A stretch of 64,000 bases of DNA from Gemmatimonadota bacterium. GTDB lineage: Bacteria > Gemmatimonadota > Gemmatimonadetes > Gemmatimonadales > Gemmatimonadaceae. A model generated the notes under the pieces. It ran no database searches. It was not told the origin of the DNA and saw only the letters and a program-made list of their open reading frames with translations. A program made the position numbers and the translations under genes. The stretch spans positions 62,001 to 126,000 of the forward strand of contig JAQBQB010000014.1 in assembly GCA_028287235.1 (NCBI GenBank). The letters run 5' to 3'. Below are positions 1 to 64,000 of the stretch, piece by piece; within the stretch, counting starts at the first letter, position 1; the number at the start of each line of letters is the position of its first letter.

Positions 1-2
1 CG

Positions 3-152
3 CTCGCGCCCGCGCACGAGCCCCTCGGCGACATGCTCGAGGCGCTCGGCCGGCCGGCGGAGGCGCGCGCGGAGTATCGTGCGACGCTGGTGAAGGAGCC
101 CAACCGGCGTCATGCGCTGTTGGGGCTTGGAGCTGTGAATAAGCTCGACTGA
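3..152 (+). CDS. C-terminal end of a TPR-like protein (truncated by window edge)
   Basis: The frame is open from the first bases and stops at TGA 150-152, giving 49 residues. It reads as one tetratricopeptide-like helix pair (MLEALGRPAEARAEYRATL, then KEPNRRHALLGLGAVNKLD), the usual ending of a TPR repeat protein. The start and any other domains lie outside the window. It converges on the kinase gene that ends at 183, leaving 30 bases between the two stops. The TPR assignment rests on helix pattern alone. Confidence 0.6.
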   Translation, partial: LAPAHEPLGDMLEALGRPAEARAEYRATLVKEPNRRHALLGLGAVNKLD

Positions 153-182
153 GAGCGCTTTCAGGGCCTTAATATGATCGCG

Positions 183-2822
183 CTACTTCGCCCGCAACTT
201 CCTCCGCGCTTCCTGCACCCAGTTCTTGACCACCACAATGCGCCAGTCGGACGGCGTGCGCGTCACCACCATGCGCGCCCCCGTGCCATCGACGTCCAGA
301 CGTGATCCTTCCCGACTGAGAGAATCGCGCACGACCGCCGTGATGGCGCCCCCGTTCCCGCCGGATTGCGCGATTTCCGCGACCAGCGGCTGACCGCCAT
401 CCGTATACACCAGCCGCGATCCGGTCGCCAACCACTGCGGTGCCGCACCACCGCTCGTGCTCACGCGAATTCTGCCCGCCGGAGACGCACACGGACGAAC
501 GTACACCTCCGCGCGCCCGCTCTCGTCCGATACGTACGCCAGCCACCGCCCGTCGGGCGAGGCGGATCCTGACGTCTCGTTGAATCGCGTCGCGACGACC
601 GGGTGCAGCGCGCGATCGCTTCCCGTCAGATCCACCGAATAGATGTCGGTGCTCGTGCTCGGCGGACGGCGCACGGCGACCACTAGCTCGCGGCCGCCGC
701 GCGCAAATGAAAACGGGCCAGCCCACAGCGTGTCGGGAACCTCGACGAGTAGCTCGGGGGGAGAGCTTCCGTCGGTCGGCGCCCACATGATGTTGGTGTG
801 CTGCGGCGTCGTATTGTGCGTGAACGCGATGCGCTTGCCGTCCGCGGACCACACAGGGTTCAAACCACCGTCGGTCGTGAATTTCGCCATCGTCTTTGCC
901 GCGATGTCCCAGATCCACACGTCGGCGGTTTGCACGATTCGGCCACCCATCGTGTTCCGTGCGATGGCCACGGCAACACGTTTCCCATCCGGCGACAGGT
1001 TCGCGTGACCAAACGTCGCACGCTCCGGGGCTTCGGCGATCGTTGCTCCGCGCTTGTCGACGAGCGCCAGTGCTCCGCGCGATTGGCCGCGCAGGTACGC
1101 GAGTGTCCCATCCTCCGCGAGCGAGATCTGCAGTGAGCCGGTGATGATCCACACCGCGCTGTCGAGCAGCACGACCGGCGGTCCGGTGACCGAACGTCGG
1201 CGCAGATCGAACGGATAGGCGAGTAACGACCCCTGATCCGTGCCGACCAGTACATGTCCGTCCATGATCCCGAACACTCGCGAGCCTGGAAGATTCAGCA
1301 CTGAGTATTGACCACCCTTCAATGTGGTGATGCCCACGCCATTGCCCGAATCGTTGTCGGATCGCTGGATCCAGAAGCCGATGGTGTTGTCATCGAGGAA
1401 ACTAGGGTCGCCGAAACTCTGCTCACCTTTCGCGGAATCGGGCGATACGAGCCGCACGTGTGTCCCCTTGTCGCCGATGCGCCAGAGCGAGCCGCCATCC
1501 GCAAGCACGACTTCGCCGCGCCGCGATAGCGCGTAACCCTGCCAATTGGTCGCCGGCGTCACTATCTCGGGGCTGCCCCCGTGCACCGGCACGCGCCGGA
1601 TGTCGGACACGGTTTTGTAATACAGCCAGCGACCGTCCGTCGAGAAAAGCGGTGCCACTCCACTGATCGCTTCCGGGCGCGCCCGCAGTGAATCGAGCGG
1701 CCGCACGAAAATCTCGGTAGCATTCGTTGCCTTGTTGCGCGCCAGGTATGCCAGCGCTCCGCCCTCCGGCGACAGTGCCACTGCGCGTTCGAGTGCGGTC
1801 GTCACCTGCTCGTTGGGCGGCAGATCCACCACGAACTGAACCGGCCTGGGATCGGGGCGCGATATCGCGCGCATCCACAGCCCCAGGACGGTGAGAGCCA
1901 ACGCGGACGCGGCGACGAGTCCAATGATCACCGCAGGCGGCGTCCGGCGGCGCGATGCGCTCATTCTCGTTGCGTAAGCCTGCCTCGGCGTCCCTCGTCC
2001 GTTCAGCGCGTCCGCGAACTGTCCCGCGGTCGCGAAGCGGTCAGCGGGAACCTTCTCGAGCGCACGAAGCACCGCATCGTCGACGTAATCCGGAACACTC
2101 GGACGCAGCATGGTGAGCGGCCGTGCCGGTTCGGTCATCAGCTTGGCGAATAGCGCCTGCGCGCTGTTGCCGGCGTGCGGCGGCTCGCCGGCGAGCATCT
2201 CGTACGTCACCGCGCCGAGCGAATAGATGTCAGAGCGCGCGTCGATGACGCGATCGCCCGTGGCCTGCTCGGGCGACATGTATTGCGGTGTGCCAAGCGA
2301 CAAGCCCGTCTGCGTGACACGCTGGCCGCCCGCTTTGGAAATCGCCAACGCGATGCCGAAGTCGGCGACGACGGGTTGGCCGTGCTGGAGAAGAATGTTC
2401 TCCGGTTTGAGATCGCGATGAATGACGCCGTGCGCGTGCGCATAGTCGAGCGCGCCGGCGATCGCGGTCGCGATGCGAATGCTCTCGTCAATCGAAAGCT
2501 CCCGCTCGCGATCGAGCCGATGTCGCAGGGTCTCGCCCTCGACATACGGCATGACGTAATACAGAAGTCCGTTCGCCTCGCCCGAATCGAAGAGCGGCAG
2601 AAGATTCGGGTGTTGCAGGTTCGCGGTAACGCGGATCTCGGTGAGGAAGCGGTCGGCACCGAGCACTGCGCCCAATTCGGGGTCGAGCACCTTCAGCGCG
2701 ACGTTGCGCTGATGCTTGAGATCGCGCGCGAGGTACACGGTGGCCATGCCGCCGCGGCCGATCTCGCGATCGATGGCGTAACGTGCTTCGAGCGCCGCAT
2801 TGAGCTGCCCCATGACATCCAT
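183..2822 (-). CDS. Receptor-type Ser/Thr protein kinase with TolB-like propeller (kinase 1)
   Basis: 879 residues. An N-terminal cytoplasmic Hanks kinase domain (about 15-275) has the glycine loop IGRGGMATV (21-29), VALK lysine 44, HRDLKPEN with catalytic Asp137, DFG at 154-156 and the activation segment GTPQYMSPEQ. One membrane helix follows (about 296-316). The remaining 550 residues are repeated WD40/TolB-like blades of the type SPDGRWLAYVSDES, expected outside the membrane as a sensor. The ATG at 2822 places the N-terminus in register with its paralogues; a second ATG lies at 2813. It is the last gene of the minus-strand kinase run, 80 bases after its neighbour. All catalytic residues are present, so it should be active; the ligand and phosphorylation targets are unknown. 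Confidence 0.93.
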   Translation of the reverse strand: MDVMGQLNAALEARYAIDREIGRGGMATVYLARDLKHQRNVALKVLDPELGAVLGADRFLTEIRVTANLQHPNLLPLFDSGEANGLLYYVMPYVEGETLRHRLDRERELSIDESIRIATAIAGALDYAHAHGVIHRDLKPENILLQHGQPVVADFGIALAISKAGGQRVTQTGLSLGTPQYMSPEQATGDRVIDARSDIYSLGAVTYEMLAGEPPHAGNSAQALFAKLMTEPARPLTMLRPSVPDYVDDAVLRALEKVPADRFATAGQFADALNGRGTPRQAYATRMSASRRRTPPAVIIGLVAASALALTVLGLWMRAISRPDPRPVQFVVDLPPNEQVTTALERAVALSPEGGALAYLARNKATNATEIFVRPLDSLRARPEAISGVAPLFSTDGRWLYYKTVSDIRRVPVHGGSPEIVTPATNWQGYALSRRGEVVLADGGSLWRIGDKGTHVRLVSPDSAKGEQSFGDPSFLDDNTIGFWIQRSDNDSGNGVGITTLKGGQYSVLNLPGSRVFGIMDGHVLVGTDQGSLLAYPFDLRRRSVTGPPVVLLDSAVWIITGSLQISLAEDGTLAYLRGQSRGALALVDKRGATIAEAPERATFGHANLSPDGKRVAVAIARNTMGGRIVQTADVWIWDIAAKTMAKFTTDGGLNPVWSADGKRIAFTHNTTPQHTNIMWAPTDGSSPPELLVEVPDTLWAGPFSFARGGRELVVAVRRPPSTSTDIYSVDLTGSDRALHPVVATRFNETSGSASPDGRWLAYVSDESGRAEVYVRPCASPAGRIRVSTSGGAAPQWLATGSRLVYTDGGQPLVAEIAQSGGNGGAITAVVRDSLSREGSRLDVDGTGARMVVTRTPSDWRIVVVKNWVQEARRKLRAK

Positions 2823-2902
2823 CGACTATCCCCGGCCTTTTTCGAGTCTGGCGATACGTTTCGTCACGTCTGCCACCTGGACCCGTACGACCATAGAGCG
2901 GC

Positions 2903-5533
2903 TCAACGCTCGGCCAGTTTCGCGCGCATCTTCGCCCACCAGTTCGTGACCACGACGATGTCGGCGTCCGCGCTCGCATTTCTCACGACTGCGAATCGTC
3001 CGTCGGAGGCGATGTCGTAGTTCTGATGCAGATCCTGTCGAACGAGCCGCGGGTTGAACAGTGAATCCCGTTTGCCGGCGGCGGGGAGGCCGTCAACCGT
3101 GCTGAGTTCCACGCGGCGGAACGAGCCGGAGATATCGAGATAGACAACGTGGCCATCGCGCGTCCAGCGCGGCATGCTGCCGCCGCCTTTGGAAAGCATG
3201 GCGGCTGCGCCCGCCGCATTCAGGGGACGCACGTAGATCTCTGGTCTGCCCGACTCGTCGGACATGTAAGCCAGCCAGCGGCCGTCGGGAGAAACAGCGG
3301 GTTGATGTTCATCCGCCGGCGTGGCGGCCAGCGGCGTTGGCTGTGAACGGCCGGCATCGAGCGCTACGAGCATGATATCGCGTTTCGCCTGCGCGTTGGC
3401 ACTGGTAACGATCACCAGGGATTTCCCATTCGGGGTGAAGACAGCCTCGCGTATGGTGCTGCCGGGCGGCGCAGCGACCAGCAGAGAATCCATGGAACTG
3501 CCATCCGCGGGCACGACTGCTACCGGTTGTGCTGCTGTCCGCGTATTGATGAACGCAATGCGTTTGCCGTCCGGACTCCACGTCGGCCTCGATGCAGGCA
3601 CGTTCGTCGCAAGCCGCGCCGTCGTCCCCGCCTTGGGATCGTGGATCCAGATACCCGGCATGGCCGAACCTGGCACCGGTGCGTTGAACGCGAGCCGCTG
3701 GCCGCTTGGAGACCAGACAGGATACGAAACATTGGTCACGTCGTTCACCGTCATCACGTCTTCGCCGCGCGAACCAAGCAGCGAGAGCAATCGGCGACTC
3801 GAGCCATGGACATACGCCAGATCGCCCCGAGCGCTCATCGCAACGAGAAACGCGCTGGCAACCTGCGTGCTGTCGAGGAGCGGGCGCGCTTCGCCGTTTG
3901 GTTTTCGCCGGCCCAGATCGAAGCGAACGGCGGCCACTCCGTTTCGATCACTGTACAGGAGCCACCCATCCCGAAAGCCGACGGCGCGTCCGAGGACGGA
4001 TGTGACGACGCGGTTCGATCCGTCGAGCGAGACGAATCCCAATCGGTTGGTTCCCCGTCCTGTGGCCGTTTCACTGGCCACGAACGCGATCGTCTTGCCA
4101 TCCGGCATGCCGAACGGCGTGTTGATGTCGGCCTCCTTTGCCGCGCGATCCGCCACCGTGACCAGTCGTCTCGCGCGGGTCACGACGTCGATGCTCCACA
4201 GCGTATCCGACACCTCGTACACGATGGTGTGCGCGTTCGCCCACGTGATGCCGTTGTACGAACCGATGGTCGCCAGCTCGACAGGCGGAGTTCCATCGAC
4301 GCCGACGAGGAAAATCTTCTCCGATTTGTAGTACGCGAGCCGGCTGCCGTCCGGCGAATAGGTGATGTCTGCAGCTTCGTCGGTTCCCGCCAGCGCCTGC
4401 GCGCGATCGGTGTCGAGCCTGCGAACGATGATCACCCGCTGCCCCTGGCCAGCACCGATATAGGCGACGGCATCCCCATCAGGCGAGAAGGCCAGACTCT
4501 GCGCGAACGTGCTCACAGACGATTCGATTCCCGGTAGGGCAAGCCGGAACTCCACCGATCGTTCGACTGGTGCAGGACGAAGCGCAACAACACCCAACAC
4601 CCCCACGGCTGCTGCGATGATGGCCGCCCCCGCGACCAGTGCGGGCGATATCCGGCGGCCGCTCGACGCGCCGTGCACCCGAGCCGTGCTCGGCAACGCG
4701 CTGGTCTTCCCGGAGAGCGCGTCCGCGAAATCCTTTGCCGTCGCAAAGCGATCGGCCGGCAATTTCTCGAGCGCACAGCGTACCGCGGCCTCCACGTGTG
4801 GAGGCACAGAGCGCCTTAGCGCCGCGATTGGCCGCGGATCTTCGGTCATCAGCTTTGCGATGATGGCCTGTGAAGAGCTGCCGGAGTGCGGCGGCTCCCC
4901 GGCAAGCATTTCGTACGTCAACGCGCCGAGCGAGTAGATGTCAGTGCGACCGTCGATGTTGCGATCGCCCGTGGCCTGCTCGGGACTCATGTACTGTGGC
5001 GTGCCGAGCGAGAGCCCCGTCTGCGTCACTCGCGCGCCGCCGGCGTTCGAGACGGCCAACGCAATTCCGAAATCGGCAACGAGCGGCTGCCCGTCGTGCA
5101 GCAGAATGTTCTCGGGCTTGAGATCGCGATGGATGACGCCATGGCGATGGGCGTAGTCCAGCGCGCCGGCGATTGCCGTCGCGATGTGCACTGCATTATC
5201 GATCGGAAGCTGCTTTTCGCGATCGAGCCGAGCGCGGAGTGACTCGCCTTCGATATACGGCATGACGTAGAACAGCAGTCCATTCGCTTCCCCGGAGTCA
5301 AAGAGCGGAAGCAGGTTGGGATGCTGCAGGTTCGCCGTGACGCGAATCTCGCTGAGAAAGCGCTCGGCGCCGAGGACAGCGCCGAGCTCGGGGCTGAGGA
5401 CTTTGAGCGCGACCGGCCGCGTGTGGCGGACGTCGCGCGCGAGGTAGACGGTCGCCATGCCGCCGCGGCCGATTTCGCGATCGATGGTATAGCGGCCAGC
5501 GAGAGCGGCGGTGAGGCGGGAGATGTCGTCCAT
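2903..5533 (-). CDS. Receptor-type Ser/Thr protein kinase with TolB-like propeller (kinase 2)
   Basis: 876 residues from the ATG at 5533. Kinase domain about 15-275 with IGRGGMATV, Lys44, HRDLKPEN (Asp137), DFG (Asp154) and GTPQYMSPEQ; membrane helix about 296-318; then TolB/WD40-like blades to the C-terminus. The frame also allows a GTG start at 5557, which would overlap the upstream kinase stop as GTGA and add eight residues (MIETVSLR). I prefer the ATG because MDDISRLTAALAGRY aligns with the starts of the other kinases, but the GTG cannot be excluded. The C-terminus (TNWWAKMRAKLAER) carries the Asn-Trp/basic tail shared by this kinase type. Same operon direction as both neighbours. Confidence 0.92.
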   Translation of the reverse strand: MDDISRLTAALAGRYTIDREIGRGGMATVYLARDVRHTRPVALKVLSPELGAVLGAERFLSEIRVTANLQHPNLLPLFDSGEANGLLFYVMPYIEGESLRARLDREKQLPIDNAVHIATAIAGALDYAHRHGVIHRDLKPENILLHDGQPLVADFGIALAVSNAGGARVTQTGLSLGTPQYMSPEQATGDRNIDGRTDIYSLGALTYEMLAGEPPHSGSSSQAIIAKLMTEDPRPIAALRRSVPPHVEAAVRCALEKLPADRFATAKDFADALSGKTSALPSTARVHGASSGRRISPALVAGAAIIAAAVGVLGVVALRPAPVERSVEFRLALPGIESSVSTFAQSLAFSPDGDAVAYIGAGQGQRVIIVRRLDTDRAQALAGTDEAADITYSPDGSRLAYYKSEKIFLVGVDGTPPVELATIGSYNGITWANAHTIVYEVSDTLWSIDVVTRARRLVTVADRAAKEADINTPFGMPDGKTIAFVASETATGRGTNRLGFVSLDGSNRVVTSVLGRAVGFRDGWLLYSDRNGVAAVRFDLGRRKPNGEARPLLDSTQVASAFLVAMSARGDLAYVHGSSRRLLSLLGSRGEDVMTVNDVTNVSYPVWSPSGQRLAFNAPVPGSAMPGIWIHDPKAGTTARLATNVPASRPTWSPDGKRIAFINTRTAAQPVAVVPADGSSMDSLLVAAPPGSTIREAVFTPNGKSLVIVTSANAQAKRDIMLVALDAGRSQPTPLAATPADEHQPAVSPDGRWLAYMSDESGRPEIYVRPLNAAGAAAMLSKGGGSMPRWTRDGHVVYLDISGSFRRVELSTVDGLPAAGKRDSLFNPRLVRQDLHQNYDIASDGRFAVVRNASADADIVVVTNWWAKMRAKLAER

Positions 5534-5553
5534 GCGCAAGGATACGGTTTCGA

Positions 5554-8049
5554 TCACCGATGCGCGATGGCCCGCCGCGCTTCGCTCAGCCAGTTCAACG
5601 TCATCGTCAATCGCTCGTCGACGCCTACGGAGCGCACGACGAGCAGCCGGTCGTCGGGGGCAATGTCATAGTCGGTATATCCCCGGGCGAAGTTGCCGGC
5701 GAACAGCGGCGCGCGCGAAACGACACTCAGGTCTTTGCCCGGTGCGAGCTCGGCGCTCATGAACCGCTGCCCCTCACGATAGACGATGCGCCGGCCGTCG
5801 CGGGTCCACATTGGCTCGTCCCCGCCATTTGCCGACACCTGAACCACGCCGCCGGGAGTCGGGAACGCCTGCACGTACACGTCCGTCCGACCGTCGCCCG
5901 ACAATGCGTACGTCACGCGGCGCCCGTCTGGTGAGAGTCGAGCTCCGATAGCACCTGGCGTGCCGGCGATGACAACCGTACCGGCAGGAACGTCCGGCTT
6001 TTCCTGGTCGCTGAGGTCAGCGGCGCGCGACACGGAGTGCTTCCGTCGAGTCGAGTCGCCGAACAAGAACGTCACCCGGTGTCCGTCGCGCGTCCAGTCA
6101 GGACGCAGACCGTTACCTGTCGACAGGCGGGTCGACACGGCCGAGGCGAGATCGATCAGCCAGACGTTCGAGCTTGGGTCTTCGTGATAACGTCCGATTG
6201 CGACGGCGATACGTCTTCCATCAGGCGAGATGCGCGGTGTGCCGAAGAAACTTTGCGGCCCCACCGGGAGCTCGGACACGACGCCGTGCTGATCGACCCA
6301 TGCGAGCTGTTCGAGCGACATGCCGCGTATGGTGAGCAGCGTGCCGTTCGCGGAGAGCGCGGCCGCGAAGTGCGAGGCGGCATCGACCAGCGGTACTGCA
6401 TCACCCGTCAGGCTTCGACGTGCCAGGTCGACCGGTACCGCCATGATCACGCCGTCGGCGCGCGAATACAGCACGTGCCCATCGACGAACCCCAACGGCA
6501 GCGCCGCGAGGAGCTTCGTGACGGTGAACTCGCCCGATTCCAGCGACCCGATGGCGAGGTAGTCGTCCTCGGTGCCTCCCGGCCCCGCGTTGATGAACAC
6601 GATCGTGCGCCTGTCGTCCAGTACGCGCGGCCGGACATGCACCTGCCCGTGCGCGCTGTCCGAGTGGGTGACGACGCGTCGAGACGTGCCGGCCGATGCG
6701 ATTCGCGACAATCCAGGGCGAATCCCATAACGCGTGAAGATGATATCGCCAGCCGGCGACCAATCGATGTAGTTCCTCGCGACACTGTCCGCGACGACGG
6801 TCGATGGGCCACCGAGACTCGGAATCTTGAGCAACTGGTTTCCAACGATGAAAGCGATCCACCGGCCGTCGGGTGAAAACCGCGGGAAATTCGCCCCGGC
6901 CGTATTCGCCATCACATGTGGAACGAGGTCTCCGAGCGGCCTCACGTACAGTCGCGATTGGCCGGCGCTGTCGGCGACGTACACCAGTTGCTGCCCGTCG
7001 CGCGAAATGTCGACTCCTGCGCGCGTATCCATGGTGAGCCGTTCGCCGTCGGGGACGTCGACGCTGAGCCGTGCGACCTGCTCGCCCGCGGCGTCGCCGC
7101 TACGCCGCAGCGACCAGAGCGCGACACCAACGCCAATGATCGCGAGCGCCCAGGGAACCGCCACGGCGGCTGCCGGCGCGCGTCGCGGCTTCGGGGCAGC
7201 TGGCCGTTCTTGCGGGACGCGCGTGTTGCTCAGCTCATCGCTGAAGTCCTTCGCTGTCGCAAAGCGATCCGCCGGCAGTTTGGCGAGCGCACGCATCACC
7301 GCCGCCTCGACGTTTGCCGGTACCGTATCGCGCACGATGCGGGGCGACATCGGCCGCTCGGTCATCACCTTGGCGACGATCGCCTGCACGCTGGCGCCGG
7401 AGAACGGCGGCTCCCCGGTGAGCATTTCATACAACACGGCGCCGATCGCGTACACGTCGGCCCGCCCATCGATCTGCCGCTCGCCCATCGCCTGCTCGGG
7501 CGACATGTATTGCGGTGTGCCGAGCGACAGGCCCGTTTGCGTCATCCGTTGTCCGCCGGCGCTCTGCACCGCGAGCGCGATCCCGAAATCAGCGACCAGC
7601 GCACTGCCATCATGCAGGAGGATGTTCTCCGGCTTGATGTCGCGGTGGACGACGCCGTGACGATGCGCGTAGTCGAGCGCCGACAGCACCTCGCGCGAGA
7701 TGCGCAATGCGTCGTCGATCGGCAGCACGTTCTCGCGCTCGAGCCGCGCGCGCAGCGTCTCGCCGGCGACGAACGGCATGACGTAGAAGAGATAGCCGTC
7801 CGCTTCGCCGGAGTCGTGCAGCGGCAGGATGTGCGGATGTTGCAGATTCGCCGTCGTGCGGATCTCGGCGAGAAAGCGCTCGGCACCGAGTGCGGCAGCG
7901 AGATCCGGGTGCAGGACCTTGAGCGCGACCTTGCGCTCATGCTTGAGATCGCGCGCGAGGTAGACGGTGGCCATGCCGCCGCGGCCGATCTCGCGATCGA
8001 TTTCGTAGCGGCCGGCAAGGGACGACTTGAGCTGGTCTATCGGTGTCAT
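5554..8049 (-). CDS. Receptor-type Ser/Thr protein kinase with TolB-like propeller (kinase 3)
   Basis: 831 residues from ATG 8049. The start is fixed by an ATGA overlap with the stop of the upstream TPR kinase and by the family N-terminus MTPIDQLKSSLAGRYEIDRE. Kinase domain about 15-275: IGRGGMATV, Lys44, HRDIKPEN (Asp137), DFG (Asp154), GTPQYMSPEQ. A membrane helix (about 300-318, AVPWALAIIGVGVALW) precedes the TolB-like propeller. It uses HRDI where the other four propeller kinases use HRDL, and differs more through the kinase domain, so it is the more divergent member. The frame is open about 80 bases further upstream, but that stretch lies inside the neighbour's coding region and is not likely used. 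Confidence 0.92.
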   Translation of the reverse strand: MTPIDQLKSSLAGRYEIDREIGRGGMATVYLARDLKHERKVALKVLHPDLAAALGAERFLAEIRTTANLQHPHILPLHDSGEADGYLFYVMPFVAGETLRARLERENVLPIDDALRISREVLSALDYAHRHGVVHRDIKPENILLHDGSALVADFGIALAVQSAGGQRMTQTGLSLGTPQYMSPEQAMGERQIDGRADVYAIGAVLYEMLTGEPPFSGASVQAIVAKVMTERPMSPRIVRDTVPANVEAAVMRALAKLPADRFATAKDFSDELSNTRVPQERPAAPKPRRAPAAAVAVPWALAIIGVGVALWSLRRSGDAAGEQVARLSVDVPDGERLTMDTRAGVDISRDGQQLVYVADSAGQSRLYVRPLGDLVPHVMANTAGANFPRFSPDGRWIAFIVGNQLLKIPSLGGPSTVVADSVARNYIDWSPAGDIIFTRYGIRPGLSRIASAGTSRRVVTHSDSAHGQVHVRPRVLDDRRTIVFINAGPGGTEDDYLAIGSLESGEFTVTKLLAALPLGFVDGHVLYSRADGVIMAVPVDLARRSLTGDAVPLVDAASHFAAALSANGTLLTIRGMSLEQLAWVDQHGVVSELPVGPQSFFGTPRISPDGRRIAVAIGRYHEDPSSNVWLIDLASAVSTRLSTGNGLRPDWTRDGHRVTFLFGDSTRRKHSVSRAADLSDQEKPDVPAGTVVIAGTPGAIGARLSPDGRRVTYALSGDGRTDVYVQAFPTPGGVVQVSANGGDEPMWTRDGRRIVYREGQRFMSAELAPGKDLSVVSRAPLFAGNFARGYTDYDIAPDDRLLVVRSVGVDERLTMTLNWLSEARRAIAHR

Positions 8050-11000
8050 CCGGTTTTCACCCGCAGGCGATCGATGTGTCGCCGCAGCTCTGACACCCTC
8101 GGCTGCAAGTCGGCGTCGGCGTTCTTCCAAAGATCCATCAGACGTGTATACGCGTCGATCGCCTTCGCGCGGTTGCCCTTCGCTTCGTACAACGTGCCGA
8201 CCTTCTCCAGGATGAACGCGAGATGCTCGGCGTCATCGTGCACCAGGCGGTCCTCATCGGTGACCGTCAGATACTGCTCGAAGCTGCTGATCGCATCGTC
8301 GGTGCGGCCCGCACCGGCCTGAATCAGGCCGCGCCAGAAGTATTTCTGAGCCGCTCTGAACGCTCTCGCTCTGGAGTCAGCCTCGGAAGTTGCCGCATCC
8401 GCCTCGCGCAGGGCATCGTCCCATCGCTGTTCTCCTAACGCGACGGACGCGAGGGCCACCTCCCGATCGTGGTGTTGGCGATGGCGGACGAGGGTATCCT
8501 TCACTTCGGCGTCATAGCGCGTCAGCCATCGCCGCGCCTCATTGACGTTTCCAACAAGTGCGTAGTCGCGCGCCGCTGTCAGGTACGGGCGATCGGCGAG
8601 GGCGAGGCGCTCGATGGGGTTGACGCGGAGCGCGTTTGTCAGGCGTCGCTCGGCTGCCCGCGTATCACCACGATACCACACGTCCTCCATCGCGACGGTG
8701 AGCGAATCGGCGAGAGGAATCCGGTCGATCTGGAGGCGCGCCTGCACGGCCCGCAACTGCTCATCCGCGCGATGAGCGTCAGCGATGCGCCCATGCAAGC
8801 GGTCCAGCGCAACGAGCGCTTCCCATCCGAATTCAGCCACATCAGGTCGTCGCGCTCGGGAGGCCGCGCGCGCCGCCAACGCCGCGGAATCGACGCTGCC
8901 GCGTGCATACGCGCCCGCGATGTCAAGACGGAGCGCAAGGTCGTTGTCCCCTTTCGCTAACGCTCGGTAGGTGCGTAGCGCCGAGTCGGCCGCAACCCAG
9001 CGCTGTTCATCCAACAAGGCAGACGCAAGATTGACGTATGCGATCGGACGCGTCGGCCCTAATGCAACCGCGCGCCTGAACACGGATTCCGCCTGAGCAT
9101 AGCGGGCGTCTGTTTTGAAATTGATGCCGAGAGTGACCAACGCACCGGGCTCACCAGGCTGGAGGACGACAGCGGATTCCGCGGCGGCCAGTGCGCGTGT
9201 CTGGTCGAATCCACTTCCAATGCGAAAATACGCGGCCTCGATCCGCAGTCGCTCTCGGTCCGACACCCGATCGCGCAGCGAAAATGCACGCGCCACCAGC
9301 GAGTCCTGAAGCCGGGGATTTGCGCGCATGTTGCGCAGCACGGCGGCGTACGCGGCATAGGCCCGCCCGAACGTCGAGTCCAGCTCCACGGCACGTTTGA
9401 TGTGCGACATCGCCGAGCTGTAATCGAGGACGGAATTCGCCTCGATCGCGGCGGTATACTCACGCAACGCGGCGAGGGACGATGTCGTGGCGCGTTGGAG
9501 CGGCGGCGCCGCACGAACCAGCTTGAGCGACTCGCCCATCTTGCCGCGCAGCGTACGCGTTGCACGATCGATCGCCGGAATGAGCCCGTTGCCGTCCGGC
9601 GCCGATTCCTGCACGCTCGCCAGCGCGTCCCCAGTCGCGGCGTCGAGAAGTTTGACCGTGAGCACATACGAGCCCCCAATCGGTGCGACATCACCTGAGA
9701 CCACGACGGGAATGGCTTCTCGCTGCGCAACCTCTCGCGCGATGTCGGCGGTCAGTCGCGTCTGCGAGGGGCGGCGCATGCGCTCGAGCGCGTCTGCCAC
9801 CGTGCTCGCCGGCACGACTTGAATGACTCGGGATTCGCTGAGCGTCGTCCGCACCGCCTCCGCGACCACGCGTCCCAGCGTGGAATCAGAGCCCGGAACC
9901 GCAAACTCGGCGACGAGCACGTTTGCGCTCCGGCCGAGTTTCCCGGCGGCAAGCAGCGACCCTACGGGACCGATGCCGAGCGCACGGAGCGCCATGAACG
10001 CGGCGACGATGGCGGCGAACACCCCCAGCGCCGACGCCGACCATCGGATCGTTCGCACCCACGGGAGCTGACGCTTCCACGTGACGACGATGATCGGCAG
10101 CAGGAGTGCCACCACAACGAGCGCGCCCGGAAATACCCAGTCGGGGAGACCAAGTGCAAGCATCGCGGCGCGCGCCAGGATGGCGACGACAATCGCGCCG
10201 CCGGCCCACGCGCCAAGCGCCGCAACGAACGAGATGGGTTTCGTCATCACTGCCGACGCCGCGGCCGTGCTTCGCTCGAGTGCGTCGAGCACCTCCGTCG
10301 CATCGTTGGGGCGGAGCGCAGGATCTTTCTCGAGACAACAGGCAAGGAGGTGTGAGAGTGCGCGCGGTGTTTCAGGGCGCAAGGTCTCAACAGGTACGGG
10401 TCGCTCGGTGACGTGAGCGAGGAGCAGCTTGTGCGGCGCCAAGCCATTGAAGGGTGGCTTCCCCGCGAGTAGCTCGTAACCCAGACATCCGAACGAATAA
10501 AGATCCGCGCGATGGTCCGTCGCGGGATCGCCGGCGGCCTGCTCGGGCGACATGTAGGCCGGCGTGCCGATCGACGTGCCAAGCTGCGTAAGTGTCGCAC
10601 CGCCGCCATTGGTTCGCGATGCACTCAGGGCCTTGGCAATACCAAAATCAGTGACGACCGCCGCCCCACCCGACAGCAGCACATTGTCAGGCTTGATGTC
10701 GCGGTGGACCACACCTCGCTGATGCGCGTACGCCAGTGCGCGCGCGACATCGCGCAAGATTGAAATGGCTTCAGCGATCTCCAACGGGCCGTGCTCGAGC
10801 CGGCGCCGCAGCGATTCGCCGTCGACAAAGGGCATCGTGTAATACGGCAAATGCGCCGCCACGCCGGCCGTGAGAACGGGGACGATGTTCGCCTGCTGAA
10901 GCGCTGCGGCGAGTCCGATCTCGCGCTCGAAGCGGTCCGCCGACAATCCTTCCGCGAGCTCGGGGGCCAGCACCTTGATGACGACCCGCCGGCGGAAGCG

Positions 11001-11129
11001 CGCCTCCTCGGCAACGAAGACGCGCGACATACCGCCTCCGCCGAGCTCTCGCTCGATGTCGTAGGCGCTGCCGAGCGTCTGCTGGAGCTGGTCTCGCAAG
11101 GCGTCAGAGACTGCGGCGCGGTCGTCCAT
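8046..11129 (-). CDS. Ser/Thr protein kinase with three membrane helices and TPR array (TPR kinase 1)
   Basis: 1027 residues from ATG 11129. The kinase domain has ELGGGGMSRVFVAEE, Lys52, VVHRDIKPDN and TDFGIAKA, which sets it apart from the propeller kinases (GRGGMATVY). About three hydrophobic helices follow the kinase domain. Then comes a segment resembling the FlgO/TolB-like N-terminal domain often found in such kinases (VLVAEFAVPGSDSTLGRVVA), then a long helical TPR region. The end (NADADLQPRVSELRRHID) matches TPR kinase 2. Its TGA overlaps the ATG of the next kinase as ATGA, implying translational coupling. A TTG start at 11165 is possible but less likely. The TPRs probably bind protein partners; none can be named. 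Confidence 0.9.
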   Translation of the reverse strand: MDDRAAVSDALRDQLQQTLGSAYDIERELGGGGMSRVFVAEEARFRRRVVIKVLAPELAEGLSADRFEREIGLAAALQQANIVPVLTAGVAAHLPYYTMPFVDGESLRRRLEHGPLEIAEAISILRDVARALAYAHQRGVVHRDIKPDNVLLSGGAAVVTDFGIAKALSASRTNGGGATLTQLGTSIGTPAYMSPEQAAGDPATDHRADLYSFGCLGYELLAGKPPFNGLAPHKLLLAHVTERPVPVETLRPETPRALSHLLACCLEKDPALRPNDATEVLDALERSTAAASAVMTKPISFVAALGAWAGGAIVVAILARAAMLALGLPDWVFPGALVVVALLLPIIVVTWKRQLPWVRTIRWSASALGVFAAIVAAFMALRALGIGPVGSLLAAGKLGRSANVLVAEFAVPGSDSTLGRVVAEAVRTTLSESRVIQVVPASTVADALERMRRPSQTRLTADIAREVAQREAIPVVVSGDVAPIGGSYVLTVKLLDAATGDALASVQESAPDGNGLIPAIDRATRTLRGKMGESLKLVRAAPPLQRATTSSLAALREYTAAIEANSVLDYSSAMSHIKRAVELDSTFGRAYAAYAAVLRNMRANPRLQDSLVARAFSLRDRVSDRERLRIEAAYFRIGSGFDQTRALAAAESAVVLQPGEPGALVTLGINFKTDARYAQAESVFRRAVALGPTRPIAYVNLASALLDEQRWVAADSALRTYRALAKGDNDLALRLDIAGAYARGSVDSAALAARAASRARRPDVAEFGWEALVALDRLHGRIADAHRADEQLRAVQARLQIDRIPLADSLTVAMEDVWYRGDTRAAERRLTNALRVNPIERLALADRPYLTAARDYALVGNVNEARRWLTRYDAEVKDTLVRHRQHHDREVALASVALGEQRWDDALREADAATSEADSRARAFRAAQKYFWRGLIQAGAGRTDDAISSFEQYLTVTDEDRLVHDDAEHLAFILEKVGTLYEAKGNRAKAIDAYTRLMDLWKNADADLQPRVSELRRHIDRLRVKTG

Positions 11130-11296
11130 CGGAGGCGCGGACCTATCTATTGAAAGGAGCGGCAAACATACCGTCCGGGCCGCGACGCGTAAACATGCGT
11201 TGGCCGTAGGACGGTTCCAGTTGTGAATCGAGGAGTTCAGTCACCGCCGAGCTCCGGGTGGGTGCGACGCGGGGGACGGCGTGATCTTCGGAAGGA

Positions 11297-14200
11297 CTAC
11301 TTCGCCCGTCGCGACTCGAGCCTCGCCATTCGCGCGCGTACCGCTCTGACCTGCGGCTGCAGATCGGCGTCGGCGTGCCTCCATTGATTCACGAACTGCT
11401 CGTACACCTGGGACGCCTTGTCGAATTCCCCGCGCTCTTCGTACAGTTTGCCTAGCGCCACGCGAATGGGCGCATCAAACTGACAGTTGATCCACGGCGC
11501 GAGCAAGAGCGCCGTGGAGTTCACGTAGCGCTCGTAGTAGACTCGCGCAGAATCCTTCTGGCCGGCGGCATCGAAAGTCTGGCCCAGCAGCGCGAGCGAC
11601 AGCTTCGGCGTTCCGCCCAACTTACCTCGCCGCAGCGATGCAATCGCCTCGTCATACTTGCCTTCGCTGCGCAGCACGAGTCCCTCGAGCACCGGGAGCG
11701 CAGTTCCCCCGGCAAAAAGGGGGGCGCCCGGATCGTCTCGCCGCAGACGCTCCAACACACCGCGGGCCAGATCCGGCCGGTGCGCTTCCACCGCTGCCTG
11801 GATATAGTCGCTATAGCTGAACGCGCGATCCTCCCCGGCCCAGGGATTGAACTTGAGCGATGAATCGAGCAGCGCTACAGCGTACGCGCTGTCGCCGGCA
11901 AATCGTGCGCGCAGCCGGGCTTCCCAGAAAAGAACGTCGGCGATCGTGCCGACGCTGAGTACTGACACTGCAGCAGTACGCTCAATATGACGCACGTGAG
12001 CGGCGCGGCCTTCCTTAAGGCGGCCCGCATGCTCGAGCTCCGCCCATTCCGCCGCGACGCCGTAGGCCGACGCAACCGCCGAGTTACCAGCGGCCTCCAT
12101 ACCGTGAGCAATACCCAACGCGGTCGAGTCGTCACCCGCGCTCATCGCGAGCAGGATCTGGTCGAGCCGCGTAATCGGGTGCGCCGGGTCGATTGCACGC
12201 ATCCGATCGAGGACCCATCGCGCGCTGTCCAGCCGGCCCAGCGCGGCTTCGGCGTTCATCAACGCGCTGAGGCTGGTGATGCTCGAGTCGCGCGTCACGG
12301 CCAGGTGCGCCATCGATACCGCGCGTGTGAAATCCCGGACGTCGTACGCCGCCTGTGAGAGGATCAGCGCGTAGGCTGACGAGTCGATCGAAGCAAGTCG
12401 GTGGGTGGCTTCGTCAGCTTTTGTGACGTCGACCGTGGGGCCGCCTCGCCAATACGAGACCTCGATCATCAGACGCTCGCTCTCGGTCGCGCGAGCTCGG
12501 TGATCGAATGCCTGCTTAAGCCACCGCACCTGCGATTCCCGCCTTGCCGTGCCGCTGCTGTTGAGCGTGCCCATGAACCTGTAGGCCATCGCGAATCCGG
12601 AGTCGATCCCGACTGCCTCCTGCGACAGCGCCATGGCCGTCGGATAATCTCCGCGCTCGCGCGCGCGAACTGCGTCGGTGTACTTCCGAAGCGCAGGCAG
12701 CGATGCCGTCGTCACGTCGGCCAGCTTCGGCGCCGAGTTCACACTCTTCAATGATTCGCCAATTCGCTCGCGGAGCCGCGTCGCCAACCGGCCGGTGGCG
12801 GGCGTGAAATCCGCATCGTCCTTCGCGGTTTCCTGAAGGATCGCCAACGGATCGCCGTCACCGAGCGACAGCAGGCGGATCGTGAGCGTGTACGACTTGC
12901 CCACCGAGCGCACGTCGCCGTCGAGTATCGCCTTTGCGCCGACGCGCTCGGCGAGCTCCCGCGCCACCGGCCCAACGATCGGGGCGGCCCGCTGCTGCAT
13001 TTGGCCGAGCACCGCGGACGCACGTTCCGGCGGAACGAAGTGAACGGCTTTCGACTCGGACAGCGCGGCGCGCATTCCCTCGGCGAACACGGCGCCGAGC
13101 GACGTGTCGGCCGCCGGTCCACGCAGGTCGGCGAGGAGAATGCGATCGTCGGCCGCGAGCGCCTTCGATCCGATGAGCGACCCGAGTGGGCCGACACCAA
13201 AGTGGCGCATCGCCATGTAGGCGCCGACCGCGACGATGAAGAACCCCAACGCCATGGCGCCGCCGAGGCGTGTACGTCGCCACGTGAAACGCCGAGGGTG
13301 CTGAACGGCGAGCCGCGTGAGCGTACTCATTCCGCTCGGCGTCGGTGCGGCGTGCGCCGCGCGCTGGCGCTCGACGAGCGCGGTGAGCAACACGACTGGA
13401 AGACCAAGCAGCATGACGCCGATCGATCCGGCGAAGACCCAGTTGGGAAGACCGATCATCGTGAGCGACGCCTTCGCGAGCCCTGCCACGACCGCGAACA
13501 CGATCGCGTACACCACGAGCGCCTTGCCGGCGCTCAATGGTTTTCTGATGACGTCAGCTCGACCGTGCTGGTTGAAGTGCGCGCCGCGAAGCGCCGCGAG
13601 CAGGTCGTTCGCCGACGGCGGTCGGTCATCCGGCGACTTGGCGAGACACATCATCACCACGGCATTCAGCGCGGCCGGCGCCTCCGGCGCGAACACCCCG
13701 AGATGCTCCGGCGCCTCGGCCATGTGCGCGCGGATCAAACCATGAGTGCTCGTGTGATGCGCGAAGGGATGGCGGCCGGCGAGCAGCTCATACGCGATCA
13801 CGCCCCACGCGTAGATGTCGACACGCGCGTCAGCATCCGGGTCGCCCGCCGCCTGCTCCGGAGCCATGTAGGCGGGCGTACCGATCGACGTCCCGATCGA
13901 GGTCAAACTCGTCGCAGAGAGCTCGTTCGGCCTGTCGTCCTCAGAACGATCAGCGCCGCGAGCAGCGCTGATCGCCTTCGCGATGCCGAAGTCGGTCACC
14001 ACCGCGGTGCCTGCGGACAGGAGGACGTTTTCCGGTTTGATGTCCCGGTGCACCACACCTTCGGCGTGGGCGTACGCGAGTGCCTTCGCCACGTCTTCGA
14101 GAATCGCGATCGCTTCGGCGGCGGGAAGGCGGCCGTTCTGCATTCGCGCACGGAGCGACTCGCCCGTGACGAACGGCATCGTATAGTACGGCAGCCCGTC

Positions 14201-14452
14201 GAGCTCACCGGCGCGGAGCAGCGGAACGACGTTCGCCTGCTGCAGTCGCGCGGCAACCTTGATCTCGCGCACGAACCGCGCGCCACTCAGGCCCTCAGCG
14301 AGCTCCGGCGATAGCACCTTGACGACGACCTTCCGTCCGAGCGCCATCTCCTCGGCGACGAACACGCGTGACATTCCGCCCCCGCCGAGCTCTCGCTCGA
14401 GGGTATAGGTGCCGCTGAGTGACATCTCCAGGCGGGAGCGCAGATCGGACAT
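11297..14452 (-). CDS. Ser/Thr protein kinase with membrane helices and TPR array (TPR kinase 2)
   Basis: 1051 residues from ATG 14452 (MSDLRSRLEMSLSGTYTLE). The frame is open 63 codons further upstream, but that part is basic, low in complexity and covers the neighbouring lipoprotein gene. Kinase motifs: ELGGGGMSRVFVAEE, Lys45, VVHRDIKPEN (Asp137), TDFGIAKA (Asp154), GTPAYMAPEQ. Hydrophobic segments follow around KALVVYAIVFAVVAGLAKA, NWVFAGSIGVMLLGLPVVLL and GGAMALGFFIVAVGAYM, then a FlgO/TolB-N-like part and a TPR array ending HADADLQPQVRAVRARMARL. It is clearly paralogous to TPR kinase 1, whose start is about 170 bases downstream. Ten bases separate it from the DUF4440-like lipoprotein upstream. 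Confidence 0.9.
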   Translation of the reverse strand: MSDLRSRLEMSLSGTYTLERELGGGGMSRVFVAEEMALGRKVVVKVLSPELAEGLSGARFVREIKVAARLQQANVVPLLRAGELDGLPYYTMPFVTGESLRARMQNGRLPAAEAIAILEDVAKALAYAHAEGVVHRDIKPENVLLSAGTAVVTDFGIAKAISAARGADRSEDDRPNELSATSLTSIGTSIGTPAYMAPEQAAGDPDADARVDIYAWGVIAYELLAGRHPFAHHTSTHGLIRAHMAEAPEHLGVFAPEAPAALNAVVMMCLAKSPDDRPPSANDLLAALRGAHFNQHGRADVIRKPLSAGKALVVYAIVFAVVAGLAKASLTMIGLPNWVFAGSIGVMLLGLPVVLLTALVERQRAAHAAPTPSGMSTLTRLAVQHPRRFTWRRTRLGGAMALGFFIVAVGAYMAMRHFGVGPLGSLIGSKALAADDRILLADLRGPAADTSLGAVFAEGMRAALSESKAVHFVPPERASAVLGQMQQRAAPIVGPVARELAERVGAKAILDGDVRSVGKSYTLTIRLLSLGDGDPLAILQETAKDDADFTPATGRLATRLRERIGESLKSVNSAPKLADVTTASLPALRKYTDAVRARERGDYPTAMALSQEAVGIDSGFAMAYRFMGTLNSSGTARRESQVRWLKQAFDHRARATESERLMIEVSYWRGGPTVDVTKADEATHRLASIDSSAYALILSQAAYDVRDFTRAVSMAHLAVTRDSSITSLSALMNAEAALGRLDSARWVLDRMRAIDPAHPITRLDQILLAMSAGDDSTALGIAHGMEAAGNSAVASAYGVAAEWAELEHAGRLKEGRAAHVRHIERTAAVSVLSVGTIADVLFWEARLRARFAGDSAYAVALLDSSLKFNPWAGEDRAFSYSDYIQAAVEAHRPDLARGVLERLRRDDPGAPLFAGGTALPVLEGLVLRSEGKYDEAIASLRRGKLGGTPKLSLALLGQTFDAAGQKDSARVYYERYVNSTALLLAPWINCQFDAPIRVALGKLYEERGEFDKASQVYEQFVNQWRHADADLQPQVRAVRARMARLESRRAK

Positions 14453-14462
14453 GCGGAGAACT

Positions 14463-15005
14463 TTACGGTGCGATGCGATCCGGCGGAACGCATCCCCGCG
14501 GGCCGCCTGCGCACGCGAGCGTCGTGTAGACCTCCGCCTGAAGGCGCCAGCTTCCGTCCGCGGCACGCTGCCACTTGGCCGCGTATACTCCGGAGGATCG
14601 GGCCGAACCGTCGGCGACGGTCGAATACCCCGTCCATTCACCGTACTCCTCGGCGAGTCCCCATGCCTCGTTCACGTAAATGGACGCGGGAGTGCGCACG
14701 TAGCTCATGGTCGCGTCGCGGATTGCCGAAGCCCATGTAGTCATCGCGGAGTCGACGCCGTGTTTCTGGGTGCTCCGGCCGGTTACGATGACGTACGTCG
14801 GCAACATCCGCCTGCGGATTGCGGCGGTGTCGCGGCGAACGATGTCCGCGTTGAACTGGGCGCGGGCAGAGCGGATCGCCGACTCACTTGGCGACGGCCT
14901 CGTCGGCGCTGGGAAGTCAGCGCCTGGTACTCGACGGCAAGCCGCGAGGCAGATCGATAATCCCAGAACAAGAAATCGTAAACGGCGCGGATCGGGAGGA
15001 TTCAT
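14463..15005 (-). CDS. DUF4440/SnoaL-like lipoprotein
   Basis: 180 residues. A signal peptide ends in the lipobox LAAC (Cys23), so export and lipidation are predicted. The mature part resembles the NTF2/SnoaL-like cone fold of DUF4440 proteins: an N-terminal helix (SARAQFNADIVRRDTAAIRR), a YVIVTG strand, and the terminal strands SGVYAAKWQRAADGSWRLQAEVYTT in separate blocks ending in a W-R-L-Q motif. Members are small ligand-binding or unassigned proteins, and no catalytic residue can be named. It sits between two kinase genes in the same direction, only 10 bases before TPR kinase 2, so it is probably co-transcribed and might be a periplasmic partner of the kinases; that link is inference. Confidence 0.72.
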   Translation of the reverse strand: MNPPDPRRLRFLVLGLSICLAACRRVPGADFPAPTRPSPSESAIRSARAQFNADIVRRDTAAIRRRMLPTYVIVTGRSTQKHGVDSAMTTWASAIRDATMSYVRTPASIYVNEAWGLAEEYGEWTGYSTVADGSARSSGVYAAKWQRAADGSWRLQAEVYTTLACAGGPRGCVPPDRIAP

Positions 15006-15152
15006 TTATCGAACGATAATGAGAAGTAACGCGAGGGCGGACACGAGGGTGGCGCGGGCGGCGAAAAGCGTCCGAGAAGTTCCGGAGATGGTGCCGGTCC
15101 CGTCGGCAGAGCGGAGGCGAGCTCACGGGCGTCCGGAGTGCACGTCGTACCA

Positions 15153-17810
15153 CTACTTACCTGCCCGCGCGCGCGCGGCCTGCAGCCAGTTCTTAACCAG
15201 CACCACCCGAGGCGCGGGACCGCCTGAGACAGGCCGGATCATGAGGAACGTCTTTCCCTCATGTGAGACGTCGTATTGCCGGTGGCCCTCCGACCGGTAG
15301 AATTCGACGGCGGAAAACAGCGTTGCTGCGCGCTCGACGGTGAATGCCTCGCCCGCGGAAACCCTGGCGCTCACCATGTTGTCGTTGGCGTCTCGATAGA
15401 ACAGCTCGCGACCGTCCGGCGACCACGCGGGCTCGGTCCCGCCGTCGGCGGACACGAGCCACCGCGCGCCCGAGACGTTGGGAAACGGAACGACGTACAC
15501 CTCATACGGGCCCGTTTGATTCGACGCGAAGGCGAGCCAGTGGCCGTCCGGAGACAACGCCGGTTCCGAGTTCGCGGCCTTGCTATCGGTAACGAGGGGG
15601 ATCGGCACGGAATCGATTCCGGGGCGCAGGCCATAGATCCCGCGCCGTGCGCCCGCTTCGGCGTTCGTGTACGCCGAACCCACCAGCCACCGCCCGTCGG
15701 GCGACCAGCTGGACTCGCGCATCAATGTGGTCCGCGCGGACACCGGCGTCGGTTTGTCACTTCCGTCGGCGGGCTTGAGCACAATTTGAAACGCGGTCCC
15801 GGAATCGGTGGCGTAGTAGCTCACGCGGCGGCCGTCTGGAGTCCACGCCGGGTACGCGCCGCCGCCCACACTGAGGTTGAACGCCGAGCCCGAGTCGAGC
15901 CGTTTCACCCAGATGGATCCCCCATTCCCCACCGCCACGCGCGAGCCATCCGGTGAAAGCGCCGGCGACTCGATCCGACCCTGAAAGGTCGTGTCGACGC
16001 TGTGCGTTGCGCCCGTTCGGTCGACCCACATCAACTCCCTGTTGTGCGCTGAGCCCGACATGTAGAGGAGCGCCTTGTCGCCGCCCACCGCGTACTGCGA
16101 AATGACGTCGGTTCCCGCGGGCGCCTGATCGACGACGGGAAGGACCGGGCCTATGAACTCGAATTTTTTCGCGTCGAACGGCGCGGCGACGAGCCGGCCC
16201 GGCTGGAAGAAGTTCGGGCCGTCCATATAAACTATGAAGCCGGGCGCCACATACTGCGGGCGGTGACCGACCCCGAGCGCGTGAAATTTTCCATCGGCCA
16301 GACTCACCACGCCGATGACGTTCGGCGTCGTTACCCGCGTGACGAGGATCGCCTTGCTTCCGGGCAGCGGCGACGGGTCGCGGAGGATCGCTGCGGGCGG
16401 CGCAAGAAATTCGATCGTTCCGCCCGACGCCGGAATGCGCGCGATGCGCTCTCCGCCCACCGACAACGAACCGAAGTAGATCTTTCCGTCGCCTGACCAC
16501 CAAGGACGTATCGCTCCCCGCGGGACCAACGTCGTCACGCCGCCTCCAACGATCGGCGCGATGAACAACCCCGATCCCCGAATGAAGGCGAGATGATTCC
16601 CATCCGGCGACAGCGCAACGCTCTCCGCGGCCTCGGTACCGCTCACGGGACGTGAATCGAGGTCGTCGATGTCGCGAATCCAGACGCGCGAAATATTGAG
16701 GGAGTCGCGTCGGACGAACGCCAGGCGTGCGCCATCCGCCGAAAGAGCGAGCGTCGGCCCGACATAGGTGGTCGGCGAGTTGGCCATTGGCTTCGCGCCC
16801 AGCGTCGTGAGATCATAGCGTTCGACTCGCTCGACCGTTGTCCTTTGCCGTAACGCGAGCCCCGCCGCGACGAGCGCGGCCACTGCGATCAACCACGGCA
16901 CCGGCCGCGAATGCCTGGCGACCGCCGCGGATCGCCACCGAGTTGCCGACTTCGTCCGGGCGCCCGAGGGCGGCCCTGCTCCTTGGAGTGCTTCGGCGAA
17001 TCGCGCCCCGGAGCTAAAACGGTCCGCCGGAAGTTTTTCCAACGCGCGGTGAATGGCTGCGTCGACGTGTTCAGGTACGCTATGGCGCACCGACGTGATC
17101 GACCGCGGCTCCTCCGTCATGAGACGCGCGATGACTGCCTGCGCGGTTGCACCCGCGTGCGGTGGTTCGCCGGCGAGCATCTCGTACGCCACGGCACCCA
17201 GCGAGTAGATGTCCGTACTACCATCGATGGCTCTGTCGCCCGTGGCCTGCTCCGGCGACATGTACTGCGGCGTTCCGAGCGACAGCCCGGTCTGCGTCAC
17301 TCGCTGTACGCCGGCGTGAGAGATTGCTAATGCAATACCGAAGTCGGCCACGACCGGCTGACCGTGCTGCAGCAGAATGTTTTCGGGTTTGAGATCGCGA
17401 TGGACGACGCCGCGGGAGTGCGCATAGTCCAGCGCGGCACAAACCGAGACTGCGATGCGAACGGTTTCGTCGATAGGAAGCTGCTTTTCGCGATTCAACC
17501 AATGGCGCAGCGACTCGCCTTCCACGTAGGGCATGACGTAGAACAGCAAGCCATCCGCTTCACCGGAGTCGAACAGCGGCAAGAGATTCGGATGTTGCAG
17601 GTTCGCCGTCACACGAATCTCGCTCAGGAACCGCTCGGCTCCGAGCGCGGCGCCTAGCTCCGGGTCGAGGACCTTGAGTGCCACGCGCCGGTCGTGCTTG
17701 AGATCGCGCGCGAGATACACCGTGGCCATGCCACCTCGGCCGATCTCGCGATCGATCGCGTAGCGGCCGGCGAGCGCGCTTTCAAGCTTTGCCTTGATCA
17801 GTTCAGTCAC
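15153..17810 (-). CDS. Receptor-type Ser/Thr protein kinase with TolB-like propeller (kinase 4)
   Basis: 885 residues starting at GTG 17810. That codon overlaps the stop of the upstream MBL gene (GTGA) and gives the expected N-terminus MTELIKAKLESALAGRYAID. Kinase domain: IGRGGMATV, Lys46, VVHRDLKPEN (Asp139), DFG (Asp156), GTPQYMSPEQ. A membrane helix follows at about 300-320 (PWLIAVAALVAAGLALR), then TolB-like blades (SPDGNHLAFI, SPDGSRVAVG, TPDGRRVSYY, SPDGRWLVGS, SPDGHWLAFA). It ends VLVKNWLQAARARAGK, the tail type shared by all five propeller kinases. About 150 bases without a clear gene separate its stop from the next gene, so a partial break in the operon is possible there. Confidence 0.93.
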   Translation of the reverse strand: MTELIKAKLESALAGRYAIDREIGRGGMATVYLARDLKHDRRVALKVLDPELGAALGAERFLSEIRVTANLQHPNLLPLFDSGEADGLLFYVMPYVEGESLRHWLNREKQLPIDETVRIAVSVCAALDYAHSRGVVHRDLKPENILLQHGQPVVADFGIALAISHAGVQRVTQTGLSLGTPQYMSPEQATGDRAIDGSTDIYSLGAVAYEMLAGEPPHAGATAQAVIARLMTEEPRSITSVRHSVPEHVDAAIHRALEKLPADRFSSGARFAEALQGAGPPSGARTKSATRWRSAAVARHSRPVPWLIAVAALVAAGLALRQRTTVERVERYDLTTLGAKPMANSPTTYVGPTLALSADGARLAFVRRDSLNISRVWIRDIDDLDSRPVSGTEAAESVALSPDGNHLAFIRGSGLFIAPIVGGGVTTLVPRGAIRPWWSGDGKIYFGSLSVGGERIARIPASGGTIEFLAPPAAILRDPSPLPGSKAILVTRVTTPNVIGVVSLADGKFHALGVGHRPQYVAPGFIVYMDGPNFFQPGRLVAAPFDAKKFEFIGPVLPVVDQAPAGTDVISQYAVGGDKALLYMSGSAHNRELMWVDRTGATHSVDTTFQGRIESPALSPDGSRVAVGNGGSIWVKRLDSGSAFNLSVGGGAYPAWTPDGRRVSYYATDSGTAFQIVLKPADGSDKPTPVSARTTLMRESSWSPDGRWLVGSAYTNAEAGARRGIYGLRPGIDSVPIPLVTDSKAANSEPALSPDGHWLAFASNQTGPYEVYVVPFPNVSGARWLVSADGGTEPAWSPDGRELFYRDANDNMVSARVSAGEAFTVERAATLFSAVEFYRSEGHRQYDVSHEGKTFLMIRPVSGGPAPRVVLVKNWLQAARARAGK

Positions 17811-18754
17811 TGTGCCGGCAGGTGCCCGAGAAAGTCGCGCATCAACCGCTCGACTTCATCAGGGTTGCTCATGAACCTGAGCACCGGCAGCATGAGCTTT
17901 ACAGCGGCGGCATTCGGCGCTCCAATCCAGAGATTCATGGACGTGAGACCCGCGTCATTCATCGCCGCCTGAAGATTCGCGAGCGGCGCGCCATAGCTCA
18001 CGCCGTCGAGTACGATTGGCTGCGTGAGATCCGCGGCGCTCGCCGAGTTGTTGAAGAACCAGCTGTAGGGTCCGTCTGGTCCGTCGGCGACGAAAAGAAA
18101 TGCGCGATTGCCGCCGCCATTCGGATAATCCTCACCGACGCCGACCCGCACGCCGCCGGTCAGGGGATCGCGCGCCGGAACGCCCAAGAGCTCGCGCGGA
18201 TCGTGCTGCACGGGATTCGTTTCGTGAGAGCCGCTGTGGTTGAAGCGGACGACGTACATCGCCACGCCGTCGGCTACTTGAATTCTCTCACCGCCGGCGA
18301 CGGTTCGGCAGCGGCTCGCCGGAATGTCGAATGCCTGCACCTGAAGACAGGTGCTCTTTAATCCGATGATCGGCGCCCCGGTGAGGCGGGACCACGTCGG
18401 CGTGTCGAGCGAGTGATCGAAATGACTGTGACCGGTGAGCAGCAGCGTCACGTGCCGCGGGCCGCCGATTGCGTCGAGCACGCGGCGCACCACGGCGGTA
18501 TCGGGCGAGAACGGCACGGTTGTGGAACGCACCCCATCGGCGCCGACACCAAAGAGACTTTCCGGCGCGCGGCTGACGTAGCCGTCGGTGAGGATGCCCG
18601 TCGAGTTGAACTCGTAGAGCATGTTGGACACAGACATCCAGGTGATGTCGACGGAGCGCGGCCCGTTTGCGCCGGGGTTTTGCGCACCGAGTCTCGTGAC
18701 GATCGCCGCGGTCAGGAACGCGTACGGGTATACGTGCCGGATCAGGCGCTTCAT
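17807..18754 (-). CDS. Secreted metallo-beta-lactamase-fold hydrolase
   Basis: 315 residues with an N-terminal signal peptide (about 1-25, ending LGAQ). The zinc motif TGHSHFDHSLD supplies His109, His111, Asp113 and His114, the MBL-fold HxHxDH signature. Further candidate ligands are in FNHSGSHETN and near the C-terminus. The substrate cannot be told from the sequence; the family includes lactonases, phosphodiesterases and lactamases. A GAGGG ribosome binding site precedes the ATG. Its stop overlaps the GTG of kinase 4, so a secreted hydrolase and a sensor kinase are made from one coupled message. It may generate or clear the ligand sensed by the propeller (inference). It is divergent from kinase 5 across a 164-bp gap that should hold both promoters. 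Confidence 0.82.
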   Translation of the reverse strand: MKRLIRHVYPYAFLTAAIVTRLGAQNPGANGPRSVDITWMSVSNMLYEFNSTGILTDGYVSRAPESLFGVGADGVRSTTVPFSPDTAVVRRVLDAIGGPRHVTLLLTGHSHFDHSLDTPTWSRLTGAPIIGLKSTCLQVQAFDIPASRCRTVAGGERIQVADGVAMYVVRFNHSGSHETNPVQHDPRELLGVPARDPLTGGVRVGVGEDYPNGGGNRAFLFVADGPDGPYSWFFNNSASAADLTQPIVLDGVSYGAPLANLQAAMNDAGLTSMNLWIGAPNAAAVKLMLPVLRFMSNPDEVERLMRDFLGHLPAQ

Positions 18755-18918
18755 CTGTGTCCCTCGAGCGTGAGCGTTTCTGGGCGAGCAAACGTACGTT
18801 TCGCGACCGCGGTTGACAACTGTGGCGGCGGCGCATTACCTAGCGCGCTCGTCGCGGCGCCGTATGTTTACGGCTCGCCAGCTTGCCCTTCCTCCTATAG
18901 AAAGCCAGCCGCCCGCCG

Positions 18919-21558
18919 ATGGACGACCGCAGCATGTTCGCCTCGCTCGCTTCCGCCCTGGCGGGCCGCTACGAGATCGATCGCGAGATCGGCCGCGGCG
19001 GAATGGCCACCGTGTATCTCGCCCGGGACGTCCGCCACACGCGCCCGGTTGCGCTGAAGGTCCTCGACTCGGAGCTCGGCGCGGTCCTCGGCGCGGAACG
19101 GTTCCTCAGTGAGATCCGGGTCACGGCAAACCTCCAGCACCCGAATCTTCTGCCGCTGTTCGATTCGGGCGAGGCCGACGGACTGCTCTTCTATGTGATG
19201 CCGTTCGTCGAAGGAGAAACGCTTCGGCATCGCCTCGATCGCGACAAGCAGCTGCCGATCGACGACGCGGTACGGATCGCGACGGCAATCGCCGGCGCGC
19301 TCGACTACGCGCACCGGCACGGCGTCATCCATCGCGATCTCAAGCCGGAAAATGTGCTGCTGCACGACGGACAACCGCTCGTCGCCGACTTCGGCATCGC
19401 ATTAGCAGTCTCTAATGCCGGCGGACAGCGTGTCACCCAGACCGGCTTGTCGCTCGGCACTCCGCAGTACATGTCGCCCGAGCAGGCGACCGGCGATCGC
19501 AGCATCGACGGCCGGACGGACATCTACTCGCTCGGCGCGCTCACGTACGAGATGCTGACCGGCGAACCGCCGCACTCCGGCACTACCGCTCAGGCGATCA
19601 TCGCGCGGCTCATGACCGAGGAACCGCGCCCCATATCGAGCTCGCGGCGCTCGGTACCGGAGGAAGTCGAAGCCGCGGTGCTGCACGCGCTGGAGAAGCT
19701 GCCGGCGGATCGCTTCCAGTCGGCAAAGGAGTTCGCCGACGCGTTGCATGCGCGAGGCACAACGCGAATCCGCGGTGCCGCAACGTCTGCAAAGAACGAT
19801 CGGAAGCCGTGGATCGCGGCCGCGGCAGCGGCCACTGCAGCTGCAGTAGTGGCCGCAGTCGTTGGTTACCTCGCGCATCCCACGGCGGCGGTTTTTCCGC
19901 CGGCGCGTTTTACGCTCGACGCGCCTGCGGGAGTCATCCCCACGGCGACAGGCACTGCCGTCGCGCTATCGCCGGACGGCCGACAGATCGTCTTCAGCGG
20001 AGTGAGCGGAGGGGCGCTCCAACTCTATTCGCGTGCCCTCGATGACCTCGAGGCCAAGGCCATTGCCGGAACCGCGTCGGGAGGGCAGCCCGTTTATTCA
20101 CCGGACGGACGGTGGATCGCCTTCCTGACGACGGCGCTGGAGCTGAAGAAAGTCGAGGCCACGGGCGGGCCGGCGATCACACTTGCCAAAGGTCTTCTCG
20201 CTACAGGCATGGATTGGTCAAGCCGCGGCGTCATCGTCATCGGCAGCACGCTGACTTATGCTGGACTGAGCCGGCTACCCGAAGCGGGTGGCGAGCCGGT
20301 GCCGCTGACCAAGCCAGACAGCGCGATGGAGCGTCACGGCTATCCAGTCGTCCTCGCCGACGGCCGAACGATTCTTTTCACTCTCCTCGGCGGGGTTAGT
20401 ACTCGGGCGTCGCGCCTCGCACTGACGTCGCTCGACGATGGCATCGTTCACTTGCTCGATGTCTCCGCGTTGGCTGCGCTCGGCGTCGTCGATGGCAATC
20501 TCGTGTATGTGCGCGTCGATGGGACGATCATGGCGGCCCCGTTCGATCCGCGTCGACGAAAGCTCGGCGGATCGGTGCCGCTCATGGAAATGGTCACCGG
20601 ATGCGCGGGGTGCGTGGCAAGCCGAGCGGTGCGGCTATCGCGCACCGGGTCGCTTGTCGCGCTGAGGGGGTCGCTTCTTGACCGTCTCATTCTCATCGAT
20701 GCATCGGGCGCCGAACACCAATTGAGTCGCGACGAAGCGGACCTCTCCGCTCCACGCTTCTCACCCGACGGCCGCCGGCTCGCGGTATCGGTCCGCGGAT
20801 CCGACTCCCTCCACAATCACGATGTCTGGATCTACGACGTTGCGACGCGATCGCCCACGCGGCTCACGTCGGGCAAGGACGACTATTTCCCACGGTGGAC
20901 CCCGGATGGGCGGCGGATTCTTTTTGCCGCCGGCGATCACCGCAATCCTCGGCAGATCTGGCAACAGGTCGCCGACGGCAGCTCCCCCGCGTCCCGCATC
21001 GACGAGGTGCCGGAGGGGACGACAGCCGATTTGTCACGGGACGGTCGCTCAGTCGTGTTCGGCGTCGGCGACACCGGTCGCAATCCAGTTATCATGACGA
21101 CGACAATCGGGAGCACGACCAAGCCCGTCGTATTTGCGGACGACAAGCTCGCGAGAGCGCCGACGTTTTCGCCCGATGGACACTGGGTTGTGTATGAATC
21201 GACCGAAACCGGGCGGCGCGAAATTTACGTGCGACCGTTTCCTGGCCCCGGTGGCCGCGTGCAGGTTTCGGTGGACGGGGGCGGCGACGCGCGATGGATC
21301 AGGGGAGGGCGCGCGATCGTGTACGTCACGCCGGATCGAACGCTCTCCGTCGCGAGCGTCACGACGGCACCGACATTCACGGTCCAATCGCGATCGCCGT
21401 TCCCGACGAAGATGCCGAGCGACTTCGACGGATCGAACGGCTTCGACGTGTCAGATGACGGCCAGCACGTCGCGGCCGTGTTGCCGAGCGGCCAAGGGGC
21501 GAAAGTGATGGTGATTCTGAATTTCGCGCAGGAACTGCGCGAGAAGCTCAAACGGTAA
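18919..21558 (+). CDS. Receptor-type Ser/Thr protein kinase with TolB-like propeller (kinase 5)
   Basis: 879 residues, the only kinase of the island on the plus strand. Kinase domain: IGRGGMATV, Lys47, VIHRDLKPEN (Asp140), DFG (Asp157), GTPQYMSPEQ. The membrane helix is Ala/Val-rich (about 295-315), followed by TolB/WD40-like blades (SPDGRQIVFS, SPDGRWIAFL, SPDGRRLAVS, TPDGRRILFA, SPDGHWVVYE) and the tail VILNFAQELREKLKR. The kinase domain is very close to kinases 1, 2 and 4. It is divergent from the MBL/kinase operon, so its own promoter should lie in 18755-18918. Confidence 0.93.
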   Translation: MDDRSMFASLASALAGRYEIDREIGRGGMATVYLARDVRHTRPVALKVLDSELGAVLGAERFLSEIRVTANLQHPNLLPLFDSGEADGLLFYVMPFVEGETLRHRLDRDKQLPIDDAVRIATAIAGALDYAHRHGVIHRDLKPENVLLHDGQPLVADFGIALAVSNAGGQRVTQTGLSLGTPQYMSPEQATGDRSIDGRTDIYSLGALTYEMLTGEPPHSGTTAQAIIARLMTEEPRPISSSRRSVPEEVEAAVLHALEKLPADRFQSAKEFADALHARGTTRIRGAATSAKNDRKPWIAAAAAATAAAVVAAVVGYLAHPTAAVFPPARFTLDAPAGVIPTATGTAVALSPDGRQIVFSGVSGGALQLYSRALDDLEAKAIAGTASGGQPVYSPDGRWIAFLTTALELKKVEATGGPAITLAKGLLATGMDWSSRGVIVIGSTLTYAGLSRLPEAGGEPVPLTKPDSAMERHGYPVVLADGRTILFTLLGGVSTRASRLALTSLDDGIVHLLDVSALAALGVVDGNLVYVRVDGTIMAAPFDPRRRKLGGSVPLMEMVTGCAGCVASRAVRLSRTGSLVALRGSLLDRLILIDASGAEHQLSRDEADLSAPRFSPDGRRLAVSVRGSDSLHNHDVWIYDVATRSPTRLTSGKDDYFPRWTPDGRRILFAAGDHRNPRQIWQQVADGSSPASRIDEVPEGTTADLSRDGRSVVFGVGDTGRNPVIMTTTIGSTTKPVVFADDKLARAPTFSPDGHWVVYESTETGRREIYVRPFPGPGGRVQVSVDGGGDARWIRGGRAIVYVTPDRTLSVASVTTAPTFTVQSRSPFPTKMPSDFDGSNGFDVSDDGQHVAAVLPSGQGAKVMVILNFAQELREKLKR

Positions 21559-21763
21559 CGCGTTCAGGGCGAGGCAAATTGCAATCCGCCCGTGGCTCCC
21601 CACGATGTCGGGAAGCCGTACCGGCCATACGCCGCACCGCCGTGCCGGATCATCGCGGGTCCGATACCCGGCCACAGATGTAGCGCGACGCCCTGTTAGA
21701 CAAATCGTATTGCCCGACGAGCGTAGCAACAGTGACTCGCGCCGGCGTCACGCCGAGGAGGGG

Positions 21764-21823
21764 ATGAAAGTGCTCGTCGCGTTGAACGGGGTGCAGGAGC
21801 TTCGAGATCGGCTGAAGCGATGA
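21764..21823 (+). pseudogene. C-terminal remnant of a propeller kinase
   Basis: This frame encodes MKVLVALNGVQELRDRLKR and stops at TGA 21821-21823. It aligns almost residue for residue with the last residues of kinase 5 just upstream (AKVMVILNFAQELREKLKR). A GAGGAGG-like stretch precedes it by chance or descent. The 200 bases between kinase 5 and this scrap show no recognisable kinase or blade motif. I read it as the decayed end of a sixth propeller kinase or of a tandem duplicate. A 19-residue translated peptide is the less likely alternative. Confidence 0.55.
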
Positions 21824-22002
21824 CTAGCGCCTCTCCTGCCGCTGGAGCCTGGCAATCCGCCCCAACACCGGGCACTCCGAACATCGTGATCCCCGGAACA
21901 CCGGCAACGCCCGGTGTGGGCGGTGTGCCGGGGTTTCCTGGCACGCCGGACATCGTCATCCCTGGAAATCCGGGGACGCCCGGGGGTTGGGAGCCGTGCT
22001 AG
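21820..22002 (+). CDS. Small Pro/Gly-repeat peptide, function unknown
   Basis: 60 residues. The ATG overlaps the stop of the kinase remnant as ATGA. The sequence is an imperfect Pro-Gly repeat: PGTPNIVIPGTPATPG, then GGVPGFPGTPDIVIPGNP, ending GTPGGWEPC. It has no signal peptide and no recognised domain. The repeated (P/N)IVIPG(T/N)P unit suggests an extended, collagen-like or polyproline chain ending in Cys. It may be a real short gene or the 3' end of a longer gene whose 5' part was replaced by kinase DNA. The next 266 bases, to 22268, show nothing I can support. Confidence 0.4.
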   Translation: MTSASPAAGAWQSAPTPGTPNIVIPGTPATPGVGGVPGFPGTPDIVIPGNPGTPGGWEPC

Positions 22003-22268
22003 CGGCGATCGTGGAATCGTCAGCGAGCTTGCTTCGGGGGCGGGCAGTCAGCCGCGGACGCATTCGATGCCGTCGCCTGCAGCACCTTTCGTGACTCGAG
22101 CCAACTCACGGTGGCGCACGTTGTGGGCGTGACCGCGGCGATGACGATCGCGATCTCCGACTGGCCGTAGCCGACGCCGGCGCCGATCACCGCCGTTGCC
22201 AACGCTGCCCCCACTCACGCCCCACTCACGCATGACGCTATCATGACGCTCCCTCGTCATCCTACGCC

Positions 22269-23060
22269 ATGCGCTCAAAAGTCGTGGACTACATCGATGG
22301 CACCCACGGCATGGTCGACCCCTTTGGCGACCTTGACGCCGAGGACGACGACCTCGACGACGCCGAGGACGCCGACGACCTGGAGCCCGTCTCCGGCCCG
22401 CTAAGAAAGCCGGAGCCGAAGTATTCGCCCAACCCGCAAGCCTGGCTCGACTCGGCTCTGATGACCCGCACCGAGGCCGCCCTCCGCCTCGCCCGGCATC
22501 TGCTCACCGCTCACCTGGCCGCGTCCGACGTCCGCGTCTCACTGACCGGCTTCGAGCTCACCCACCGCGAACGCCCGAAGTTCCCAGTCCAACGCTTCCT
22601 CGCCGAACGCGCCTGCCTGCCAGAAGCGCCAGAGACTCCTGACGCGCCCAACGGGTCCGTCGCCGATGCCGCCAACCACTGTCTCCCGACAGACTGGCGC
22701 ACCCGCTACATAATGAAGCACGTCCCCCACGCCCTGGTGCTCGACTCCCAGCCGGGCATAGGCGACGTCGAGGCCATGCTCGCCGACGGCCGGCGTCTCG
22801 TCGCCCACGTCTCGCGCGGCCGACTCTCCGCCACCCGCAGCCCCGGCGAGCACAAGCTCCTCCGCGCCGCGCTCGGCCGCGCGCTCACGTTCGAGCGCTA
22901 CGCGCCGCTCGACGTCGGCGCTGCCGTCATCCCGCGGTCGCCGCGCTTCCGCGAGCTGGCCGCGCGCTGGCGGCACAGCCCCATCGTCGTGCGCGCCGGG
23001 CTGCTGATTCTGACCGTCGATCGCGTGGGAAACGTCGAGGGGATCGAGTTCGGTCAATAA
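22269..23060 (+). CDS. Hypothetical protein with acidic N-terminus
   Basis: 263 residues with no recognised family. Residues 17-41 are a strongly acidic stretch (DPFGDLDAEDDDLDDAED). The rest is a mixed alpha/beta, Arg-rich cytoplasmic-type sequence, with TRTEAALRLARHLLTAHLAA helical and LLILTVDRVGNVEGIEFGQ strand-like at the C-terminus. It has no signal peptide or membrane helix. Third-position G/C bias and full length support it as a gene. It stands alone on the plus strand, with a non-coding stretch on each side. Confidence 0.65.
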   Translation: MRSKVVDYIDGTHGMVDPFGDLDAEDDDLDDAEDADDLEPVSGPLRKPEPKYSPNPQAWLDSALMTRTEAALRLARHLLTAHLAASDVRVSLTGFELTHRERPKFPVQRFLAERACLPEAPETPDAPNGSVADAANHCLPTDWRTRYIMKHVPHALVLDSQPGIGDVEAMLADGRRLVAHVSRGRLSATRSPGEHKLLRAALGRALTFERYAPLDVGAAVIPRSPRFRELAARWRHSPIVVRAGLLILTVDRVGNVEGIEFGQ

Positions 23061-23468
23061 GTCCTCATTGAGGATGAGTAATACAACAACCCTTTAGTAG
23101 GGGACTGTGTGTGCGCGATCGCATTCCAACCGCGATCACACGCATTCCGTGGTCCGACCGACGGCACCAACAGGTGCATCACGCGCGCCCAGCGCTGCGT
23201 CAACCGAGTCCACGGCCCGTGCACGCCAATCCCTCACGCTGGTTCGGCCGACCCAGCGTTCGTTTCGCCTGACCACGACCTCGAATCACCCGATCCCACG
23301 CACGGTCGGACGCGACTCCTGCGGCGATCACCCGAGCTCGGACACCGTTCAGACACGACCCACGGTGCGTCCGACGAGTTCCCTGGTGTGTGCAGGCGCA
23401 ATGCATGACGCAGACATGACGATAGGTACGACGCTCACTCACGTTCCAACCACCTTCAGGGAGAACAC
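23061..23468. other. Non-coding stretch between two hypothetical genes
   Basis: About 400 bases without a supportable gene; short frames here are unlike proteins. It begins with a small palindrome TCCTCATTGAGGA (23062-23074), followed by a comparatively AT-rich patch (ATGAGTAATACAACAACCC). It ends with the GGGAG ribosome binding site of the next gene. A promoter for that gene is expected here, but I cannot place boxes with confidence. Confidence 0.4.
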
Positions 23469-24218
23469 GTGCGCCAACAACAGCAACGCACGCTCGATGC
23501 GCTCCGCCGTACGCAGGATTTCCTCGACGCCCACGCCGATTCGGTGGGGTCACTCAAGGAATCGGAGGGACGCAAGCAGTTGGACGACGCGGTCATGTCG
23601 CTGGCCGCGCACACCGATCAGCAGGGTGCCATGGACCTCGCCATGGCCGGACAGGTGAGCCAGCAGAACGCGCTGGCCCTGGACCTCCGCGCGAAGCACA
23701 TGACGCCGATCGCAACCTTCTCCCGCGCGAAGCTGCGCGGGGTGCCGGACTTCGCGGCACTCACCAAGTCGGGTACGGGGCTGCAGCCCAAGCCGCTCAT
23801 CCGCGCGGCGCGCGCGATGGCCACGGCGGCGCTACCGCACGCCGACGCATTCACGCGCGCGGGCTTTCCAGCCGACACCGTCGCGCAACTCGGCGCCGCG
23901 GCAACGGCGCTCGAGGACGCGATGACGCAACGCGCCAACGCCAAGGTCAACCGGGTGCTCGCCACCAAGGGCATCCACGTGGAGTTGGCGCAGGGGAGGG
24001 AAGCCGTCGCGATGCTCAGTGCGGTGGTGAGCAAGATGCTCCACGGTGACACGACGCTCCTCGCCGGGTGGCGGGTGGCGAAGCGGATCACGGCGAAGCT
24101 AGGAGCCGTACGGGTGCCGGCGGTGGGTCCGGCGCCGGTGCCTCCGACTGCGCCCGTGACGCCGGTCGTGACTCTCGCGACCGACGCGGTTCAACCGCCG
24201 GTGAAAGCGGCGGCGTAG
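23469..24218 (+). CDS. Hypothetical helical protein
   Basis: 249 residues starting at GTG 23469, supported by GGGAG a few bases upstream (CAGGGAGAACAC). The body is almost entirely helical and Ala/Gln-rich (MRQQQQRTLDALRRTQDFLD, then long amphipathic helices). It ends in a Pro/Val tail (VPAVGPAPVPPTAPVTPVV). No signal peptide and no recognised domain. A strong hairpin lies 18 bases after the stop. I cannot assign a function; a structural or coiled-coil role would fit the composition. Confidence 0.7.
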   Translation: MRQQQQRTLDALRRTQDFLDAHADSVGSLKESEGRKQLDDAVMSLAAHTDQQGAMDLAMAGQVSQQNALALDLRAKHMTPIATFSRAKLRGVPDFAALTKSGTGLQPKPLIRAARAMATAALPHADAFTRAGFPADTVAQLGAAATALEDAMTQRANAKVNRVLATKGIHVELAQGREAVAMLSAVVSKMLHGDTTLLAGWRVAKRITAKLGAVRVPAVGPAPVPPTAPVTPVVTLATDAVQPPVKAAA

Positions 24219-24236
24219 CTCAGAACGTCGAACGCC

Positions 24237-24264
24237 AAACGCCCGCGCGAAAGCGCGGGCGTTT
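24237..24264. terminator. GC-rich hairpin terminator between convergent genes
   Basis: A perfect 12-bp stem (AAACGCCCGCGC / GCGCGGGCGTTT) encloses a GAAA tetraloop, followed by TGTGCGTTGG. It has the shape of an intrinsic terminator, though the T-run is short and interrupted. It lies between the plus-strand gene ending at 24218 and the minus-strand gene ending at 24312, so it could serve both directions. Confidence 0.75.
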
Positions 24265-24311
24265 GTGCGTTGGTCGTACCTACCGCGTCGCTAGCCATTT
24301 CCCCGTCGGGG

Positions 24312-25223
24312 CTACGGCTTGGCGTGCCGCCCGCACAGGGCATCGGCGGCCGGTGATGGCCTCGAGCTCATGATCGAATCGAGCAGCTCCGGCGGCATTC
24401 TCGCGCTCAGTTTCCGCATGTCCATCACCTTGTAATCCGCCGGAACCCGAAACACCGCGACGTCGATTGGTGCCCGCGACAGCTCGACGTATTCGGTCGT
24501 CGTCGTGACGGTGCGCGGTACGCCGTGGGCGTCGGCCTCGGTGTGCTTCGAGATGGTGCGAAGTGCCAATCCCTTCGGAAGTCCCGTCGCCGCATCGGAG
24601 ATTGACTGCGCGATTGCCTCGGAGCCGAGGACGGCACTGAAGTGCCCGAGCGTGAGCTTCATCGCCGGATCGAGATCCACGTCGGGCGCGATCCACGTGT
24701 CGCTGACGCCACCGACGTCTCGGGTGCATGCCTGCCCGTCCAGGGTCACCTCGATCGCGCCCGTGGTCGTGACGCGATAGTGATGCGTCGCGTGGCCCAG
24801 AATGAACCCTCCATCGCCGACATCTTCGATGCCGCTGGTCGCAACGTGTCTCTTGACGGACGGCATGGCCGGGCGAATCGTACCGAACATCGCGCTGGGG
24901 TTGGTGATCGACGCGAGGCGCTGAGAGGGCATGACCGTCGTCATCGTGCTGTCGGCGTCGTTCATGATCGTGTACAGACCTTCCGCCCCCCGCGCCTCGC
25001 CGGAGTTACCGGAGATCTGAACGTACTCCGTGCGAAGGCTTTGGGCGGTCACTTGGTAGCGTACTGCCATGGAGCCGCGGTGACCCTGGCTGCCCGAGTC
25101 GGCGGTGATGTTCATGGTGTACAGCCAGCCGGGAACGCGAGTCTGGGCGGCGGCGGACCCACTCGGCATGGCGGCGAACAGCGCCAACAGCGCTGCGGCG
25201 GAGAAGCAAAGCGGTGGGCGCAT
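24312..25223 (-). CDS. DUF4412-like secreted protein
   Basis: 303 residues with a Sec signal peptide (MRPPLCFSAAALLALFAA, cleavage near GSAAAQ). The mature chain is beta-rich and fits the layout of DUF4412-type proteins: an opening strand with YTMNITADSG, a central GHATHHYRVTTTG segment in which a measured quantity is related to a stored state, and a C-terminal segment VELSRAPIDVAVFRVPADYKVMD in separate strands. The family has no defined activity. GAGGA precedes the ATG by about eight bases. It is a single gene, convergent with the helical hypothetical and separated from it by the hairpin at 24237. Confidence 0.65.
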   Translation of the reverse strand: MRPPLCFSAAALLALFAAMPSGSAAAQTRVPGWLYTMNITADSGSQGHRGSMAVRYQVTAQSLRTEYVQISGNSGEARGAEGLYTIMNDADSTMTTVMPSQRLASITNPSAMFGTIRPAMPSVKRHVATSGIEDVGDGGFILGHATHHYRVTTTGAIEVTLDGQACTRDVGGVSDTWIAPDVDLDPAMKLTLGHFSAVLGSEAIAQSISDAATGLPKGLALRTISKHTEADAHGVPRTVTTTTEYVELSRAPIDVAVFRVPADYKVMDMRKLSARMPPELLDSIMSSRPSPAADALCGRHAKP

Positions 25224-25316
25224 GGCGGCATCCTCGGAGAGCGGGCCGGAGCCAGGTACGATGACGAGAGCCCGCGAGTGAGCATACGCTAGCGCACAAT
25301 TACTGAATTGTCACGC

Positions 25317-25548
25317 TTAGATGTCGGCGGGCAGCGACACGTGGGCCGGATCGTTCGGCGTGGGGGCGCGGGCGAACTTGCCGTCGATCGGCAGCATATT
25401 CGCGCCGTTCCTGCGAGCTGAGATCTCGAATCGCGTCTCGGGCCAGGACGTTCCGGTCGCGTGAATCGCCGGTGGCCTTGCGATAGATGAAGATGTTCTG
25501 TCCGTCGCCCCGACCACCTCCCCGCACCTCGTAGTCCCCGAGTGTCAT
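25317..25548 (-). pseudogene. Possible frameshifted small gene
   Basis: Two overlapping minus-strand frames each look protein-like for only half of this stretch. The first half from ATG 25548 reads MTLGDYEVRGGGRGDGQNIF. In the neighbouring frame the second half reads ETRFEISARRNGANMLPIDG and continues to a stop at 25317 (ending HVSLPADI). A single-base shift around 25430-25470 would join them into one protein of about 77 residues. It starts 11 bases after the stop of the membrane-protein gene. It could equally be an intact short gene in one frame; a read error is also possible. Confidence 0.3.
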
Positions 25549-25558
25549 ACGAGAACGG

Positions 25559-26005
25559 TTAGCCTTGTCCATTGTAGAAGCTCCGCTGCCCTCGTCCCGC
25601 CAATGCTGCATGCACCACCAGCTCGATCGCGAGGAACGCCATTCCTCCGAGCAAGACAGTGCGCCAGGCGATCTCGGGTCCGCCGAGGGCGTGTGCGGTC
25701 ACCCGCATCATGAGCGCGAGCGCGACGCCGCCGACCGTCCACACGGCGAGGCGTGCGAGCACTTGCACGGGCCGCGCGGTTGCGAGCCGAGGCCGCAACC
25801 AGTTGAGAAACCAGAGCTCGACCCAGTGGCCGCCGAACGCGGGCCAGAGCGCCAGCAAGACCGCCACCGGCCAACTGATGCGATGCGCGCTCGCGACGAA
25901 CATGACGGTGCCGAGCACCAGCGCGATGGTGCCAGTCCGCAGGACGGTCGCCTGCAGTGGCTCCTCGAAGGGCATCCACGGTGGCGAGTTGTTTGGCTGT
26001 ACCAT
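25559..26005 (-). CDS. Small integral membrane protein, function unknown
   Basis: 148 residues from ATG 26005, chosen because GAGAGGGAG lies just upstream; an in-frame GTG at 26041 has no such site. Three or four membrane helices are visible: GTIALVLGTVMFVASA, WPVAVLLALWPAFGGHW, VLARLAVWTVGGVALALMM and TVLLGGMAFLAIELVVHAAL. No conserved motif is recognised. Divergent from the Ig-like protein gene across an AT-rich gap. Confidence 0.68.
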   Translation of the reverse strand: MVQPNNSPPWMPFEEPLQATVLRTGTIALVLGTVMFVASAHRISWPVAVLLALWPAFGGHWVELWFLNWLRPRLATARPVQVLARLAVWTVGGVALALMMRVTAHALGGPEIAWRTVLLGGMAFLAIELVVHAALAGRGQRSFYNGQG

Positions 26006-26059
26006 CGCTCCCTCTCGATCCGGTGCCGACGATGATGCCACCTATCGCCCGAGGTTCAC

Positions 26060-26110
26060 CGTGGAAACAATTCTTTGCAAGTGATTCATTGATTAAAAAC
26101 TTCTAATGAA
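26060..26110. promoter_or_regulatory. AT-rich promoter-like island between divergent genes
   Basis: This is the most AT-rich run in the neighbourhood (TTCTTTGCAAGTGATTCATT, then GATTAAAAACTTCTAATG). It lies between the membrane-protein gene on the minus strand and the Ig-like protein gene at 26212. Such a drop in G+C in an otherwise GC-rich region is typical of a promoter zone. I cannot define -35 and -10 boxes with confidence. Confidence 0.4.
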
Positions 26111-26211
26111 CACCCTGATTTGCGCAAGGGGTGAGAGGCCTGGCGCCCTGAACAACTGTTCGCAATATTGGCCCAACTAAGCCATTGCCCCATCCGACGA
26201 GGAGTACGCCG

Positions 26212-26925
26212 ATGCGAACCGTTCTCCCGATGCTCCTCGTGCTTGCCGTCAGCCACCCGCATTGCTCAGGCGGCGCGGATGCGGTAGTCGCACCCAAGTC
26301 GGTTGACGCCACGGATCTACAGTTGACGCCGAGCGAGGCGCCGGCGGACGGCGCAACGCTGGTCACCGCGAAAGTCACCGTCACCACCGACAGTGGTCAC
26401 GCGCCGGTCAACGTCAGTCTCGCGTCGACAACGGGCATCTTTCCGTCTGCCGCGTCGTCAACGTTCACCGGCATCACCGACGGTTCGCACACCGTCGTCG
26501 CCACGCTCAAAGTCGGGCGTGACACCGGGGTGTTCTTGCTGCGCGCATCCGCCGGCGCGGCGTCCCAAACGAAGTCGATTCACCTGACCTACGCGTATCC
26601 GCAACAACTCGTGCTGACTGGCGCGGCATTGACCGTCGGTGCGAAAGCCACGATCACCATCAACGTGTCGGCGATCCGTGCGCCGGGATTCGTGACCCGA
26701 GGCGCGCTCATTTCCTTTGTGCTGCAGCGGGCCGATTCGGTGGACAAGCCGGCGCCAGGCTCGGTCGAGGGACCGGCTGTGACCGATTCGCTTGGGAATG
26801 CCGTCGTCCATTTCACGAGCGGCGCAGCGACGGCGGCGGATTCAGTCGTGCTCGTCGCCGCGACCCCGAGCGCCGATGCCGCCAAACCGGTGGTTGGCAG
26901 AATCAAACTCTACATCACACCGTGA
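26212..26925 (+). CDS. Secreted Ig-like (invasin/Big-1-type) domain protein
   Basis: 237 residues from ATG 26212, preceded by GAGGAG at good spacing. The N-terminus MRTVLPMLLVLAVSHPHCSGG is an export signal; the Cys is not in a clean lipobox. Two beta-sandwich repeats of about 100 residues follow. The first (LQLTPSEAPADGATLVTAKVT) has the opening typical of Big-1/invasin-like modules that extend surface proteins. Each carries a SVEGPAVTDSLGNAVVHFT-like strand pair. It is probably a cell-surface or periplasmic binding protein. The stop overlaps the GTG of the next gene, so the two are likely translated together. Confidence 0.6.
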   Translation: MRTVLPMLLVLAVSHPHCSGGADAVVAPKSVDATDLQLTPSEAPADGATLVTAKVTVTTDSGHAPVNVSLASTTGIFPSAASSTFTGITDGSHTVVATLKVGRDTGVFLLRASAGAASQTKSIHLTYAYPQQLVLTGAALTVGAKATITINVSAIRAPGFVTRGALISFVLQRADSVDKPAPGSVEGPAVTDSLGNAVVHFTSGAATAADSVVLVAATPSADAAKPVVGRIKLYITP

Positions 26926-26944
26926 GGCATCCCGTGAGGCATCC
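26921..26944 (+). repeat. Tandem 12-bp duplication across a stop/start junction
   Basis: CGTGAGGCATCC occurs twice back to back (26921-26932 and 26933-26944), followed by a partial third CGTG. The first copy contains both the TGA stop of the Ig-like protein and the GTG start of the next gene. The duplication gives the downstream protein the N-terminus MRHPVRHPV and provides two alternative GTG starts. Confidence 0.85.
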
Positions 26945-28526
26945 CGTGCAAACGCGCCGCTTCGCCGTGCTTCTGCTGCTGATCGCTCTGCCTCCGGTGC
27001 ATGGAGTCGAGGGCCAGGCACCGCGGGTGGGTTCCCTGGAAACATGTCCGGCCCCGTGGCCAACCTCAGTCGAAAGGCCTGACGCCGAGCTGGCTAAATG
27101 CCGTGAGGGCTATCGGCGCGATTTCATGTCGACGTTGCAGCCGCCCGCCCGAATGGAAGGAGGGCGCGAGTTCATCATCAATCCACTCACGCTCGGCAAG
27201 TCGGCGCCCCCACGATGGCCCTCGCACGCCGGCCTCAGAATTCACGTCATAAATCTCAATCCGTACCTGTACGTCTATAAGATAACTGTAAAACAGACGC
27301 CGATTGCCGAGACGGCCGCACTGGATTTTTTCAAGGCGCTCATTCCCGCGATGCCGTCGATCACCGTGTCGGACGCAGGCGGCGGGCGAGGCGGATCCTT
27401 TAAGACGTTGGATGTTCCGGCGTGTTCGGAGCGCGGAGGCGATGCACTCAACGAGGCAATCCGCGAAGCCGCAGGTTTGTCAGAGCGAAGCAAACAACTA
27501 ATCTCGCACATCGCTGCGCTCACCTCGCTCGAACGCGACGCTCGTTCAAAAGAAGAAACGGTGACCAACCAAATGGCGACGACGGCGACCGTGCAGCTAG
27601 CGGCGCTCACCGCGATCGACCGGTTGCGCGACTACTCGAACGGCATCGATCCGACGATCGCCGAGATCTCTGAATTTCACCGGGCATTTGGCCCGCACCT
27701 GGCGCGCCGGCCGAACATCCCACCGCAGTGCGATCGCGCCCGCAGTTGGCTCGACGAGGTAGATAGCACGCTCGCCACTCGCGACACGGCGTTCTCGCGC
27801 GCGTCGGAAAAACTCAAGGCGCCCGTCGCCAAATTGAGCTTGAACGAGGCTGTCGCGGCCGAGATAGACTGGCTCACCAAACCGCTGCTCGAAAAGACGT
27901 CGTTCTATTCGATCACCGATATCGACCGCGGGACGAGCCAGATCGACTCTGTCACTATCCAACGACGGCCGGCATCCAAGAATCCGCCGACGGCGTCCGG
28001 GGCGTCCGATCCTCAATTCGTGACCGTCATGGTGGTCGCGACACGAATGGGCCTGCCACGATTGTTTTCCGTGGGGGGCGGACTCGCCTACACGCCAACA
28101 CCGTACAGGTCCTACTCCGCCGTTAAACGGTACACCGGCGGATCCGTCGCGGCCGACACCGTCGTGAGCGTTGTCACCGAACAGGCGCGTGACAGCCGCA
28201 AAATTGCCCCGATGCTCACGTTGGGTGCGATGTTTCCGTTTGATCCATTCTGGTCAAATCCGCTCGTGAGTGGAGTCGGAGCTCAAATCGGCGCAACGGT
28301 CAACAAAGACGCACCGAGTACGGCGATTGAATATTTCTTGGGAGGCAGCGTGAACCTACTCGAGAATCGAGTCTTCGTCGCGTACGGCGGGTACGCAGCC
28401 AAAGAACAATCCCTCGTAGACGGATACGTCGTTGGGGGACGCTTGCCGGGCGCCCAAACCACTGTCCCAACGACCACGAATACGCGATGGCGATCGTCGT
28501 GGATGTTTGGGTTTCGCTTCTACTGA
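26922..28526 (+). CDS. Exported protein, probable envelope role, function unknown
   Basis: 534 residues from GTG 26922, overlapping the previous stop as GTGA; the in-frame GTGs inside the 12-bp duplication are alternatives. A signal peptide (RRFAVLLLLIALPPVHGVEG) is followed by a helical central part (about 180-320) with heptad-like AAGLSERSKQLISHIAAL. The C-terminal third is strand-rich (LFSVGGGLAYTPTPYRSY ... VFVAYGGYAAKEQSLVDGY) and ends in WMFGFRFY. An alternating strand pattern with a terminal aromatic is typical of outer-membrane beta-structures, so an outer-membrane location is plausible. No family is recognised. Confidence 0.65.
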   Translation: MRHPVRHPVQTRRFAVLLLLIALPPVHGVEGQAPRVGSLETCPAPWPTSVERPDAELAKCREGYRRDFMSTLQPPARMEGGREFIINPLTLGKSAPPRWPSHAGLRIHVINLNPYLYVYKITVKQTPIAETAALDFFKALIPAMPSITVSDAGGGRGGSFKTLDVPACSERGGDALNEAIREAAGLSERSKQLISHIAALTSLERDARSKEETVTNQMATTATVQLAALTAIDRLRDYSNGIDPTIAEISEFHRAFGPHLARRPNIPPQCDRARSWLDEVDSTLATRDTAFSRASEKLKAPVAKLSLNEAVAAEIDWLTKPLLEKTSFYSITDIDRGTSQIDSVTIQRRPASKNPPTASGASDPQFVTVMVVATRMGLPRLFSVGGGLAYTPTPYRSYSAVKRYTGGSVAADTVVSVVTEQARDSRKIAPMLTLGAMFPFDPFWSNPLVSGVGAQIGATVNKDAPSTAIEYFLGGSVNLLENRVFVAYGGYAAKEQSLVDGYVVGGRLPGAQTTVPTTTNTRWRSSWMFGFRFY

Positions 28527-28567
28527 GTGCCCATTCGCATCGCGGACACGACCCAGAACAAGAGTTT

Positions 28568-28619
28568 GTCCGTGCTTTGTCAGTCTTGTCCGTGCGTGTC
28601 CGTGCCAACGCTGTTGCGG
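28568..28619. repeat. Solo arm of the GTCCGTGC palindromic element
   Basis: GTCCGTGC occurs several times in about 50 bases and the run ends GTGTCCGTGCCAACGCTGTT. This closely matches the right arm of the complete element at 37825-38085 (AGTCCGTGCTAACGCTGTTG). No matching left arm or inner hairpin is visible, so it looks like a truncated copy. It fills the gap between two convergent genes. Confidence 0.6.
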
Positions 28620-30458
28620 TCAAGGCAGTTGCAGTACCGGCAATTCAATCCGCGACGCCTGCGCGCGAGAGTGATAGACACGCTGCGTCGCCTTCTGGAA
28701 ATCCGACGCCGCCGCATTGTAGATGTCCACGAACGTCTGCGGATTCCGATCCACCAGCGGAAACCAGCTGCTCTGCACGTGCACCATGATCCGGTGCCCC
28801 TTCTTGAACGTGTGCAGCACATCGTCCGTTCCGAACGCCACTTTCGCTGGCTGGTTGGGCACGAACGCCTCAGGACGCGCGTAGCTGTTCCTGAACTTTC
28901 CGCGCATCGCGTCGCCGCGCACGAGCTCCTGAAAGCCGCTGCTGGGATCGACGTCGATCAGCTGCACGATCCAATCGCTGTCCGTGCCGCTCGTGGAGAC
29001 GAACAGCTCGGGCCGCACCGATCCGGCAACGGTGAGATCCGCCGCGAGCGGCTCGCTCGTGTAGACCAGAACGTCGGGCCGTCCGGCGGTGAAGCGCTGG
29101 TCGTGCGCCATGTAGTCCGGCTTCATGCCCGTGTTGTGGTCGGCGAGGAAGGGAACAGGGTTCGCCGGGTCGCTCACGTACTGGTCGTAGCCCAATCCCT
29201 CGGCGCCGGCGGGTGGCGCGAACGACAGCGTGCCGCCGGCGTGCAGGTAGAGTGACCGAGTGGGCGCCGCTTTGGGAGGCCAGGCGTCGAACGTGCGCCA
29301 GCGGTTGCTCCCCGTCTCGAACATCGTGGCATTGGGGAGCGTGAGCGTTCCCTCATTCTCGAGATAGTAGGCGAAGAACGGGAACTCGATGCTGTCGCGG
29401 AAGAACTGTCCCGTGGCGGAGCCGAAGTGCAAGTCGCCGAGCGCGTCGCCGGGTCCGCGGCTCCACTGTCCGTGCGACCATGGGCCCACGACGATACGGT
29501 TCGAGGTCGCCGCGCTCTGGCGAGCGATGCTCTCGTGGACGAGCAGCGCGCCATGCAGGTTGTTCGCGTCGTACCATCCGCCCACGGTGAGCACGGCGGG
29601 CGTAACGTTCTTCAGGTGCGGCGCGATGCGGCGCGCTTGCCAGAACGCGTCCTCGGTGCCGTGGGCCATCATGTCGTTCCAGAAGGGCGCCGCGCCCTTC
29701 AGGTACATGCGGTCCGCGTTCGACAGCGGTCCCATGGCGAGGAAGAACGCATACCCGTCGTCCGTTCCATAGCTGAACGGGCGCGGACGCTCGGCGGTCG
29801 GGCTGGGGCGCGCGAGGCCGCTCGTGGTGAAGAAGTTGAACGCGCTCGTGAGCCAGAACGCGCCGTGATGGTGCACGTCGTCGCCCATGAACCAGTCGGC
29901 CTGCGGCGCTTGCGGCGACGCGGCCTTTAGCGCGGGGTGCGCGTCGACGAGCGCCGCGGCGGTGAAGAAGCCGGGATAGGAGATGCCCCACATGCCCACG
30001 CGCGCGGTGTTGCGTGGAACGTGCGTGAGGAGCCAATCGATGGTGTCGTAGGTATCGGTGCTTTCGTCCACGGCCGCGGCTCCGGCCATACCGCGCCACG
30101 GCGTCATGTGCACGAAGTCTGCTTCGGACATGAATCGGCCGCGCACGTCCTGATACACGAAGATGAACCCGGCGTCGGCGAACCGCGGCGACGGTCCGAG
30201 CGCGCGAGGATAGGCGTCGGGTCCGTATGGCCCCGCGCTGTACGGCGTGCGCGACAGCATGATGGGGTAGCGCCGCGTCGTGTCGCGCGGCGTGTAGACC
30301 GCGGTGAACAAGCGCTTGCCGTCGCGCATCGGAATCTGGTACTCGGTCTTGGCGTAGTGCTGGCGCAAGAACGCCGAGTCCGGCGCGGTGCCTCGCTGGG
30401 CGACGAGAGGCGAGGCCACGGCCAGCGCCAGCAGTACGACGGAAAGACGGTTGCGCAT
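28620..30458 (-). CDS. Secreted CocE/NonD-type alpha/beta hydrolase (X-Pro dipeptidyl-peptidase S15-like)
   Basis: 612 residues from ATG 30458, preceded by GAGAGG; the frame extends upstream but without a signal. The signal peptide is MRNRLSVVLLALAVASPLVA. The catalytic triad is visible: Ser160 in WGISYPGF, Asp297 in GGWYDANN and His329 in GPWSHGQW. The N-terminal alpha/beta domain is followed by a C-terminal jelly-roll (SEPLAADLTVAGSVRPELFV). The family (Pfam S15 plus C-terminal X-Pro domain) covers cocaine esterase, glutaryl-7-ACA acylase and X-Pro peptidases, so the substrate is an ester or amide not defined here. It lies 11 bases downstream of the GNAT gene and is a paralogue of the hydrolase at 31534. 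Confidence 0.9.
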   Translation of the reverse strand: MRNRLSVVLLALAVASPLVAQRGTAPDSAFLRQHYAKTEYQIPMRDGKRLFTAVYTPRDTTRRYPIMLSRTPYSAGPYGPDAYPRALGPSPRFADAGFIFVYQDVRGRFMSEADFVHMTPWRGMAGAAAVDESTDTYDTIDWLLTHVPRNTARVGMWGISYPGFFTAAALVDAHPALKAASPQAPQADWFMGDDVHHHGAFWLTSAFNFFTTSGLARPSPTAERPRPFSYGTDDGYAFFLAMGPLSNADRMYLKGAAPFWNDMMAHGTEDAFWQARRIAPHLKNVTPAVLTVGGWYDANNLHGALLVHESIARQSAATSNRIVVGPWSHGQWSRGPGDALGDLHFGSATGQFFRDSIEFPFFAYYLENEGTLTLPNATMFETGSNRWRTFDAWPPKAAPTRSLYLHAGGTLSFAPPAGAEGLGYDQYVSDPANPVPFLADHNTGMKPDYMAHDQRFTAGRPDVLVYTSEPLAADLTVAGSVRPELFVSTSGTDSDWIVQLIDVDPSSGFQELVRGDAMRGKFRNSYARPEAFVPNQPAKVAFGTDDVLHTFKKGHRIMVHVQSSWFPLVDRNPQTFVDIYNAAASDFQKATQRVYHSRAQASRIELPVLQLP

Positions 30459-30469
30459 GATGTGTCCTC

Positions 30470-31411
30470 TCAAAGATCGCGGAGCTCGCGCTCGAGCAGA
30501 TAGAACGAGCGCGCCGTCTCGGAATCGCGAGCGAACCCCGTGACCGTGTAGCCGCTCGCGAGGGCCCACTGAAAATGTTCGCGTGTCGCCGTGTGCCAGG
30601 CGCGCGCGTCGCGCGGTGCGTCGGCGAGCAGCTGCGCAAAGTCGGAGGGAATCTCCAGGCGCGCGCGGAGCGGTGGCGGCGCGCCGCGATCGAGGACGGA
30701 ATCACCAGTCCGCGGCTCGATCGTGAGCAGCGGCGTGCGCGCATCGGCGCGACCGATCGCCGACGATGCGTCGCGGGCCGGACGGGCGGTGTCGCACACG
30801 ACCACGAGCCGGTCCGTCGGCAATCCGTGATGCAGCGGGCTGCCCGTGTCGCCGTACATGTCCGGCGTGAACCGCACGACGCGCGCGCCGAGCACGTTCA
30901 CGTTGAAGTGTGCGTTCTTGGCGATGGACGGATCGTAGGTCCAGTACATCTCGCCGATGTGGCGGCGCGCGAGGTCGCGGCGCTGGTATTCCTTGAGCAC
31001 GCGGCCAACGCCGGCGTTGCGCAGCTCGGGCCGAACGCCGAGGACGTGCGACCAGTGAATGATCTTGTCGTCCACGACGCCGGTGACGCCGAAGACGAAT
31101 CCGGCGAGCGCACCCGCGGCGTCGAAGGCGCCGGCGGCGACGCCGCCCACGTGAGCGACGACCTGCAAGATCGTCGCGGGCATGACGTCGAAGGTCTGTC
31201 CCCAGATCTCGCGCTGGAGCACGACGCAGGCGCGGTAGTCGGCCGCCGATGCGAGGGGCCGAACGACGACGGGGTGCGGCGCGTGGGTGGCCGGACCAGC
31301 GGTAGTCCCGGCTGGCCCGGTGGGCGCGGCGGGGACAGGTGCGATACGATGGCTAGTCACGTCCCGAGGTGGTGCCGGAAGGGAGCGAAGAGGATCGCGA
31401 GCGCGCAACAT
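30470..31411 (-). CDS. GNAT-family N-acetyltransferase (COG3375-like)
   Basis: 313 residues from ATG 31411; a GTG at 31360 is an alternative start that would trim a Pro-rich leader. The core GNAT strands and the acetyl-CoA loop region are seen in GFVFGVTGVVDDKIIHWSHV and LGVRPELRNAGVGRVLKEYQ (R-N-A-G-V-G loop). Then come MYWTYDPSIAKNAHFN and LGARVVRFTPDMYGD, which match the long-form GNAT proteins of COG3375. The acceptor substrate is unknown. Followed within 11 bases by the secreted hydrolase, so the two are probably one operon reading away from the operator region at 31421-31493. Confidence 0.82.
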   Translation of the reverse strand: MLRARDPLRSLPAPPRDVTSHRIAPVPAAPTGPAGTTAGPATHAPHPVVVRPLASAADYRACVVLQREIWGQTFDVMPATILQVVAHVGGVAAGAFDAAGALAGFVFGVTGVVDDKIIHWSHVLGVRPELRNAGVGRVLKEYQRRDLARRHIGEMYWTYDPSIAKNAHFNVNVLGARVVRFTPDMYGDTGSPLHHGLPTDRLVVVCDTARPARDASSAIGRADARTPLLTIEPRTGDSVLDRGAPPPLRARLEIPSDFAQLLADAPRDARAWHTATREHFQWALASGYTVTGFARDSETARSFYLLERELRDL

Positions 31412-31420
31412 ACGGCGCGG

Positions 31421-31493
31421 AATGGTACACCACAATGGTGTGTCGCGGCCCGAGCCCCGTCTTGCGCATGCCGTAATGGTGTACCATAATGGT
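31421..31493. promoter_or_regulatory. Pair of near-identical 19-bp operator-like sites
   Basis: AATGGTACACCACAATGGT (31421-31439) and AATGGTGTACCATAATGGT (31475-31493) share the form AATGGTRYACCAYAATGGT. Each contains a palindrome ATGGT-NN-ACCAY plus a further half site. Their 54-bp offset places both on the same face of the helix (about five turns). TGGT-NN-ACCA resembles the operators of GntR/FadR-type repressors, but no such regulator is encoded in the window. The sites lie between the divergent GNAT and hydrolase genes. The first sits about 10 bases before the GNAT ATG, the second about 40 bases before the hydrolase ATG, so one regulator could control both. Confidence 0.65.
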
Positions 31494-31533
31494 CGGCGAA
31501 GTCGTCAGCGCCTCCCTCCTCCTCGAGGACGTC

Positions 31534-33423
31534 ATGCGCAGTGCCCGCCTCATGCGCCGGCTCGTCCGGTGTGCCGCCCCCCTCGTCGTCTTCGCCTCCA
31601 CCGCGCTCGCCCAGCGCGACGGCGGACAGCCCGACTCGCTCTACACCCGGCAGCACTATGACAAAGCCGAGTACATGGTGCCGATGCGCGACGGGGTGAA
31701 GCTCTACACCATCGTCTACACGCCCAAGGACACGTCGCAGGCGTGGCCGTTCATGCTCCTCCGCACGCCGTACAGCATTCCACCGTACGCGCTCACCGAC
31801 TACAAACGCGTGCTCGGCCCCTCGCCGGAGTTCGACCGCGACGGATACATCTTCGTGTATCAGGACGCGCGCGGAAAATTCCGGTCGGAAGGCACGTTCC
31901 GCGTCATGAATCCCTACAAGCCGGAGAAGCACGGCCCCAAGGACGTCGACGAGAGCAGCGACAACTACGACACGATCGGCTGGCTGCTCGGGAACATCAA
32001 GCACAACAACGGGCGCGTGGGCCAGTGGGGCATCTCGTACCCGGGGTGGCAGACCGTGATGGGCATGATCGCCGCCCATCCGGCGCTCAAGGCGTCGTCG
32101 CCGCAATCGTCGCCGTCGGACATGTACGTGGGCGACGACTTCCATCACAACGGCGCGTTCCGCTTCATGTACACGTTCAACTGGCTCTCGGGCAATGCGC
32201 GCCCGCGCGGAGCCGCGACGACCGACCGCCCGAAGCCGTTCGACTACGGCACCACCGACGCCTATTCGTTTTTCCTCAACGTCGGCACGGTGGGCCGCAT
32301 CAACGAGCTGTACTTCCACGATCAAGTCCCCACGTGGAACGACTTTCTGCAGCATCCCAACTACGACGCCTACTGGAAGGACCAGAACGCGCTCAAGGAC
32401 ATGAAGGGAGTCACGCATCCGGTGCTCAACGTCACCGGGTGGTTCGATCAGGAAGACTTCTACGGTCCCATGAGCATCTACTATGCGATCGAAAAGCAGA
32501 ACCCCAAGAACCAGAGCACGCTCGTCGTAGGCCCGTGGAACCACGGCGGTTGGGGCGCCGGCGGCGGCGACTCGCTGGGGCCGGTGAAGTTCGACTCCCC
32601 AACGGGCGACTACTTCCGTACCGAAGTCCAGCTTCCGTTCTTCCAGCGCTACCTGAAGGACAAGCAGGTCAAGCCGCTCGCCGAGGCGGTCGTCTTCGAG
32701 TCGGGCACCAACGTCTGGAAGACGTACGACAGTTGGCCGCCGAAAGCGGCGGTGAAGAAGGAGCTCTACCTCCACGCCGGCGGCAAGCTGTCGTTCACGC
32801 CGCCCGCCGAAGCTGGGGCGGCGGCGTACGACAGCTACGTCGACGACCCCGCGCATCCTGTGCCGTACACTCAGGAGAAGCGCCCCACGCAAGGATTCCT
32901 CTGGATGGTCGAGGACCAATGGTTCGCCTCGACGCGCCCCGACGTGCTCACCTATGAGACCGAGCCGCTCACCGAGAACGTGACGGTCGCCGGCCCGGTG
33001 CTCGCGAAGATGCGCGTCTCCACGTCGGGCACCGACGCCGACTTCATCGTCAAGCTCGTGGACGTGTTCCCCGGCGACCGCGGCCGCGCGGGCGGCGACC
33101 AGCGGATGCGCGACTACCAGATGCTCGTCGGCGCCGAAGTGTTCCGCGCGAAGTACCGGCACAGCTACTCGACTCCCGAACCGATGGTCCCCGACCAGGT
33201 CACGCCGCTCGAGTGGGACCTGCGCGACAAGAACCACACGTTCCAGAAGGGCCACCGCATCATGGTGCAGGTCCAGAGCACGTGGTTCCCGCTCATCGAC
33301 CGGAATCCGCACCAGTTCATGGACATCTACGCCGCCAAGCCCTCGGACTTCAAGAAGGCGACGCAACGCATCTACCGCTCGGCAACTCAACCGTCGCACC
33401 TCGAGCTCCTGGTGCTCCCGTGA
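31534..33423 (+). CDS. Secreted CocE/NonD-type alpha/beta hydrolase upstream of SusC/SusD
   Basis: 629 residues from ATG 31534, preceded by GAGGAC; the next ATG at 31552 is an alternative. The signal peptide runs MRRLVRCAAPLVVFASTALAQ. Triad: Ser168 in WGISYPGW, Asp305 in TGWFDQED, His337 in GPWNHGGW. C-terminal jelly-roll domain to the end. It is paralogous to the hydrolase at 28620 (PMRDG-KLYT and GPSPEF blocks shared). Eight bases separate its stop from the SusC-like gene, so the enzyme and the uptake pair are almost certainly one operon. It probably releases acyl or peptidyl fragments outside the cell or in the periplasm. Its exact substrate is unknown. Confidence 0.9.
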   Translation: MRSARLMRRLVRCAAPLVVFASTALAQRDGGQPDSLYTRQHYDKAEYMVPMRDGVKLYTIVYTPKDTSQAWPFMLLRTPYSIPPYALTDYKRVLGPSPEFDRDGYIFVYQDARGKFRSEGTFRVMNPYKPEKHGPKDVDESSDNYDTIGWLLGNIKHNNGRVGQWGISYPGWQTVMGMIAAHPALKASSPQSSPSDMYVGDDFHHNGAFRFMYTFNWLSGNARPRGAATTDRPKPFDYGTTDAYSFFLNVGTVGRINELYFHDQVPTWNDFLQHPNYDAYWKDQNALKDMKGVTHPVLNVTGWFDQEDFYGPMSIYYAIEKQNPKNQSTLVVGPWNHGGWGAGGGDSLGPVKFDSPTGDYFRTEVQLPFFQRYLKDKQVKPLAEAVVFESGTNVWKTYDSWPPKAAVKKELYLHAGGKLSFTPPAEAGAAAYDSYVDDPAHPVPYTQEKRPTQGFLWMVEDQWFASTRPDVLTYETEPLTENVTVAGPVLAKMRVSTSGTDADFIVKLVDVFPGDRGRAGGDQRMRDYQMLVGAEVFRAKYRHSYSTPEPMVPDQVTPLEWDLRDKNHTFQKGHRIMVQVQSTWFPLIDRNPHQFMDIYAAKPSDFKKATQRIYRSATQPSHLELLVLP

Positions 33424-33430
33424 GACTTTC

Positions 33431-36400
33431 ATGGAGTCAATGCAGATGACAGCGATTCGGCTGTTTCACGTGGCAGTGCTGGCCATTCCGGCAATCGCTC
33501 GGGCGCAGACTGGGTCCGTCGCGGGCACGGTGGTCACGGAGGCGCAGCGCGCGCTGAGCGGCGTGCAGGTCACCGTCGAGGGCGTGGCGGGCAAAGGCGC
33601 GGTGACCGACGGCTCGGGACGCTTCGCTATCTCCGGGCTGTCCGGTCCCTCGGTGGTGCTGAGCGTCCGTTACATCGGATATCGTCCGGTCACCGACACG
33701 GTGCGCGTCGGCAAGATGGACGTGCGCATCGTGCTCTCGGAGCGCGCGCTGGAACTGAGCTCGATCGTGGTGACGGGCACCGCGGGCGGCGCCGAGAAGA
33801 AGGAGCTGGGCACGTCGGTCGCGACGATCAACGTGGCCGACGTCATCGCGCAGTCGCCGGTGCCGAGCCTCGAGGGATTGCTCAACGGCCGAGCGCCGGG
33901 TGTCGACATCATCGGGACGACCGGACAGGTGGGCGCGGGCGCGCAGATTCGCGTGCGCGGCGTGGGGTCGTTCTCGTTGTCTGGCACGCCGCTCGTCTAC
34001 ATCGACGGCGTGCGCACCAACAACGGGCAGACGGGTATCGTCTCGCGCTTCAACGACATCGCGCCGGAGGAGATCTCGAGCATCGAGGTGTTGAAGGGAC
34101 CGGCCGCGGCGACGCTGTACGGCACCGAGGCCGCGCGCGGCGTGATCAACATCATCACCAAGCGCGGCGAGCAGGGCGCCACCAAGTACACGTTCACCGC
34201 GCAGAACGGCACGCAGTGGTTTCAGAACGCCGCGGGCCGCATGCGCACGAACTACTGGCTCAATCCGAAGAACGACAGCCTGTGGTCGATCAACTTCGTG
34301 ACGAGTGAAGCCGCGCACGGCACGCCGCTCTTCCAGCACGGTCCGCTCAGCACGTACACGGGCAGCGCGAGCGGCGGCGCCGGGATCTACCGCGGTTTCG
34401 TTTCCGGCGAATGGAACGAGGCCAACGGTATCGTCTCGTCGAATTCACGGATCGCGAAGAACGTGCGCACCAACATCTCGATCGTACCGAGCAGCAAGGT
34501 GAGCATCGAGACCAGCGCCGGATATCTCACGAGCAAGACGAGCACCGTGGGCGAGGGCGGCAGCGCCGGAGCCATCTGGGGCCAGTTCGCCGAGCCGCAG
34601 CGCACGTTGGCGGCGTGTCCGATTCTGTTCAATCCCGTTCCGCGCGGATGCGGATGGTCGCGCGGCAGCCTGGTGAGCCCGCCCGAGGTCTACAGCCAGA
34701 CGCAGAACTGGCAGAACGTGACGCGCTTCACCGGGAGCGCGAATCTCAAGTACGACCCGTTCCCCTGGATGTCGAACCGATTCCTGATCGGCACCGACTA
34801 CACGCTCGAGGACATCAACACGTATCTGCCGTTCCAGACGGACTCGATCAACATGTTCTTCCTGGGCTCGCGGTTCGACGGCTCGCGCGCGGAGACGACG
34901 CAGCAGACGACGTACAACACGTACGACTACGCGGGGTCGGTGCACTTCGACGTGCGGTCCAACGTGCAGTCGAAGAGTACGGTAGGCGTGCAGTACTACA
35001 CGAACACCCAGACGGCGCTCGCCGCCTCGGGCACGCACTTCCCGAGCCCTGGCCTCTCCACGATCTCAGCGACGGGAACGAAAGCCTCGCCCACGTCGTC
35101 GCTCCTCGGCAACAACACGCTCGGTGCGTACGGCCAGCAGGAGTTTGCGATCAACGACCGGCTCTTCGTCACCGGCGCGGTGCGCGTGGACAACAACAGC
35201 GCGTTCGGCAGCGAGGCGCACTTCACCACGTATCCTAAGGTGAGCGCGTCGTGGGTGGCGAGCGACGAGCCGATGGTCAAGAACCACATGCCGCGCTTCG
35301 TCGACGAGCTGCGCTTTCGCGGCGCGTACGGCGGCTCGGGGCAGCAGCCGTTGACGAACACCGCGCTGCGCACGCTCGCTCCGGTCGCCGGCCCGAACGG
35401 CGCGACGACGCTCACCAACAGCACGATCGGCAATCTCAACCTCAAGCCGGAGCGCGTGCTCGGCGCCGAAGGGGGATTCGAGGCCGGGCTGTTCAACGAC
35501 CGCATCGGCATCGACCTCACGCTGTTCAGCGACGTGTCGCACGACGCCATCCTCGCGAGCCCGGTTGCTCCCTCCACGGCCTTCGGGGCGAGCACGCAGT
35601 ACATCAACGCGGGGCAGATCAACAAGAAGGGCTACGAGCTGGGACTCAAGGGCCAGATCCTCAACCATCGCAACTTCGGTTGGGACATGCGCCTCAACAT
35701 CGCCGGCACGAGCGCCAAGATCATCCGGCTCGGCGCGGGCTCCGACACGCTCATCAACGTCACCGGCGGCAACACGGTCGTGGGCACGGTGGGCGACGTC
35801 TACCAGCGCGTGGGATACTCGCCGTTCGATCTGTACACGTACCGTGTGGTGAGCGCGACGTACAACCCGGCGACGAAGAAGGCGATCAACGCGATGTGCG
35901 ACAACGGCAAGGGCGGCGTGGTCGCGTGCTTCGCGCCCGGCACGTCCACCATCCAAGCGCCGCTGGTGTACGTGGGCCACTCGATTCCGACGACGACGGG
36001 ATCGTGGACCAACACGTTCCGGTACGGGCGGTTCAATCTCTACGCGATGGTCGATTTCCAGCGCGGCTTCAAGAAGACGGACACCAACTACGAGCAGGTG
36101 TGCCAGGTGTTCGGCGACTGCCTCGAGAACATCTACCCGGAGCGGTACAGCCCCGTGGCGGTGGCGACCGCACAGGACGGCGGAGTGCTGCAGGACTACT
36201 TCATTCGCGACGCGAGCTTCGCCAAGCTGCGCGAAGTCGCGCTGTCGTTCGACACGCCTCTCAAGATTGCGCGCGTGGTCGGCGCCAAGGGCCTCGCGGT
36301 CACGATCAGCGGCCGCAACCTCGCGACTCGCACGAGGTACACGGGTCTCGACCCGGAGAACAGCATCAGCGCTGGGGGCGGTATGAGCGGGAACATCGGC

Positions 36401-36463
36401 TCGGATCAGACCGAGTACCCGCAGTTCACGTCGTTCGTCGTCGGCCTCCGCTTCACGTACTGA
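33431..36463 (+). CDS. SusC/RagA-type TonB-linked outer membrane transporter
   Basis: 1010 residues from ATG 33431; the ATG at 33446 has GGAG nine bases before it and may be the true start (MTAIRLFHVAVLAIPAIARA signal peptide). Order of parts: carboxypeptidase-regulatory-like domain (about 25-110, GSVAGTVVTEAQRALSGVQV), plug (about 120-235, with QSPVPSLEGLLNGRAPGVDI and YIDGVRTNNGQTG), SusC motif VLKGPAAATLYGTEAARGVI, then a long beta-barrel ending in FTSFVVGLRFTY with a terminal aromatic. It imports large ligands through TonB energy together with the SusD-like lipoprotein encoded next. The SD for that gene overlaps its stop. Confidence 0.93.
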   Translation: MESMQMTAIRLFHVAVLAIPAIARAQTGSVAGTVVTEAQRALSGVQVTVEGVAGKGAVTDGSGRFAISGLSGPSVVLSVRYIGYRPVTDTVRVGKMDVRIVLSERALELSSIVVTGTAGGAEKKELGTSVATINVADVIAQSPVPSLEGLLNGRAPGVDIIGTTGQVGAGAQIRVRGVGSFSLSGTPLVYIDGVRTNNGQTGIVSRFNDIAPEEISSIEVLKGPAAATLYGTEAARGVINIITKRGEQGATKYTFTAQNGTQWFQNAAGRMRTNYWLNPKNDSLWSINFVTSEAAHGTPLFQHGPLSTYTGSASGGAGIYRGFVSGEWNEANGIVSSNSRIAKNVRTNISIVPSSKVSIETSAGYLTSKTSTVGEGGSAGAIWGQFAEPQRTLAACPILFNPVPRGCGWSRGSLVSPPEVYSQTQNWQNVTRFTGSANLKYDPFPWMSNRFLIGTDYTLEDINTYLPFQTDSINMFFLGSRFDGSRAETTQQTTYNTYDYAGSVHFDVRSNVQSKSTVGVQYYTNTQTALAASGTHFPSPGLSTISATGTKASPTSSLLGNNTLGAYGQQEFAINDRLFVTGAVRVDNNSAFGSEAHFTTYPKVSASWVASDEPMVKNHMPRFVDELRFRGAYGGSGQQPLTNTALRTLAPVAGPNGATTLTNSTIGNLNLKPERVLGAEGGFEAGLFNDRIGIDLTLFSDVSHDAILASPVAPSTAFGASTQYINAGQINKKGYELGLKGQILNHRNFGWDMRLNIAGTSAKIIRLGAGSDTLINVTGGNTVVGTVGDVYQRVGYSPFDLYTYRVVSATYNPATKKAINAMCDNGKGGVVACFAPGTSTIQAPLVYVGHSIPTTTGSWTNTFRYGRFNLYAMVDFQRGFKKTDTNYEQVCQVFGDCLENIYPERYSPVAVATAQDGGVLQDYFIRDASFAKLREVALSFDTPLKIARVVGAKGLAVTISGRNLATRTRYTGLDPENSISAGGGMSGNIGSDQTEYPQFTSFVVGLRFTY

Positions 36464-36473
36464 GGTGATCCCC

Positions 36474-37799
36474 ATGCATCCCATGAGAACCCGGCCCTTC
36501 GCGGCGCTCGCCGCCGCGGCGCTCGTCGTTGCCGGCGCCGCGTGTCACACGTCGGATCTGCTCAACGTGCAGGCACCGAACGCGGTGAGCGTCAGCATCT
36601 ACGACAACCCGATCAACGCCACGCTGATGGTGAACAGCGCCATCGGCGACTTCGAGTGCGCGTTCGGCTCGTACGTCGTTGCCGAGGGCCTCGCGACCGA
36701 CGAGCTGCATGACGCAACGCTGGCGAACGGCGACTGGAATCTCGATCGCCGCGACAACGGCTTCACGAACGGTTTGTACGGGACCAACACGTGCACCACC
36801 GTCACCGGGATGTACACGCCGCTGTCCACCGCGCGCGGCGAGGCCGACGCGGCGGTGACGAGACTCGCGGGGTGGACCGTAGCACAGGTGCCGAACCTGG
36901 CCACGCTGCAGGCGCAGGCGAATCTGTACACGGGGTTCAGCTACTCCGCTCTGGGCATGGCGATGTGCCAGGCCGCGTTCGATCTCGGACCGCTCGTCGA
37001 CCAGCCCGGAATGTTCACGCTCGCCGAAGCGCGGTTCACCGCGGCGATCGCCGCCGCGCAGACCGCGGGCTCGACCAACCTCGCGACGGCGGCATACGCC
37101 GGCCGAGCGCGCGTGCGGCTTTTCCTGCACAATACGGCGGGCGCGATCGCCGACGCGCAGCTCGTGCCGCCCGGCTTCGTGTTCAACGCCGCGATGGACG
37201 CCACCAACGCGCGCCGCTTCAATCACGTCTACCAGGGCATCGCCACCGCCGGATCCGCCACGGTCGAAGTGACGGCGCGGGCGCTGACGACGGAGAATGG
37301 CGAGGTCGATCCACGATCGGCGACGACGCAGCTCAAGACCGTGCCACCCGACGGCCTGGCGACCATTTTCATCCCGACCAAGTACAACGCCGCGTCGCTC
37401 ACGGCGGGCGAGGCTCTTCCGATGCCGATCGTGCGCTACGCGGAGGCGCAGTTGATCCTGGCCGAAGCGCAGGGGGGCGCGAGCGCCGTCACGATCATCA
37501 ACGCGATGCGCGCCGCGGTGAGCCTCAAGCCGTACACCGGTGCGACGGACGCGGCGTCGATCACGAAGCTCATTACCAGCGAGCGCCAGCGCGTGTTATT
37601 CCTCGAGGGTACGCGCGGCTACGACATCGAACGCTTCAACCTGCCGCTCGTGCCGGCGGTGGGTGCGCCGTATCTCCAGGGTGGAGTATACGGGGGCACG
37701 GTGTGTCTCCCGCTTCCGGACATCGAGCGGTTCCACAATCCGAGCATCGACGCGAGCAAGTTGATCACGGGAGTGCAGGGGCAGTTTACGCCGCCGTGA
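36474..37799 (+). CDS. SusD/RagB-type substrate-capture lipoprotein
   Basis: 441 residues from ATG 36474, chosen because GAGGTGAT overlapping the SusC stop sits six bases upstream; ATG 36483 is also possible. The lipobox is VAGAAC in an Ala-rich signal. The mature protein is mostly helical TPR-like, with GFSYSALGMAMCQ, PMPIVRYAEAQLILAEAQ and the typical SusD ending ITSERQRVLFLEGTRGYDIERF. Such proteins form the lid of the SusC barrel and capture the ligand at the surface. The pairing with a secreted hydrolase suggests one substrate system. The palindromic element at 37825 begins 25 bases after the stop. Confidence 0.9.
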   Translation: MHPMRTRPFAALAAAALVVAGAACHTSDLLNVQAPNAVSVSIYDNPINATLMVNSAIGDFECAFGSYVVAEGLATDELHDATLANGDWNLDRRDNGFTNGLYGTNTCTTVTGMYTPLSTARGEADAAVTRLAGWTVAQVPNLATLQAQANLYTGFSYSALGMAMCQAAFDLGPLVDQPGMFTLAEARFTAAIAAAQTAGSTNLATAAYAGRARVRLFLHNTAGAIADAQLVPPGFVFNAAMDATNARRFNHVYQGIATAGSATVEVTARALTTENGEVDPRSATTQLKTVPPDGLATIFIPTKYNAASLTAGEALPMPIVRYAEAQLILAEAQGGASAVTIINAMRAAVSLKPYTGATDAASITKLITSERQRVLFLEGTRGYDIERFNLPLVPAVGAPYLQGGVYGGTVCLPLPDIERFHNPSIDASKLITGVQGQFTPP

Positions 37800-37824
37800 T
37801 CAGGGCTGCAGATTACAACAGCGG

Positions 37825-38085
37825 CAACAGCGTTAGCACGGACTGGACGGACACGGCACGGACACGACACTGAAACTGCGCGACGCCACGTCGCGCAACG
37901 AGCCGTGATTACTTGAGAACCGACGCTCGGGATGCTACTCGTGGCATCCCGAGCGTCGGTTCCAAAGAAATGGTCGTTTGGGCTCGTGGCGATCGGAACT
38001 GTCATTGCACGACCATTGCGCCCTTTCCGTGTCGTGTCCGTGCCGTGTCCGTGCCGTGTCCGTCCAGTCCGTGCTAACGCTGTTG
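37825..38085. repeat. Palindromic element with 42-bp perfect terminal inverted repeats (GTCCGTGC arms)
   Basis: The outer arms 37825-37866 and 38044-38085 are a perfect 42-bp inverted repeat (CAACAGCGTTAGCACGGACT ... inverse at the right end). In the middle is a 19-bp perfect stem (37917-37935 with 37944-37962, GAACCGACGCTCGGGATGC) with an 8-base loop. It is followed by TTCCAAAGAAAT and GGTCGTTTGGGCTCGT. It has no coding frame. The inner hairpin and tail recur in the element at 58341. It exactly fills the gap between the SusD-like gene and the convergent cytochrome/monooxygenase gene, so it may act as a terminator for both. Confidence 0.85.
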
Positions 38086-38092
38086 TCGCCGT

Positions 38093-39454
38093 TTACCGCG
38101 GCTGCACTCTCACCGGCTGCGCTTTCGCTTTCCGCACCGCCACCAAACTGTCGTACTCGGCCTGCTCGAGATACGTGACGTCGATCCAGTTGTGCGCCAT
38201 CTCGTCCACGGTGCGGTCGCCCCAGCCGATCCACTGATTCGGGTCGGGGTTGTTCGGGTTGCCCGCGGTGTTGTCGTGCCATGCGGTGAAGGCGAGCGTG
38301 GTGCCTTTCGGAAAGAGCGGCGCCACGGAGTCGGCGTAGATGTAGTTGACGTGCCAGTTCCACTGGAAGTTCCGTACGGCGCTCACGACTTCCTTGCGGC
38401 CGTCGGGATAGATCGCCTCGAGCGACATGGCGGTGCCGCGCATGTGCATGTGCGGCTGGAAATTCTCGAGCCGCGCCGGCGCCTGGAGCACGTAGAAGTT
38501 CTGCGTGATCGTCTTCTCGTTGGGCGGAATGTCGAGCTCCGAGTTCCGCGCCATGCTGAACATGGTGAGCACGGTGCGGTGCTTGGGGACGAACCCTTTC
38601 GGGTAGAAGTAGACGGCCAGCTCCACCTGGCTGTCCTTGAACTCCTCGCCGATCGCGTGCATGTGGATCTCCCAGCGAATCTTCGAGCCCGGGAGCATCA
38701 GCTTGCCCGCATCTTCGGCGAACACCTGGCCCGTTTTGCCGACGGCCCACTCCATGAACAGCCCGGCGTTGCCCTGATGGTCGTGCGCGGTGCTCGCCAA
38801 GCCCGTGATCTCGGGCTCGTCTTGCAGCAGATAGGCGAGCACGTGGTGGACGATCTTGCGGTCGTTGGCGCGCACCGGCTTCACCTCGATGGCGCGCACC
38901 CAGCGCGGCTCGGTGATTCCCGTTTCGACCGTAGGCCGGTACCACTTGTCCTGCGTGTGCGGCGCGAGCGTGTAGGGCGTCGAGCGAATGACGAGGTCGG
39001 GCTGCGCGCCCAACTTGTCGGCGAGCTGCCAGCGGTTGGGATCGGCGAACGTGCGCGCCGGCGGCAAGTCGGATAGGTCGCCGAGCGGCGCGCCGTCGTC
39101 GACCCAGTGGACGATGGACTGGATCTGCGCGTCGGTGAGGCTGCGGTCGTTCTTGAACGCCTGGATGCCGACGGTCTTGTCGATGTGCCAGGGCGGCATC
39201 AGGCGCGCCGAGACTTTCTGGCGGATCTGCGCCGAGTTTTCTTTCGCGTCCTCATATGAGAGAAGTGACATGGGCGCGATGGAGCCCGGCTGGTGGCACT
39301 CCTGGCATTTCGCCTGAAGGATGGGCGCGACGTCCTTGGCGTACGTCACCGCGCGGTGCGGTGTGGCGGCGACGTGGCGTGGCGCGACGAACAGCGCTGG
39401 GAGCGTAACGACCGCCAGGGCGACCGCGGCGATGGTGGGCGTGCGCAGGCTCAT
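38093..39454 (-). CDS. Cytochrome c / copper type II monooxygenase-like fusion protein
   Basis: 453 residues from ATG 39454, which overlaps the upstream stop as ATGA. Signal peptide about 1-30. The N-terminal heme domain has CQECH (Cys50, Cys53, His54). The C-terminal part resembles the two-domain core of ascorbate-dependent type II copper monooxygenases (PHM/DBH). Candidate copper ligands are His203-His204 (IVHHVLAYL), His264/His266 (WEIHMHAIG), His335/His337 (QPHMHMRGTAM) and Met419 (TVDEMAHNW). Characterised animal members receive electrons from ascorbate. A fused heme could replace that donor here (inference). The substrate is unknown; a non-catalytic copper or electron carrier is the alternative. 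Confidence 0.82.
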   Translation of the reverse strand: MSLRTPTIAAVALAVVTLPALFVAPRHVAATPHRAVTYAKDVAPILQAKCQECHQPGSIAPMSLLSYEDAKENSAQIRQKVSARLMPPWHIDKTVGIQAFKNDRSLTDAQIQSIVHWVDDGAPLGDLSDLPPARTFADPNRWQLADKLGAQPDLVIRSTPYTLAPHTQDKWYRPTVETGITEPRWVRAIEVKPVRANDRKIVHHVLAYLLQDEPEITGLASTAHDHQGNAGLFMEWAVGKTGQVFAEDAGKLMLPGSKIRWEIHMHAIGEEFKDSQVELAVYFYPKGFVPKHRTVLTMFSMARNSELDIPPNEKTITQNFYVLQAPARLENFQPHMHMRGTAMSLEAIYPDGRKEVVSAVRNFQWNWHVNYIYADSVAPLFPKGTTLAFTAWHDNTAGNPNNPDPNQWIGWGDRTVDEMAHNWIDVTYLEQAEYDSLVAVRKAKAQPVRVQPR

Positions 39455-40266
39455 GGTGTCACCCTCACGTTGACGAATGCGTTGGACCAGCAGCACTGCG
39501 AGTGGCCGCCGGCGGCGACGTCGGAGTCGGTGGCGCGCACGCGCAGCACGTAATCGCCCGGCGTGGTGAAGGTCGCAGTCGTCGTCGTCGTTCCACCTTT
39601 CGGCGTGAGCTTCACGACGGGTACGCTGAACGCGACCGGCGCCGGTCCCTGATGCGTGAACCAGGCGAGCGTCACGGGATATCCACCCTTGGTGAGACCG
39701 GCGCCGTCGTCCACCGCGATGACGGTGATGGTGATCGGCGCGCCCACCGTTGCGGTGCGCGATACCGAGATGCCGCCCGGTCCGCGGGCGGCGGGCCCCT
39801 TGTCGGAGAAGCTCAGCGCCGGCGGCGTGTTGTTCGAGCCCGCTTCACCTTCGAGCGCGTCGATCTGCCATTCCTCGCGCAGGCTGCCCGGAATGGCGTA
39901 CGTGCGGTCGCCGGACTTGATGGTCCAGACGACCTTCTTGTCGCCGAAGTCGGCCGGCACTCTCACGGCGAAGACGCCCCAGTGCCGGCGCGGATAGAAG
40001 CTCGTGGGCTGTCCCTGATTCGACGCGCCTGGCGAGATGAAGTTGTCGGGTCCCGTCGGGATCGAGAGCACCTGCGCGGTGTTTCGATTGAAGTAGCCGA
40101 ACGACAGGCTGTAGGTGCCGTCGGCGTTTCGGTACCACCCCTCGAACGCCGGTGTGACGCTCAGGCCTGTCGCGGCCGAGGGAGCCAGCGGTACCTGGGC
40201 GGCGCTGCGACGTGGCGGGGCAGCCGTTCCGAGGACGACGAGGACTGCGAGGGACGCGAGTCGCAT
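39451..40266 (-). CDS. Secreted beta-sandwich protein, partner of the monooxygenase-like protein
   Basis: 271 residues with a signal peptide (MRLASLAVLVVLGTAAPPRR...AAQ). The mature chain is strand-rich: SVTPAFEGWYRNADGTYSLS near the N-terminus, FAVRVPADFGDKKVVWTIKS in the middle, and a C-terminal Ig-like sandwich (TVGAPITITVIAVDDGAGLT; FTTPGDYVLRVRATDSDV). It ends near HSQCCWSNAFVNVRV. No enzyme motif is seen. Its stop overlaps the ATG of the cytochrome/copper gene (ATGA), so production is coupled. It may be a scaffold or recognition subunit (inference). Divergent from the PQQ dehydrogenase gene across about 120 bases. Confidence 0.65.
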   Translation of the reverse strand: MRLASLAVLVVLGTAAPPRRSAAQVPLAPSAATGLSVTPAFEGWYRNADGTYSLSFGYFNRNTAQVLSIPTGPDNFISPGASNQGQPTSFYPRRHWGVFAVRVPADFGDKKVVWTIKSGDRTYAIPGSLREEWQIDALEGEAGSNNTPPALSFSDKGPAARGPGGISVSRTATVGAPITITVIAVDDGAGLTKGGYPVTLAWFTHQGPAPVAFSVPVVKLTPKGGTTTTTATFTTPGDYVLRVRATDSDVAAGGHSQCCWSNAFVNVRVTP

Positions 40267-40388
40267 GGCTAGAAAGTGTCGCCATTCTGCGCGCTCCGTA
40301 AGAGGTGCACGTATTCCGCATCCCGCACCGGGTCGCCATCATTGTCGCCTCTGGTCCTCCTCAGAAAAGCCGCCCCAGCCCTCGAACG

Positions 40389-42392
40389 ATGCCTCCACGC
40401 GCACCGAACATCGCCGCATGCACGATTGCGCTGACACTCTCGACGGCGCTGCCGGCCCAGCGAGCTCCCAATCCGTTCACCACCAACGCGGGTGAGTGGC
40501 CGAGCTACACGGGCGACACACGCGGCTCGCGGTACTCGCCGCTCGCGCAGATAAACGCGAGCAACTTCAGCACGCTCGAAGTCGCGTGGCGGTACAAGAC
40601 CGACTCGCTCGGACCGCGTCCCGAGTTCAAGCTCGAAGGCACGCCGCTCATGGTGCGCGGCGTGCTCTACGCGACGGGCGGGACGTCGCGCGCCGTCGTC
40701 GCGCTCGACGCAGCCACGGGTGCGCAGCGCTGGGTGCATCGCGAGGAGGAAGGTGAGCGCGGCGCCGCCGCGGTTCGACCGCTCTCGGGGCGCGGACTCG
40801 CCTATTGGAGCAACGGAACTGACGAACGCATTCTATATGTGACGCCGGGCTACCGGCTCATCGCGCTCGACGCGAAGACCGGCAACCGTATCCCCGGGTT
40901 CGGCACCGACGGCATGGTCGATCTCAAGACCGACATCGACCAGGAGATCCTGCCCGACCTCGTCACCGGCGAGATCGGATTCCAGGGAGCCCCGGTGGTG
41001 GGGCGCGACGTGATCGTCATCGGCGCCGCGTTCAAGGAAGGCACCGCGCCCAAGTCCATGCGGAACAACAAGGGCTACGTGCGCGGCTTCGACGTGCGCA
41101 CCGGCAAGCGCCTCTGGACCTTTCACACGATTCCCAAGAAGGGCGAGCCCGGCTACGAGAGCTGGCTGAATGGATCTGCCGAGTACACGGGCAACACCGG
41201 CGTGTGGACGCAGTTGACGATCGACGAGGAGCTTGGCCTCGTCTACCTGCCGGTGGAGTCGCCGACGGGCGACTACTACGGCGGCCACCGCCCGGGCAAT
41301 GATCTATACGGCGAGAGCGTGGTCTGTCTCGACCTCAAGACGGGTTTAAAGAAGTGGCATTACCAAATCGTGCATCACCCCATCTGGGACTTCGACCTCT
41401 CCGCCGCGCCCATCCTCGCCGACGTGACGGTAGCGGGGAAGGCGGTGAAGGCCGTTGCGCTGCCCACGAAGCAGGGGATTCTCTACGTCTTCGACCGCGT
41501 GACGGGAAAGCCGGTGTGGCCGATCGAGGAGAAGGCGGTGGAGCAGGGGACGGTGCCGGGCGAGTGGTATTCGCCGACGCAGCCCATTCCGACCAAGCCC
41601 GCGGCCTACGCGAAGAACGGCACGTCGCTCGACGACCTGATCGACTTCACACCGGAGCTGCACGCGCAGGCCGTGGCGATCGCGTCGCGCTACAAGCTCG
41701 GGCCCATCTTCACGCCGCCGGTGGTGAGCAAGGCCGAGGGGCCGATCGCCACGCTGACGCGCGGTCCGACGAACGGCGGCACGAACTGGCCGGGGGGCGC
41801 GTACGACCCGGAGTCGCATACCGTCTACGTCGCGGCCTCGAACGCGGCGCCGGCGGTGATCGGCCTCGTGCAGCCCACGAAGGACAGGTCCGACATGGAT
41901 TGGGTGACGGGCATCGCTCCGGCCGCCGGCGGGGGCCGCGGCGGCGGTGGCTTGAGCGTGCAGGGTCTCTCGATCTTCAAGCCGCCGTACGGAACGCTCA
42001 GCGCGATCGATCTCGACAAGGGCGAGATCGCGTGGCAGGTGGCGCACGGTGAGACGCCAGACGCGGTGCGCGATCACGAGGCGCTCAAGGGCATGACCAT
42101 TCCGCGCACGGGGCAGCCGGGGTTCATCGTGGGCACGCTCGTGACGAAGTCGCTCGTCATCGCCGGCGACCCGCAGGTCACGACGCTGCCGAACAGGCCG
42201 CGCGGGGCTATGCTGCGCGCCTATGACAAACGCAGCGGCGCCCAAGTCGGCGAGGTGTTGTTGCCGGCACCGACGAGCGGATCGCCGATGACGTATTCGG
42301 TGAACGGGCGGCAGTACATCGTCGTGGCGGTGAGCGGCGGACCGTACTCCGGCGAGTACATCGCGCTGCGGCTCCCAGCGGGAACGCACTGA
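40389..42392 (+). CDS. PQQ-dependent dehydrogenase (quinoprotein)
   Basis: 667 residues from ATG 40389, with a signal peptide ending near STALPAQ. Repeated propeller motifs (VVALDAATGAQRWVH, FDVRTGKRLWTFHTI, CLDLKTGLKKWHYQ, LSAIDLDKGEIAWQVAHGE) form an eight-blade quinoprotein fold. HHPIWDFDLSAAP carries the W-D-x-D region near the PQQ/Ca site, and GPTNGGTNWPGGAYDPESHT is typical of the glucose-dehydrogenase-like branch. There is no CxxCH inside this protein; a separate cytochrome c gene starts immediately after the stop, with a 1-base gap, and probably takes its electrons. Periplasmic oxidation of an alcohol or sugar is expected. The substrate is not predictable. Confidence 0.88.
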   Translation: MPPRAPNIAACTIALTLSTALPAQRAPNPFTTNAGEWPSYTGDTRGSRYSPLAQINASNFSTLEVAWRYKTDSLGPRPEFKLEGTPLMVRGVLYATGGTSRAVVALDAATGAQRWVHREEEGERGAAAVRPLSGRGLAYWSNGTDERILYVTPGYRLIALDAKTGNRIPGFGTDGMVDLKTDIDQEILPDLVTGEIGFQGAPVVGRDVIVIGAAFKEGTAPKSMRNNKGYVRGFDVRTGKRLWTFHTIPKKGEPGYESWLNGSAEYTGNTGVWTQLTIDEELGLVYLPVESPTGDYYGGHRPGNDLYGESVVCLDLKTGLKKWHYQIVHHPIWDFDLSAAPILADVTVAGKAVKAVALPTKQGILYVFDRVTGKPVWPIEEKAVEQGTVPGEWYSPTQPIPTKPAAYAKNGTSLDDLIDFTPELHAQAVAIASRYKLGPIFTPPVVSKAEGPIATLTRGPTNGGTNWPGGAYDPESHTVYVAASNAAPAVIGLVQPTKDRSDMDWVTGIAPAAGGGRGGGGLSVQGLSIFKPPYGTLSAIDLDKGEIAWQVAHGETPDAVRDHEALKGMTIPRTGQPGFIVGTLVTKSLVIAGDPQVTTLPNRPRGAMLRAYDKRSGAQVGEVLLPAPTSGSPMTYSVNGRQYIVVAVSGGPYSGEYIALRLPAGTH

Positions 42393-42393
42393 C

Positions 42394-42858
42394 ATGATGC
42401 CGAGAGTGTTCGCCGCGTCGCTGATCGTCGCGCTGATTCCAGTGGTATCAGTGGTACCGCTGCTGGCGTGGGGCGCCGAACCGCGCGCGCTGGACGTTCG
42501 AGCAGAGCGCACGGTATGGGACAGCGTGTACACCGCGGCGCAGGCGTCGCGCGGCGAGACGCTGTACGTGAAGTCGTGCGCGCGCTGTCATCAGGTGTCG
42601 CTCGCGGGCGCCGATGAATCGCCGCCGCTCACGGGCGGTGCGTTCATGGGGAATTGGAGCGGGTTGCCGCTCGCCGATTTGCAGAACCGCATTCGTACCA
42701 CGATGCCGTCGGACAGTGTGGGCATCTACAACCGGCAGTTGGTGACGGACGTGATGGCGTACCTGCTCAAGGCGAATGGATTTCCGGCAGGCGCCACGGA
42801 GCTGCCGACGGACACCGAGGCCCTGCGCGGGATCATGATGCGGGCGTCTCGGCCGTAA
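42394..42858 (+). CDS. Periplasmic monoheme cytochrome c
   Basis: 154 residues. N-terminal export signal (MMPRVFAASLIVALIPVVSV); it may remain anchored. One heme site CARCH (Cys62, Cys65, His66) lies in SRGETLYVKSCARCHQVSL, the usual spacing for a class I cytochrome c. The candidate axial Met is in RIRTTMPSDS. It follows the PQQ dehydrogenase by one base and most likely is its electron acceptor, passing electrons to the respiratory chain. A start at the second ATG (42397) is equally possible. Confidence 0.88.
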   Translation: MMPRVFAASLIVALIPVVSVVPLLAWGAEPRALDVRAERTVWDSVYTAAQASRGETLYVKSCARCHQVSLAGADESPPLTGGAFMGNWSGLPLADLQNRIRTTMPSDSVGIYNRQLVTDVMAYLLKANGFPAGATELPTDTEALRGIMMRASRP

Positions 42859-42878
42859 GGACAGAATATCCAAGGCGT

Positions 42879-43430
42879 TTAACGATGCGCGGCGGGCACC
42901 TTGACGGTGATGTACCGCAGCGAATCGCCCTTCGCCACCTGCACCTCGTGCGGCGTTCCCGCCGGGATGACGAGTAGATCGCCGGGACCAACCGGCCGCG
43001 GCGATCCACCGGCAATGGTCCCGCCGCGATGCTCGCCCGGCGACTGGAGCGCGCCGCCCGTCACGCGGCCGCCGAGCAGGATCGTGGCCCGCCCGGATTG
43101 AAAGACCATCACGTCGGTCCAGCGATCGTGGACCTCGGGCACGCCGTTCCCCGCCCGGCGAAGCTCGATGGTCTGAAAGCTGTCGTGCGCCCCCAGCACG
43201 TGGCCCGTGCGGGTCGTACGGGACAGCGAGTCGCCCACGTGGGCGAGTAGCGTCGCGGAATAGTACTCGATGCCGCTGGTCTGGTCGGGTGCTGTCGCCA
43301 CGCGTGCCACGCTTGCTACCACCGGCTCGGACGCTCCGCTCGCTGTGGTGCTGTCCACAGTGCGTGTCGCCGCCGCGGGCGCGCCGCCCATGGCACAAGC
43401 GGAAAAAATCAAGGTGGCGAGCTGGCGCAT
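42879..43430 (-). CDS. Cupin-domain lipoprotein
   Basis: 183 residues. MRQLATLIFSACAMGG has a lipobox-like FSAC (Cys12), so it may be a lipoprotein, though the leader is short. A single cupin domain: motif 1 VPEVHDRWTDVMVFQSG (PxxHxx...DVMV) and motif 2 PGDLLVIPAGTPHEVQV with the G-D-x-x-x-x-P-x-x-x-x-H pattern, giving His ligands for one metal. No enzyme class can be assigned. It converges on the cytochrome c gene (20-base gap) and is divergent from the TonB receptor. Confidence 0.75.
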   Translation of the reverse strand: MRQLATLIFSACAMGGAPAAATRTVDSTTASGASEPVVASVARVATAPDQTSGIEYYSATLLAHVGDSLSRTTRTGHVLGAHDSFQTIELRRAGNGVPEVHDRWTDVMVFQSGRATILLGGRVTGGALQSPGEHRGGTIAGGSPRPVGPGDLLVIPAGTPHEVQVAKGDSLRYITVKVPAAHR

Positions 43431-43571
43431 CCAGTCGTCATCCCTTACGGAACTCGTATGAAACTATGCTCATCGTCGCCTCGTAGGTTGGCGATTCGGA
43501 CGATCTGAACTATCGGCCGATTTCCGGTGTCAGACAATATGATCGAGAAAATCACCCTACCACCACGTTCG

Positions 43572-46091
43572 ATGCAAACTTCATCCGTCATCCGCCGTGT
43601 GCTTGCCGCCCTGTCGCTGGCCCTGGTCTGCGGTGCCGGACACGCGGGACACGCCGCGGCCCAGGCGCCGGCGCAGGGTCCGCCACCCGCCGCCAAGCGT
43701 CCGGCCGCCGCGCCCGGGGTCGGCGAGATCCTCGGCAAGCTCGTCGATTCGGCCAGCGGTCGCCCCGTGTCCGGCGGTTCCGTCGCGGTCCGCCGGGCGA
43801 ACGACTCCACCTTCGCGAGCGGCGCGCTGCCGAAGGCGGACGGGTCGTTTCATGTCGACGGGCTGGCCGCGGGCCGCTACACCCTGCGCGTTCGCGTGAT
43901 CGGCTTCGCGCCGGTCGTCCGAAACGACATCATGGTGACGAAGGAGAAGCCGGTCGTCGACGTGGGCCCAATCGGCCTCACCCAGGTGGCGGCCAAGCTC
44001 GACGCGTCGCGTGTCGTGGCCGAGCGGGAGGAAGTCGTGCTGGCGCCGGACCGCAACAGCTACGCGGTCAAGAACATGACGACGGCCAGCGGCGGCACGG
44101 CCATCGATGTCCTTCGCAACATTCCTTTGGTCGAAGTCGACGGCTCGAACAACGTGAGCCTGCGCGGCAACGCGAACGTGGTGATTCAGATCAACGGCCG
44201 GTCCACGCCGCTCAAGGGCGATCAGCTCGGCGCGTTCCTCGCGCAGCTCCCGGCGGGCACGGTGAAGAACGTGGAGGTGGCGACGAACCCGTCGGCGAAG
44301 GACGATCCCGAAGGCACCGCCGGCATCATCAACATCGTGCTCAATCAGCAGGCCGAGCTCGGGTTGAGCGGGGGAGTGTCCGTCGGCACGGCGTCGACCG
44401 GGCAGGTGAACACCAACGGCAACGTGGGCAAGCAGCAGGGCAAGCTCACGGTGTACGTGTCGGGCAGCGTGTATCGCGACCGCCGCTCGACGTCGGGCAC
44501 CATCTCGCGCACCAATCTCGTGCTGCCGGTTCCGGCGTTCACCGAGACGCGGCTCCAGGGCAACCAGGCGCCGCTCTCGGGCGGCGGCAACCTGCGGACG
44601 GAGTATCGGTTCACCGAGCGCAACTCACTCTCGCTCGATGCATTCCTCTACGGAGGCCGCTACGGCGGCGACAACGCGTCGGACTACACGGACTTCGACG
44701 CGACGCGCGCGGTGATCGGTCTCTTCGACCAGCGAACGTCGCAGCTCTCGCGGAACATGTCGCAGGACTACGATCTCACCTTCCGTCGATTCACCGAGAA
44801 GAACCTGCCTCGCTTTTCTTCGGAGCTCGAGTACGCGAACAACTACAACAACAACGACGTCGACCTCTCGGGCATCGTGTTGCAGGCCGATCCGTCGACA
44901 CCGGCGGCGATTCCCACGGAGCGCGATCATACCGCGGGGAAGTATCCGTATCTCAACTGGAAGACGGACTTCACGCAGCAGTTCGGCACCACAACCAAGC
45001 TGGAATCGGGGCTCAAGGTCACGCAGCGCACCACGTCGAACGACTTCACCGCGGCCTATCTCAATCCCAGCACCGGCGTCTACTCCATGGTGCCGTCGCG
45101 CACGACGTCGTTCGACTATCACGAGGACATCGGCGCGGGCTATCTCTTGCTGTCGAACAGGATCGACAAGGTGCAGACGCAGGCCGGCCTGCGCCTCGAG
45201 AACGCGGCGACGTATCTCGATCTGAACACCGTGGGCCAGCGCTTCGACCGCCGGTACGCGAGCGTGTACCCGAGCGCCATCGTCTCGTACAACTTCACGC
45301 CGCTCCGCCAGGCGAAGATCAGCTACTCGCGCCGCGTGAGCCGTCCAAATCCGTATCAGCTCAGCCCGATCGAATTCCGGCAGGATACGCGCAACGTGTT
45401 CCGCGGCAACCCCGGCCTCCGCGCCGAGTACACCGACGCCATGGAGCTCGGCTACCAGGAATCGCGGTCGTGGGGCTCGGTGCAGCTGAACCCATACCTG
45501 CGCCGCACATTGCACGCGGTGCGCAACATCCAGTTCGTGGATACGACAGGCGTGTCGGTGAGCACGTTCGACAACGTCGCGAGCACGATGACCATCGGAT
45601 CGGATCTCAACGTCAACGCACATCACGGCCCGCTGCAGCTCGGCGGCGGCGGCAGTCTCTTTCACTACTCGAGCGACGCGTCGAACCTGTCGGGGAACCT
45701 CTCGACGCACGCGATGGTGTGGTCGGCGCGCACGAACGCCACGTGGAAGTTCTCGCCGGCCACGGACGCTCAGGCGTTCATCTTTTATCGCGCGCCGTAC
45801 GCCACCGAAGGCGGATCGCAGCTCGCGAGCGTCTCGATGAACTTCGCCACGCGGTACAAGGTGTGGGGTGAGCAGGGGAACGTCTCGCTGCGTGTGTCCG
45901 ATCCGTTCAAGCTGCAGAAGTTCGGCTATCGCACGGCGAATGGTACGGTGGTGGAGTACAACCAGCGATTCTTCGGGTCGCGCGCGGTGTTCCTGACGAT
46001 CACGCGCAACTTCGGCAAGGCGATCAAGCTGCAGCCGAAACAGCAAGATCCCGATGCCGCCGCGCCGCCGGCGCCGGGGACGCCTCCGTGA
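43572..46091 (+). CDS. TonB-dependent outer membrane receptor (OMP beta-barrel family)
   Basis: 839 residues from ATG 43572. An upstream GTG (43527) and ATG (43539) are in frame, but the signal peptide begins at MQTSSVIRRVLAALSLALVC. After a Pro/Ala linker comes a carboxypeptidase-regulatory-like domain (about 52-125, GEILGKLVDSASGRPVSGGS), then a plug (about 145-245 with IPLVEVDGSNNVSLRGNANV and DPEGTAGIINIVL), and a long barrel (FTPLRQAKISYSRRVSRPNP; PNPYQLSPIEFRQDTRNVF). It ends in an unusual Pro-rich tail rather than a terminal aromatic, as in the OMP_b-brl_3-type proteins. The ligand is unknown. Divergent from the cupin gene. Confidence 0.88.
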   Translation: MQTSSVIRRVLAALSLALVCGAGHAGHAAAQAPAQGPPPAAKRPAAAPGVGEILGKLVDSASGRPVSGGSVAVRRANDSTFASGALPKADGSFHVDGLAAGRYTLRVRVIGFAPVVRNDIMVTKEKPVVDVGPIGLTQVAAKLDASRVVAEREEVVLAPDRNSYAVKNMTTASGGTAIDVLRNIPLVEVDGSNNVSLRGNANVVIQINGRSTPLKGDQLGAFLAQLPAGTVKNVEVATNPSAKDDPEGTAGIINIVLNQQAELGLSGGVSVGTASTGQVNTNGNVGKQQGKLTVYVSGSVYRDRRSTSGTISRTNLVLPVPAFTETRLQGNQAPLSGGGNLRTEYRFTERNSLSLDAFLYGGRYGGDNASDYTDFDATRAVIGLFDQRTSQLSRNMSQDYDLTFRRFTEKNLPRFSSELEYANNYNNNDVDLSGIVLQADPSTPAAIPTERDHTAGKYPYLNWKTDFTQQFGTTTKLESGLKVTQRTTSNDFTAAYLNPSTGVYSMVPSRTTSFDYHEDIGAGYLLLSNRIDKVQTQAGLRLENAATYLDLNTVGQRFDRRYASVYPSAIVSYNFTPLRQAKISYSRRVSRPNPYQLSPIEFRQDTRNVFRGNPGLRAEYTDAMELGYQESRSWGSVQLNPYLRRTLHAVRNIQFVDTTGVSVSTFDNVASTMTIGSDLNVNAHHGPLQLGGGGSLFHYSSDASNLSGNLSTHAMVWSARTNATWKFSPATDAQAFIFYRAPYATEGGSQLASVSMNFATRYKVWGEQGNVSLRVSDPFKLQKFGYRTANGTVVEYNQRFFGSRAVFLTITRNFGKAIKLQPKQQDPDAAAPPAPGTPP

Positions 46092-46107
46092 GTTGGAGGC
46101 ATCGATA

Positions 46108-46271
46108 ACTGCTTGGCACGGACAAAACCGACACGGCACGGACAAACACGGAAAAGCGTGACGCTCAGGACGCCACTACTCGCTTCCCGAGCGTCCGATC
46201 CCAAGAGAATTCTCGGTCACGTTTCCCCGTGCCATTCCGTGCCTTGTCCGGCCGTGTCCGTGCCAAGCAGT
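46108..46271. repeat. Palindromic element, GTCCGTGC arms, degraded copy
   Basis: Terminal 16-bp perfect inverted repeats ACTGCTTGGCACGGAC (46108-46123) and its inverse (46256-46271). The inner hairpin GACGCTCAGGA / TCCCGAGCGTC (46160-46170, 46185-46195) matches the inner stem of the element at 37825 with one mismatch in the stem. Arms are less regular than at 37825. It occupies the gap between the TonB receptor and the convergent gene ending at 46286. Confidence 0.75.
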
Positions 46272-46285
46272 GTCCCTTTCCAGCG

Positions 46286-47053
46286 TCACTGCGGAGGCGC
46301 GGGACGCTCGTTCCGCTGCGCGCGAGTCCAGATCATGACCAGGCCGCACGACGAGATGGTCCTCGCGTGATATTGAGCCGGAAAGGTTGCCGGGCCGTTA
46401 TAGACCTCGATGCCGTAGATCTCACTCGGGGCGACGTCATCCACGCTGGCGCCGGGATACACGTGCCCGTCGACGCCCACCGCCAGCGTACACCGCGCGC
46501 TCGCTGTGTTCAGCGTCGTTCGGCCGCGGGTCGACGCGATCTGGTCTCCGCGAATCCCCTGCGTGTGAAGCCCGGGCACGCTGCGCAGGAGATCGTGCGT
46601 CTCGAACGGACTGCTCCGTTCGATGTCGCGCCGAGTAATGAAATATCCGCCGGCGTCGTGCGTTCGATGGTAGTCGAACTGCGTCATGTGCGCGGCATCC
46701 GTGAGAGCGCTCGCGTCGATCGTGACCGCCTCGAGCACGGCCGCGCCCGTGGCGTGCAGAATCACGTGCACCTTCAACGTGTCACGGTTCGGCACGTCGA
46801 GCGTTGCCACGGCGGGTTCGAAGCCCAGCCGCCGAACGGTGAACACCGTCGACCCGGGGTGGCCGAGCTTCAATACCGCGAGCCCCGCGGAATCGGCGCG
46901 CCATTGCCACCGCTCGCCGAGTGCAGTGACCAGCGCTCCGACCACGGGCGCATCGGTCTCGTAATCCGTTACGCGAACGCGAACGGTTTGCGCACCGGCG
47001 GCGGCCACGAGCACGAACGGCAAGGCGGCAACGTGCAGGAGAGTGCGGCCCAT
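46286..47053 (-). CDS. Barrel-less TonB receptor plug-like secreted protein
   Basis: 255 residues from ATG 47053 (MGRTLLHVAALPFVLVAAAGA signal; the open frame continues upstream but without protein-like sequence). A carboxypeptidase-regulatory-like domain (about 22-100, VRVTDYETDAPVVGALVTAL) is followed by a plug-like segment (about 105-245): ITRRDIERSSPFETHDLLRS, VPGLHTQGIRG, CTLAVGVDGHVYPGASVDD and EIYGIEVYNGPATFPAQY. The chain ends there, with no barrel. It may be a periplasmic partner or decoy of a TonB receptor, or a natural 'plug-only' family. It is convergent with the full receptor. Confidence 0.72.
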   Translation of the reverse strand: MGRTLLHVAALPFVLVAAAGAQTVRVRVTDYETDAPVVGALVTALGERWQWRADSAGLAVLKLGHPGSTVFTVRRLGFEPAVATLDVPNRDTLKVHVILHATGAAVLEAVTIDASALTDAAHMTQFDYHRTHDAGGYFITRRDIERSSPFETHDLLRSVPGLHTQGIRGDQIASTRGRTTLNTASARCTLAVGVDGHVYPGASVDDVAPSEIYGIEVYNGPATFPAQYHARTISSCGLVMIWTRAQRNERPAPPQ

Positions 47054-47164
47054 CTGATGACGATATGTTGACGTTCTGGAAATGTCCAGAACGCGAGCGG
47101 CGCGGCGACGTCTCGCAACATTAGAGAATCTTAGTGTCAGTCGGTGGCGCGCTTCGTGTCGACC

Positions 47165-47183
47165 TCGTCCGTGCCAAGCAGTT
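47165..47183. repeat. Solo arm end of the GTCCGTGC element
   Basis: CGTCCGTGCCAAGCAGTTG is nearly identical to the right terminus of the element at 46108-46271 (GTCCGTGCCAAGCAGT). No partner arm or inner hairpin is present nearby, so it looks like a leftover terminus. It lies upstream of the secreted-protein gene at 47259. Confidence 0.5.
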
Positions 47184-47258
47184 GTCGCGGAACTCGGTCG
47201 CGTCGTTGAGTATTGGTTCGACACGAATGGGCACCGTCGACCCTTCACTCCGCCGCCA

Positions 47259-47945
47259 ATGTCCTCCAAAACCACCGTGAGCGTGAGCGTGGGCGTGCTG
47301 CTCCCCGTCCTCGCCGCCATGTCGTTCCGCTCCGCGCAGCACCACGTGCCGGCGAAGATCCATCTGACGCTCGCGACGCTGCACGCTGCAGCGCTCACCG
47401 CGCCGCGCGCGGCGACCGATTCGGTGGACGGGCCGTACTTCCTCGTCTCGGTTCTCGGTCCGCGTACGAAGACCGAGACCATCCATCTTCCCGAGTCCGG
47501 CCATCTGCACATTCGCCGCGGCGAGGCGTTGGGCACTCGGCCGCTGGTGGACCTGAGTCTCGAGCCAGGCGACACCGTGCGACTCCTCGTGTCCGTGCTC
47601 GAGGGAGCGAAGGTGCAAGGAACCGACGAAGCCGCGGCGGCGGCCGCGTCCACCGAGGCGCTGTCACAACCCGCCGCGGCGCGGGCGGGCGCGGTCTCGT
47701 CCGCGCTCGCACCGATCACCAAGGACGGCGCGCACTGGCTCGGCTCGGCGACGCTGCTGCTGACGAACGAGCGAGGTACGACGTACTGGCGCGCGCTCGA
47801 ATGCGTGGCGACGTGCAAGGTGTTATCGGGCGCGACCGCCACCGCGTTTGCCGCGCCAAGTGGTGCGCCGGTCGCCGGAGTCGTGGAGCTGTCCGGTGCC
47901 GGCGGGTCGTATCACATGCAGTTGCAGGGCCGACTAGCCCCGTAA
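47259..47945 (+). CDS. Secreted hypothetical protein
   Basis: 228 residues from ATG 47259 (MSSKTTVSVSVGVLLPVLAA signal); upstream in-frame sequence is not protein-like and includes the solo repeat arm. The mature chain is beta-rich, with VDGPYFLVSVLGPRTKTETI, LEPGDTVRLLVSVLEGAK and SATLLLTNERGTTYWRALEC. It has a Cys pair (CVATC) and ends GGSYHMQLQGRLAP. No family is recognised. Its 3' end overlaps the convergent amidase gene by 12 bases. Confidence 0.6.
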   Translation: MSSKTTVSVSVGVLLPVLAAMSFRSAQHHVPAKIHLTLATLHAAALTAPRAATDSVDGPYFLVSVLGPRTKTETIHLPESGHLHIRRGEALGTRPLVDLSLEPGDTVRLLVSVLEGAKVQGTDEAAAAAASTEALSQPAAARAGAVSSALAPITKDGAHWLGSATLLLTNERGTTYWRALECVATCKVLSGATATAFAAPSGAPVAGVVELSGAGGSYHMQLQGRLAP

Positions 47946-49457
47946 CCGGCCGCCCGTCGGGGCGCCGGTCGCCATCGCGAGCTTGGGGCGGAGCTCGCCG
48001 AATCGCGTCGCCTGCTCGAAGGCGTGAGCGAGCCGCAACAAGCTCCACTCGCCGCGGTGAGGACCCACGATCTGCAATCCCACCGGCAGCCCGTTGGCGA
48101 AGCCGCCCGGAACGGAGATCGCCGGGCTGGACATGAAGCTCACGTACCAGCACGATCGCATCCAGTCGATGTACGTGGGCATCGCGACCCCGGCGACGCT
48201 CGTGGGATACGGCGTCGTGATGTCGAACGGCATCACCTGCGTGACCGGCAGGACGAAAAAGTCATGACGCTGAAAAAAGTCATGGGTCTGCTGGTACATG
48301 AGTGCCTGCCGGTTCATGGCGCGCGCGACGTCCGCGCCCGTCATGCGCTCCGCCTCGGCGATCTCCCACCGAATAGTGTCCTTGATCCACTCCGGCCGCT
48401 GGCGCGCGAGCGCCGCGTAGCTTGCGGAGTTGGACAGGTGGCGAAGCGTAGGCAGCGCCTCGTCGACGCCACTAAAGTCGGGCTCGTCCTCCTCGACGAT
48501 GCAGCCCAGCTCTTCGAACACGGCGCGATTGGCGTCGACCACGCGGCGCACGTCAGGCTCGAACGGCAATCCGCCGAGCCCGCGCCACCAAGCCACCCGC
48601 GCGCCGCGAACGCTGCCTTCGAGCGAGGCGGCGAACGCGGACGGATCGGTATCGATCGAGAGCGGGTCGCGCGAGTCGGCGCCGGCGATCGTGCTGAGAA
48701 AGAGCGCCGCGTCGGCGACGGTGCGCGCCATTGGACCGGACACCGAGAACGGCGACCAGGAGCCGTTCGTGACGGGGACGCGTCCCGGTGACGGCCGAAG
48801 GCCAACGACATTGCAGAACGCCGCGGGATTCCGGAGTGACCCGCCGAAGTCGGTGCCGGTCGCAATCGGTGTCATGCCGCACGCGAGGGCGACGGTCGAG
48901 CCGCCGCTGCTTCCGCCGCACGTCTTGGTGAGATCGTACGGATTCCTCGTCGCGCCGAAAATGGTGTTGAACGTCTGCGACCCGGCGCCAAACTCCGGCG
49001 TGTTCGACTTGCCCAACGTGATCGCCCCCGCCGCGCGTGCGCGCGCGACGATGAGAGCGTCCTGCGTCGGCACGTTGTCGCGGTAGAACGGCGAGCCGAA
49101 CGTCGTGCGAATGTCTGCCGTCTCGATGAGATCCTTGTGTACCACGGGCACTCCGTGGAGCGGTCCGATTCGATCCCCGCGCGCGACCGCCTCGTCGGCG
49201 CGCGTCGCATCGGCCAGCGCGCGGTCGGCCACCAGTGTGACGACGGCGTTCACCGAGGGGTTCACGCGTTCGATCCGCGCGAGATGCGCGGCGACGACCT
49301 CGCGCGCCGAGGCCTCGCGTCGACGAATGAGCGATGCGAGCTCGCCGGCGGAATGGTCGCAAAGATCTTCGGCCGCAGACGGCGAGGCTGGAGCTGCGCC
49401 GATCGCCTTGCCACGGAGATGATCGAGCGGCGGGCGGTTCATGTCGTCGTTACTCAT
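47934..49457 (-). CDS. Amidase-signature family amidase (1)
   Basis: 507 residues from ATG 49457; GTG 49466 and ATG 49442 are alternatives. Amidase-signature triad: Lys108 (PVVHKDLIET), cis-Ser in TCGGSSGGS (183/184) and Ser207 in GTDFGGSLRNP. The Gly/Ser loop and downstream [20 protein letters not shown] match the family. No signal peptide, so cytoplasmic. It hydrolyses an amide bond (Asp/Glu-amide or an aryl or aliphatic amide); the precise substrate is not predictable, and GatA is unlikely because no gatB/gatC is seen nearby. It shares its direction with amidase 2, whose stop is 27 bases before this start. Confidence 0.88.
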   Translation of the reverse strand: MSNDDMNRPPLDHLRGKAIGAAPASPSAAEDLCDHSAGELASLIRRREASAREVVAAHLARIERVNPSVNAVVTLVADRALADATRADEAVARGDRIGPLHGVPVVHKDLIETADIRTTFGSPFYRDNVPTQDALIVARARAAGAITLGKSNTPEFGAGSQTFNTIFGATRNPYDLTKTCGGSSGGSTVALACGMTPIATGTDFGGSLRNPAAFCNVVGLRPSPGRVPVTNGSWSPFSVSGPMARTVADAALFLSTIAGADSRDPLSIDTDPSAFAASLEGSVRGARVAWWRGLGGLPFEPDVRRVVDANRAVFEELGCIVEEDEPDFSGVDEALPTLRHLSNSASYAALARQRPEWIKDTIRWEIAEAERMTGADVARAMNRQALMYQQTHDFFQRHDFFVLPVTQVMPFDITTPYPTSVAGVAMPTYIDWMRSCWYVSFMSSPAISVPGGFANGLPVGLQIVGPHRGEWSLLRLAHAFEQATRFGELRPKLAMATGAPTGGRLRG

Positions 49458-49484
49458 CAATGTCACGCGTATCCGTGTGTGCCC

Positions 49485-51065
49485 CTAGCGCGACGCGGGC
49501 GCCACGAACCGCCGCGATTGGCGTTCGTACGCATGCGCCAACGCCAACACTCGCGCGTCCGTCCCCGGCAAGCCGACCACCGACAGATTGAGCGCCGGCA
49601 TGCCATCGGCGCCGATTCCCGCGGGCACCGACACCTCCGGCAGCCCGAGCCAGTTGCCGTAGCCGAGCGCGGTTCCGATCTTCGGCCACGGATCGACGGC
49701 GCGCGGCGCGTTGAAGGGCATGGTCGGATACGCCATCGCCGCGACGCCCGCCGCGCGCATCGAGTCGGCGAGTGACGCCACCACCTCGGCGCGCGAGCGC
49801 GCGAAGGAGCGTCCGGCCGGATCGTCGGTCATCGGCTTGTCGAGCAGGGGCTCGCACTCCTCGTACGTCGCGGGGAGCACGTTGTAAAACTTCTGGTATG
49901 CCGTGTAGCCTCGGCGTAGCGCCGCGCGTGGGTCGTCGGTGCGTCCGGCAAAGTAGCGGAGCAATGCGTTCGCGGTGGGAGCCGGCGAATCGGGATCCAC
50001 CGCGACGTCGTTGCGCGCGCGCGCCGAGGCGGCGAATGCATCGCGATAGTTCAGGCGCGTGACCGCGGGCGTGAAGGGCTCGACCACGGCGCCCGCCGCG
50101 CGCAAGTCGCTCACGGCGCGGTCCCACATGGCGACTGCCTCGGGGGTCATCTGCGCGCGCGGCGCGTGGGCTTCGACGATACCGAGACGCACGCCGGAGA
50201 GCGAGTCGTCGCGCAGAGTGGCGAGTGGCGTGCCGTCCCACGCGGCGGTGAGCGCCAGCGGGTCCGACGCATCGGGGCCGGCGATCGCCGCGAGAAACAG
50301 CGCCGCGTCGGCCACGCTGCGCGCGATCGGACCGTGCGTGTCGAGGTACGGCCACGTTGGAATCACGCCGGTGCGCGGCACGAGACCGAACGTCGGCTTC
50401 ATTCCAACGATGCCGGTGAACTGCGCCGGAATGCGGTTGGAGCCGCCGTCGTCGGTGCCGAGCGCGGCGAACGCCATACCGCCGGCGACGGCGACCGACG
50501 AGCCGGCGCTCGAGCCGCCGGGCGTGCGCGTGCCCGTCGCGTCGTGCGGATTGAGCACCTGCCCCGTGTGGCTGCTCGTGCCGTTGCCGTGAAAGGCGAA
50601 ATCGTCGGCCGCGGTCTTGCCGAGGACGATCGCGCCGGCCGCGCGGAGCCGCGCGATCTCGAGTGCGTCGCGTCGCACGGGCTCGGGAAACAATCGCGCC
50701 CACTCGGCATTGGACGCCGTGGTGGGAAGGCCATTCATGTCGTAGATCGCCTTCGCGAACACCGGGACTCCGTCGAGCGGTCCGCGCATGCGCCCCGCAC
50801 GCCGGCGGTCGTCGGCGGCGCGCGCCTCGGCCAGCGCGGTGTCGGAGAGTGCATCGATGGCGCGCCAACGCGTGCCGTCGCTCCGACAGCGGTCCAGCGC
50901 GCGCGCCGTCACCTCGGCGGCGGTCCACGCCCCGCGAGTCCGGCCCGCCTGATAGGCGGCGATGGTGCCGTCGAGAGGATCGTCCGCGGCGAACGTCCAC
51001 CGCGTATATGGAAGCGCGGCGAGGGCGGCAAGTTGGGCGAGGGCTTCGCGACGTGTTGGTGACAT
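49485..51065 (-). CDS. Amidase-signature family amidase (2), probably exported
   Basis: 526 residues from ATG 51065; the frame runs further upstream but the N-terminus from here is [20 protein letters not shown], a twin-arginine-type leader. Triad: Lys105 (PVFAKAIYD), cis-Ser in PGGSSAGSS (185/186) and Ser209 in GTDDGGSNR. The motif has DDGGS where many members have D-I/F-GGS. Likely exported amidohydrolase of unknown substrate. It and amidase 1 form one transcription unit, and the pair is divergent from the BNR-repeat protein. Confidence 0.85.
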
Positions 51066-51161
51066 TGGCGTTGGAGTAAAATGTCTCGCGGAAGTTCGCG
51101 CTCGTTGGTATGTTTGCGCCACCCCGCCGCCGATCATCCATCACCATTCCGCTCCACATCC

Positions 51162-52280
51162 ATGACCCCCAGCGTCCGAGTCCTCGTCGGTACCCGTAAG
51201 GGTGCCTTCATCCTCACCTCCGACGCCGCGCGCAAATCGTGGGACGTCGCCGGCCCTCACTTTTCGGGCTGGGAGCTCTATCACGTGAAGGGATCGCCCG
51301 TGGATCCCGACCGGCTGTATGCGTCGCAGAGCAACTCCTGGTTCGGCCAGCTGCTGCAGCGGTCCGACGACGGCGGAAAGACCTGGAATCCCGTGGGCAA
51401 CAAGTTCACCTACGACGGCATGCCCGGCACGCATCAGTGGTACGACGGTACGCCGCATCCGTGGGAGTTCAAGCGCGTGTGGCACCTCGAGCCGTCGTTG
51501 AGCGACGCGGACACCGTCTACGCCGGTGTCGAAGACGCGGCGCTGTTTCGTTCGACCGACGGCGGGCAGAATTGGCAAGAGCTGTCCGGCCTGCGCAATC
51601 ACACCACGGGCTCGACGTGGGCGCCGGGCGCCGGCGGGATGTGTCTTCACACGATTCTCATCGACCCCACGAACCACGAGCGCATCTACGTCGCCATCTC
51701 CGCGGCGGGCGCGTTCCGCACCGACGACGGCGGCGCCACGTGGAAGCCGATCAATCACGGTCTGCGCTCGCAGCACATCCCGAATCCCGAGGCCGAGGTG
51801 GGGCACTGCGTGCATCGCATCGCGCAGCACAAGGCGAAGCCGAACACGCTGTTCATGCAGAAGCATTGGGACGTCTTGCGGACGGACGACGCGGGCGATA
51901 ACTGGCACGAGGTGAGCGGCGACCTTCCCACGGACTTCGGCTTCGTCATCGACGTCCACGCGCACGAGCCGGAGACGGTCTACGTGGTGCCGATCAAAAG
52001 CGACTCCGAGCATTTCGTGCACGACGGCAAGCTGCGGGTGTTTCGGAGCCGCACGGGCGGCAACGAATGGGAGCCGCTCGGCAACGGGTTGCCGCAGAAG
52101 GATTGTTACGTGAACGTGCTGCGCGACGCGATGGCGATCGATTCGCTCGACGAGTGCGGCGTGTACTTCGGGACGACCGGCGGCCAGGTGTACGTCTCGC
52201 CCGATGGCGGCGACCACTGGCAGGCGATCGTGCACGACCTGCCCGCGGTGCTCTCGGTCGAGGTGCAAACGTTGGCATGA
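51162..52280 (+). CDS. BNR/Asp-box repeat propeller protein (sialidase-like fold)
   Basis: 372 residues from ATG 51162 ([20 protein letters not shown]; no signal peptide). Five Asp-box repeats are visible: [44 protein letters not shown] and [11 protein letters not shown]. The W-E/P-F and HHTILIDP-like strands fit a beta-propeller. Asp boxes are structural; the Arg triad and Tyr of true sialidases are not evident, so an enzyme assignment is not supported. Its stop overlaps the ATG of the MoaD/ThiS-like gene (ATGA), so the two proteins are made together. Confidence 0.82.
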
Positions 52281-52612
52281 CGCAAGCAGTCGAGGCAGTG
52301 AGCGCGGTGCGGGTCGTCCTTCCGGGGCCGTTGCGTCAGCTCGCGCGAGTCACCGGCGAGCTGGTCGTCGATGCGGCGCCGGGCGAGGGCGGCCGCATTA
52401 CGCAGCGTACGTTGCTCGACGCCGTGGAGGCGCGCTATCCGATGCTGCGCGGAACGATGCGCGATCAGGATACGAAGAAGCGGCGTGCGTACGTGCGGTT
52501 CTATGCATGTCAGGAAGATCTGTCGATGCAGGGACCCGACACGCCGGTGCCGAACGAAGTCGCGGACGGGCGCGAGCCGTTTCTGGTCGTGGGGGCGTTG
52601 GCGGGCGGGTGA
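52277..52612 (+). CDS. MoaD/ThiS-family ubiquitin-like protein
   Basis: 111 residues; ATG 52277 is fixed by the ATGA overlap with the BNR-repeat gene. The beta-grasp pattern is [19 protein letters not shown] ... [20 protein letters not shown] ... [13 protein letters not shown], and it ends [10 protein letters not shown], with the C-terminal Gly-Gly used by MoaD/ThiS-type sulfur carriers. The insertion around 85-100 makes it longer than MoaD (about 80). No MoaE, ThiG or E1-like activator is nearby. Its coupling to a propeller protein suggests a role outside molybdopterin or thiamine synthesis (inference). Confidence 0.75.
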
Positions 52613-52633
52613 GCGTGCGTCGGCTCGAGCCGA

Positions 52634-53716
52634 TCACTGGTACTGGATGTACAGCGGCCGCGGACGAAGCCACAACACTTCGCCGGGCGTGAGCAGCGCG
52701 TCGCGGTGCTTCACGTCGTTGTGGAAGAACAGCTTGATGCCGGTGTACTGCACGGGCTCGAGGTCGATGTAGTCGCGGAAGGACTCGAACTTCATCCACG
52801 GCGGGCCCCAGCCGTCCATGTCCATCACGATCTGCACGCGCGGATCGAGGGTGATCTGCGACGCATTCGAGATCATGGGCTTCGTCCAGCGGTGCACGAC
52901 GAGGACTTTGGGCGGGATCTTCTTGTCGGACACGAGTTGGCGAAGCTGCTCGGACGTCCAGTTGATGTCCTTCGCGTCGAACTGTCCGATCTTTTTCCCC
53001 GGCACCACGCCTTCGTGCGCGTAGTGCATCGCGAACTCCGCGTCCATCGCGAGATGGACGTCGGGGCGCGCGAGGAACGGCAGCAGCCGCGGCAGCTCCT
53101 GCTGCATGGTGCTGTGGCCGACCTGGACGTCGAGGAAGAGGAGTGCATTCTTCCGCTTTGCCCACCCGTACACCTTCTCGATGAGTGCGGTGTCCATGCG
53201 CAGGCGATACATACCGTCCTTGCCCGGCGCGCCCTGCGCGACGACGGCGATCAGTTGCAGTGCGGGCTGCACCGGCGTCGACGGGTCCGCCTGCTGCCAC
53301 TCGCGCACCGCGGTGTCGAGCTTGGCGAGCATCTCGTCGACCGGGTATTCGCCGAGCACGCCCATGCGCTTCGAGAGCGGATTGCCGTAGAAGGCGACGA
53401 TGCGGTGCGCCGGCAGCACCGACTGCGGAAGAGGGGCCGGTAGGGCGGGCCACTTGGCCGCCATGCGCCGGCCGAAGGCCACGGTCGACGCGAACGTGAC
53501 CGAGTCGTGTTTCTTGCGGCTGGCGATGAGGTGTGCCTGTGCGGTGTCCGGCACATCGGTTCTCGCGACGGGCACTGTATCCGAGCGCGTTGCTGCCGTC
53601 TGCGCGGGACCCGGCGCGGGCGTGCCTGCGGCCGGCGTGGCGTCGTGAGCGGCGGTGCACGACGTCAGAACGGCGACTACGCCGACTGCCGCGGCGAATC
53701 GAAAGAACGTTGACAA
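52634..53716 (-). CDS. Lipoprotein of unknown function
   Basis: 360 residues from TTG 53716. The start is supported by AAGGAG nine bases upstream; no ATG serves the signal peptide. Lipobox VLTSC (Cys20) follows FRFAAAVGVVAV. After a Pro/Ala/Thr linker the mature part has alternating strands and helices: RIVAFYGNPLSKRMGVLGEY, ALQLIAVVAQGAPGKDGMYR, FLDVQVGHSTMQQELPRLLP and VQIVMDMDGWGPPWMKFESF. The order resembles a TIM-barrel-like fold but no catalytic motif is certain. Convergent with the MoaD-like gene and downstream of mpl in the same direction. Confidence 0.7.
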   Translation of the reverse strand: MSTFFRFAAAVGVVAVLTSCTAAHDATPAAGTPAPGPAQTAATRSDTVPVARTDVPDTAQAHLIASRKKHDSVTFASTVAFGRRMAAKWPALPAPLPQSVLPAHRIVAFYGNPLSKRMGVLGEYPVDEMLAKLDTAVREWQQADPSTPVQPALQLIAVVAQGAPGKDGMYRLRMDTALIEKVYGWAKRKNALLFLDVQVGHSTMQQELPRLLPFLARPDVHLAMDAEFAMHYAHEGVVPGKKIGQFDAKDINWTSEQLRQLVSDKKIPPKVLVVHRWTKPMISNASQITLDPRVQIVMDMDGWGPPWMKFESFRDYIDLEPVQYTGIKLFFHNDVKHRDALLTPGEVLWLRPRPLYIQYQ

Positions 53717-53768
53717 TGAATGAGCTCCTTGTGACTGCAGCGAACGCGGGCCACGGAACGTGTCCGCG

Positions 53769-55247
53769 TCAGGCGCGGTTACGCCCGAGTCGCTCCATCA
53801 AACTAGACACGAATCCACCGAACGCCCCGTTGCTCATCACCAGCACGAGATCGCCCGGCCGCGCCTCGGCGGCCACCAAACCCACGAGCTCCCCCACGTC
53901 GCGCGATCCGTGCGCCGTCACGCCCGTCGTTTCGAGATCCGCTACGATCTCGCTCACGTCGAGCTGGTGATCGATCGGCACTTTGTCGTGCGGCTCCGGC
54001 ACCTTGAGGAAGACCTGCGCCGCGTCGCGCAGCGCGTTCACGTACGCGTACTGGTGGATGTCGCGTCGGCTCGTATTGGAGCGCGGCTCGAACACCGCGA
54101 TCACGCGCCGGCCGGCGTACCGCTCGCGAATCCCCTCGATCGTCTCCTGCACCGCGGTGGGATGGTGCGCGAAGTCGTCGATCACCAACACGCCGCCCAC
54201 TTCGCCCTTCACCTCCTGCCGCCGCTTCACGCCCTTGAACGACGCGAAGCCCCTCGCCACGACCTCGGATGAGAGCCCGAGCGTCATGGCCACGGCGAAC
54301 ACGCCGACCGCGTTTTCGACGTTGTGCCGTCCCGACATGGGCAGCAGGAGCTTCGTTACAGAATTGTCATCACGCCGCACGATGTCGAAGCTCGCCCCTT
54401 CGGCGCCGAAGGTCACGTTGCGGGCGCGGTAGTCGGCGTCGGACTCGCCGGCGTAGGTGATGACGCGTCCCGCGCAGTGGGCGCGCGCGATCCGCTCGGC
54501 ATTGGGATACGTGCTGCACACCACGAGCGTGCCGTCGGCCGGAATCGTCTCGGCGAAGCGCGCGTAGGCCGATTCGTAGTGCTCCATGTCGCGATAGATG
54601 TCGGCATGGTCGAACTCGATGCTCGTCAGGATCGCCGTGCGCGCGCGGTAGTGCAGGAACTTGGGGCCCTTGTCGAAGTAGGCGGTGTCGTACTCGTCTC
54701 CCTCGACGACGACGTACGGTCCCTCGCCGAAGCGGAAGTTGGATTCGGCGTTGATCGTCACACCGCCCACGAGGAACGTGGGGTCGGCGTCGGCGACGAC
54801 GAGCACGTGCGACAGCAGCGCCGACGTCGTCGTCTTGCCGTGCGTGCCCGCAACCACGATGCTGTGGCGGTCGTCGAGGATCAGCGACCCGAACGCCGCA
54901 GGGAAGCTCATCTGCGGCATGCCTCGTTCGCGCACCGCGGTCGCCTCCGGGTTGTCGCGCCGGATCACGTTGCCGATGACGACGAGGTCCGGCCGCGCGC
55001 GGTCGAGGTTGTCGGCCGAGTACGGGGTCATGGTCTCGACGCCCCAGCGGACGAGCATGTCGCTCATGGGCGGGTAGACGTTCTGGTCGCTCCCGGTGAC
55101 CTCGTAGCCGGCGGCCCCGAGGAGGCCCGCGAAGGAGCCCATTCCCGTTCCACCGACCCCCACGAGGTGGATGCGCCGGACCGAGCCGGGGGAAACGCGG
55201 GTCAGAACGTTGCCGGCGTTCTGCGGCGGGGTGGGGGGCTCATTCAT
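53769..55247 (-). CDS. mpl: Murein peptide ligase Mpl (UDP-MurNAc:tripeptide ligase)
   Basis: 492 residues from ATG 55247. Mur-ligase layout: N-terminal Rossmann domain with VGVGGTGMGSFAGLL, ATP loop GTHGKTTTS (134-142), central domain VVVEGDEYDTAYFDKGPKFL, LPMSGRHNVENAVGV, and a C-terminal domain with DDFAHHPTAVQETI, FEPRSNTSRR and MSNGAFGG. The last two motifs separate Mpl from MurC. It recycles peptidoglycan by joining L-Ala-gamma-D-Glu-meso-DAP to UDP-MurNAc. The frame is open upstream to 55379, but the family N-terminus fits 55247. No other cell-wall genes are adjacent, so it is a stand-alone recycling enzyme here. Confidence 0.92.
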   Translation of the reverse strand: MNEPPTPPQNAGNVLTRVSPGSVRRIHLVGVGGTGMGSFAGLLGAAGYEVTGSDQNVYPPMSDMLVRWGVETMTPYSADNLDRARPDLVVIGNVIRRDNPEATAVRERGMPQMSFPAAFGSLILDDRHSIVVAGTHGKTTTSALLSHVLVVADADPTFLVGGVTINAESNFRFGEGPYVVVEGDEYDTAYFDKGPKFLHYRARTAILTSIEFDHADIYRDMEHYESAYARFAETIPADGTLVVCSTYPNAERIARAHCAGRVITYAGESDADYRARNVTFGAEGASFDIVRRDDNSVTKLLLPMSGRHNVENAVGVFAVAMTLGLSSEVVARGFASFKGVKRRQEVKGEVGGVLVIDDFAHHPTAVQETIEGIRERYAGRRVIAVFEPRSNTSRRDIHQYAYVNALRDAAQVFLKVPEPHDKVPIDHQLDVSEIVADLETTGVTAHGSRDVGELVGLVAAEARPGDLVLVMSNGAFGGFVSSLMERLGRNRA

Positions 55248-55405
55248 GACCGTAGACAAGGGCAAGGAACGAACCCATCCGATGTGTCCGAATCTTCTCG
55301 ATTCCTGTCGAAATCCCGCATTCTCGTTCGACGTAGAAGCGAGGCCCCCTTCCGGGCCCCGTTCGGATGCCCGCAACATAGCAACCCAACTTCCAGGACG
55401 CCGCC

Positions 55406-55729
55406 ATGTACCTCATCCGCGAAATCATGTACTGCAAGCCGGGCAAAGTGCGCCCACTCGTCGAGAAATTCCTCGCGATGTCCGCACTTGGCGCACGGGT
55501 GGGCATGCCGAAGATGCGCATCATGACCGACTTTTGCGCCGATCGCTACTGGACGGTCGTGTCCGAGATGGAGGTGCCGAGCCTGCAGGAGTTCGAGACG
55601 ATGATGTCGGGCGGGGGCGCACAGGGGTCGAAGGAGGACATGAAGGAGATGGAGAAGATCATGAGCGGATACCACGATCTGGTGGACCATGGCAAGCGGG
55701 AGATCTTCAAGATCGAAGCGGCGTCGTGA
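55406..55729 (+). CDS. Dimeric alpha/beta-barrel-like small protein
   Basis: 107 residues from ATG 55406, preceded by AGGA at good spacing. The pattern is strand-helix-strand-strand-helix: MYLIREIMYCKPGKVRPLVE, KMRIMTDFCADRYWTVVSEM, EFETMMSGGG and an acidic helix (KEDMKEMEKIMSGYHDLVDH) ending in KREIFKIEA. This resembles NIPSNAP or antibiotic-monooxygenase-type dimeric ferredoxin-like folds, but no catalytic residue can be named. Divergent from mpl across 160 bases; its TGA overlaps the next short gene's ATG by one base. Confidence 0.62.
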   Translation: MYLIREIMYCKPGKVRPLVEKFLAMSALGARVGMPKMRIMTDFCADRYWTVVSEMEVPSLQEFETMMSGGGAQGSKEDMKEMEKIMSGYHDLVDHGKREIFKIEAAS

Positions 55730-55896
55730 TGGGGTGGCCCCGCGTGCATCCAGCGGCGTGCAACGATTCGACGGTCTTTTTCGAGTTCCAGGTGGCTGAG
55801 CGGGCACGCTGGATCGCCGACACGACACTGGCGGTGCATCCGATACCGAACGTACGCAATCCCGCGAACCTCGTGCAAACGGTAGTCGGACGGTAA
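55729..55896 (+). CDS. Short hypothetical gene (55 residues)
   Basis: The ATG at 55729 shares one base with the stop of the preceding gene (TGATG), a layout typical of coupled translation. The protein reads MGWPRVHPAACNDSTVFFEF, then QVAERARWIADTTLAVHPIP and a tail to GR. It has no signal or recognised domain. Real expression is not proved: the length is short and the antisense strand is also open. Confidence 0.35.
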   Translation: MGWPRVHPAACNDSTVFFEFQVAERARWIADTTLAVHPIPNVRNPANLVQTVVGR

Positions 55897-55950
55897 GCTT
55901 GAGCGCGGCGGCGCGTGAGAAGTTCGCGTTCTCTAAACGGGAAGCCAACG

Positions 55951-56112
55951 ATGCAACGACAATTCTCGCCGAACGCGATACTCTGGAGCCTGGTGGCCGC
56001 GATTCGCCGGCGGCCGTGGTGGCAGCGGGAGCTCTTGCACGCGGTCTGGATCGTGGGTGTCGTGGGCTCCGTGTGGCTTTGGATCTGGAGCTTCGACTGT
56101 CCGATGTGTTGA
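55951..56112 (+). CDS. Small single-pass membrane protein
   Basis: 53 residues from ATG 55951 with GGAAG upstream. Basic, Trp-rich N-terminal half (SLVAAIRRRPWWQRELLHAV), then one membrane helix IVGVVGSVWLWIWSF and the C-terminus DCPMC. The basic stretch before the helix predicts an N-in orientation. The C-x-x-x-C-like end is notable for a small protein. No family is recognised. Confidence 0.5.
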   Translation: MQRQFSPNAILWSLVAAIRRRPWWQRELLHAVWIVGVVGSVWLWIWSFDCPMC

Positions 56113-56203
56113 GGTGGTGTGTTCCATTGCTCGCACTATGATTCGGGGCCATGGTTCATCCGGCCGCACCACACTGCCCACTCATGAACGGAGAGCATCA
56201 ATC

Positions 56204-57343
56204 GTGAACTCGCGCCGCCAATTCCTCGTTCGCGCGCCACTCGGTCTCGCCGGCGTGCTCGCCGCGTGCAAGAAGGGCGAAGCGCGCGGCCTGAGCGCCG
56301 ACGCGTCTGGCGCAGGCGCCGCACCCGCCGGCACGGCGATGCCGCAGCAGGCCGCGACACCGCTCGCCGCGATCCCCGCGAACGCGCCGACGCTGAATTA
56401 CATCCCGAAGCACGAGGAGCTCAGCTACACCTTCGGTGGCGCCGCGCCGCGGCAGCGCATCAAACCGGGCACTCGAATCGTGACGTGGACCGAAGACTGC
56501 TTCGACGGCGTGGTGAAGACCGCCGCCGACCTCCCGTCGAAGAAGATGGCCCCTGGCCACGACAATCCGCAGACTGGCCCCTTCTATGTGGAAGGCGCCG
56601 AGCCTGGCGACACGGTCGCGATTCACATCCTGAAGCTCGAGCCGGCGCGGTCGTACGCCGTCTCGTCGTTCGGCCCGGGTTTCGGCGCGCTCGTGGGCAA
56701 CAACGAGACGGCGATGCTCGGCCCCGATTTCCCCGAGACGACGTGGCGCTACGACGTCGACACGAAGCGCAACGTCGCGCGCTCATCGACGCGCAACGGC
56801 TCACACAGTTGGGAGGTTCCACTCGCGCCCTTTCTCGGGTGCCTTGGCGTCGCTCCGGCGGGCGGCGAGGTTCGGACGACGATCGTGCCCGGAAATTTCG
56901 GCGGCAACATGGACTGCCCCGAGGTTCGCGCCGGCAACACGGTCTATCTCGGCGTGAACGTGCCGGGTGCGCTGCTGTCGTTCGGGGACGGCCACTACGC
57001 CATGGGTGAGGGCGAGATCATGGGTGCCGCGATCGAGGGCGCGATGAACGTCGAAGTCTACGTGGAACTGATCAAGAAGTTGGCGACGCCCGTTCCGCGC
57101 ATCGAGAACGCGAGTCAGGTGATGTTCGTCGGGTCCGGACGTCCGCTTGAGGACGCGGCGCGTGTGGCGTTCAAGTCGATGGTCAATTGGTCGCGCGCGC
57201 GAACGAAGCTTTCCGAGATGGATGCCTATCAATTCGTCGCGCAGAATACAAAGGCGTCGATCATCCAGCTCGTCGATCCCGAGTACACGGTGTTGGTCAG
57301 CATGGAAAAACGACGACTGCCGGTGTCGGGGGCTGGCCATTAG
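56204..57343 (+). CDS. Acetamidase/formamidase family protein
   Basis: 379 residues. Start chosen at GTG 56204, with GGAGAG eight bases upstream. It gives a twin-arginine/lipoprotein-like leader (MNSRRQFLVRAPLGLAGVLA, then ACKKG) with Cys at the cleavage site. The body has the family marks TWTEDCFDGVV, GHDNPQTGPFYVEGAEPGD, PGNFGGNMDCPEVRAGNTVY and SFGDGHYAMGEGE, the last with the metal-site His/Glu region. It hydrolyses small amides such as formamide or acetamide in known members; export makes a broader amide substrate possible. The palindromic element at 57336 starts at its stop codon. Confidence 0.86.
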   Translation: MNSRRQFLVRAPLGLAGVLAACKKGEARGLSADASGAGAAPAGTAMPQQAATPLAAIPANAPTLNYIPKHEELSYTFGGAAPRQRIKPGTRIVTWTEDCFDGVVKTAADLPSKKMAPGHDNPQTGPFYVEGAEPGDTVAIHILKLEPARSYAVSSFGPGFGALVGNNETAMLGPDFPETTWRYDVDTKRNVARSSTRNGSHSWEVPLAPFLGCLGVAPAGGEVRTTIVPGNFGGNMDCPEVRAGNTVYLGVNVPGALLSFGDGHYAMGEGEIMGAAIEGAMNVEVYVELIKKLATPVPRIENASQVMFVGSGRPLEDAARVAFKSMVNWSRARTKLSEMDAYQFVAQNTKASIIQLVDPEYTVLVSMEKRRLPVSGAGH

Positions 57344-57506
57344 GTCGGGACGATTGCCGGGGGTTCGCGGATGACGCTGAAGCTGCCGCGAATCAAAACG
57401 GATCGCTCCATGCGCGGAGGCGTCACTCCACATGGAGAGATCCGTCGTGATCGAAGATGTTTTCCGCGTGATCCGCGAACCCCGGCAATCATCCCGACCT
57501 AGTGGC
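57336..57506. repeat. Palindromic element, GGTCGGGAC arms
   Basis: The left end GCCATTAGGTCGGGACGATT (57336 on) and the right end, read in reverse complement (GCCACTAGGTCGGGATGATT), form arms of about 40 bases ending in GTTCGCGGATGACGC-like sequence. Inside, GGATCGCTCCATG pairs with CATGGAGAGATCC, so the whole 171 bases fold as one long imperfect hairpin. About 80 bases of the left half recur with few changes as the reverse complement of the right half of the element at 58341. The left arm includes the stop codon of the acetamidase gene. No coding frame is inside. Confidence 0.8.
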
Positions 57507-57564
57507 TAGGTCCGCCACGGCGAGCGAAGCTGGCTGCGCCGTTACCGAGGCATGAGGCGTGCTT

Positions 57565-57595
57565 GAATCCTCCGGCAGACTGCAGAGGAGGATTC
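57565..57595 (+). promoter_or_regulatory. Hairpin sequestering a ribosome binding site
   Basis: GAATCCTCC (57565-57573) and GGAGGATTC (57587-57595) are a perfect 9-bp inverted repeat with a 13-base loop. The right strand is the ribosome binding site, with GGAGG eight bases before the ATG at 57600. The folded mRNA would therefore hide the SD sequence. Possible uses are a thermometer-type or protein-modulated translation switch; the palindrome could also be fortuitous. No ligand-riboswitch core is visible. Confidence 0.65.
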
Positions 57596-57599
57596 TCAT

Positions 57600-58310
57600 A
57601 TGCACCAGAACGAGAGAGGAGGAACCGTCGGCGCGGTTCTGCTCGCAATTTGCTTGACGGCGGCGCCCGCTGTCGTCGTGAATGCACAGACGGGATCGGC
57701 GAGCTCGCCGACAGGTACAGCGACCGGCACAGCGACCGGCACACAGACAGGCACCGCCGGAGCGCCGAGGTCTACAGGAATGACCGGGACCAGGAACGTG
57801 ACTGGAACCGGAACGCCGGGCGCGGGCGCGACTTATGGTGCACAAGGAACCGTAACGGGCGCACAGAGCGCCGGCACGCAGGCCGCACCGGGTGGAGTGG
57901 TCGGAACGCCGGGACAAACGGGACAAACAGGAGTCACGGGGACGCCCAGCACGAACGGAATGAATCAACCCGGAGCAGCAAGTGGAAGCGCCGGCACGGT
58001 GCCGGGCGGTTCAGGCGCCGCGGCGGGCGCAGCCGGTGATATCAGCGCCGGCACCAGCAGCCCAGGCGGGGCAGCAGTCGGGAGTAGCTCGGGTGACAGT
58101 ACAGCGAATGGCGGGGGAGCCGGTGGCGGCACGCAGAGCGGGACGTACGATCAACAGTCGGCGGGCGGTGGCAGAGGAGGGAGCTCGCGCGTGGGCCTGC
58201 TCGGATTGCTCGGGCTCGTGGGCTTGTTCGGTCTGCGTCGCCAGAAACCCTCGGATGTGAGTAGCACCAGCGCCACGACCGGCGCGCCGGAGATCGTGAG
58301 CCGGCGCTAG
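57600..58310 (+). CDS. Gly/Thr-rich secreted protein with WGxxGxxG-like C-terminal segment
   Basis: 236 residues with a strong SD (GAGGAGG). Signal peptide MHQNERGGTVGAVLLAICLT, cleaved near NAQ. Residues 31-195 are low-complexity Gly/Thr/Ser/Ala (TGTATGTATGTQTGTAG and similar), then SRVGLLGLLGLVGLFGLRRQ (197-215), a hydrophobic Leu/Gly helix followed by basic residues, as in WGxxGxxG/CTERM-type protein-sorting signals but without the Trp. It is probably anchored at the surface by its C-terminus, the rest forming an extended or disordered chain. No adjacent sorting enzyme is seen. Confidence 0.68.
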   Translation: MHQNERGGTVGAVLLAICLTAAPAVVVNAQTGSASSPTGTATGTATGTQTGTAGAPRSTGMTGTRNVTGTGTPGAGATYGAQGTVTGAQSAGTQAAPGGVVGTPGQTGQTGVTGTPSTNGMNQPGAASGSAGTVPGGSGAAAGAAGDISAGTSSPGGAAVGSSSGDSTANGGGAGGGTQSGTYDQQSAGGGRGGSSRVGLLGLLGLVGLFGLRRQKPSDVSSTSATTGAPEIVSRR

Positions 58311-58340
58311 AAAATATTTGGGCGTGGCGCGCGTACCGAT

Positions 58341-58632
58341 GCCATTAGGTCGGGACGAGCGCTGGGGGTTCGCGGATGACGCGGAAACCGCGAATCACGA
58401 CGGATCTTTCCATGTGGAGTGATGCCTCCGCGCGCAACGTGCCCGGACGAACGCTCTTATTGGGAACCGACGCTCGGGAGACCTCTAGTAGCATCCCGAG
58501 CGTCTGTTCCAAAGAAAATGTCGTCCGGGCTCGTTGCGCATGGAGCTGTCCCCGCGCATGGAGCGATCCGTTTTGATCCGCGGCAGCTTCCGCGTCATCC
58601 GCGAATCCCAGCAATCGTCCCGACCTATTGGC
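58341..58632. repeat. Composite palindromic element: GGTCGGGAC arms around a nested hairpin
   Basis: Outer arms of about 44 bases (GCCATTAGGTCGGGACGAGC on the left; reverse complement on the right GCCAATAGGTCGGGACGATT). The centre carries a nested stem GGAACCGACGCTCGGGA / TCCCGAGCGTCTGTTCC (58463-58479, 58494-58510; one mismatch) and the tail TTCCAAAGAAAATGTCGT. The stem and tail also occur inside the element at 37825, which has different outer arms. The stretch lies between convergent genes (58310 and 58690) and has no coding frame. Confidence 0.85.
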
Positions 58633-58689
58633 GTCGTTCCGCGACGCCCTCTCGCCTCCAGATCGCCGCCTCCGTCGCGGCGGGTTATG

Positions 58690-60741
<2,052 letters not shown>

Positions 60742-60748
60742 CGCGCGC

Positions 60749-61822
60749 CTACTGCGGGAAGATCGACGGAAACACGACGTTCGTCGTGAAGATGCAGCGA
60801 TCGTTGTGCCCGCACTCGGGAACGATGATCGCCTTGTGCTTCGCGCCCAGCGTCTCGGTGACGTACTTGAAGAACGCTTCGCCGCGCGCACGCCGCGTGG
60901 GACCCTGAGCCATGGCGCCCGCCGACGAATCGAATCCGCCCAGCGGAAGCACATCGACCTGGCCCAACAAATAGGTCGTCGGACGCTCGACGAGCTGTTT
61001 GATCAGCTGCTCGTTCGTGATCTGGGCGGTGTAGCCAGGGCGATTCTCGAGCCCCGCGGGCCACTTGTTGAAGTTCGGAGCCTTCGCGGCATCGAACGTT
61101 CCGTAGGTGAACCGCGTGTGCAGGCTGTCGCCCGTTGGGCCCAGCGCTTCCTTGTCCGCGGTGGCGGGGTCGGCATCGCCCGTGGGCAGCGGCCGCACGG
61201 CGGCCGGCCACGCATAGCTCGACGGATTGGCCACGACATAGCTGATGGCAACACCGAGCGTGCCATGCAGCTTGTTTGCCATCTCGTAGCGCGTCGCGAA
61301 CTGGCCGCCGGCCGAATGCCCCGCGACGACGATCTTCGTGAGGTTCGGGAAATTCTTCTTGTCGGCGAGCTTGCGCAGGATCTCGTCCATGAAGTCGAAC
61401 GCCGAGAGCGTCGGGTTCGACGTGGACATCCCGCCGGAGCGCCAGCTGTCACCGCCGTTCGGCCAGACGACTTCGTTGGCCTGCGGCTTGTCGTTGGCGG
61501 CAATCAGGTGTGGGGATATGACCACGGTGTTCTCGAGCGCGCCCGCGAGAAAGGCCGCCGCCATCGCCGTCTCGAAATAGTGGTCGGCGTTACGCCCGGT
61601 GCCGTGGACCATGACGAGCGCGCGCGTCACGTTCGAGTTGGGCGCGTCGAGCGAATAGCTGGCATAGACCATCGACCGCGCCGGTCCGCCGCCGAGCGCG
61701 ACCCAGCGCTCGCAGGCCGCGGTGGGCGTGGTGCACGGTGCAGTGCGCCCCTGACCGAGGACGGGCGAAGATGTGAACGATGCCAGTGCAGCGACGACGG
61801 CGACGAGAAGGGGTGTTCGCAT
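60749..61822 (-). CDS. Secreted alpha/beta hydrolase
   Basis: 357 residues, signal peptide MRTPLLVAVVAALASFTSS. The alpha/beta-hydrolase nucleophile Ser170 lies in VAGHSAGGQF, with oxyanion-type MVHGTGRNAD near 72-80. Near the end, IIVPECGHNDRC supplies the likely catalytic His. Several Cys (CTTPTAACERW and CGHNDRC) may form disulfides. Substrate unknown; an ester or amide is expected. Its stop is seven bases before the quinoprotein start, so the hydrolase may release an alcohol that the quinoprotein oxidises (inference). About 160 bases upstream are without a supported gene. Confidence 0.8.
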   Translation of the reverse strand: MRTPLLVAVVAALASFTSSPVLGQGRTAPCTTPTAACERWVALGGGPARSMVYASYSLDAPNSNVTRALVMVHGTGRNADHYFETAMAAAFLAGALENTVVISPHLIAANDKPQANEVVWPNGGDSWRSGGMSTSNPTLSAFDFMDEILRKLADKKNFPNLTKIVVAGHSAGGQFATRYEMANKLHGTLGVAISYVVANPSSYAWPAAVRPLPTGDADPATADKEALGPTGDSLHTRFTYGTFDAAKAPNFNKWPAGLENRPGYTAQITNEQLIKQLVERPTTYLLGQVDVLPLGGFDSSAGAMAQGPTRRARGEAFFKYVTETLGAKHKAIIVPECGHNDRCIFTTNVVFPSIFPQ

Positions 61823-61983
61823 GTGCAGAAGGCCTGACCGGGGCAGGAGGGATGTCGCGGGATACGATTGCTGCGAACAATGATACCTCTCCGGTCGCGG
61901 GCGCTGCTAGCATTGCCGGGCGGCGATTGCGTCGCGGCACGAATGGCGTCGCGAAGGGGGGCTGCCTGCTTTGAGCCCCGCTC

Positions 61984-64000
61984 TTACTTCGAGCCGCCGC
62001 GCAACGCCTTGAAGTGCGCCACCGCTCGCGCCGCGCCGTCGTGGTCGCCCGTTGCGTCGGCGTAGAGCGCTTCCTCGCGGAGTTGGGTCGACAGAAAGAG
62101 CGGATCGCCGGTGAGGTGCTCACGCCGCCGCGCCGCGACCAGCGCCGCCGCGGTATCGCCGAGCGCCGCGTGAAGCTGCGCGGCAACGATGGTCCCCGCC
62201 TCGAGGATCGCATGCGGGGGGACTCGCTCGCGGAGCAGGATCGTGTCCAGGCGCGCGACGAGCAGCCGCGCATCGGCCGCATGGCTCCGCTCGGCGATCG
62301 TCGCGGCGAGCATCGCCAGGCAGACGTCGGCGTTGCGTCGCACAAACTTGTTGTCTTCCGTCCGCAGGTCGGCACGCACCCGGACGTCGGCCGCGCGCGC
62401 CGCGGCGAGATCCCCCTGCAGGGCGCTCCAATAGCCGGACAGACACGCCGCCTGGTGATGCTGGTCGCGGCGCACGTGGTCGCCGGACGCGGGCACTCTC
62501 GCGAAGGCGGCCAGCCGTGCCGCCGCGCCCGCGGCAAGCGGGCGGTCGCCGTCGCCGAACAGGCCGGCATACAGCTCCCAGAGCGCGCCGACCGGCGCGC
62601 CGGGAAACAGCGCCCCCAAACCGGCCGCCGCGTGGACCGCTCCCGGGGTGTCGCCCGCATTCTCGCTCAATGTAAATAGTAGTATTAACGATTTCTCATG
62701 CTCGCTCGTGACCGTCGAGCGGTGCTCGGCGATCGACGCGGCGCGGTCGGCGTCGGCGCGCGGCCAGCCGTTGGCGTCGGTGACCCACCCGATACGCGTC
62801 AGGTCCTCGCGCGGCATGGTGTCGAAGTTGGCCCGCACCCGCCGCAGCCACGCGCTGTCGCCGAGCGCCGTCGCGACTTCCCATCCGATCGCCGACCGAT
62901 CCCGGTCCACCGCCGGATTGGCCGCGAAGTAGCGGGCGGCCGCATCGCGCAGCGCGGCCGTTTCGTGCCGGCCGGCGTACAGCTCTGTGAGGTGATGCAG
63001 CGGCGCGGCAAAGCTCGAGTCCTGCGACAGCGCGCGGCGAAAGGCCGTGCGCGCGCGGTCGCCGGGATCGGCGAGCCCCGACAGACCGCCGAAGTGATAG
63101 TAGCGGTCGCCGAGCTGATACCAGGCCTCCGTCCAATCGGGCCACTTCTCCACCACGTCTTCCCACCCCGTGAGATAGACGGGCGCCGGTTGCGGAGGGC
63201 CGAGCGCCGGATCGGGCCCGAAGAATGCGGCGACGAACGCGCGATCGCGCCGGCTCAACGCGTCACGATACTTGATCGCCGCGTCGCGGCCGATGCCGTA
63301 ATGCTCGTTGATGCCCGTCCAACTGTTCGCCAGGGCGAGCCCCAAGCCCGCGGCGCCGAACGTCGAATCCGCCTCGAGCGCGCGCGCGTAGAGACTTTCG
63401 GCCGTGGCGTAGTGCGCCGCGCGATATGCGCGTTCGCCGGCGGCGTAGTCGCGCACGGCTTCGGCGGGGCGATTGGTGAGCGCCGCGCCGCGATCCGCGG
63501 GCGCTCCGCTGGCATGGCGCAGCGCCATCGCCGCGGTGGAAAGGAGCCCCACCCCGACGAGCGTCGCGACGGCAGCAATCGCGACCATCGACCGGCGCCG
63601 CGGCGGCCGGCCGATCTCCGGCAGAGTTGGTATGAGATCTCTCATCGGCGCCGAAACGGCGCCGGTGCTCGCGACGGGCGTGAACGCGCTCGGCAGCCGC
63701 CGAGCCAACGTCACGATACCGTGGTCGTCGCTGATCTCGAGATCGATGCGTTGCCGCTCGGCGAACGACTCGGCGAAGCGGATCGCTCCCTCCCGATCGC
63801 CCGACGCGGCCAGCGCCTGCATCAGGCGATGCGCGACGTCGGGCCGATACGGCTCGTGCACCGCGTGTGCGCGGCGCCAGCGTACGGCGGCTTCGTGGTC
63901 GCCTGCGCTTTCAGCCGCGGCGCCGAGGCGCTCGAGGACCCCGGCGTACAGACCGGCGAGCCGCACACGCTCCGCGTCGGCCCAGTGCTCGAGCTCCGCG
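61984..64000 (-). CDS. BTAD/SARP-type regulator with membrane helix and TPR region (5' end missing)
   Basis: The frame is open to the window edge: AELEHWADAER, then VRLAGLYAGVLERLGAAAES. It therefore begins outside the window. The first 90 residues match a bacterial transcriptional activator domain (BTAD), with YRPDVAHRLMQALAASGDRE and IDLEISDD. A Pro linker and one membrane helix (SMVAIAAVATLVGVGLLSTA) follow, then a long helical TPR-like region to residue 671. The missing N-terminus probably holds a winged-helix DNA-binding domain. A membrane-tethered regulator that senses through TPRs would fit. The 3' end lies 161 bases after the hydrolase start region. Confidence 0.78.
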   Translation of the reverse strand, partial: AELEHWADAERVRLAGLYAGVLERLGAAAESAGDHEAAVRWRRAHAVHEPYRPDVAHRLMQALAASGDREGAIRFAESFAERQRIDLEISDDHGIVTLARRLPSAFTPVASTGAVSAPMRDLIPTLPEIGRPPRRRSMVAIAAVATLVGVGLLSTAAMALRHASGAPADRGAALTNRPAEAVRDYAAGERAYRAAHYATAESLYARALEADSTFGAAGLGLALANSWTGINEHYGIGRDAAIKYRDALSRRDRAFVAAFFGPDPALGPPQPAPVYLTGWEDVVEKWPDWTEAWYQLGDRYYHFGGLSGLADPGDRARTAFRRALSQDSSFAAPLHHLTELYAGRHETAALRDAAARYFAANPAVDRDRSAIGWEVATALGDSAWLRRVRANFDTMPREDLTRIGWVTDANGWPRADADRAASIAEHRSTVTSEHEKSLILLFTLSENAGDTPGAVHAAAGLGALFPGAPVGALWELYAGLFGDGDRPLAAGAAARLAAFARVPASGDHVRRDQHHQAACLSGYWSALQGDLAAARAADVRVRADLRTEDNKFVRRNADVCLAMLAATIAERSHAADARLLVARLDTILLRERVPPHAILEAGTIVAAQLHAALGDTAAALVAARRREHLTGDPLFLSTQLREEALYADATGDHDGAARAVAHFKALRGGSK

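Follow-up and report, generated by a model that had tools for sequence, protein, structure and literature searches.

The window, a stretch of 64,000 nucleotides from a Gemmatimonadota bacterium (contig JAQBQB010000014.1), contains a non-coding palindrome of 277 bases at 37817-38093, located between two convergent genes. The left neighbour lies on the + strand and ends at 37799; from its open reading frame we take it to be a SusD-like gene. The right neighbour is on the - strand, with its stop codon at 38093-38095. In an earlier note on this DNA the palindrome was said to fill the convergent gap exactly; the gap is indeed convergent, but 17 bp are free on the left. The perfect inverted ends described there are borne out, as 37825-37866 and 38044-38085 are exact reverse complements over 42 bp, a length for which a base-composition model gives a chance expectation of about 1e-16 in 64 kb. 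At 92% complementarity the inverted repeat reaches 60 nt, which defines a left arm at 37817-37876 (+ strand) and a right arm at 38034-38093 (- strand), both of an arm type that we call type B. The best period of these arms is 11, and the right arm, in which an 11-bp unit is repeated in tandem, has one unit more than the left arm, extending to about 38020. The arms enclose a core at 37885-38012, and the separate central hairpin of the earlier note is found inside it at 37917-37962, with 19 perfect base pairs (37917-37935 / 37944-37962) and an 8-nt loop. There is no ORF in the window copy. The absence of a transposase also holds for this copy; elsewhere in the genome, the same arm carries a nuclease gene, see below.

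As single-stranded DNA, the 277 nt have a folding energy of -120 kcal/mol, compared with -57 (sd 4.1) for shuffled sequences, z = -15.5. The proposal that the palindrome is a two-way terminator is without support as far as an intrinsic terminator is concerned, as the stem has no T-run and a search of 37600-38300 for a G+C-rich stem-loop followed by a T-run found none. Known RNA families gave only sub-threshold miRNA noise, and an rRNA intervening sequence was rejected since the element is intergenic between protein genes, without an ORF and without an rRNA match. The ends of the element are GTTAGC-like, and integron attC sites were therefore considered; attC stems are imperfect.

The core (approximately 37885-38012) is matched at about 35 places in the 5.73 Mb genome, mostly within other arm types, while the type B arm is matched at about 10. 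The family is modular: one core sits within at least three arm types, i.e., type A (GGGACGATTCCGTCATTTTGTTCACGGATGACGCGGA...), type B as in the window copy, and type C (L081), and the type B arm also encloses other or minimal insides (L055 and L056). From reading the copies, the core is made up of CGCAACGAGCCCGGACGA, a TTTTCTTT-GGAACAGACGCTCGGGA hairpin and TCGTCCGGGCTCGTTGCG, and full copies are palindromes of 180-320 bp. The window itself contains a second element at 58326-58648, with type A arms around the core of the window copy, and a third at 46108-46271, with type B-like arms and a related core. A single-arm type B remnant lies at 28543-28620, where no palindrome was found. DNA matches occur in 5 of 118 genomes of the bacterial family, all five in the genus of the host, and as DNA the family is confined to the genus. 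No DNA match to a plasmid or phage that could carry the element was found. The Geobacter class 4 multicopy sequences were considered as the same thing and rejected, as their motif differs.

Comparison with congeners reveals empty sites. At L071 and likewise at L080, this genome carries the element and three congeners lack it, and the type B element at L051 corresponds to empty sites in G003 and G004. In G001 and G005, the convergent gap of L051, identified by the orthologue of the gene to its left, holds different, repeat-rich inverted sequences (L158 and L165), which suggests that this gap is an insertion hot spot. For the presumed insertion of the window copy no clean empty site was found, as its left gene is not syntenic in congeners. 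The earlier note proposed to compare the flanks for target-site duplications; none stands out above crossed pairs, with direct repeats at the ends averaging 3.72 versus 3.75 (25 copies, whose exact ends are uncertain), and the GGCTGCA heptamer that flanks the window copy on either side is no more than chance would give. Insertion into the loops of native terminator hairpins was also considered and rejected, as complementarity of the flanks past the arm ends, with conserved ends skipped, is not locus-specific (p 0.77 for type A at skip 18, p 0.54 for type B at skip 0).

MITEs are short, non-coding, intergenic sequences with inverted ends and multiple copies (review PMC10969869), and the element here resembles them in its terminal inverted repeats, its non-coding nature and its copy number. 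It could be a MITE of the classical kind, derived by deletion from an ordinary IS with the same terminal inverted repeats and moved by the transposase of that IS, which would cover the inverted ends, the multiple intergenic copies, the size of 180-320 bp and the empty sites in congeners. However, a target-site duplication is absent, no transposase lies between matching arms in the copies read, and the arms are periodic tandem arrays. We therefore consider this origin, in which the GxxExxY gene described below would be a passenger, unlikely.

Of 27 scored copies, 13 are in convergent gaps, 13 in codirectional gaps and one in a divergent gap, and at least one gene 3' end faces the element in 26. 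Most copies lie within about 50 bp of a stop codon; as a simple gene caller was used, these counts are approximate. Across 20 copies of type A, 94.4% of cells stay paired in the consensus stem, compared with at most 45% when it is slid, and 34 cells are double-changed versus 13.6 in shuffles, with the changes mostly in the arms. The arms in these copies co-vary, and arm identity is therefore maintained, which is equally compatible with selection on a folded form and with one arm serving as template for the other.

Such features could also be expected from a structural RNA or DNA element that is selected at gene 3' ends and has no present mobility, whether for transcript-end processing, as an RNase III substrate or as a supercoil buffer. 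The strong stem with its z-score, the compensatory changes and the near absence of copies from divergent gaps all fit such an element, while the lack of a T-run, the sites that are empty in congeners or filled by different palindromes in others, the restriction of the sequence family to the genus and the arms common to a nuclease gene do not. We judge it slightly less probable than the MITE. The location right after stop codons would allow a role in forming 3' ends or in RNase III processing, and 3'-end processing is a possible by-product. That the palindrome is an element is well supported, while its mobility is something we infer. The earlier reading as a mobile palindromic unit is supported by the many copies, the empty sites in congeners and the co-varying arms; neither a single copy nor arms without co-variation, either of which the note held to be fatal to it, was found.

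All four GxxExxY genes (TIGR04256 / PDDEXK_3) of the host genome were read with their flanks (L111-L114). The gene at L111 is flanked on both sides by the arm of the window copy, with 93% identity over 44 nt on the left and 87% over 38 nt on the right. Type A-like arms surround L113, the arms around L112 are peculiar to it, and L114 has weak ones, at control level. In the congener G004, a complete element with arm B and a core of the same kind lies upstream of a GxxExxY gene, about 100 bp away (L099). However, only these four genes stand against more than 40 non-coding palindromes in the host genome, and GxxExxY could be a passenger.

The arrangement is not limited to this genome. Among 78 usable GxxExxY loci from named genomes, the inverted repeats of the flanks score above 42 in 40, compared with 0 of 345 size-matched controls and 0 of 133 displaced windows (Fisher p ~1e-34). 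This threshold was set with crossed pairs, for which 42 is the 99% point; they make a strict control, since arms are similar from one genome to another. About half of the GxxExxY loci fall below it. The 40 loci above it represent at least nine phyla, including Gemmatimonadota, Acidobacteria, Planctomycetes, Bacteroidetes, Deltaproteobacteria, Neomarinimicrobia, Gammaproteobacteria, Cloacimonadota and Lentisphaerae/Kiritimatiellaeota. In most cases the arms consist of tandem units with a best period of 9-11 bp, and their polarity relative to the gene is identical in 44 of 44 loci, plus one tie. The arms of two genes from Gemmatimonadetes MAGs (L187 and L188) read much like arm B. At L124, L127, L129, L132 and L137, the repeats flanking the gene are themselves palindromes, so that the gene has whole non-coding elements on both sides. 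The upstream flank of the GxxExxY gene L231, from a Saprospiraceae MAG, contains an A+T-rich unit of 60-70 bp that ends in a TTTTGCTTCGCAAAA hairpin, in several near-identical copies one after another.

GxxExxY genes between periodic arms across phyla, with a fixed polarity, also argue against the MITE, and they bear on another explanation. Replication slippage together with template switching at palindromes might lengthen the arms in place and keep them identical, without a dedicated enzyme, with occasional recombination scattering the copies. The tandem units of the arms and the additional unit in the right arm are what slippage would leave, and template switching could give the arm identity. 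However, neither a core common to dispersed copies nor the fixed polarity of arms around a GxxExxY gene in many phyla is explained, and we find this the least probable of the alternatives.

All 37 aligned GxxExxY proteins match Pfam PDDEXK_3, with D66, E76, Q90 and Y94 invariant and K78 nearly invariant, residues that fit the D...ExK...QxxxY nuclease motif. An AlphaFold2 model (pLDDT 90.5) has SSO0001, a Cas4, and the LHK/lambda exonucleases as its best PDB neighbours; an archaeal Holliday junction resolvase ranks lower. GxxExxY is thus predicted to be a PD-(D/E)XK nuclease with a Cas4/lambda-exonuclease-like fold, a similarity at fold level only given TM-scores of about 0.5. The proteins are common in environmental bacteria, and no functional description of them was found in the open-access literature, where two papers name them without dealing with function.

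We suggest, with a probability of roughly 0.55, that the palindrome is a non-autonomous element which a GxxExxY nuclease mobilises or copies in trans, and which is tolerated just downstream of stop codons. The window copy and the GxxExxY gene at L111 have arm B in common, the copies are modular, and sites are empty in congeners. The family would consist of inverted arrays of ~11-bp units enclosing either a GxxExxY gene or a hairpin core. When the locus becomes single-stranded or is extruded, the arms could form a long hairpin or cruciform, and the nuclease may recognise the arm units, spaced at the helical period, and then nick or process this structure. Gene-bearing and gene-less copies would both spread in trans, with the arms kept identical, and new copies would persist mainly downstream of stop codons, since that is where they are least harmful. 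The role of the nuclease in spreading the palindromes is the conjectural part of this mechanism.

In the REPIN/RAYT system, non-coding intergenic palindromes in many copies are accompanied by a gene of single-copy type that has these palindromes on its flanks. The element here is similar in both respects; however, its partner is a PD-(D/E)XK nuclease and it is 180-320 bp long with periodic arms. A REPIN is ruled out, as Y1_Tnp (PF01797), the RAYT domain, has 0 matches in the host genome, while control genomes gave matches. The nearest described architecture is that of the 23S rRNA intervening sequences (IVS), in which complementary ends surround a small ORF and form a long stem that can be cleaved by RNase III (PMC4990558). 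The element here differs from an IVS in being intergenic rather than within rRNA, in that the window copy has no ORF, and in that the related ORF is GxxExxY and not a four-helix-bundle protein. No description of the GxxExxY/palindrome arrangement was found in the open-access literature, which makes the novelty provisional.

More generally, and only tentatively, as we hold it to be somewhat short of an even chance, the GxxExxY (PDDEXK_3) nucleases may act as the enzymes of a class of mobile palindromes that spans phyla and is so far undescribed. These nucleases would recognise inverted arms with a period of about 10 bp and move non-coding hairpin elements as well as their own gene, without a transposase or target-site duplication, and four-helix-bundle (IVS/Avd-like) genes with arms of ~7-bp units would form a sister class. 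For the first class we propose the name GxxExxY-associated palindromic elements; judged by sequence, the window copy would belong to it through its periodic arms and the arm it shares with a GxxExxY gene. Linking GxxExxY to periodic arms and to swarms of palindromes with the same arms suggests a role for these proteins that can be tested, and could account for a large class of intergenic repeats that still lack an explanation. The arrangement would be RAYT/REPIN-like with a Cas4-like nuclease as its basis, and there is a parallel to the long-standing puzzle of the rRNA intervening sequences.

The four-helix-bundle genes (PF05635; L115-L120 and L267-L295) are, as in an IVS, also enclosed by inverted arms, here of ~7-bp tandem units. 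A score of at least 33 is reached by 23 of 29 such loci, compared with 1 of 55 control windows, and the best period of the arms is 7, 8 or 14. These arms match the IVS architecture, and perhaps also the inverted heptamer repeats of Xanthomonas (GGGAATC), which are intergenic inverted pairs of short arrays of 7-bp tandem units, described as G-quadruplex repeats with no link to a gene (PMC4692102). The Xanthomonas repeats resemble the four-helix-bundle arms more than the element in the window. Beside some four-helix-bundle genes, in the downstream flank of L117 and both flanks of L118, there are long degenerate repeats of the CTCGAGCCTCGAG or GCTCGGTGCTCACAGCTCG kind.

Follow-up and report, generated by a model that had tools for sequence, protein, structure and literature searches.

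One inner palindromic module within several arm types in interspersed repeats of Gemmatimonadaceae

Introduction

A 64-kb window of a Gemmatimonadaceae genome (the window is the whole stretch of DNA that was analyzed) contains two neighboring palindromic elements, which are designated here as e1 and e2. A preliminary description placed them at 57336-57506 and 58341-58632, respectively, noted that they share arms but not the same core, and pointed out that the middle of e2 recurs in a differently armed element at 37825. The locus raises the question of what kind of repeat has one middle inside different ends, and of how the two parts came to be combined. In this study we delimited the elements in the window, searched for copies in the same genome (designated as G000; a draft assembly of 31 contigs) and in other species of the family, and compared their sites, folding, and position relative to genes.

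Results

Elements in the window and the missing core of e1

The following features were delimited (e3 is the element at 37825).

57333..57509, minus strand: e1, A-type arms, inner module apparently deleted, inverted relative to e2
58326..58648, plus strand: e2, A-type arms with inner module; palindrome limits in the preliminary description 58341-58632
58430..58541, plus strand: inner module of e2, with a CGCAACGnGCC-type middle layer and a central hairpin; module model, 117 bits
58457..58516, no strand assigned: central hairpin of e2 with the TTCCAAAGAA tail; inverted repeat
37817..38093, plus strand: e3, C-type arms (ACAGCGTTAGCACGGACTG...), the same inner module at 37891-37994, 95 bits
46108..46271, minus strand: e4, C-type arms, degenerate inner module at 46126-46229, 30 bits, E 1e-4
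28543..28617, no strand assigned: C-type arm remnant with convergent genes on both sides

The coordinates and sequences of e1 and e2 agree with the preliminary description, and the sharing of arms was confirmed, the two elements standing in opposite orientation. The match of about 80 bases reported between their halves extends over 82 nt of the left half of e1 and the reverse complement of the right half of e2 (93%, E 4e-26), and an additional 40 nt match at 95%. The kinship of the e2 and e3 centers likewise held: they are alike over 71 nt (85%, E 1e-9), while the arms of the two show no match there. In the e2 module, the middle layer consists of CGCAACGnGCCCGGACGAAC / TCGTCCGGGCTCGTTGCG and the central hairpin of ...ACCGACGCTCGGGA...TCCCGAGCGTCTGTTCCAAAGAAAA.

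The suggestion that e1 has another core was not borne out, the core being absent instead. The piece absent from e1 corresponds to 58434-58557 of e2, and since CCGCGC is common to both ends of this piece, e1 is apparently an inverted e2-like copy, the center of which was lost by deletion between these short repeats. The left end of e1 overlaps the stop codon of the gene at 56204-57343 (ORF scoring by our own script), and e4 lies between convergent genes. Between e1 and e2, positions 57600-58310 encode a Gly/Thr-rich, secreted-looking protein (by eye) with a hydrophobic Gly/Leu stretch near the C-terminus followed by Arg residues; a surface protein that carries a sorting tail is a possible identity.

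One module within several arm types in the same genome

Searches of the own genome with e2, e3, the e3 core, and e1 located at least about 40 places; the stretches around 40 places were taken and their palindromes delimited. The elements are layered (nested) palindromes, mostly about 250-330 bp in size, with an inner module of 112 nt. A covariance model of the module was built from 25 rows (24 from A- or B-type elements and one from a C-type element), with L143, which has an atypical module, omitted, and this model found the module at at least 34 own-genome places, namely 32 of the 40 stretches (L122 is e4), e2, and e3. No significant module was found at L121, L124, L127, L141, L142, L146, L152, L154, and e1.

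By eye, the arms of these at least 34 places are of type A at 5, B at 23, C at 5, and D at 1. A and B (the latter being CGGGACGATTCCGTC...CGGATGACGCGGAAA) are a single arm, the outer end of which has diverged, and C and D are distinct from it, so that e2-type arms surround the module at 28 places, the arms of the 37825 element at 5, and a third type at 1. The preliminary description was right about the shared inner module; its GGTCGGGAC arm is a subtype (A) of the commoner arm B. Its central claim, one inner module inside several unrelated arm types, holds for A/B, C, and D here and for others in further species. We looked for the opposite pattern, in which every arm type has its own unrelated core, and it was absent: nine module-bearing places lie outside the training rows of the model, including four C-type elements and the sole D-type one. 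As in BIMEs, palindromic units are joined here to different motifs from one copy to another. Among the own-genome copies examined, a core without any arm was not seen, and three copies (L125, L135, and L139) are one-sided or half-eroded. L125, L139, L150, and L155 have, in place of the CGGGCTCGTTGCG layer, a short hairpin (TCCCGGCTCGTTGGGCCGGGA or a near variant) with A/T tails and a terminator-like appearance.

The constancy of the module and the variation of the arms by species would also be expected if the module alone were mobile and inserted into the center of palindromic target repeats that were already in place, these being the arms; insertion sequences that target REPs are known (PMC1525189). 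We consider this very doubtful. Of the 40 near-matches to the B tip in the own genome, all but L337 and extra tips beside L153 and L155 coincide with elements of this family, and nearly every B tip is part of an element that either bears the module or has visibly suffered a deletion. In addition, the coreless copies e1 and L146 retain pieces of the inner flank (comparison by eye) and look like deletions rather than empty targets. At L347 (near C31:94734) and L153 (near C30:36807), extra outer-tip copies adjoin complete elements, which suggests insertion beside or into older copies.

The module in other species of the family

The module model, run over 179 Gemmatimonadaceae genomes with the stricter filters that apply above 40 genomes, matched 12: all 6 of the own genus, 3 of a second genus (g20), 1 of g28, and, weakly, 2 of g48. 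The weak matches in G148 (L259, E 0.005) and G147 (L258, E 0.008) were not counted as secure. The same module stands within other arms in eight genomes: arms with CGCAGAG words in G001, GGCACGGGCACGG in G003, CGCGGAATCCGCGG plus CGCAGAG in G004, CCGAATACGGTTGGATTGG or TTCGTTCAATTCGGATC in G005, and CACGGATT words in G068 with related words in G069 and G024; G032 is the eighth. At L242 of G068, two arm types are stacked. Of the other copies, L239 and L240 were read as L158 and L161, which are identical in place, and L241 was read in part. Among genome contig records, the core pattern was found in one, JAICJQ010000095.1.

Two further arrangements were seen. At the weakly matching L259 (G148:C11, about 54999-55176; E 0.005) the order of the layers is reversed, with the CAACGAGCC/CGCGCAACGAGCC layer outside and CACAGAG/CACCGAG words inside, and at each of L229 and L230 of G005 a pair of similar elements stands in tandem at a spacing of about 230-300 bp.

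In a tree of the modules (66 rows and only 111 columns, with L143 and several weak modules omitted), the seven G001 modules are ungrouped among the G000 modules despite their own arm type, with 7 changes for 7 rows compared with a shuffled mean of 6.7, although the few firm forks alone (11 of 63) force only one change for G001; the C modules are scattered among the B and G001 modules. A single family can comprise palindromic repeats whose ends differ from species to species.

Orthologous sites

The flanks of 43 own loci were compared with those of copies in other species, and both flanks were common at one locus only. This gap follows a presumed dnaB-like gene and precedes a presumed radA-like gene, both named from recognition of their sequences. 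Among the nine relatives compared at this gap, G001 has the module with CGCAGAG arms where G000 has it with B arms. At the same gap, the palindromes of G003, G004, G068, and G069 are armed in the manner of the respective species and contain no significant module (14.9 bits, E 0.2 in G003). A different word array is found in G024, the gap measures 19-21 nt in G002 and G032, and G005 has other DNA. Either this dnaB-radA gap is a hot spot, or it has been occupied since long ago.

An occupied gap of this kind would be expected if the copies were old and gene conversion or fold-back template switching had rewritten their arms in place to the type of each species (concerted evolution). The module in different arms in G000 and G001 favors this, as do the palindromes of G003, G004, G068, and G069, whose word arms resemble others in the respective genome. 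However, independent insertion at a hot spot fits too, and the degenerate side of the module faces dnaB in G000 and radA in G001 (by eye). Furthermore, the module was absent at 26 of 26 orthologous sites of seven own copies in five same-genus genomes, G001-G005 (sole hit 11 bits, E 0.5). Since these sites are without the module, most of the compared own copies look recent and lineage-specific, and rewriting of old copies in place is distinctly unlikely. In the alignments the elements as a whole are missing at the 26 sites, which speaks also against insertion of the module alone into waiting arms. Some of these orthologous sites hold ordinary short hairpins or other palindromes. In G003, L320, L324, and L331 carry another palindromic repeat, TCATCCCGAGCG...CGCTCGGGATGA, at gene ends, at sites that have nested elements in the own genome.

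Position relative to genes and predicted folding

Genes were called by our own codon-score script, with exact starts uncertain. For 38 elements from the 43 places (L135, which overlaps a gene call, and the single arms or fragments L141, L142, L146, and L154 were omitted), the neighboring genes are convergent at 17, tandem at 20, and divergent at 1, compared with 8 divergent among the 24 window gaps longer than 50 nt (Fisher p 0.0014). A gene 3' end is present on at least one side of 37 of the 38 copies, at a distance of 36 nt or less in 32 of the 37 (median 15 nt). REPs lie likewise relative to genes (PMC3733652). In the own genome, the inserts at L119 and L130 are each preceded by a short terminator-like hairpin.

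Such a placement at gene 3' ends and rarely between divergent genes, together with the strong folding predicted for the elements, might point to bidirectional transcription terminators or 3' stabilizers of mRNA kept by selection on RNA folding, and the short TCCCGGCTCG...GCCGGGA hairpin with A/T tails at L125, L139, L150, and L155 is terminator-like. Nevertheless, the numbers of G-U and A-C mismatches in tandem-context elements (100:92) reveal no wobble excess on the transcribed strand, the module shows no covariation (RNAalifold covariation term +0.23), and terminator-like sites are not in excess, with 9 against 8.8 expected in 45500-61500 and one of them inside e4. Moreover, the corresponding sites of sister species are empty or hold no more than short hairpins or palindromes of other kinds. 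No Rfam model matched at gathering score, the best being hairpin-like microRNA models far below it.

The two halves of an element were also compared in the 25 complete A/B elements, L143 included. Halves of one element are 0.757 alike and halves of different elements 0.739. In the 15 nt behind the tip, after orientation, the values are 0.877 within and 0.737 between elements (p 0.0001). For the outer arm of the B elements alone (20 elements), they are 0.893 and 0.838 in the 15 nt behind the tip (p 0.0005), and 0.860 and 0.811 (p 0.006); the tip itself (16 nt) does not differ significantly in B alone (p 0.25). Elsewhere in the elements, common descent accounts for roughly the similarity observed, and in the inner spacer the halves of one element are less similar than those of different elements. 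Covariation within elements is therefore located mainly in the outer part of the arms, where it could reflect end pairing or repair, and this too tells against selection on the folded RNA. Because similarity outside the outer arm is at the level of descent, without wobble excess or module covariation, the elements are not read as selected RNA structures, and the terminator or stabilizer role is unlikely. An exchange of halves between copies, which a first comparison seemed to show, was rejected: after orientation, the pattern is inverted insertion of asymmetric elements.

Search for mobility machinery

Tips were located in 23 of 25 elements, and in these no target-site duplication of fixed length was found, the best direct repeats being 3-7 nt at inconsistent offsets, and no pair of tips at kilobase spacing, as in an autonomous relative, was present in the 31-contig draft. 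Y1 transposases (PF01797) gave 0 matches in the own genome, while the control was positive in 5 of 14 genomes. A Y1 gene is present in 3 of 11 relatives (G001, G032, and G147), flanked by other repeats, none of which resembles these elements. An origin from RAYT or TIRYT systems was rejected on these grounds, the own genome having no Y1 gene and the Y1 genes of the relatives having unrelated flanks. The repeats at two of these Y1 loci, L367 (G032) and L369 (G001), contain GGGGTCAGA, which is similar to GGGGWSAS, a motif that has been reported for TIRYT genes. Inverted pairs of short REP hairpins with a GTAG tag were also sought, and the alignments contain no such conserved end tag (by eye). 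Carriage by a phage or virus was considered, and no match was found.

Discussion

The many copies, the empty orthologous sites, the placement at gene 3' ends, and the occurrence of the module across genera with varying arms lead us to read the elements as mobile repeats: they probably constitute a Gemmatimonadaceae family of non-autonomous, nested-palindrome mosaic interspersed repeats, which spread in each genome behind genes and reassort their arms and module. The whole unit, arms and module together, would move into short gaps behind genes, presumably mobilized in trans by a putative enzyme. Recombination between copies, or template switching from one copy to another, may have brought arms and module into new combinations, by which each species would have come to amplify its own arm type, and coreless copies would be later deletion products. 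End-recognizing transposases are expected to leave conserved ends, and the interspecies conservation of these elements is strongest in the middle, which counts against this explanation, as do the negative searches in the draft genome for a fixed-length target-site duplication, an autonomous relative, and a Y1 transposase. A more tentative view, to which we give limited though real weight, is that the inner module is an old unit and the arms are periodically rewritten in each lineage to quasi-periodic words (CGGATGACG, CACGGACA, CGCAGAG, CACGGATT...), both in place and by new insertions, through fold-back template switching or a putative enzyme that recognizes the center.

The preliminary description regarded a swap of the inner module as unlike the behavior of ordinary REP or MITE families. 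That the elements are foreign to known repeat families is not supported. The BOX elements of Streptococcus suis, which are composite interspersed repeats, surround the same boxB modules with either of two different end pairs, boxA/C or boxE/F (PMC3049150), and the same source treats BIMEs, NIMEs, and Correia elements as composite. By architecture, which alone was compared, S. suis BOX is the closest precedent that we can name for the same inner module with different ends; it differs in its linear A-B-C order, whereas here the palindromes are concentric and the arms differ by species. BIMEs and REPINs with their RAYTs are also palindromic, extragenic, mostly at convergent or tandem genes, and composite (portions of PMC3733652 and PMC3116915), but the present elements are about 300 bp long with a conserved center in a genome without a Y1 transposase. 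REPIN spacers show compensatory changes, and here there are almost none inside the elements. The TIR families of TIRYTs resemble our elements as long palindromic repeats from joined unrelated stem-loops, their 'double inverted repeats' joining degenerate REPs to such stem-loops (TIRYT sections of PMC3733652); unlike them, the repeats that flank the Y1 genes of G001, G032, and G147 are different from these elements.

MITEs (Correia/NEMIS, RUP, and ERIC) share the small size, non-autonomy, terminal inverted repeats, and strong folding, and the elements also have MITE-like high copy number, lack of a transposase gene, and empty orthologous sites; they differ in lacking a fixed target-site duplication, in being GC-rich, and in having the middle most conserved. 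Taken together, the elements are not REPINs, are BIME-like in composition, and are MITEs in part. Systematic catalogues of stem-loop families exist, as parts of PMC2267715 indicate, and a search of the open-licence literature, including searches by sequence words, found no relevant paper on this family or on such repeats in Gemmatimonadetes.

Reassortment of module and arms itself has a precedent in S. suis BOX. It is by their conserved ends that most miniature repeats are defined. In the present elements, at least three genera share the center, and the ends change from species to species; if this is true, either the machinery recognizes something other than the termini, or recombination exchanges the arms.
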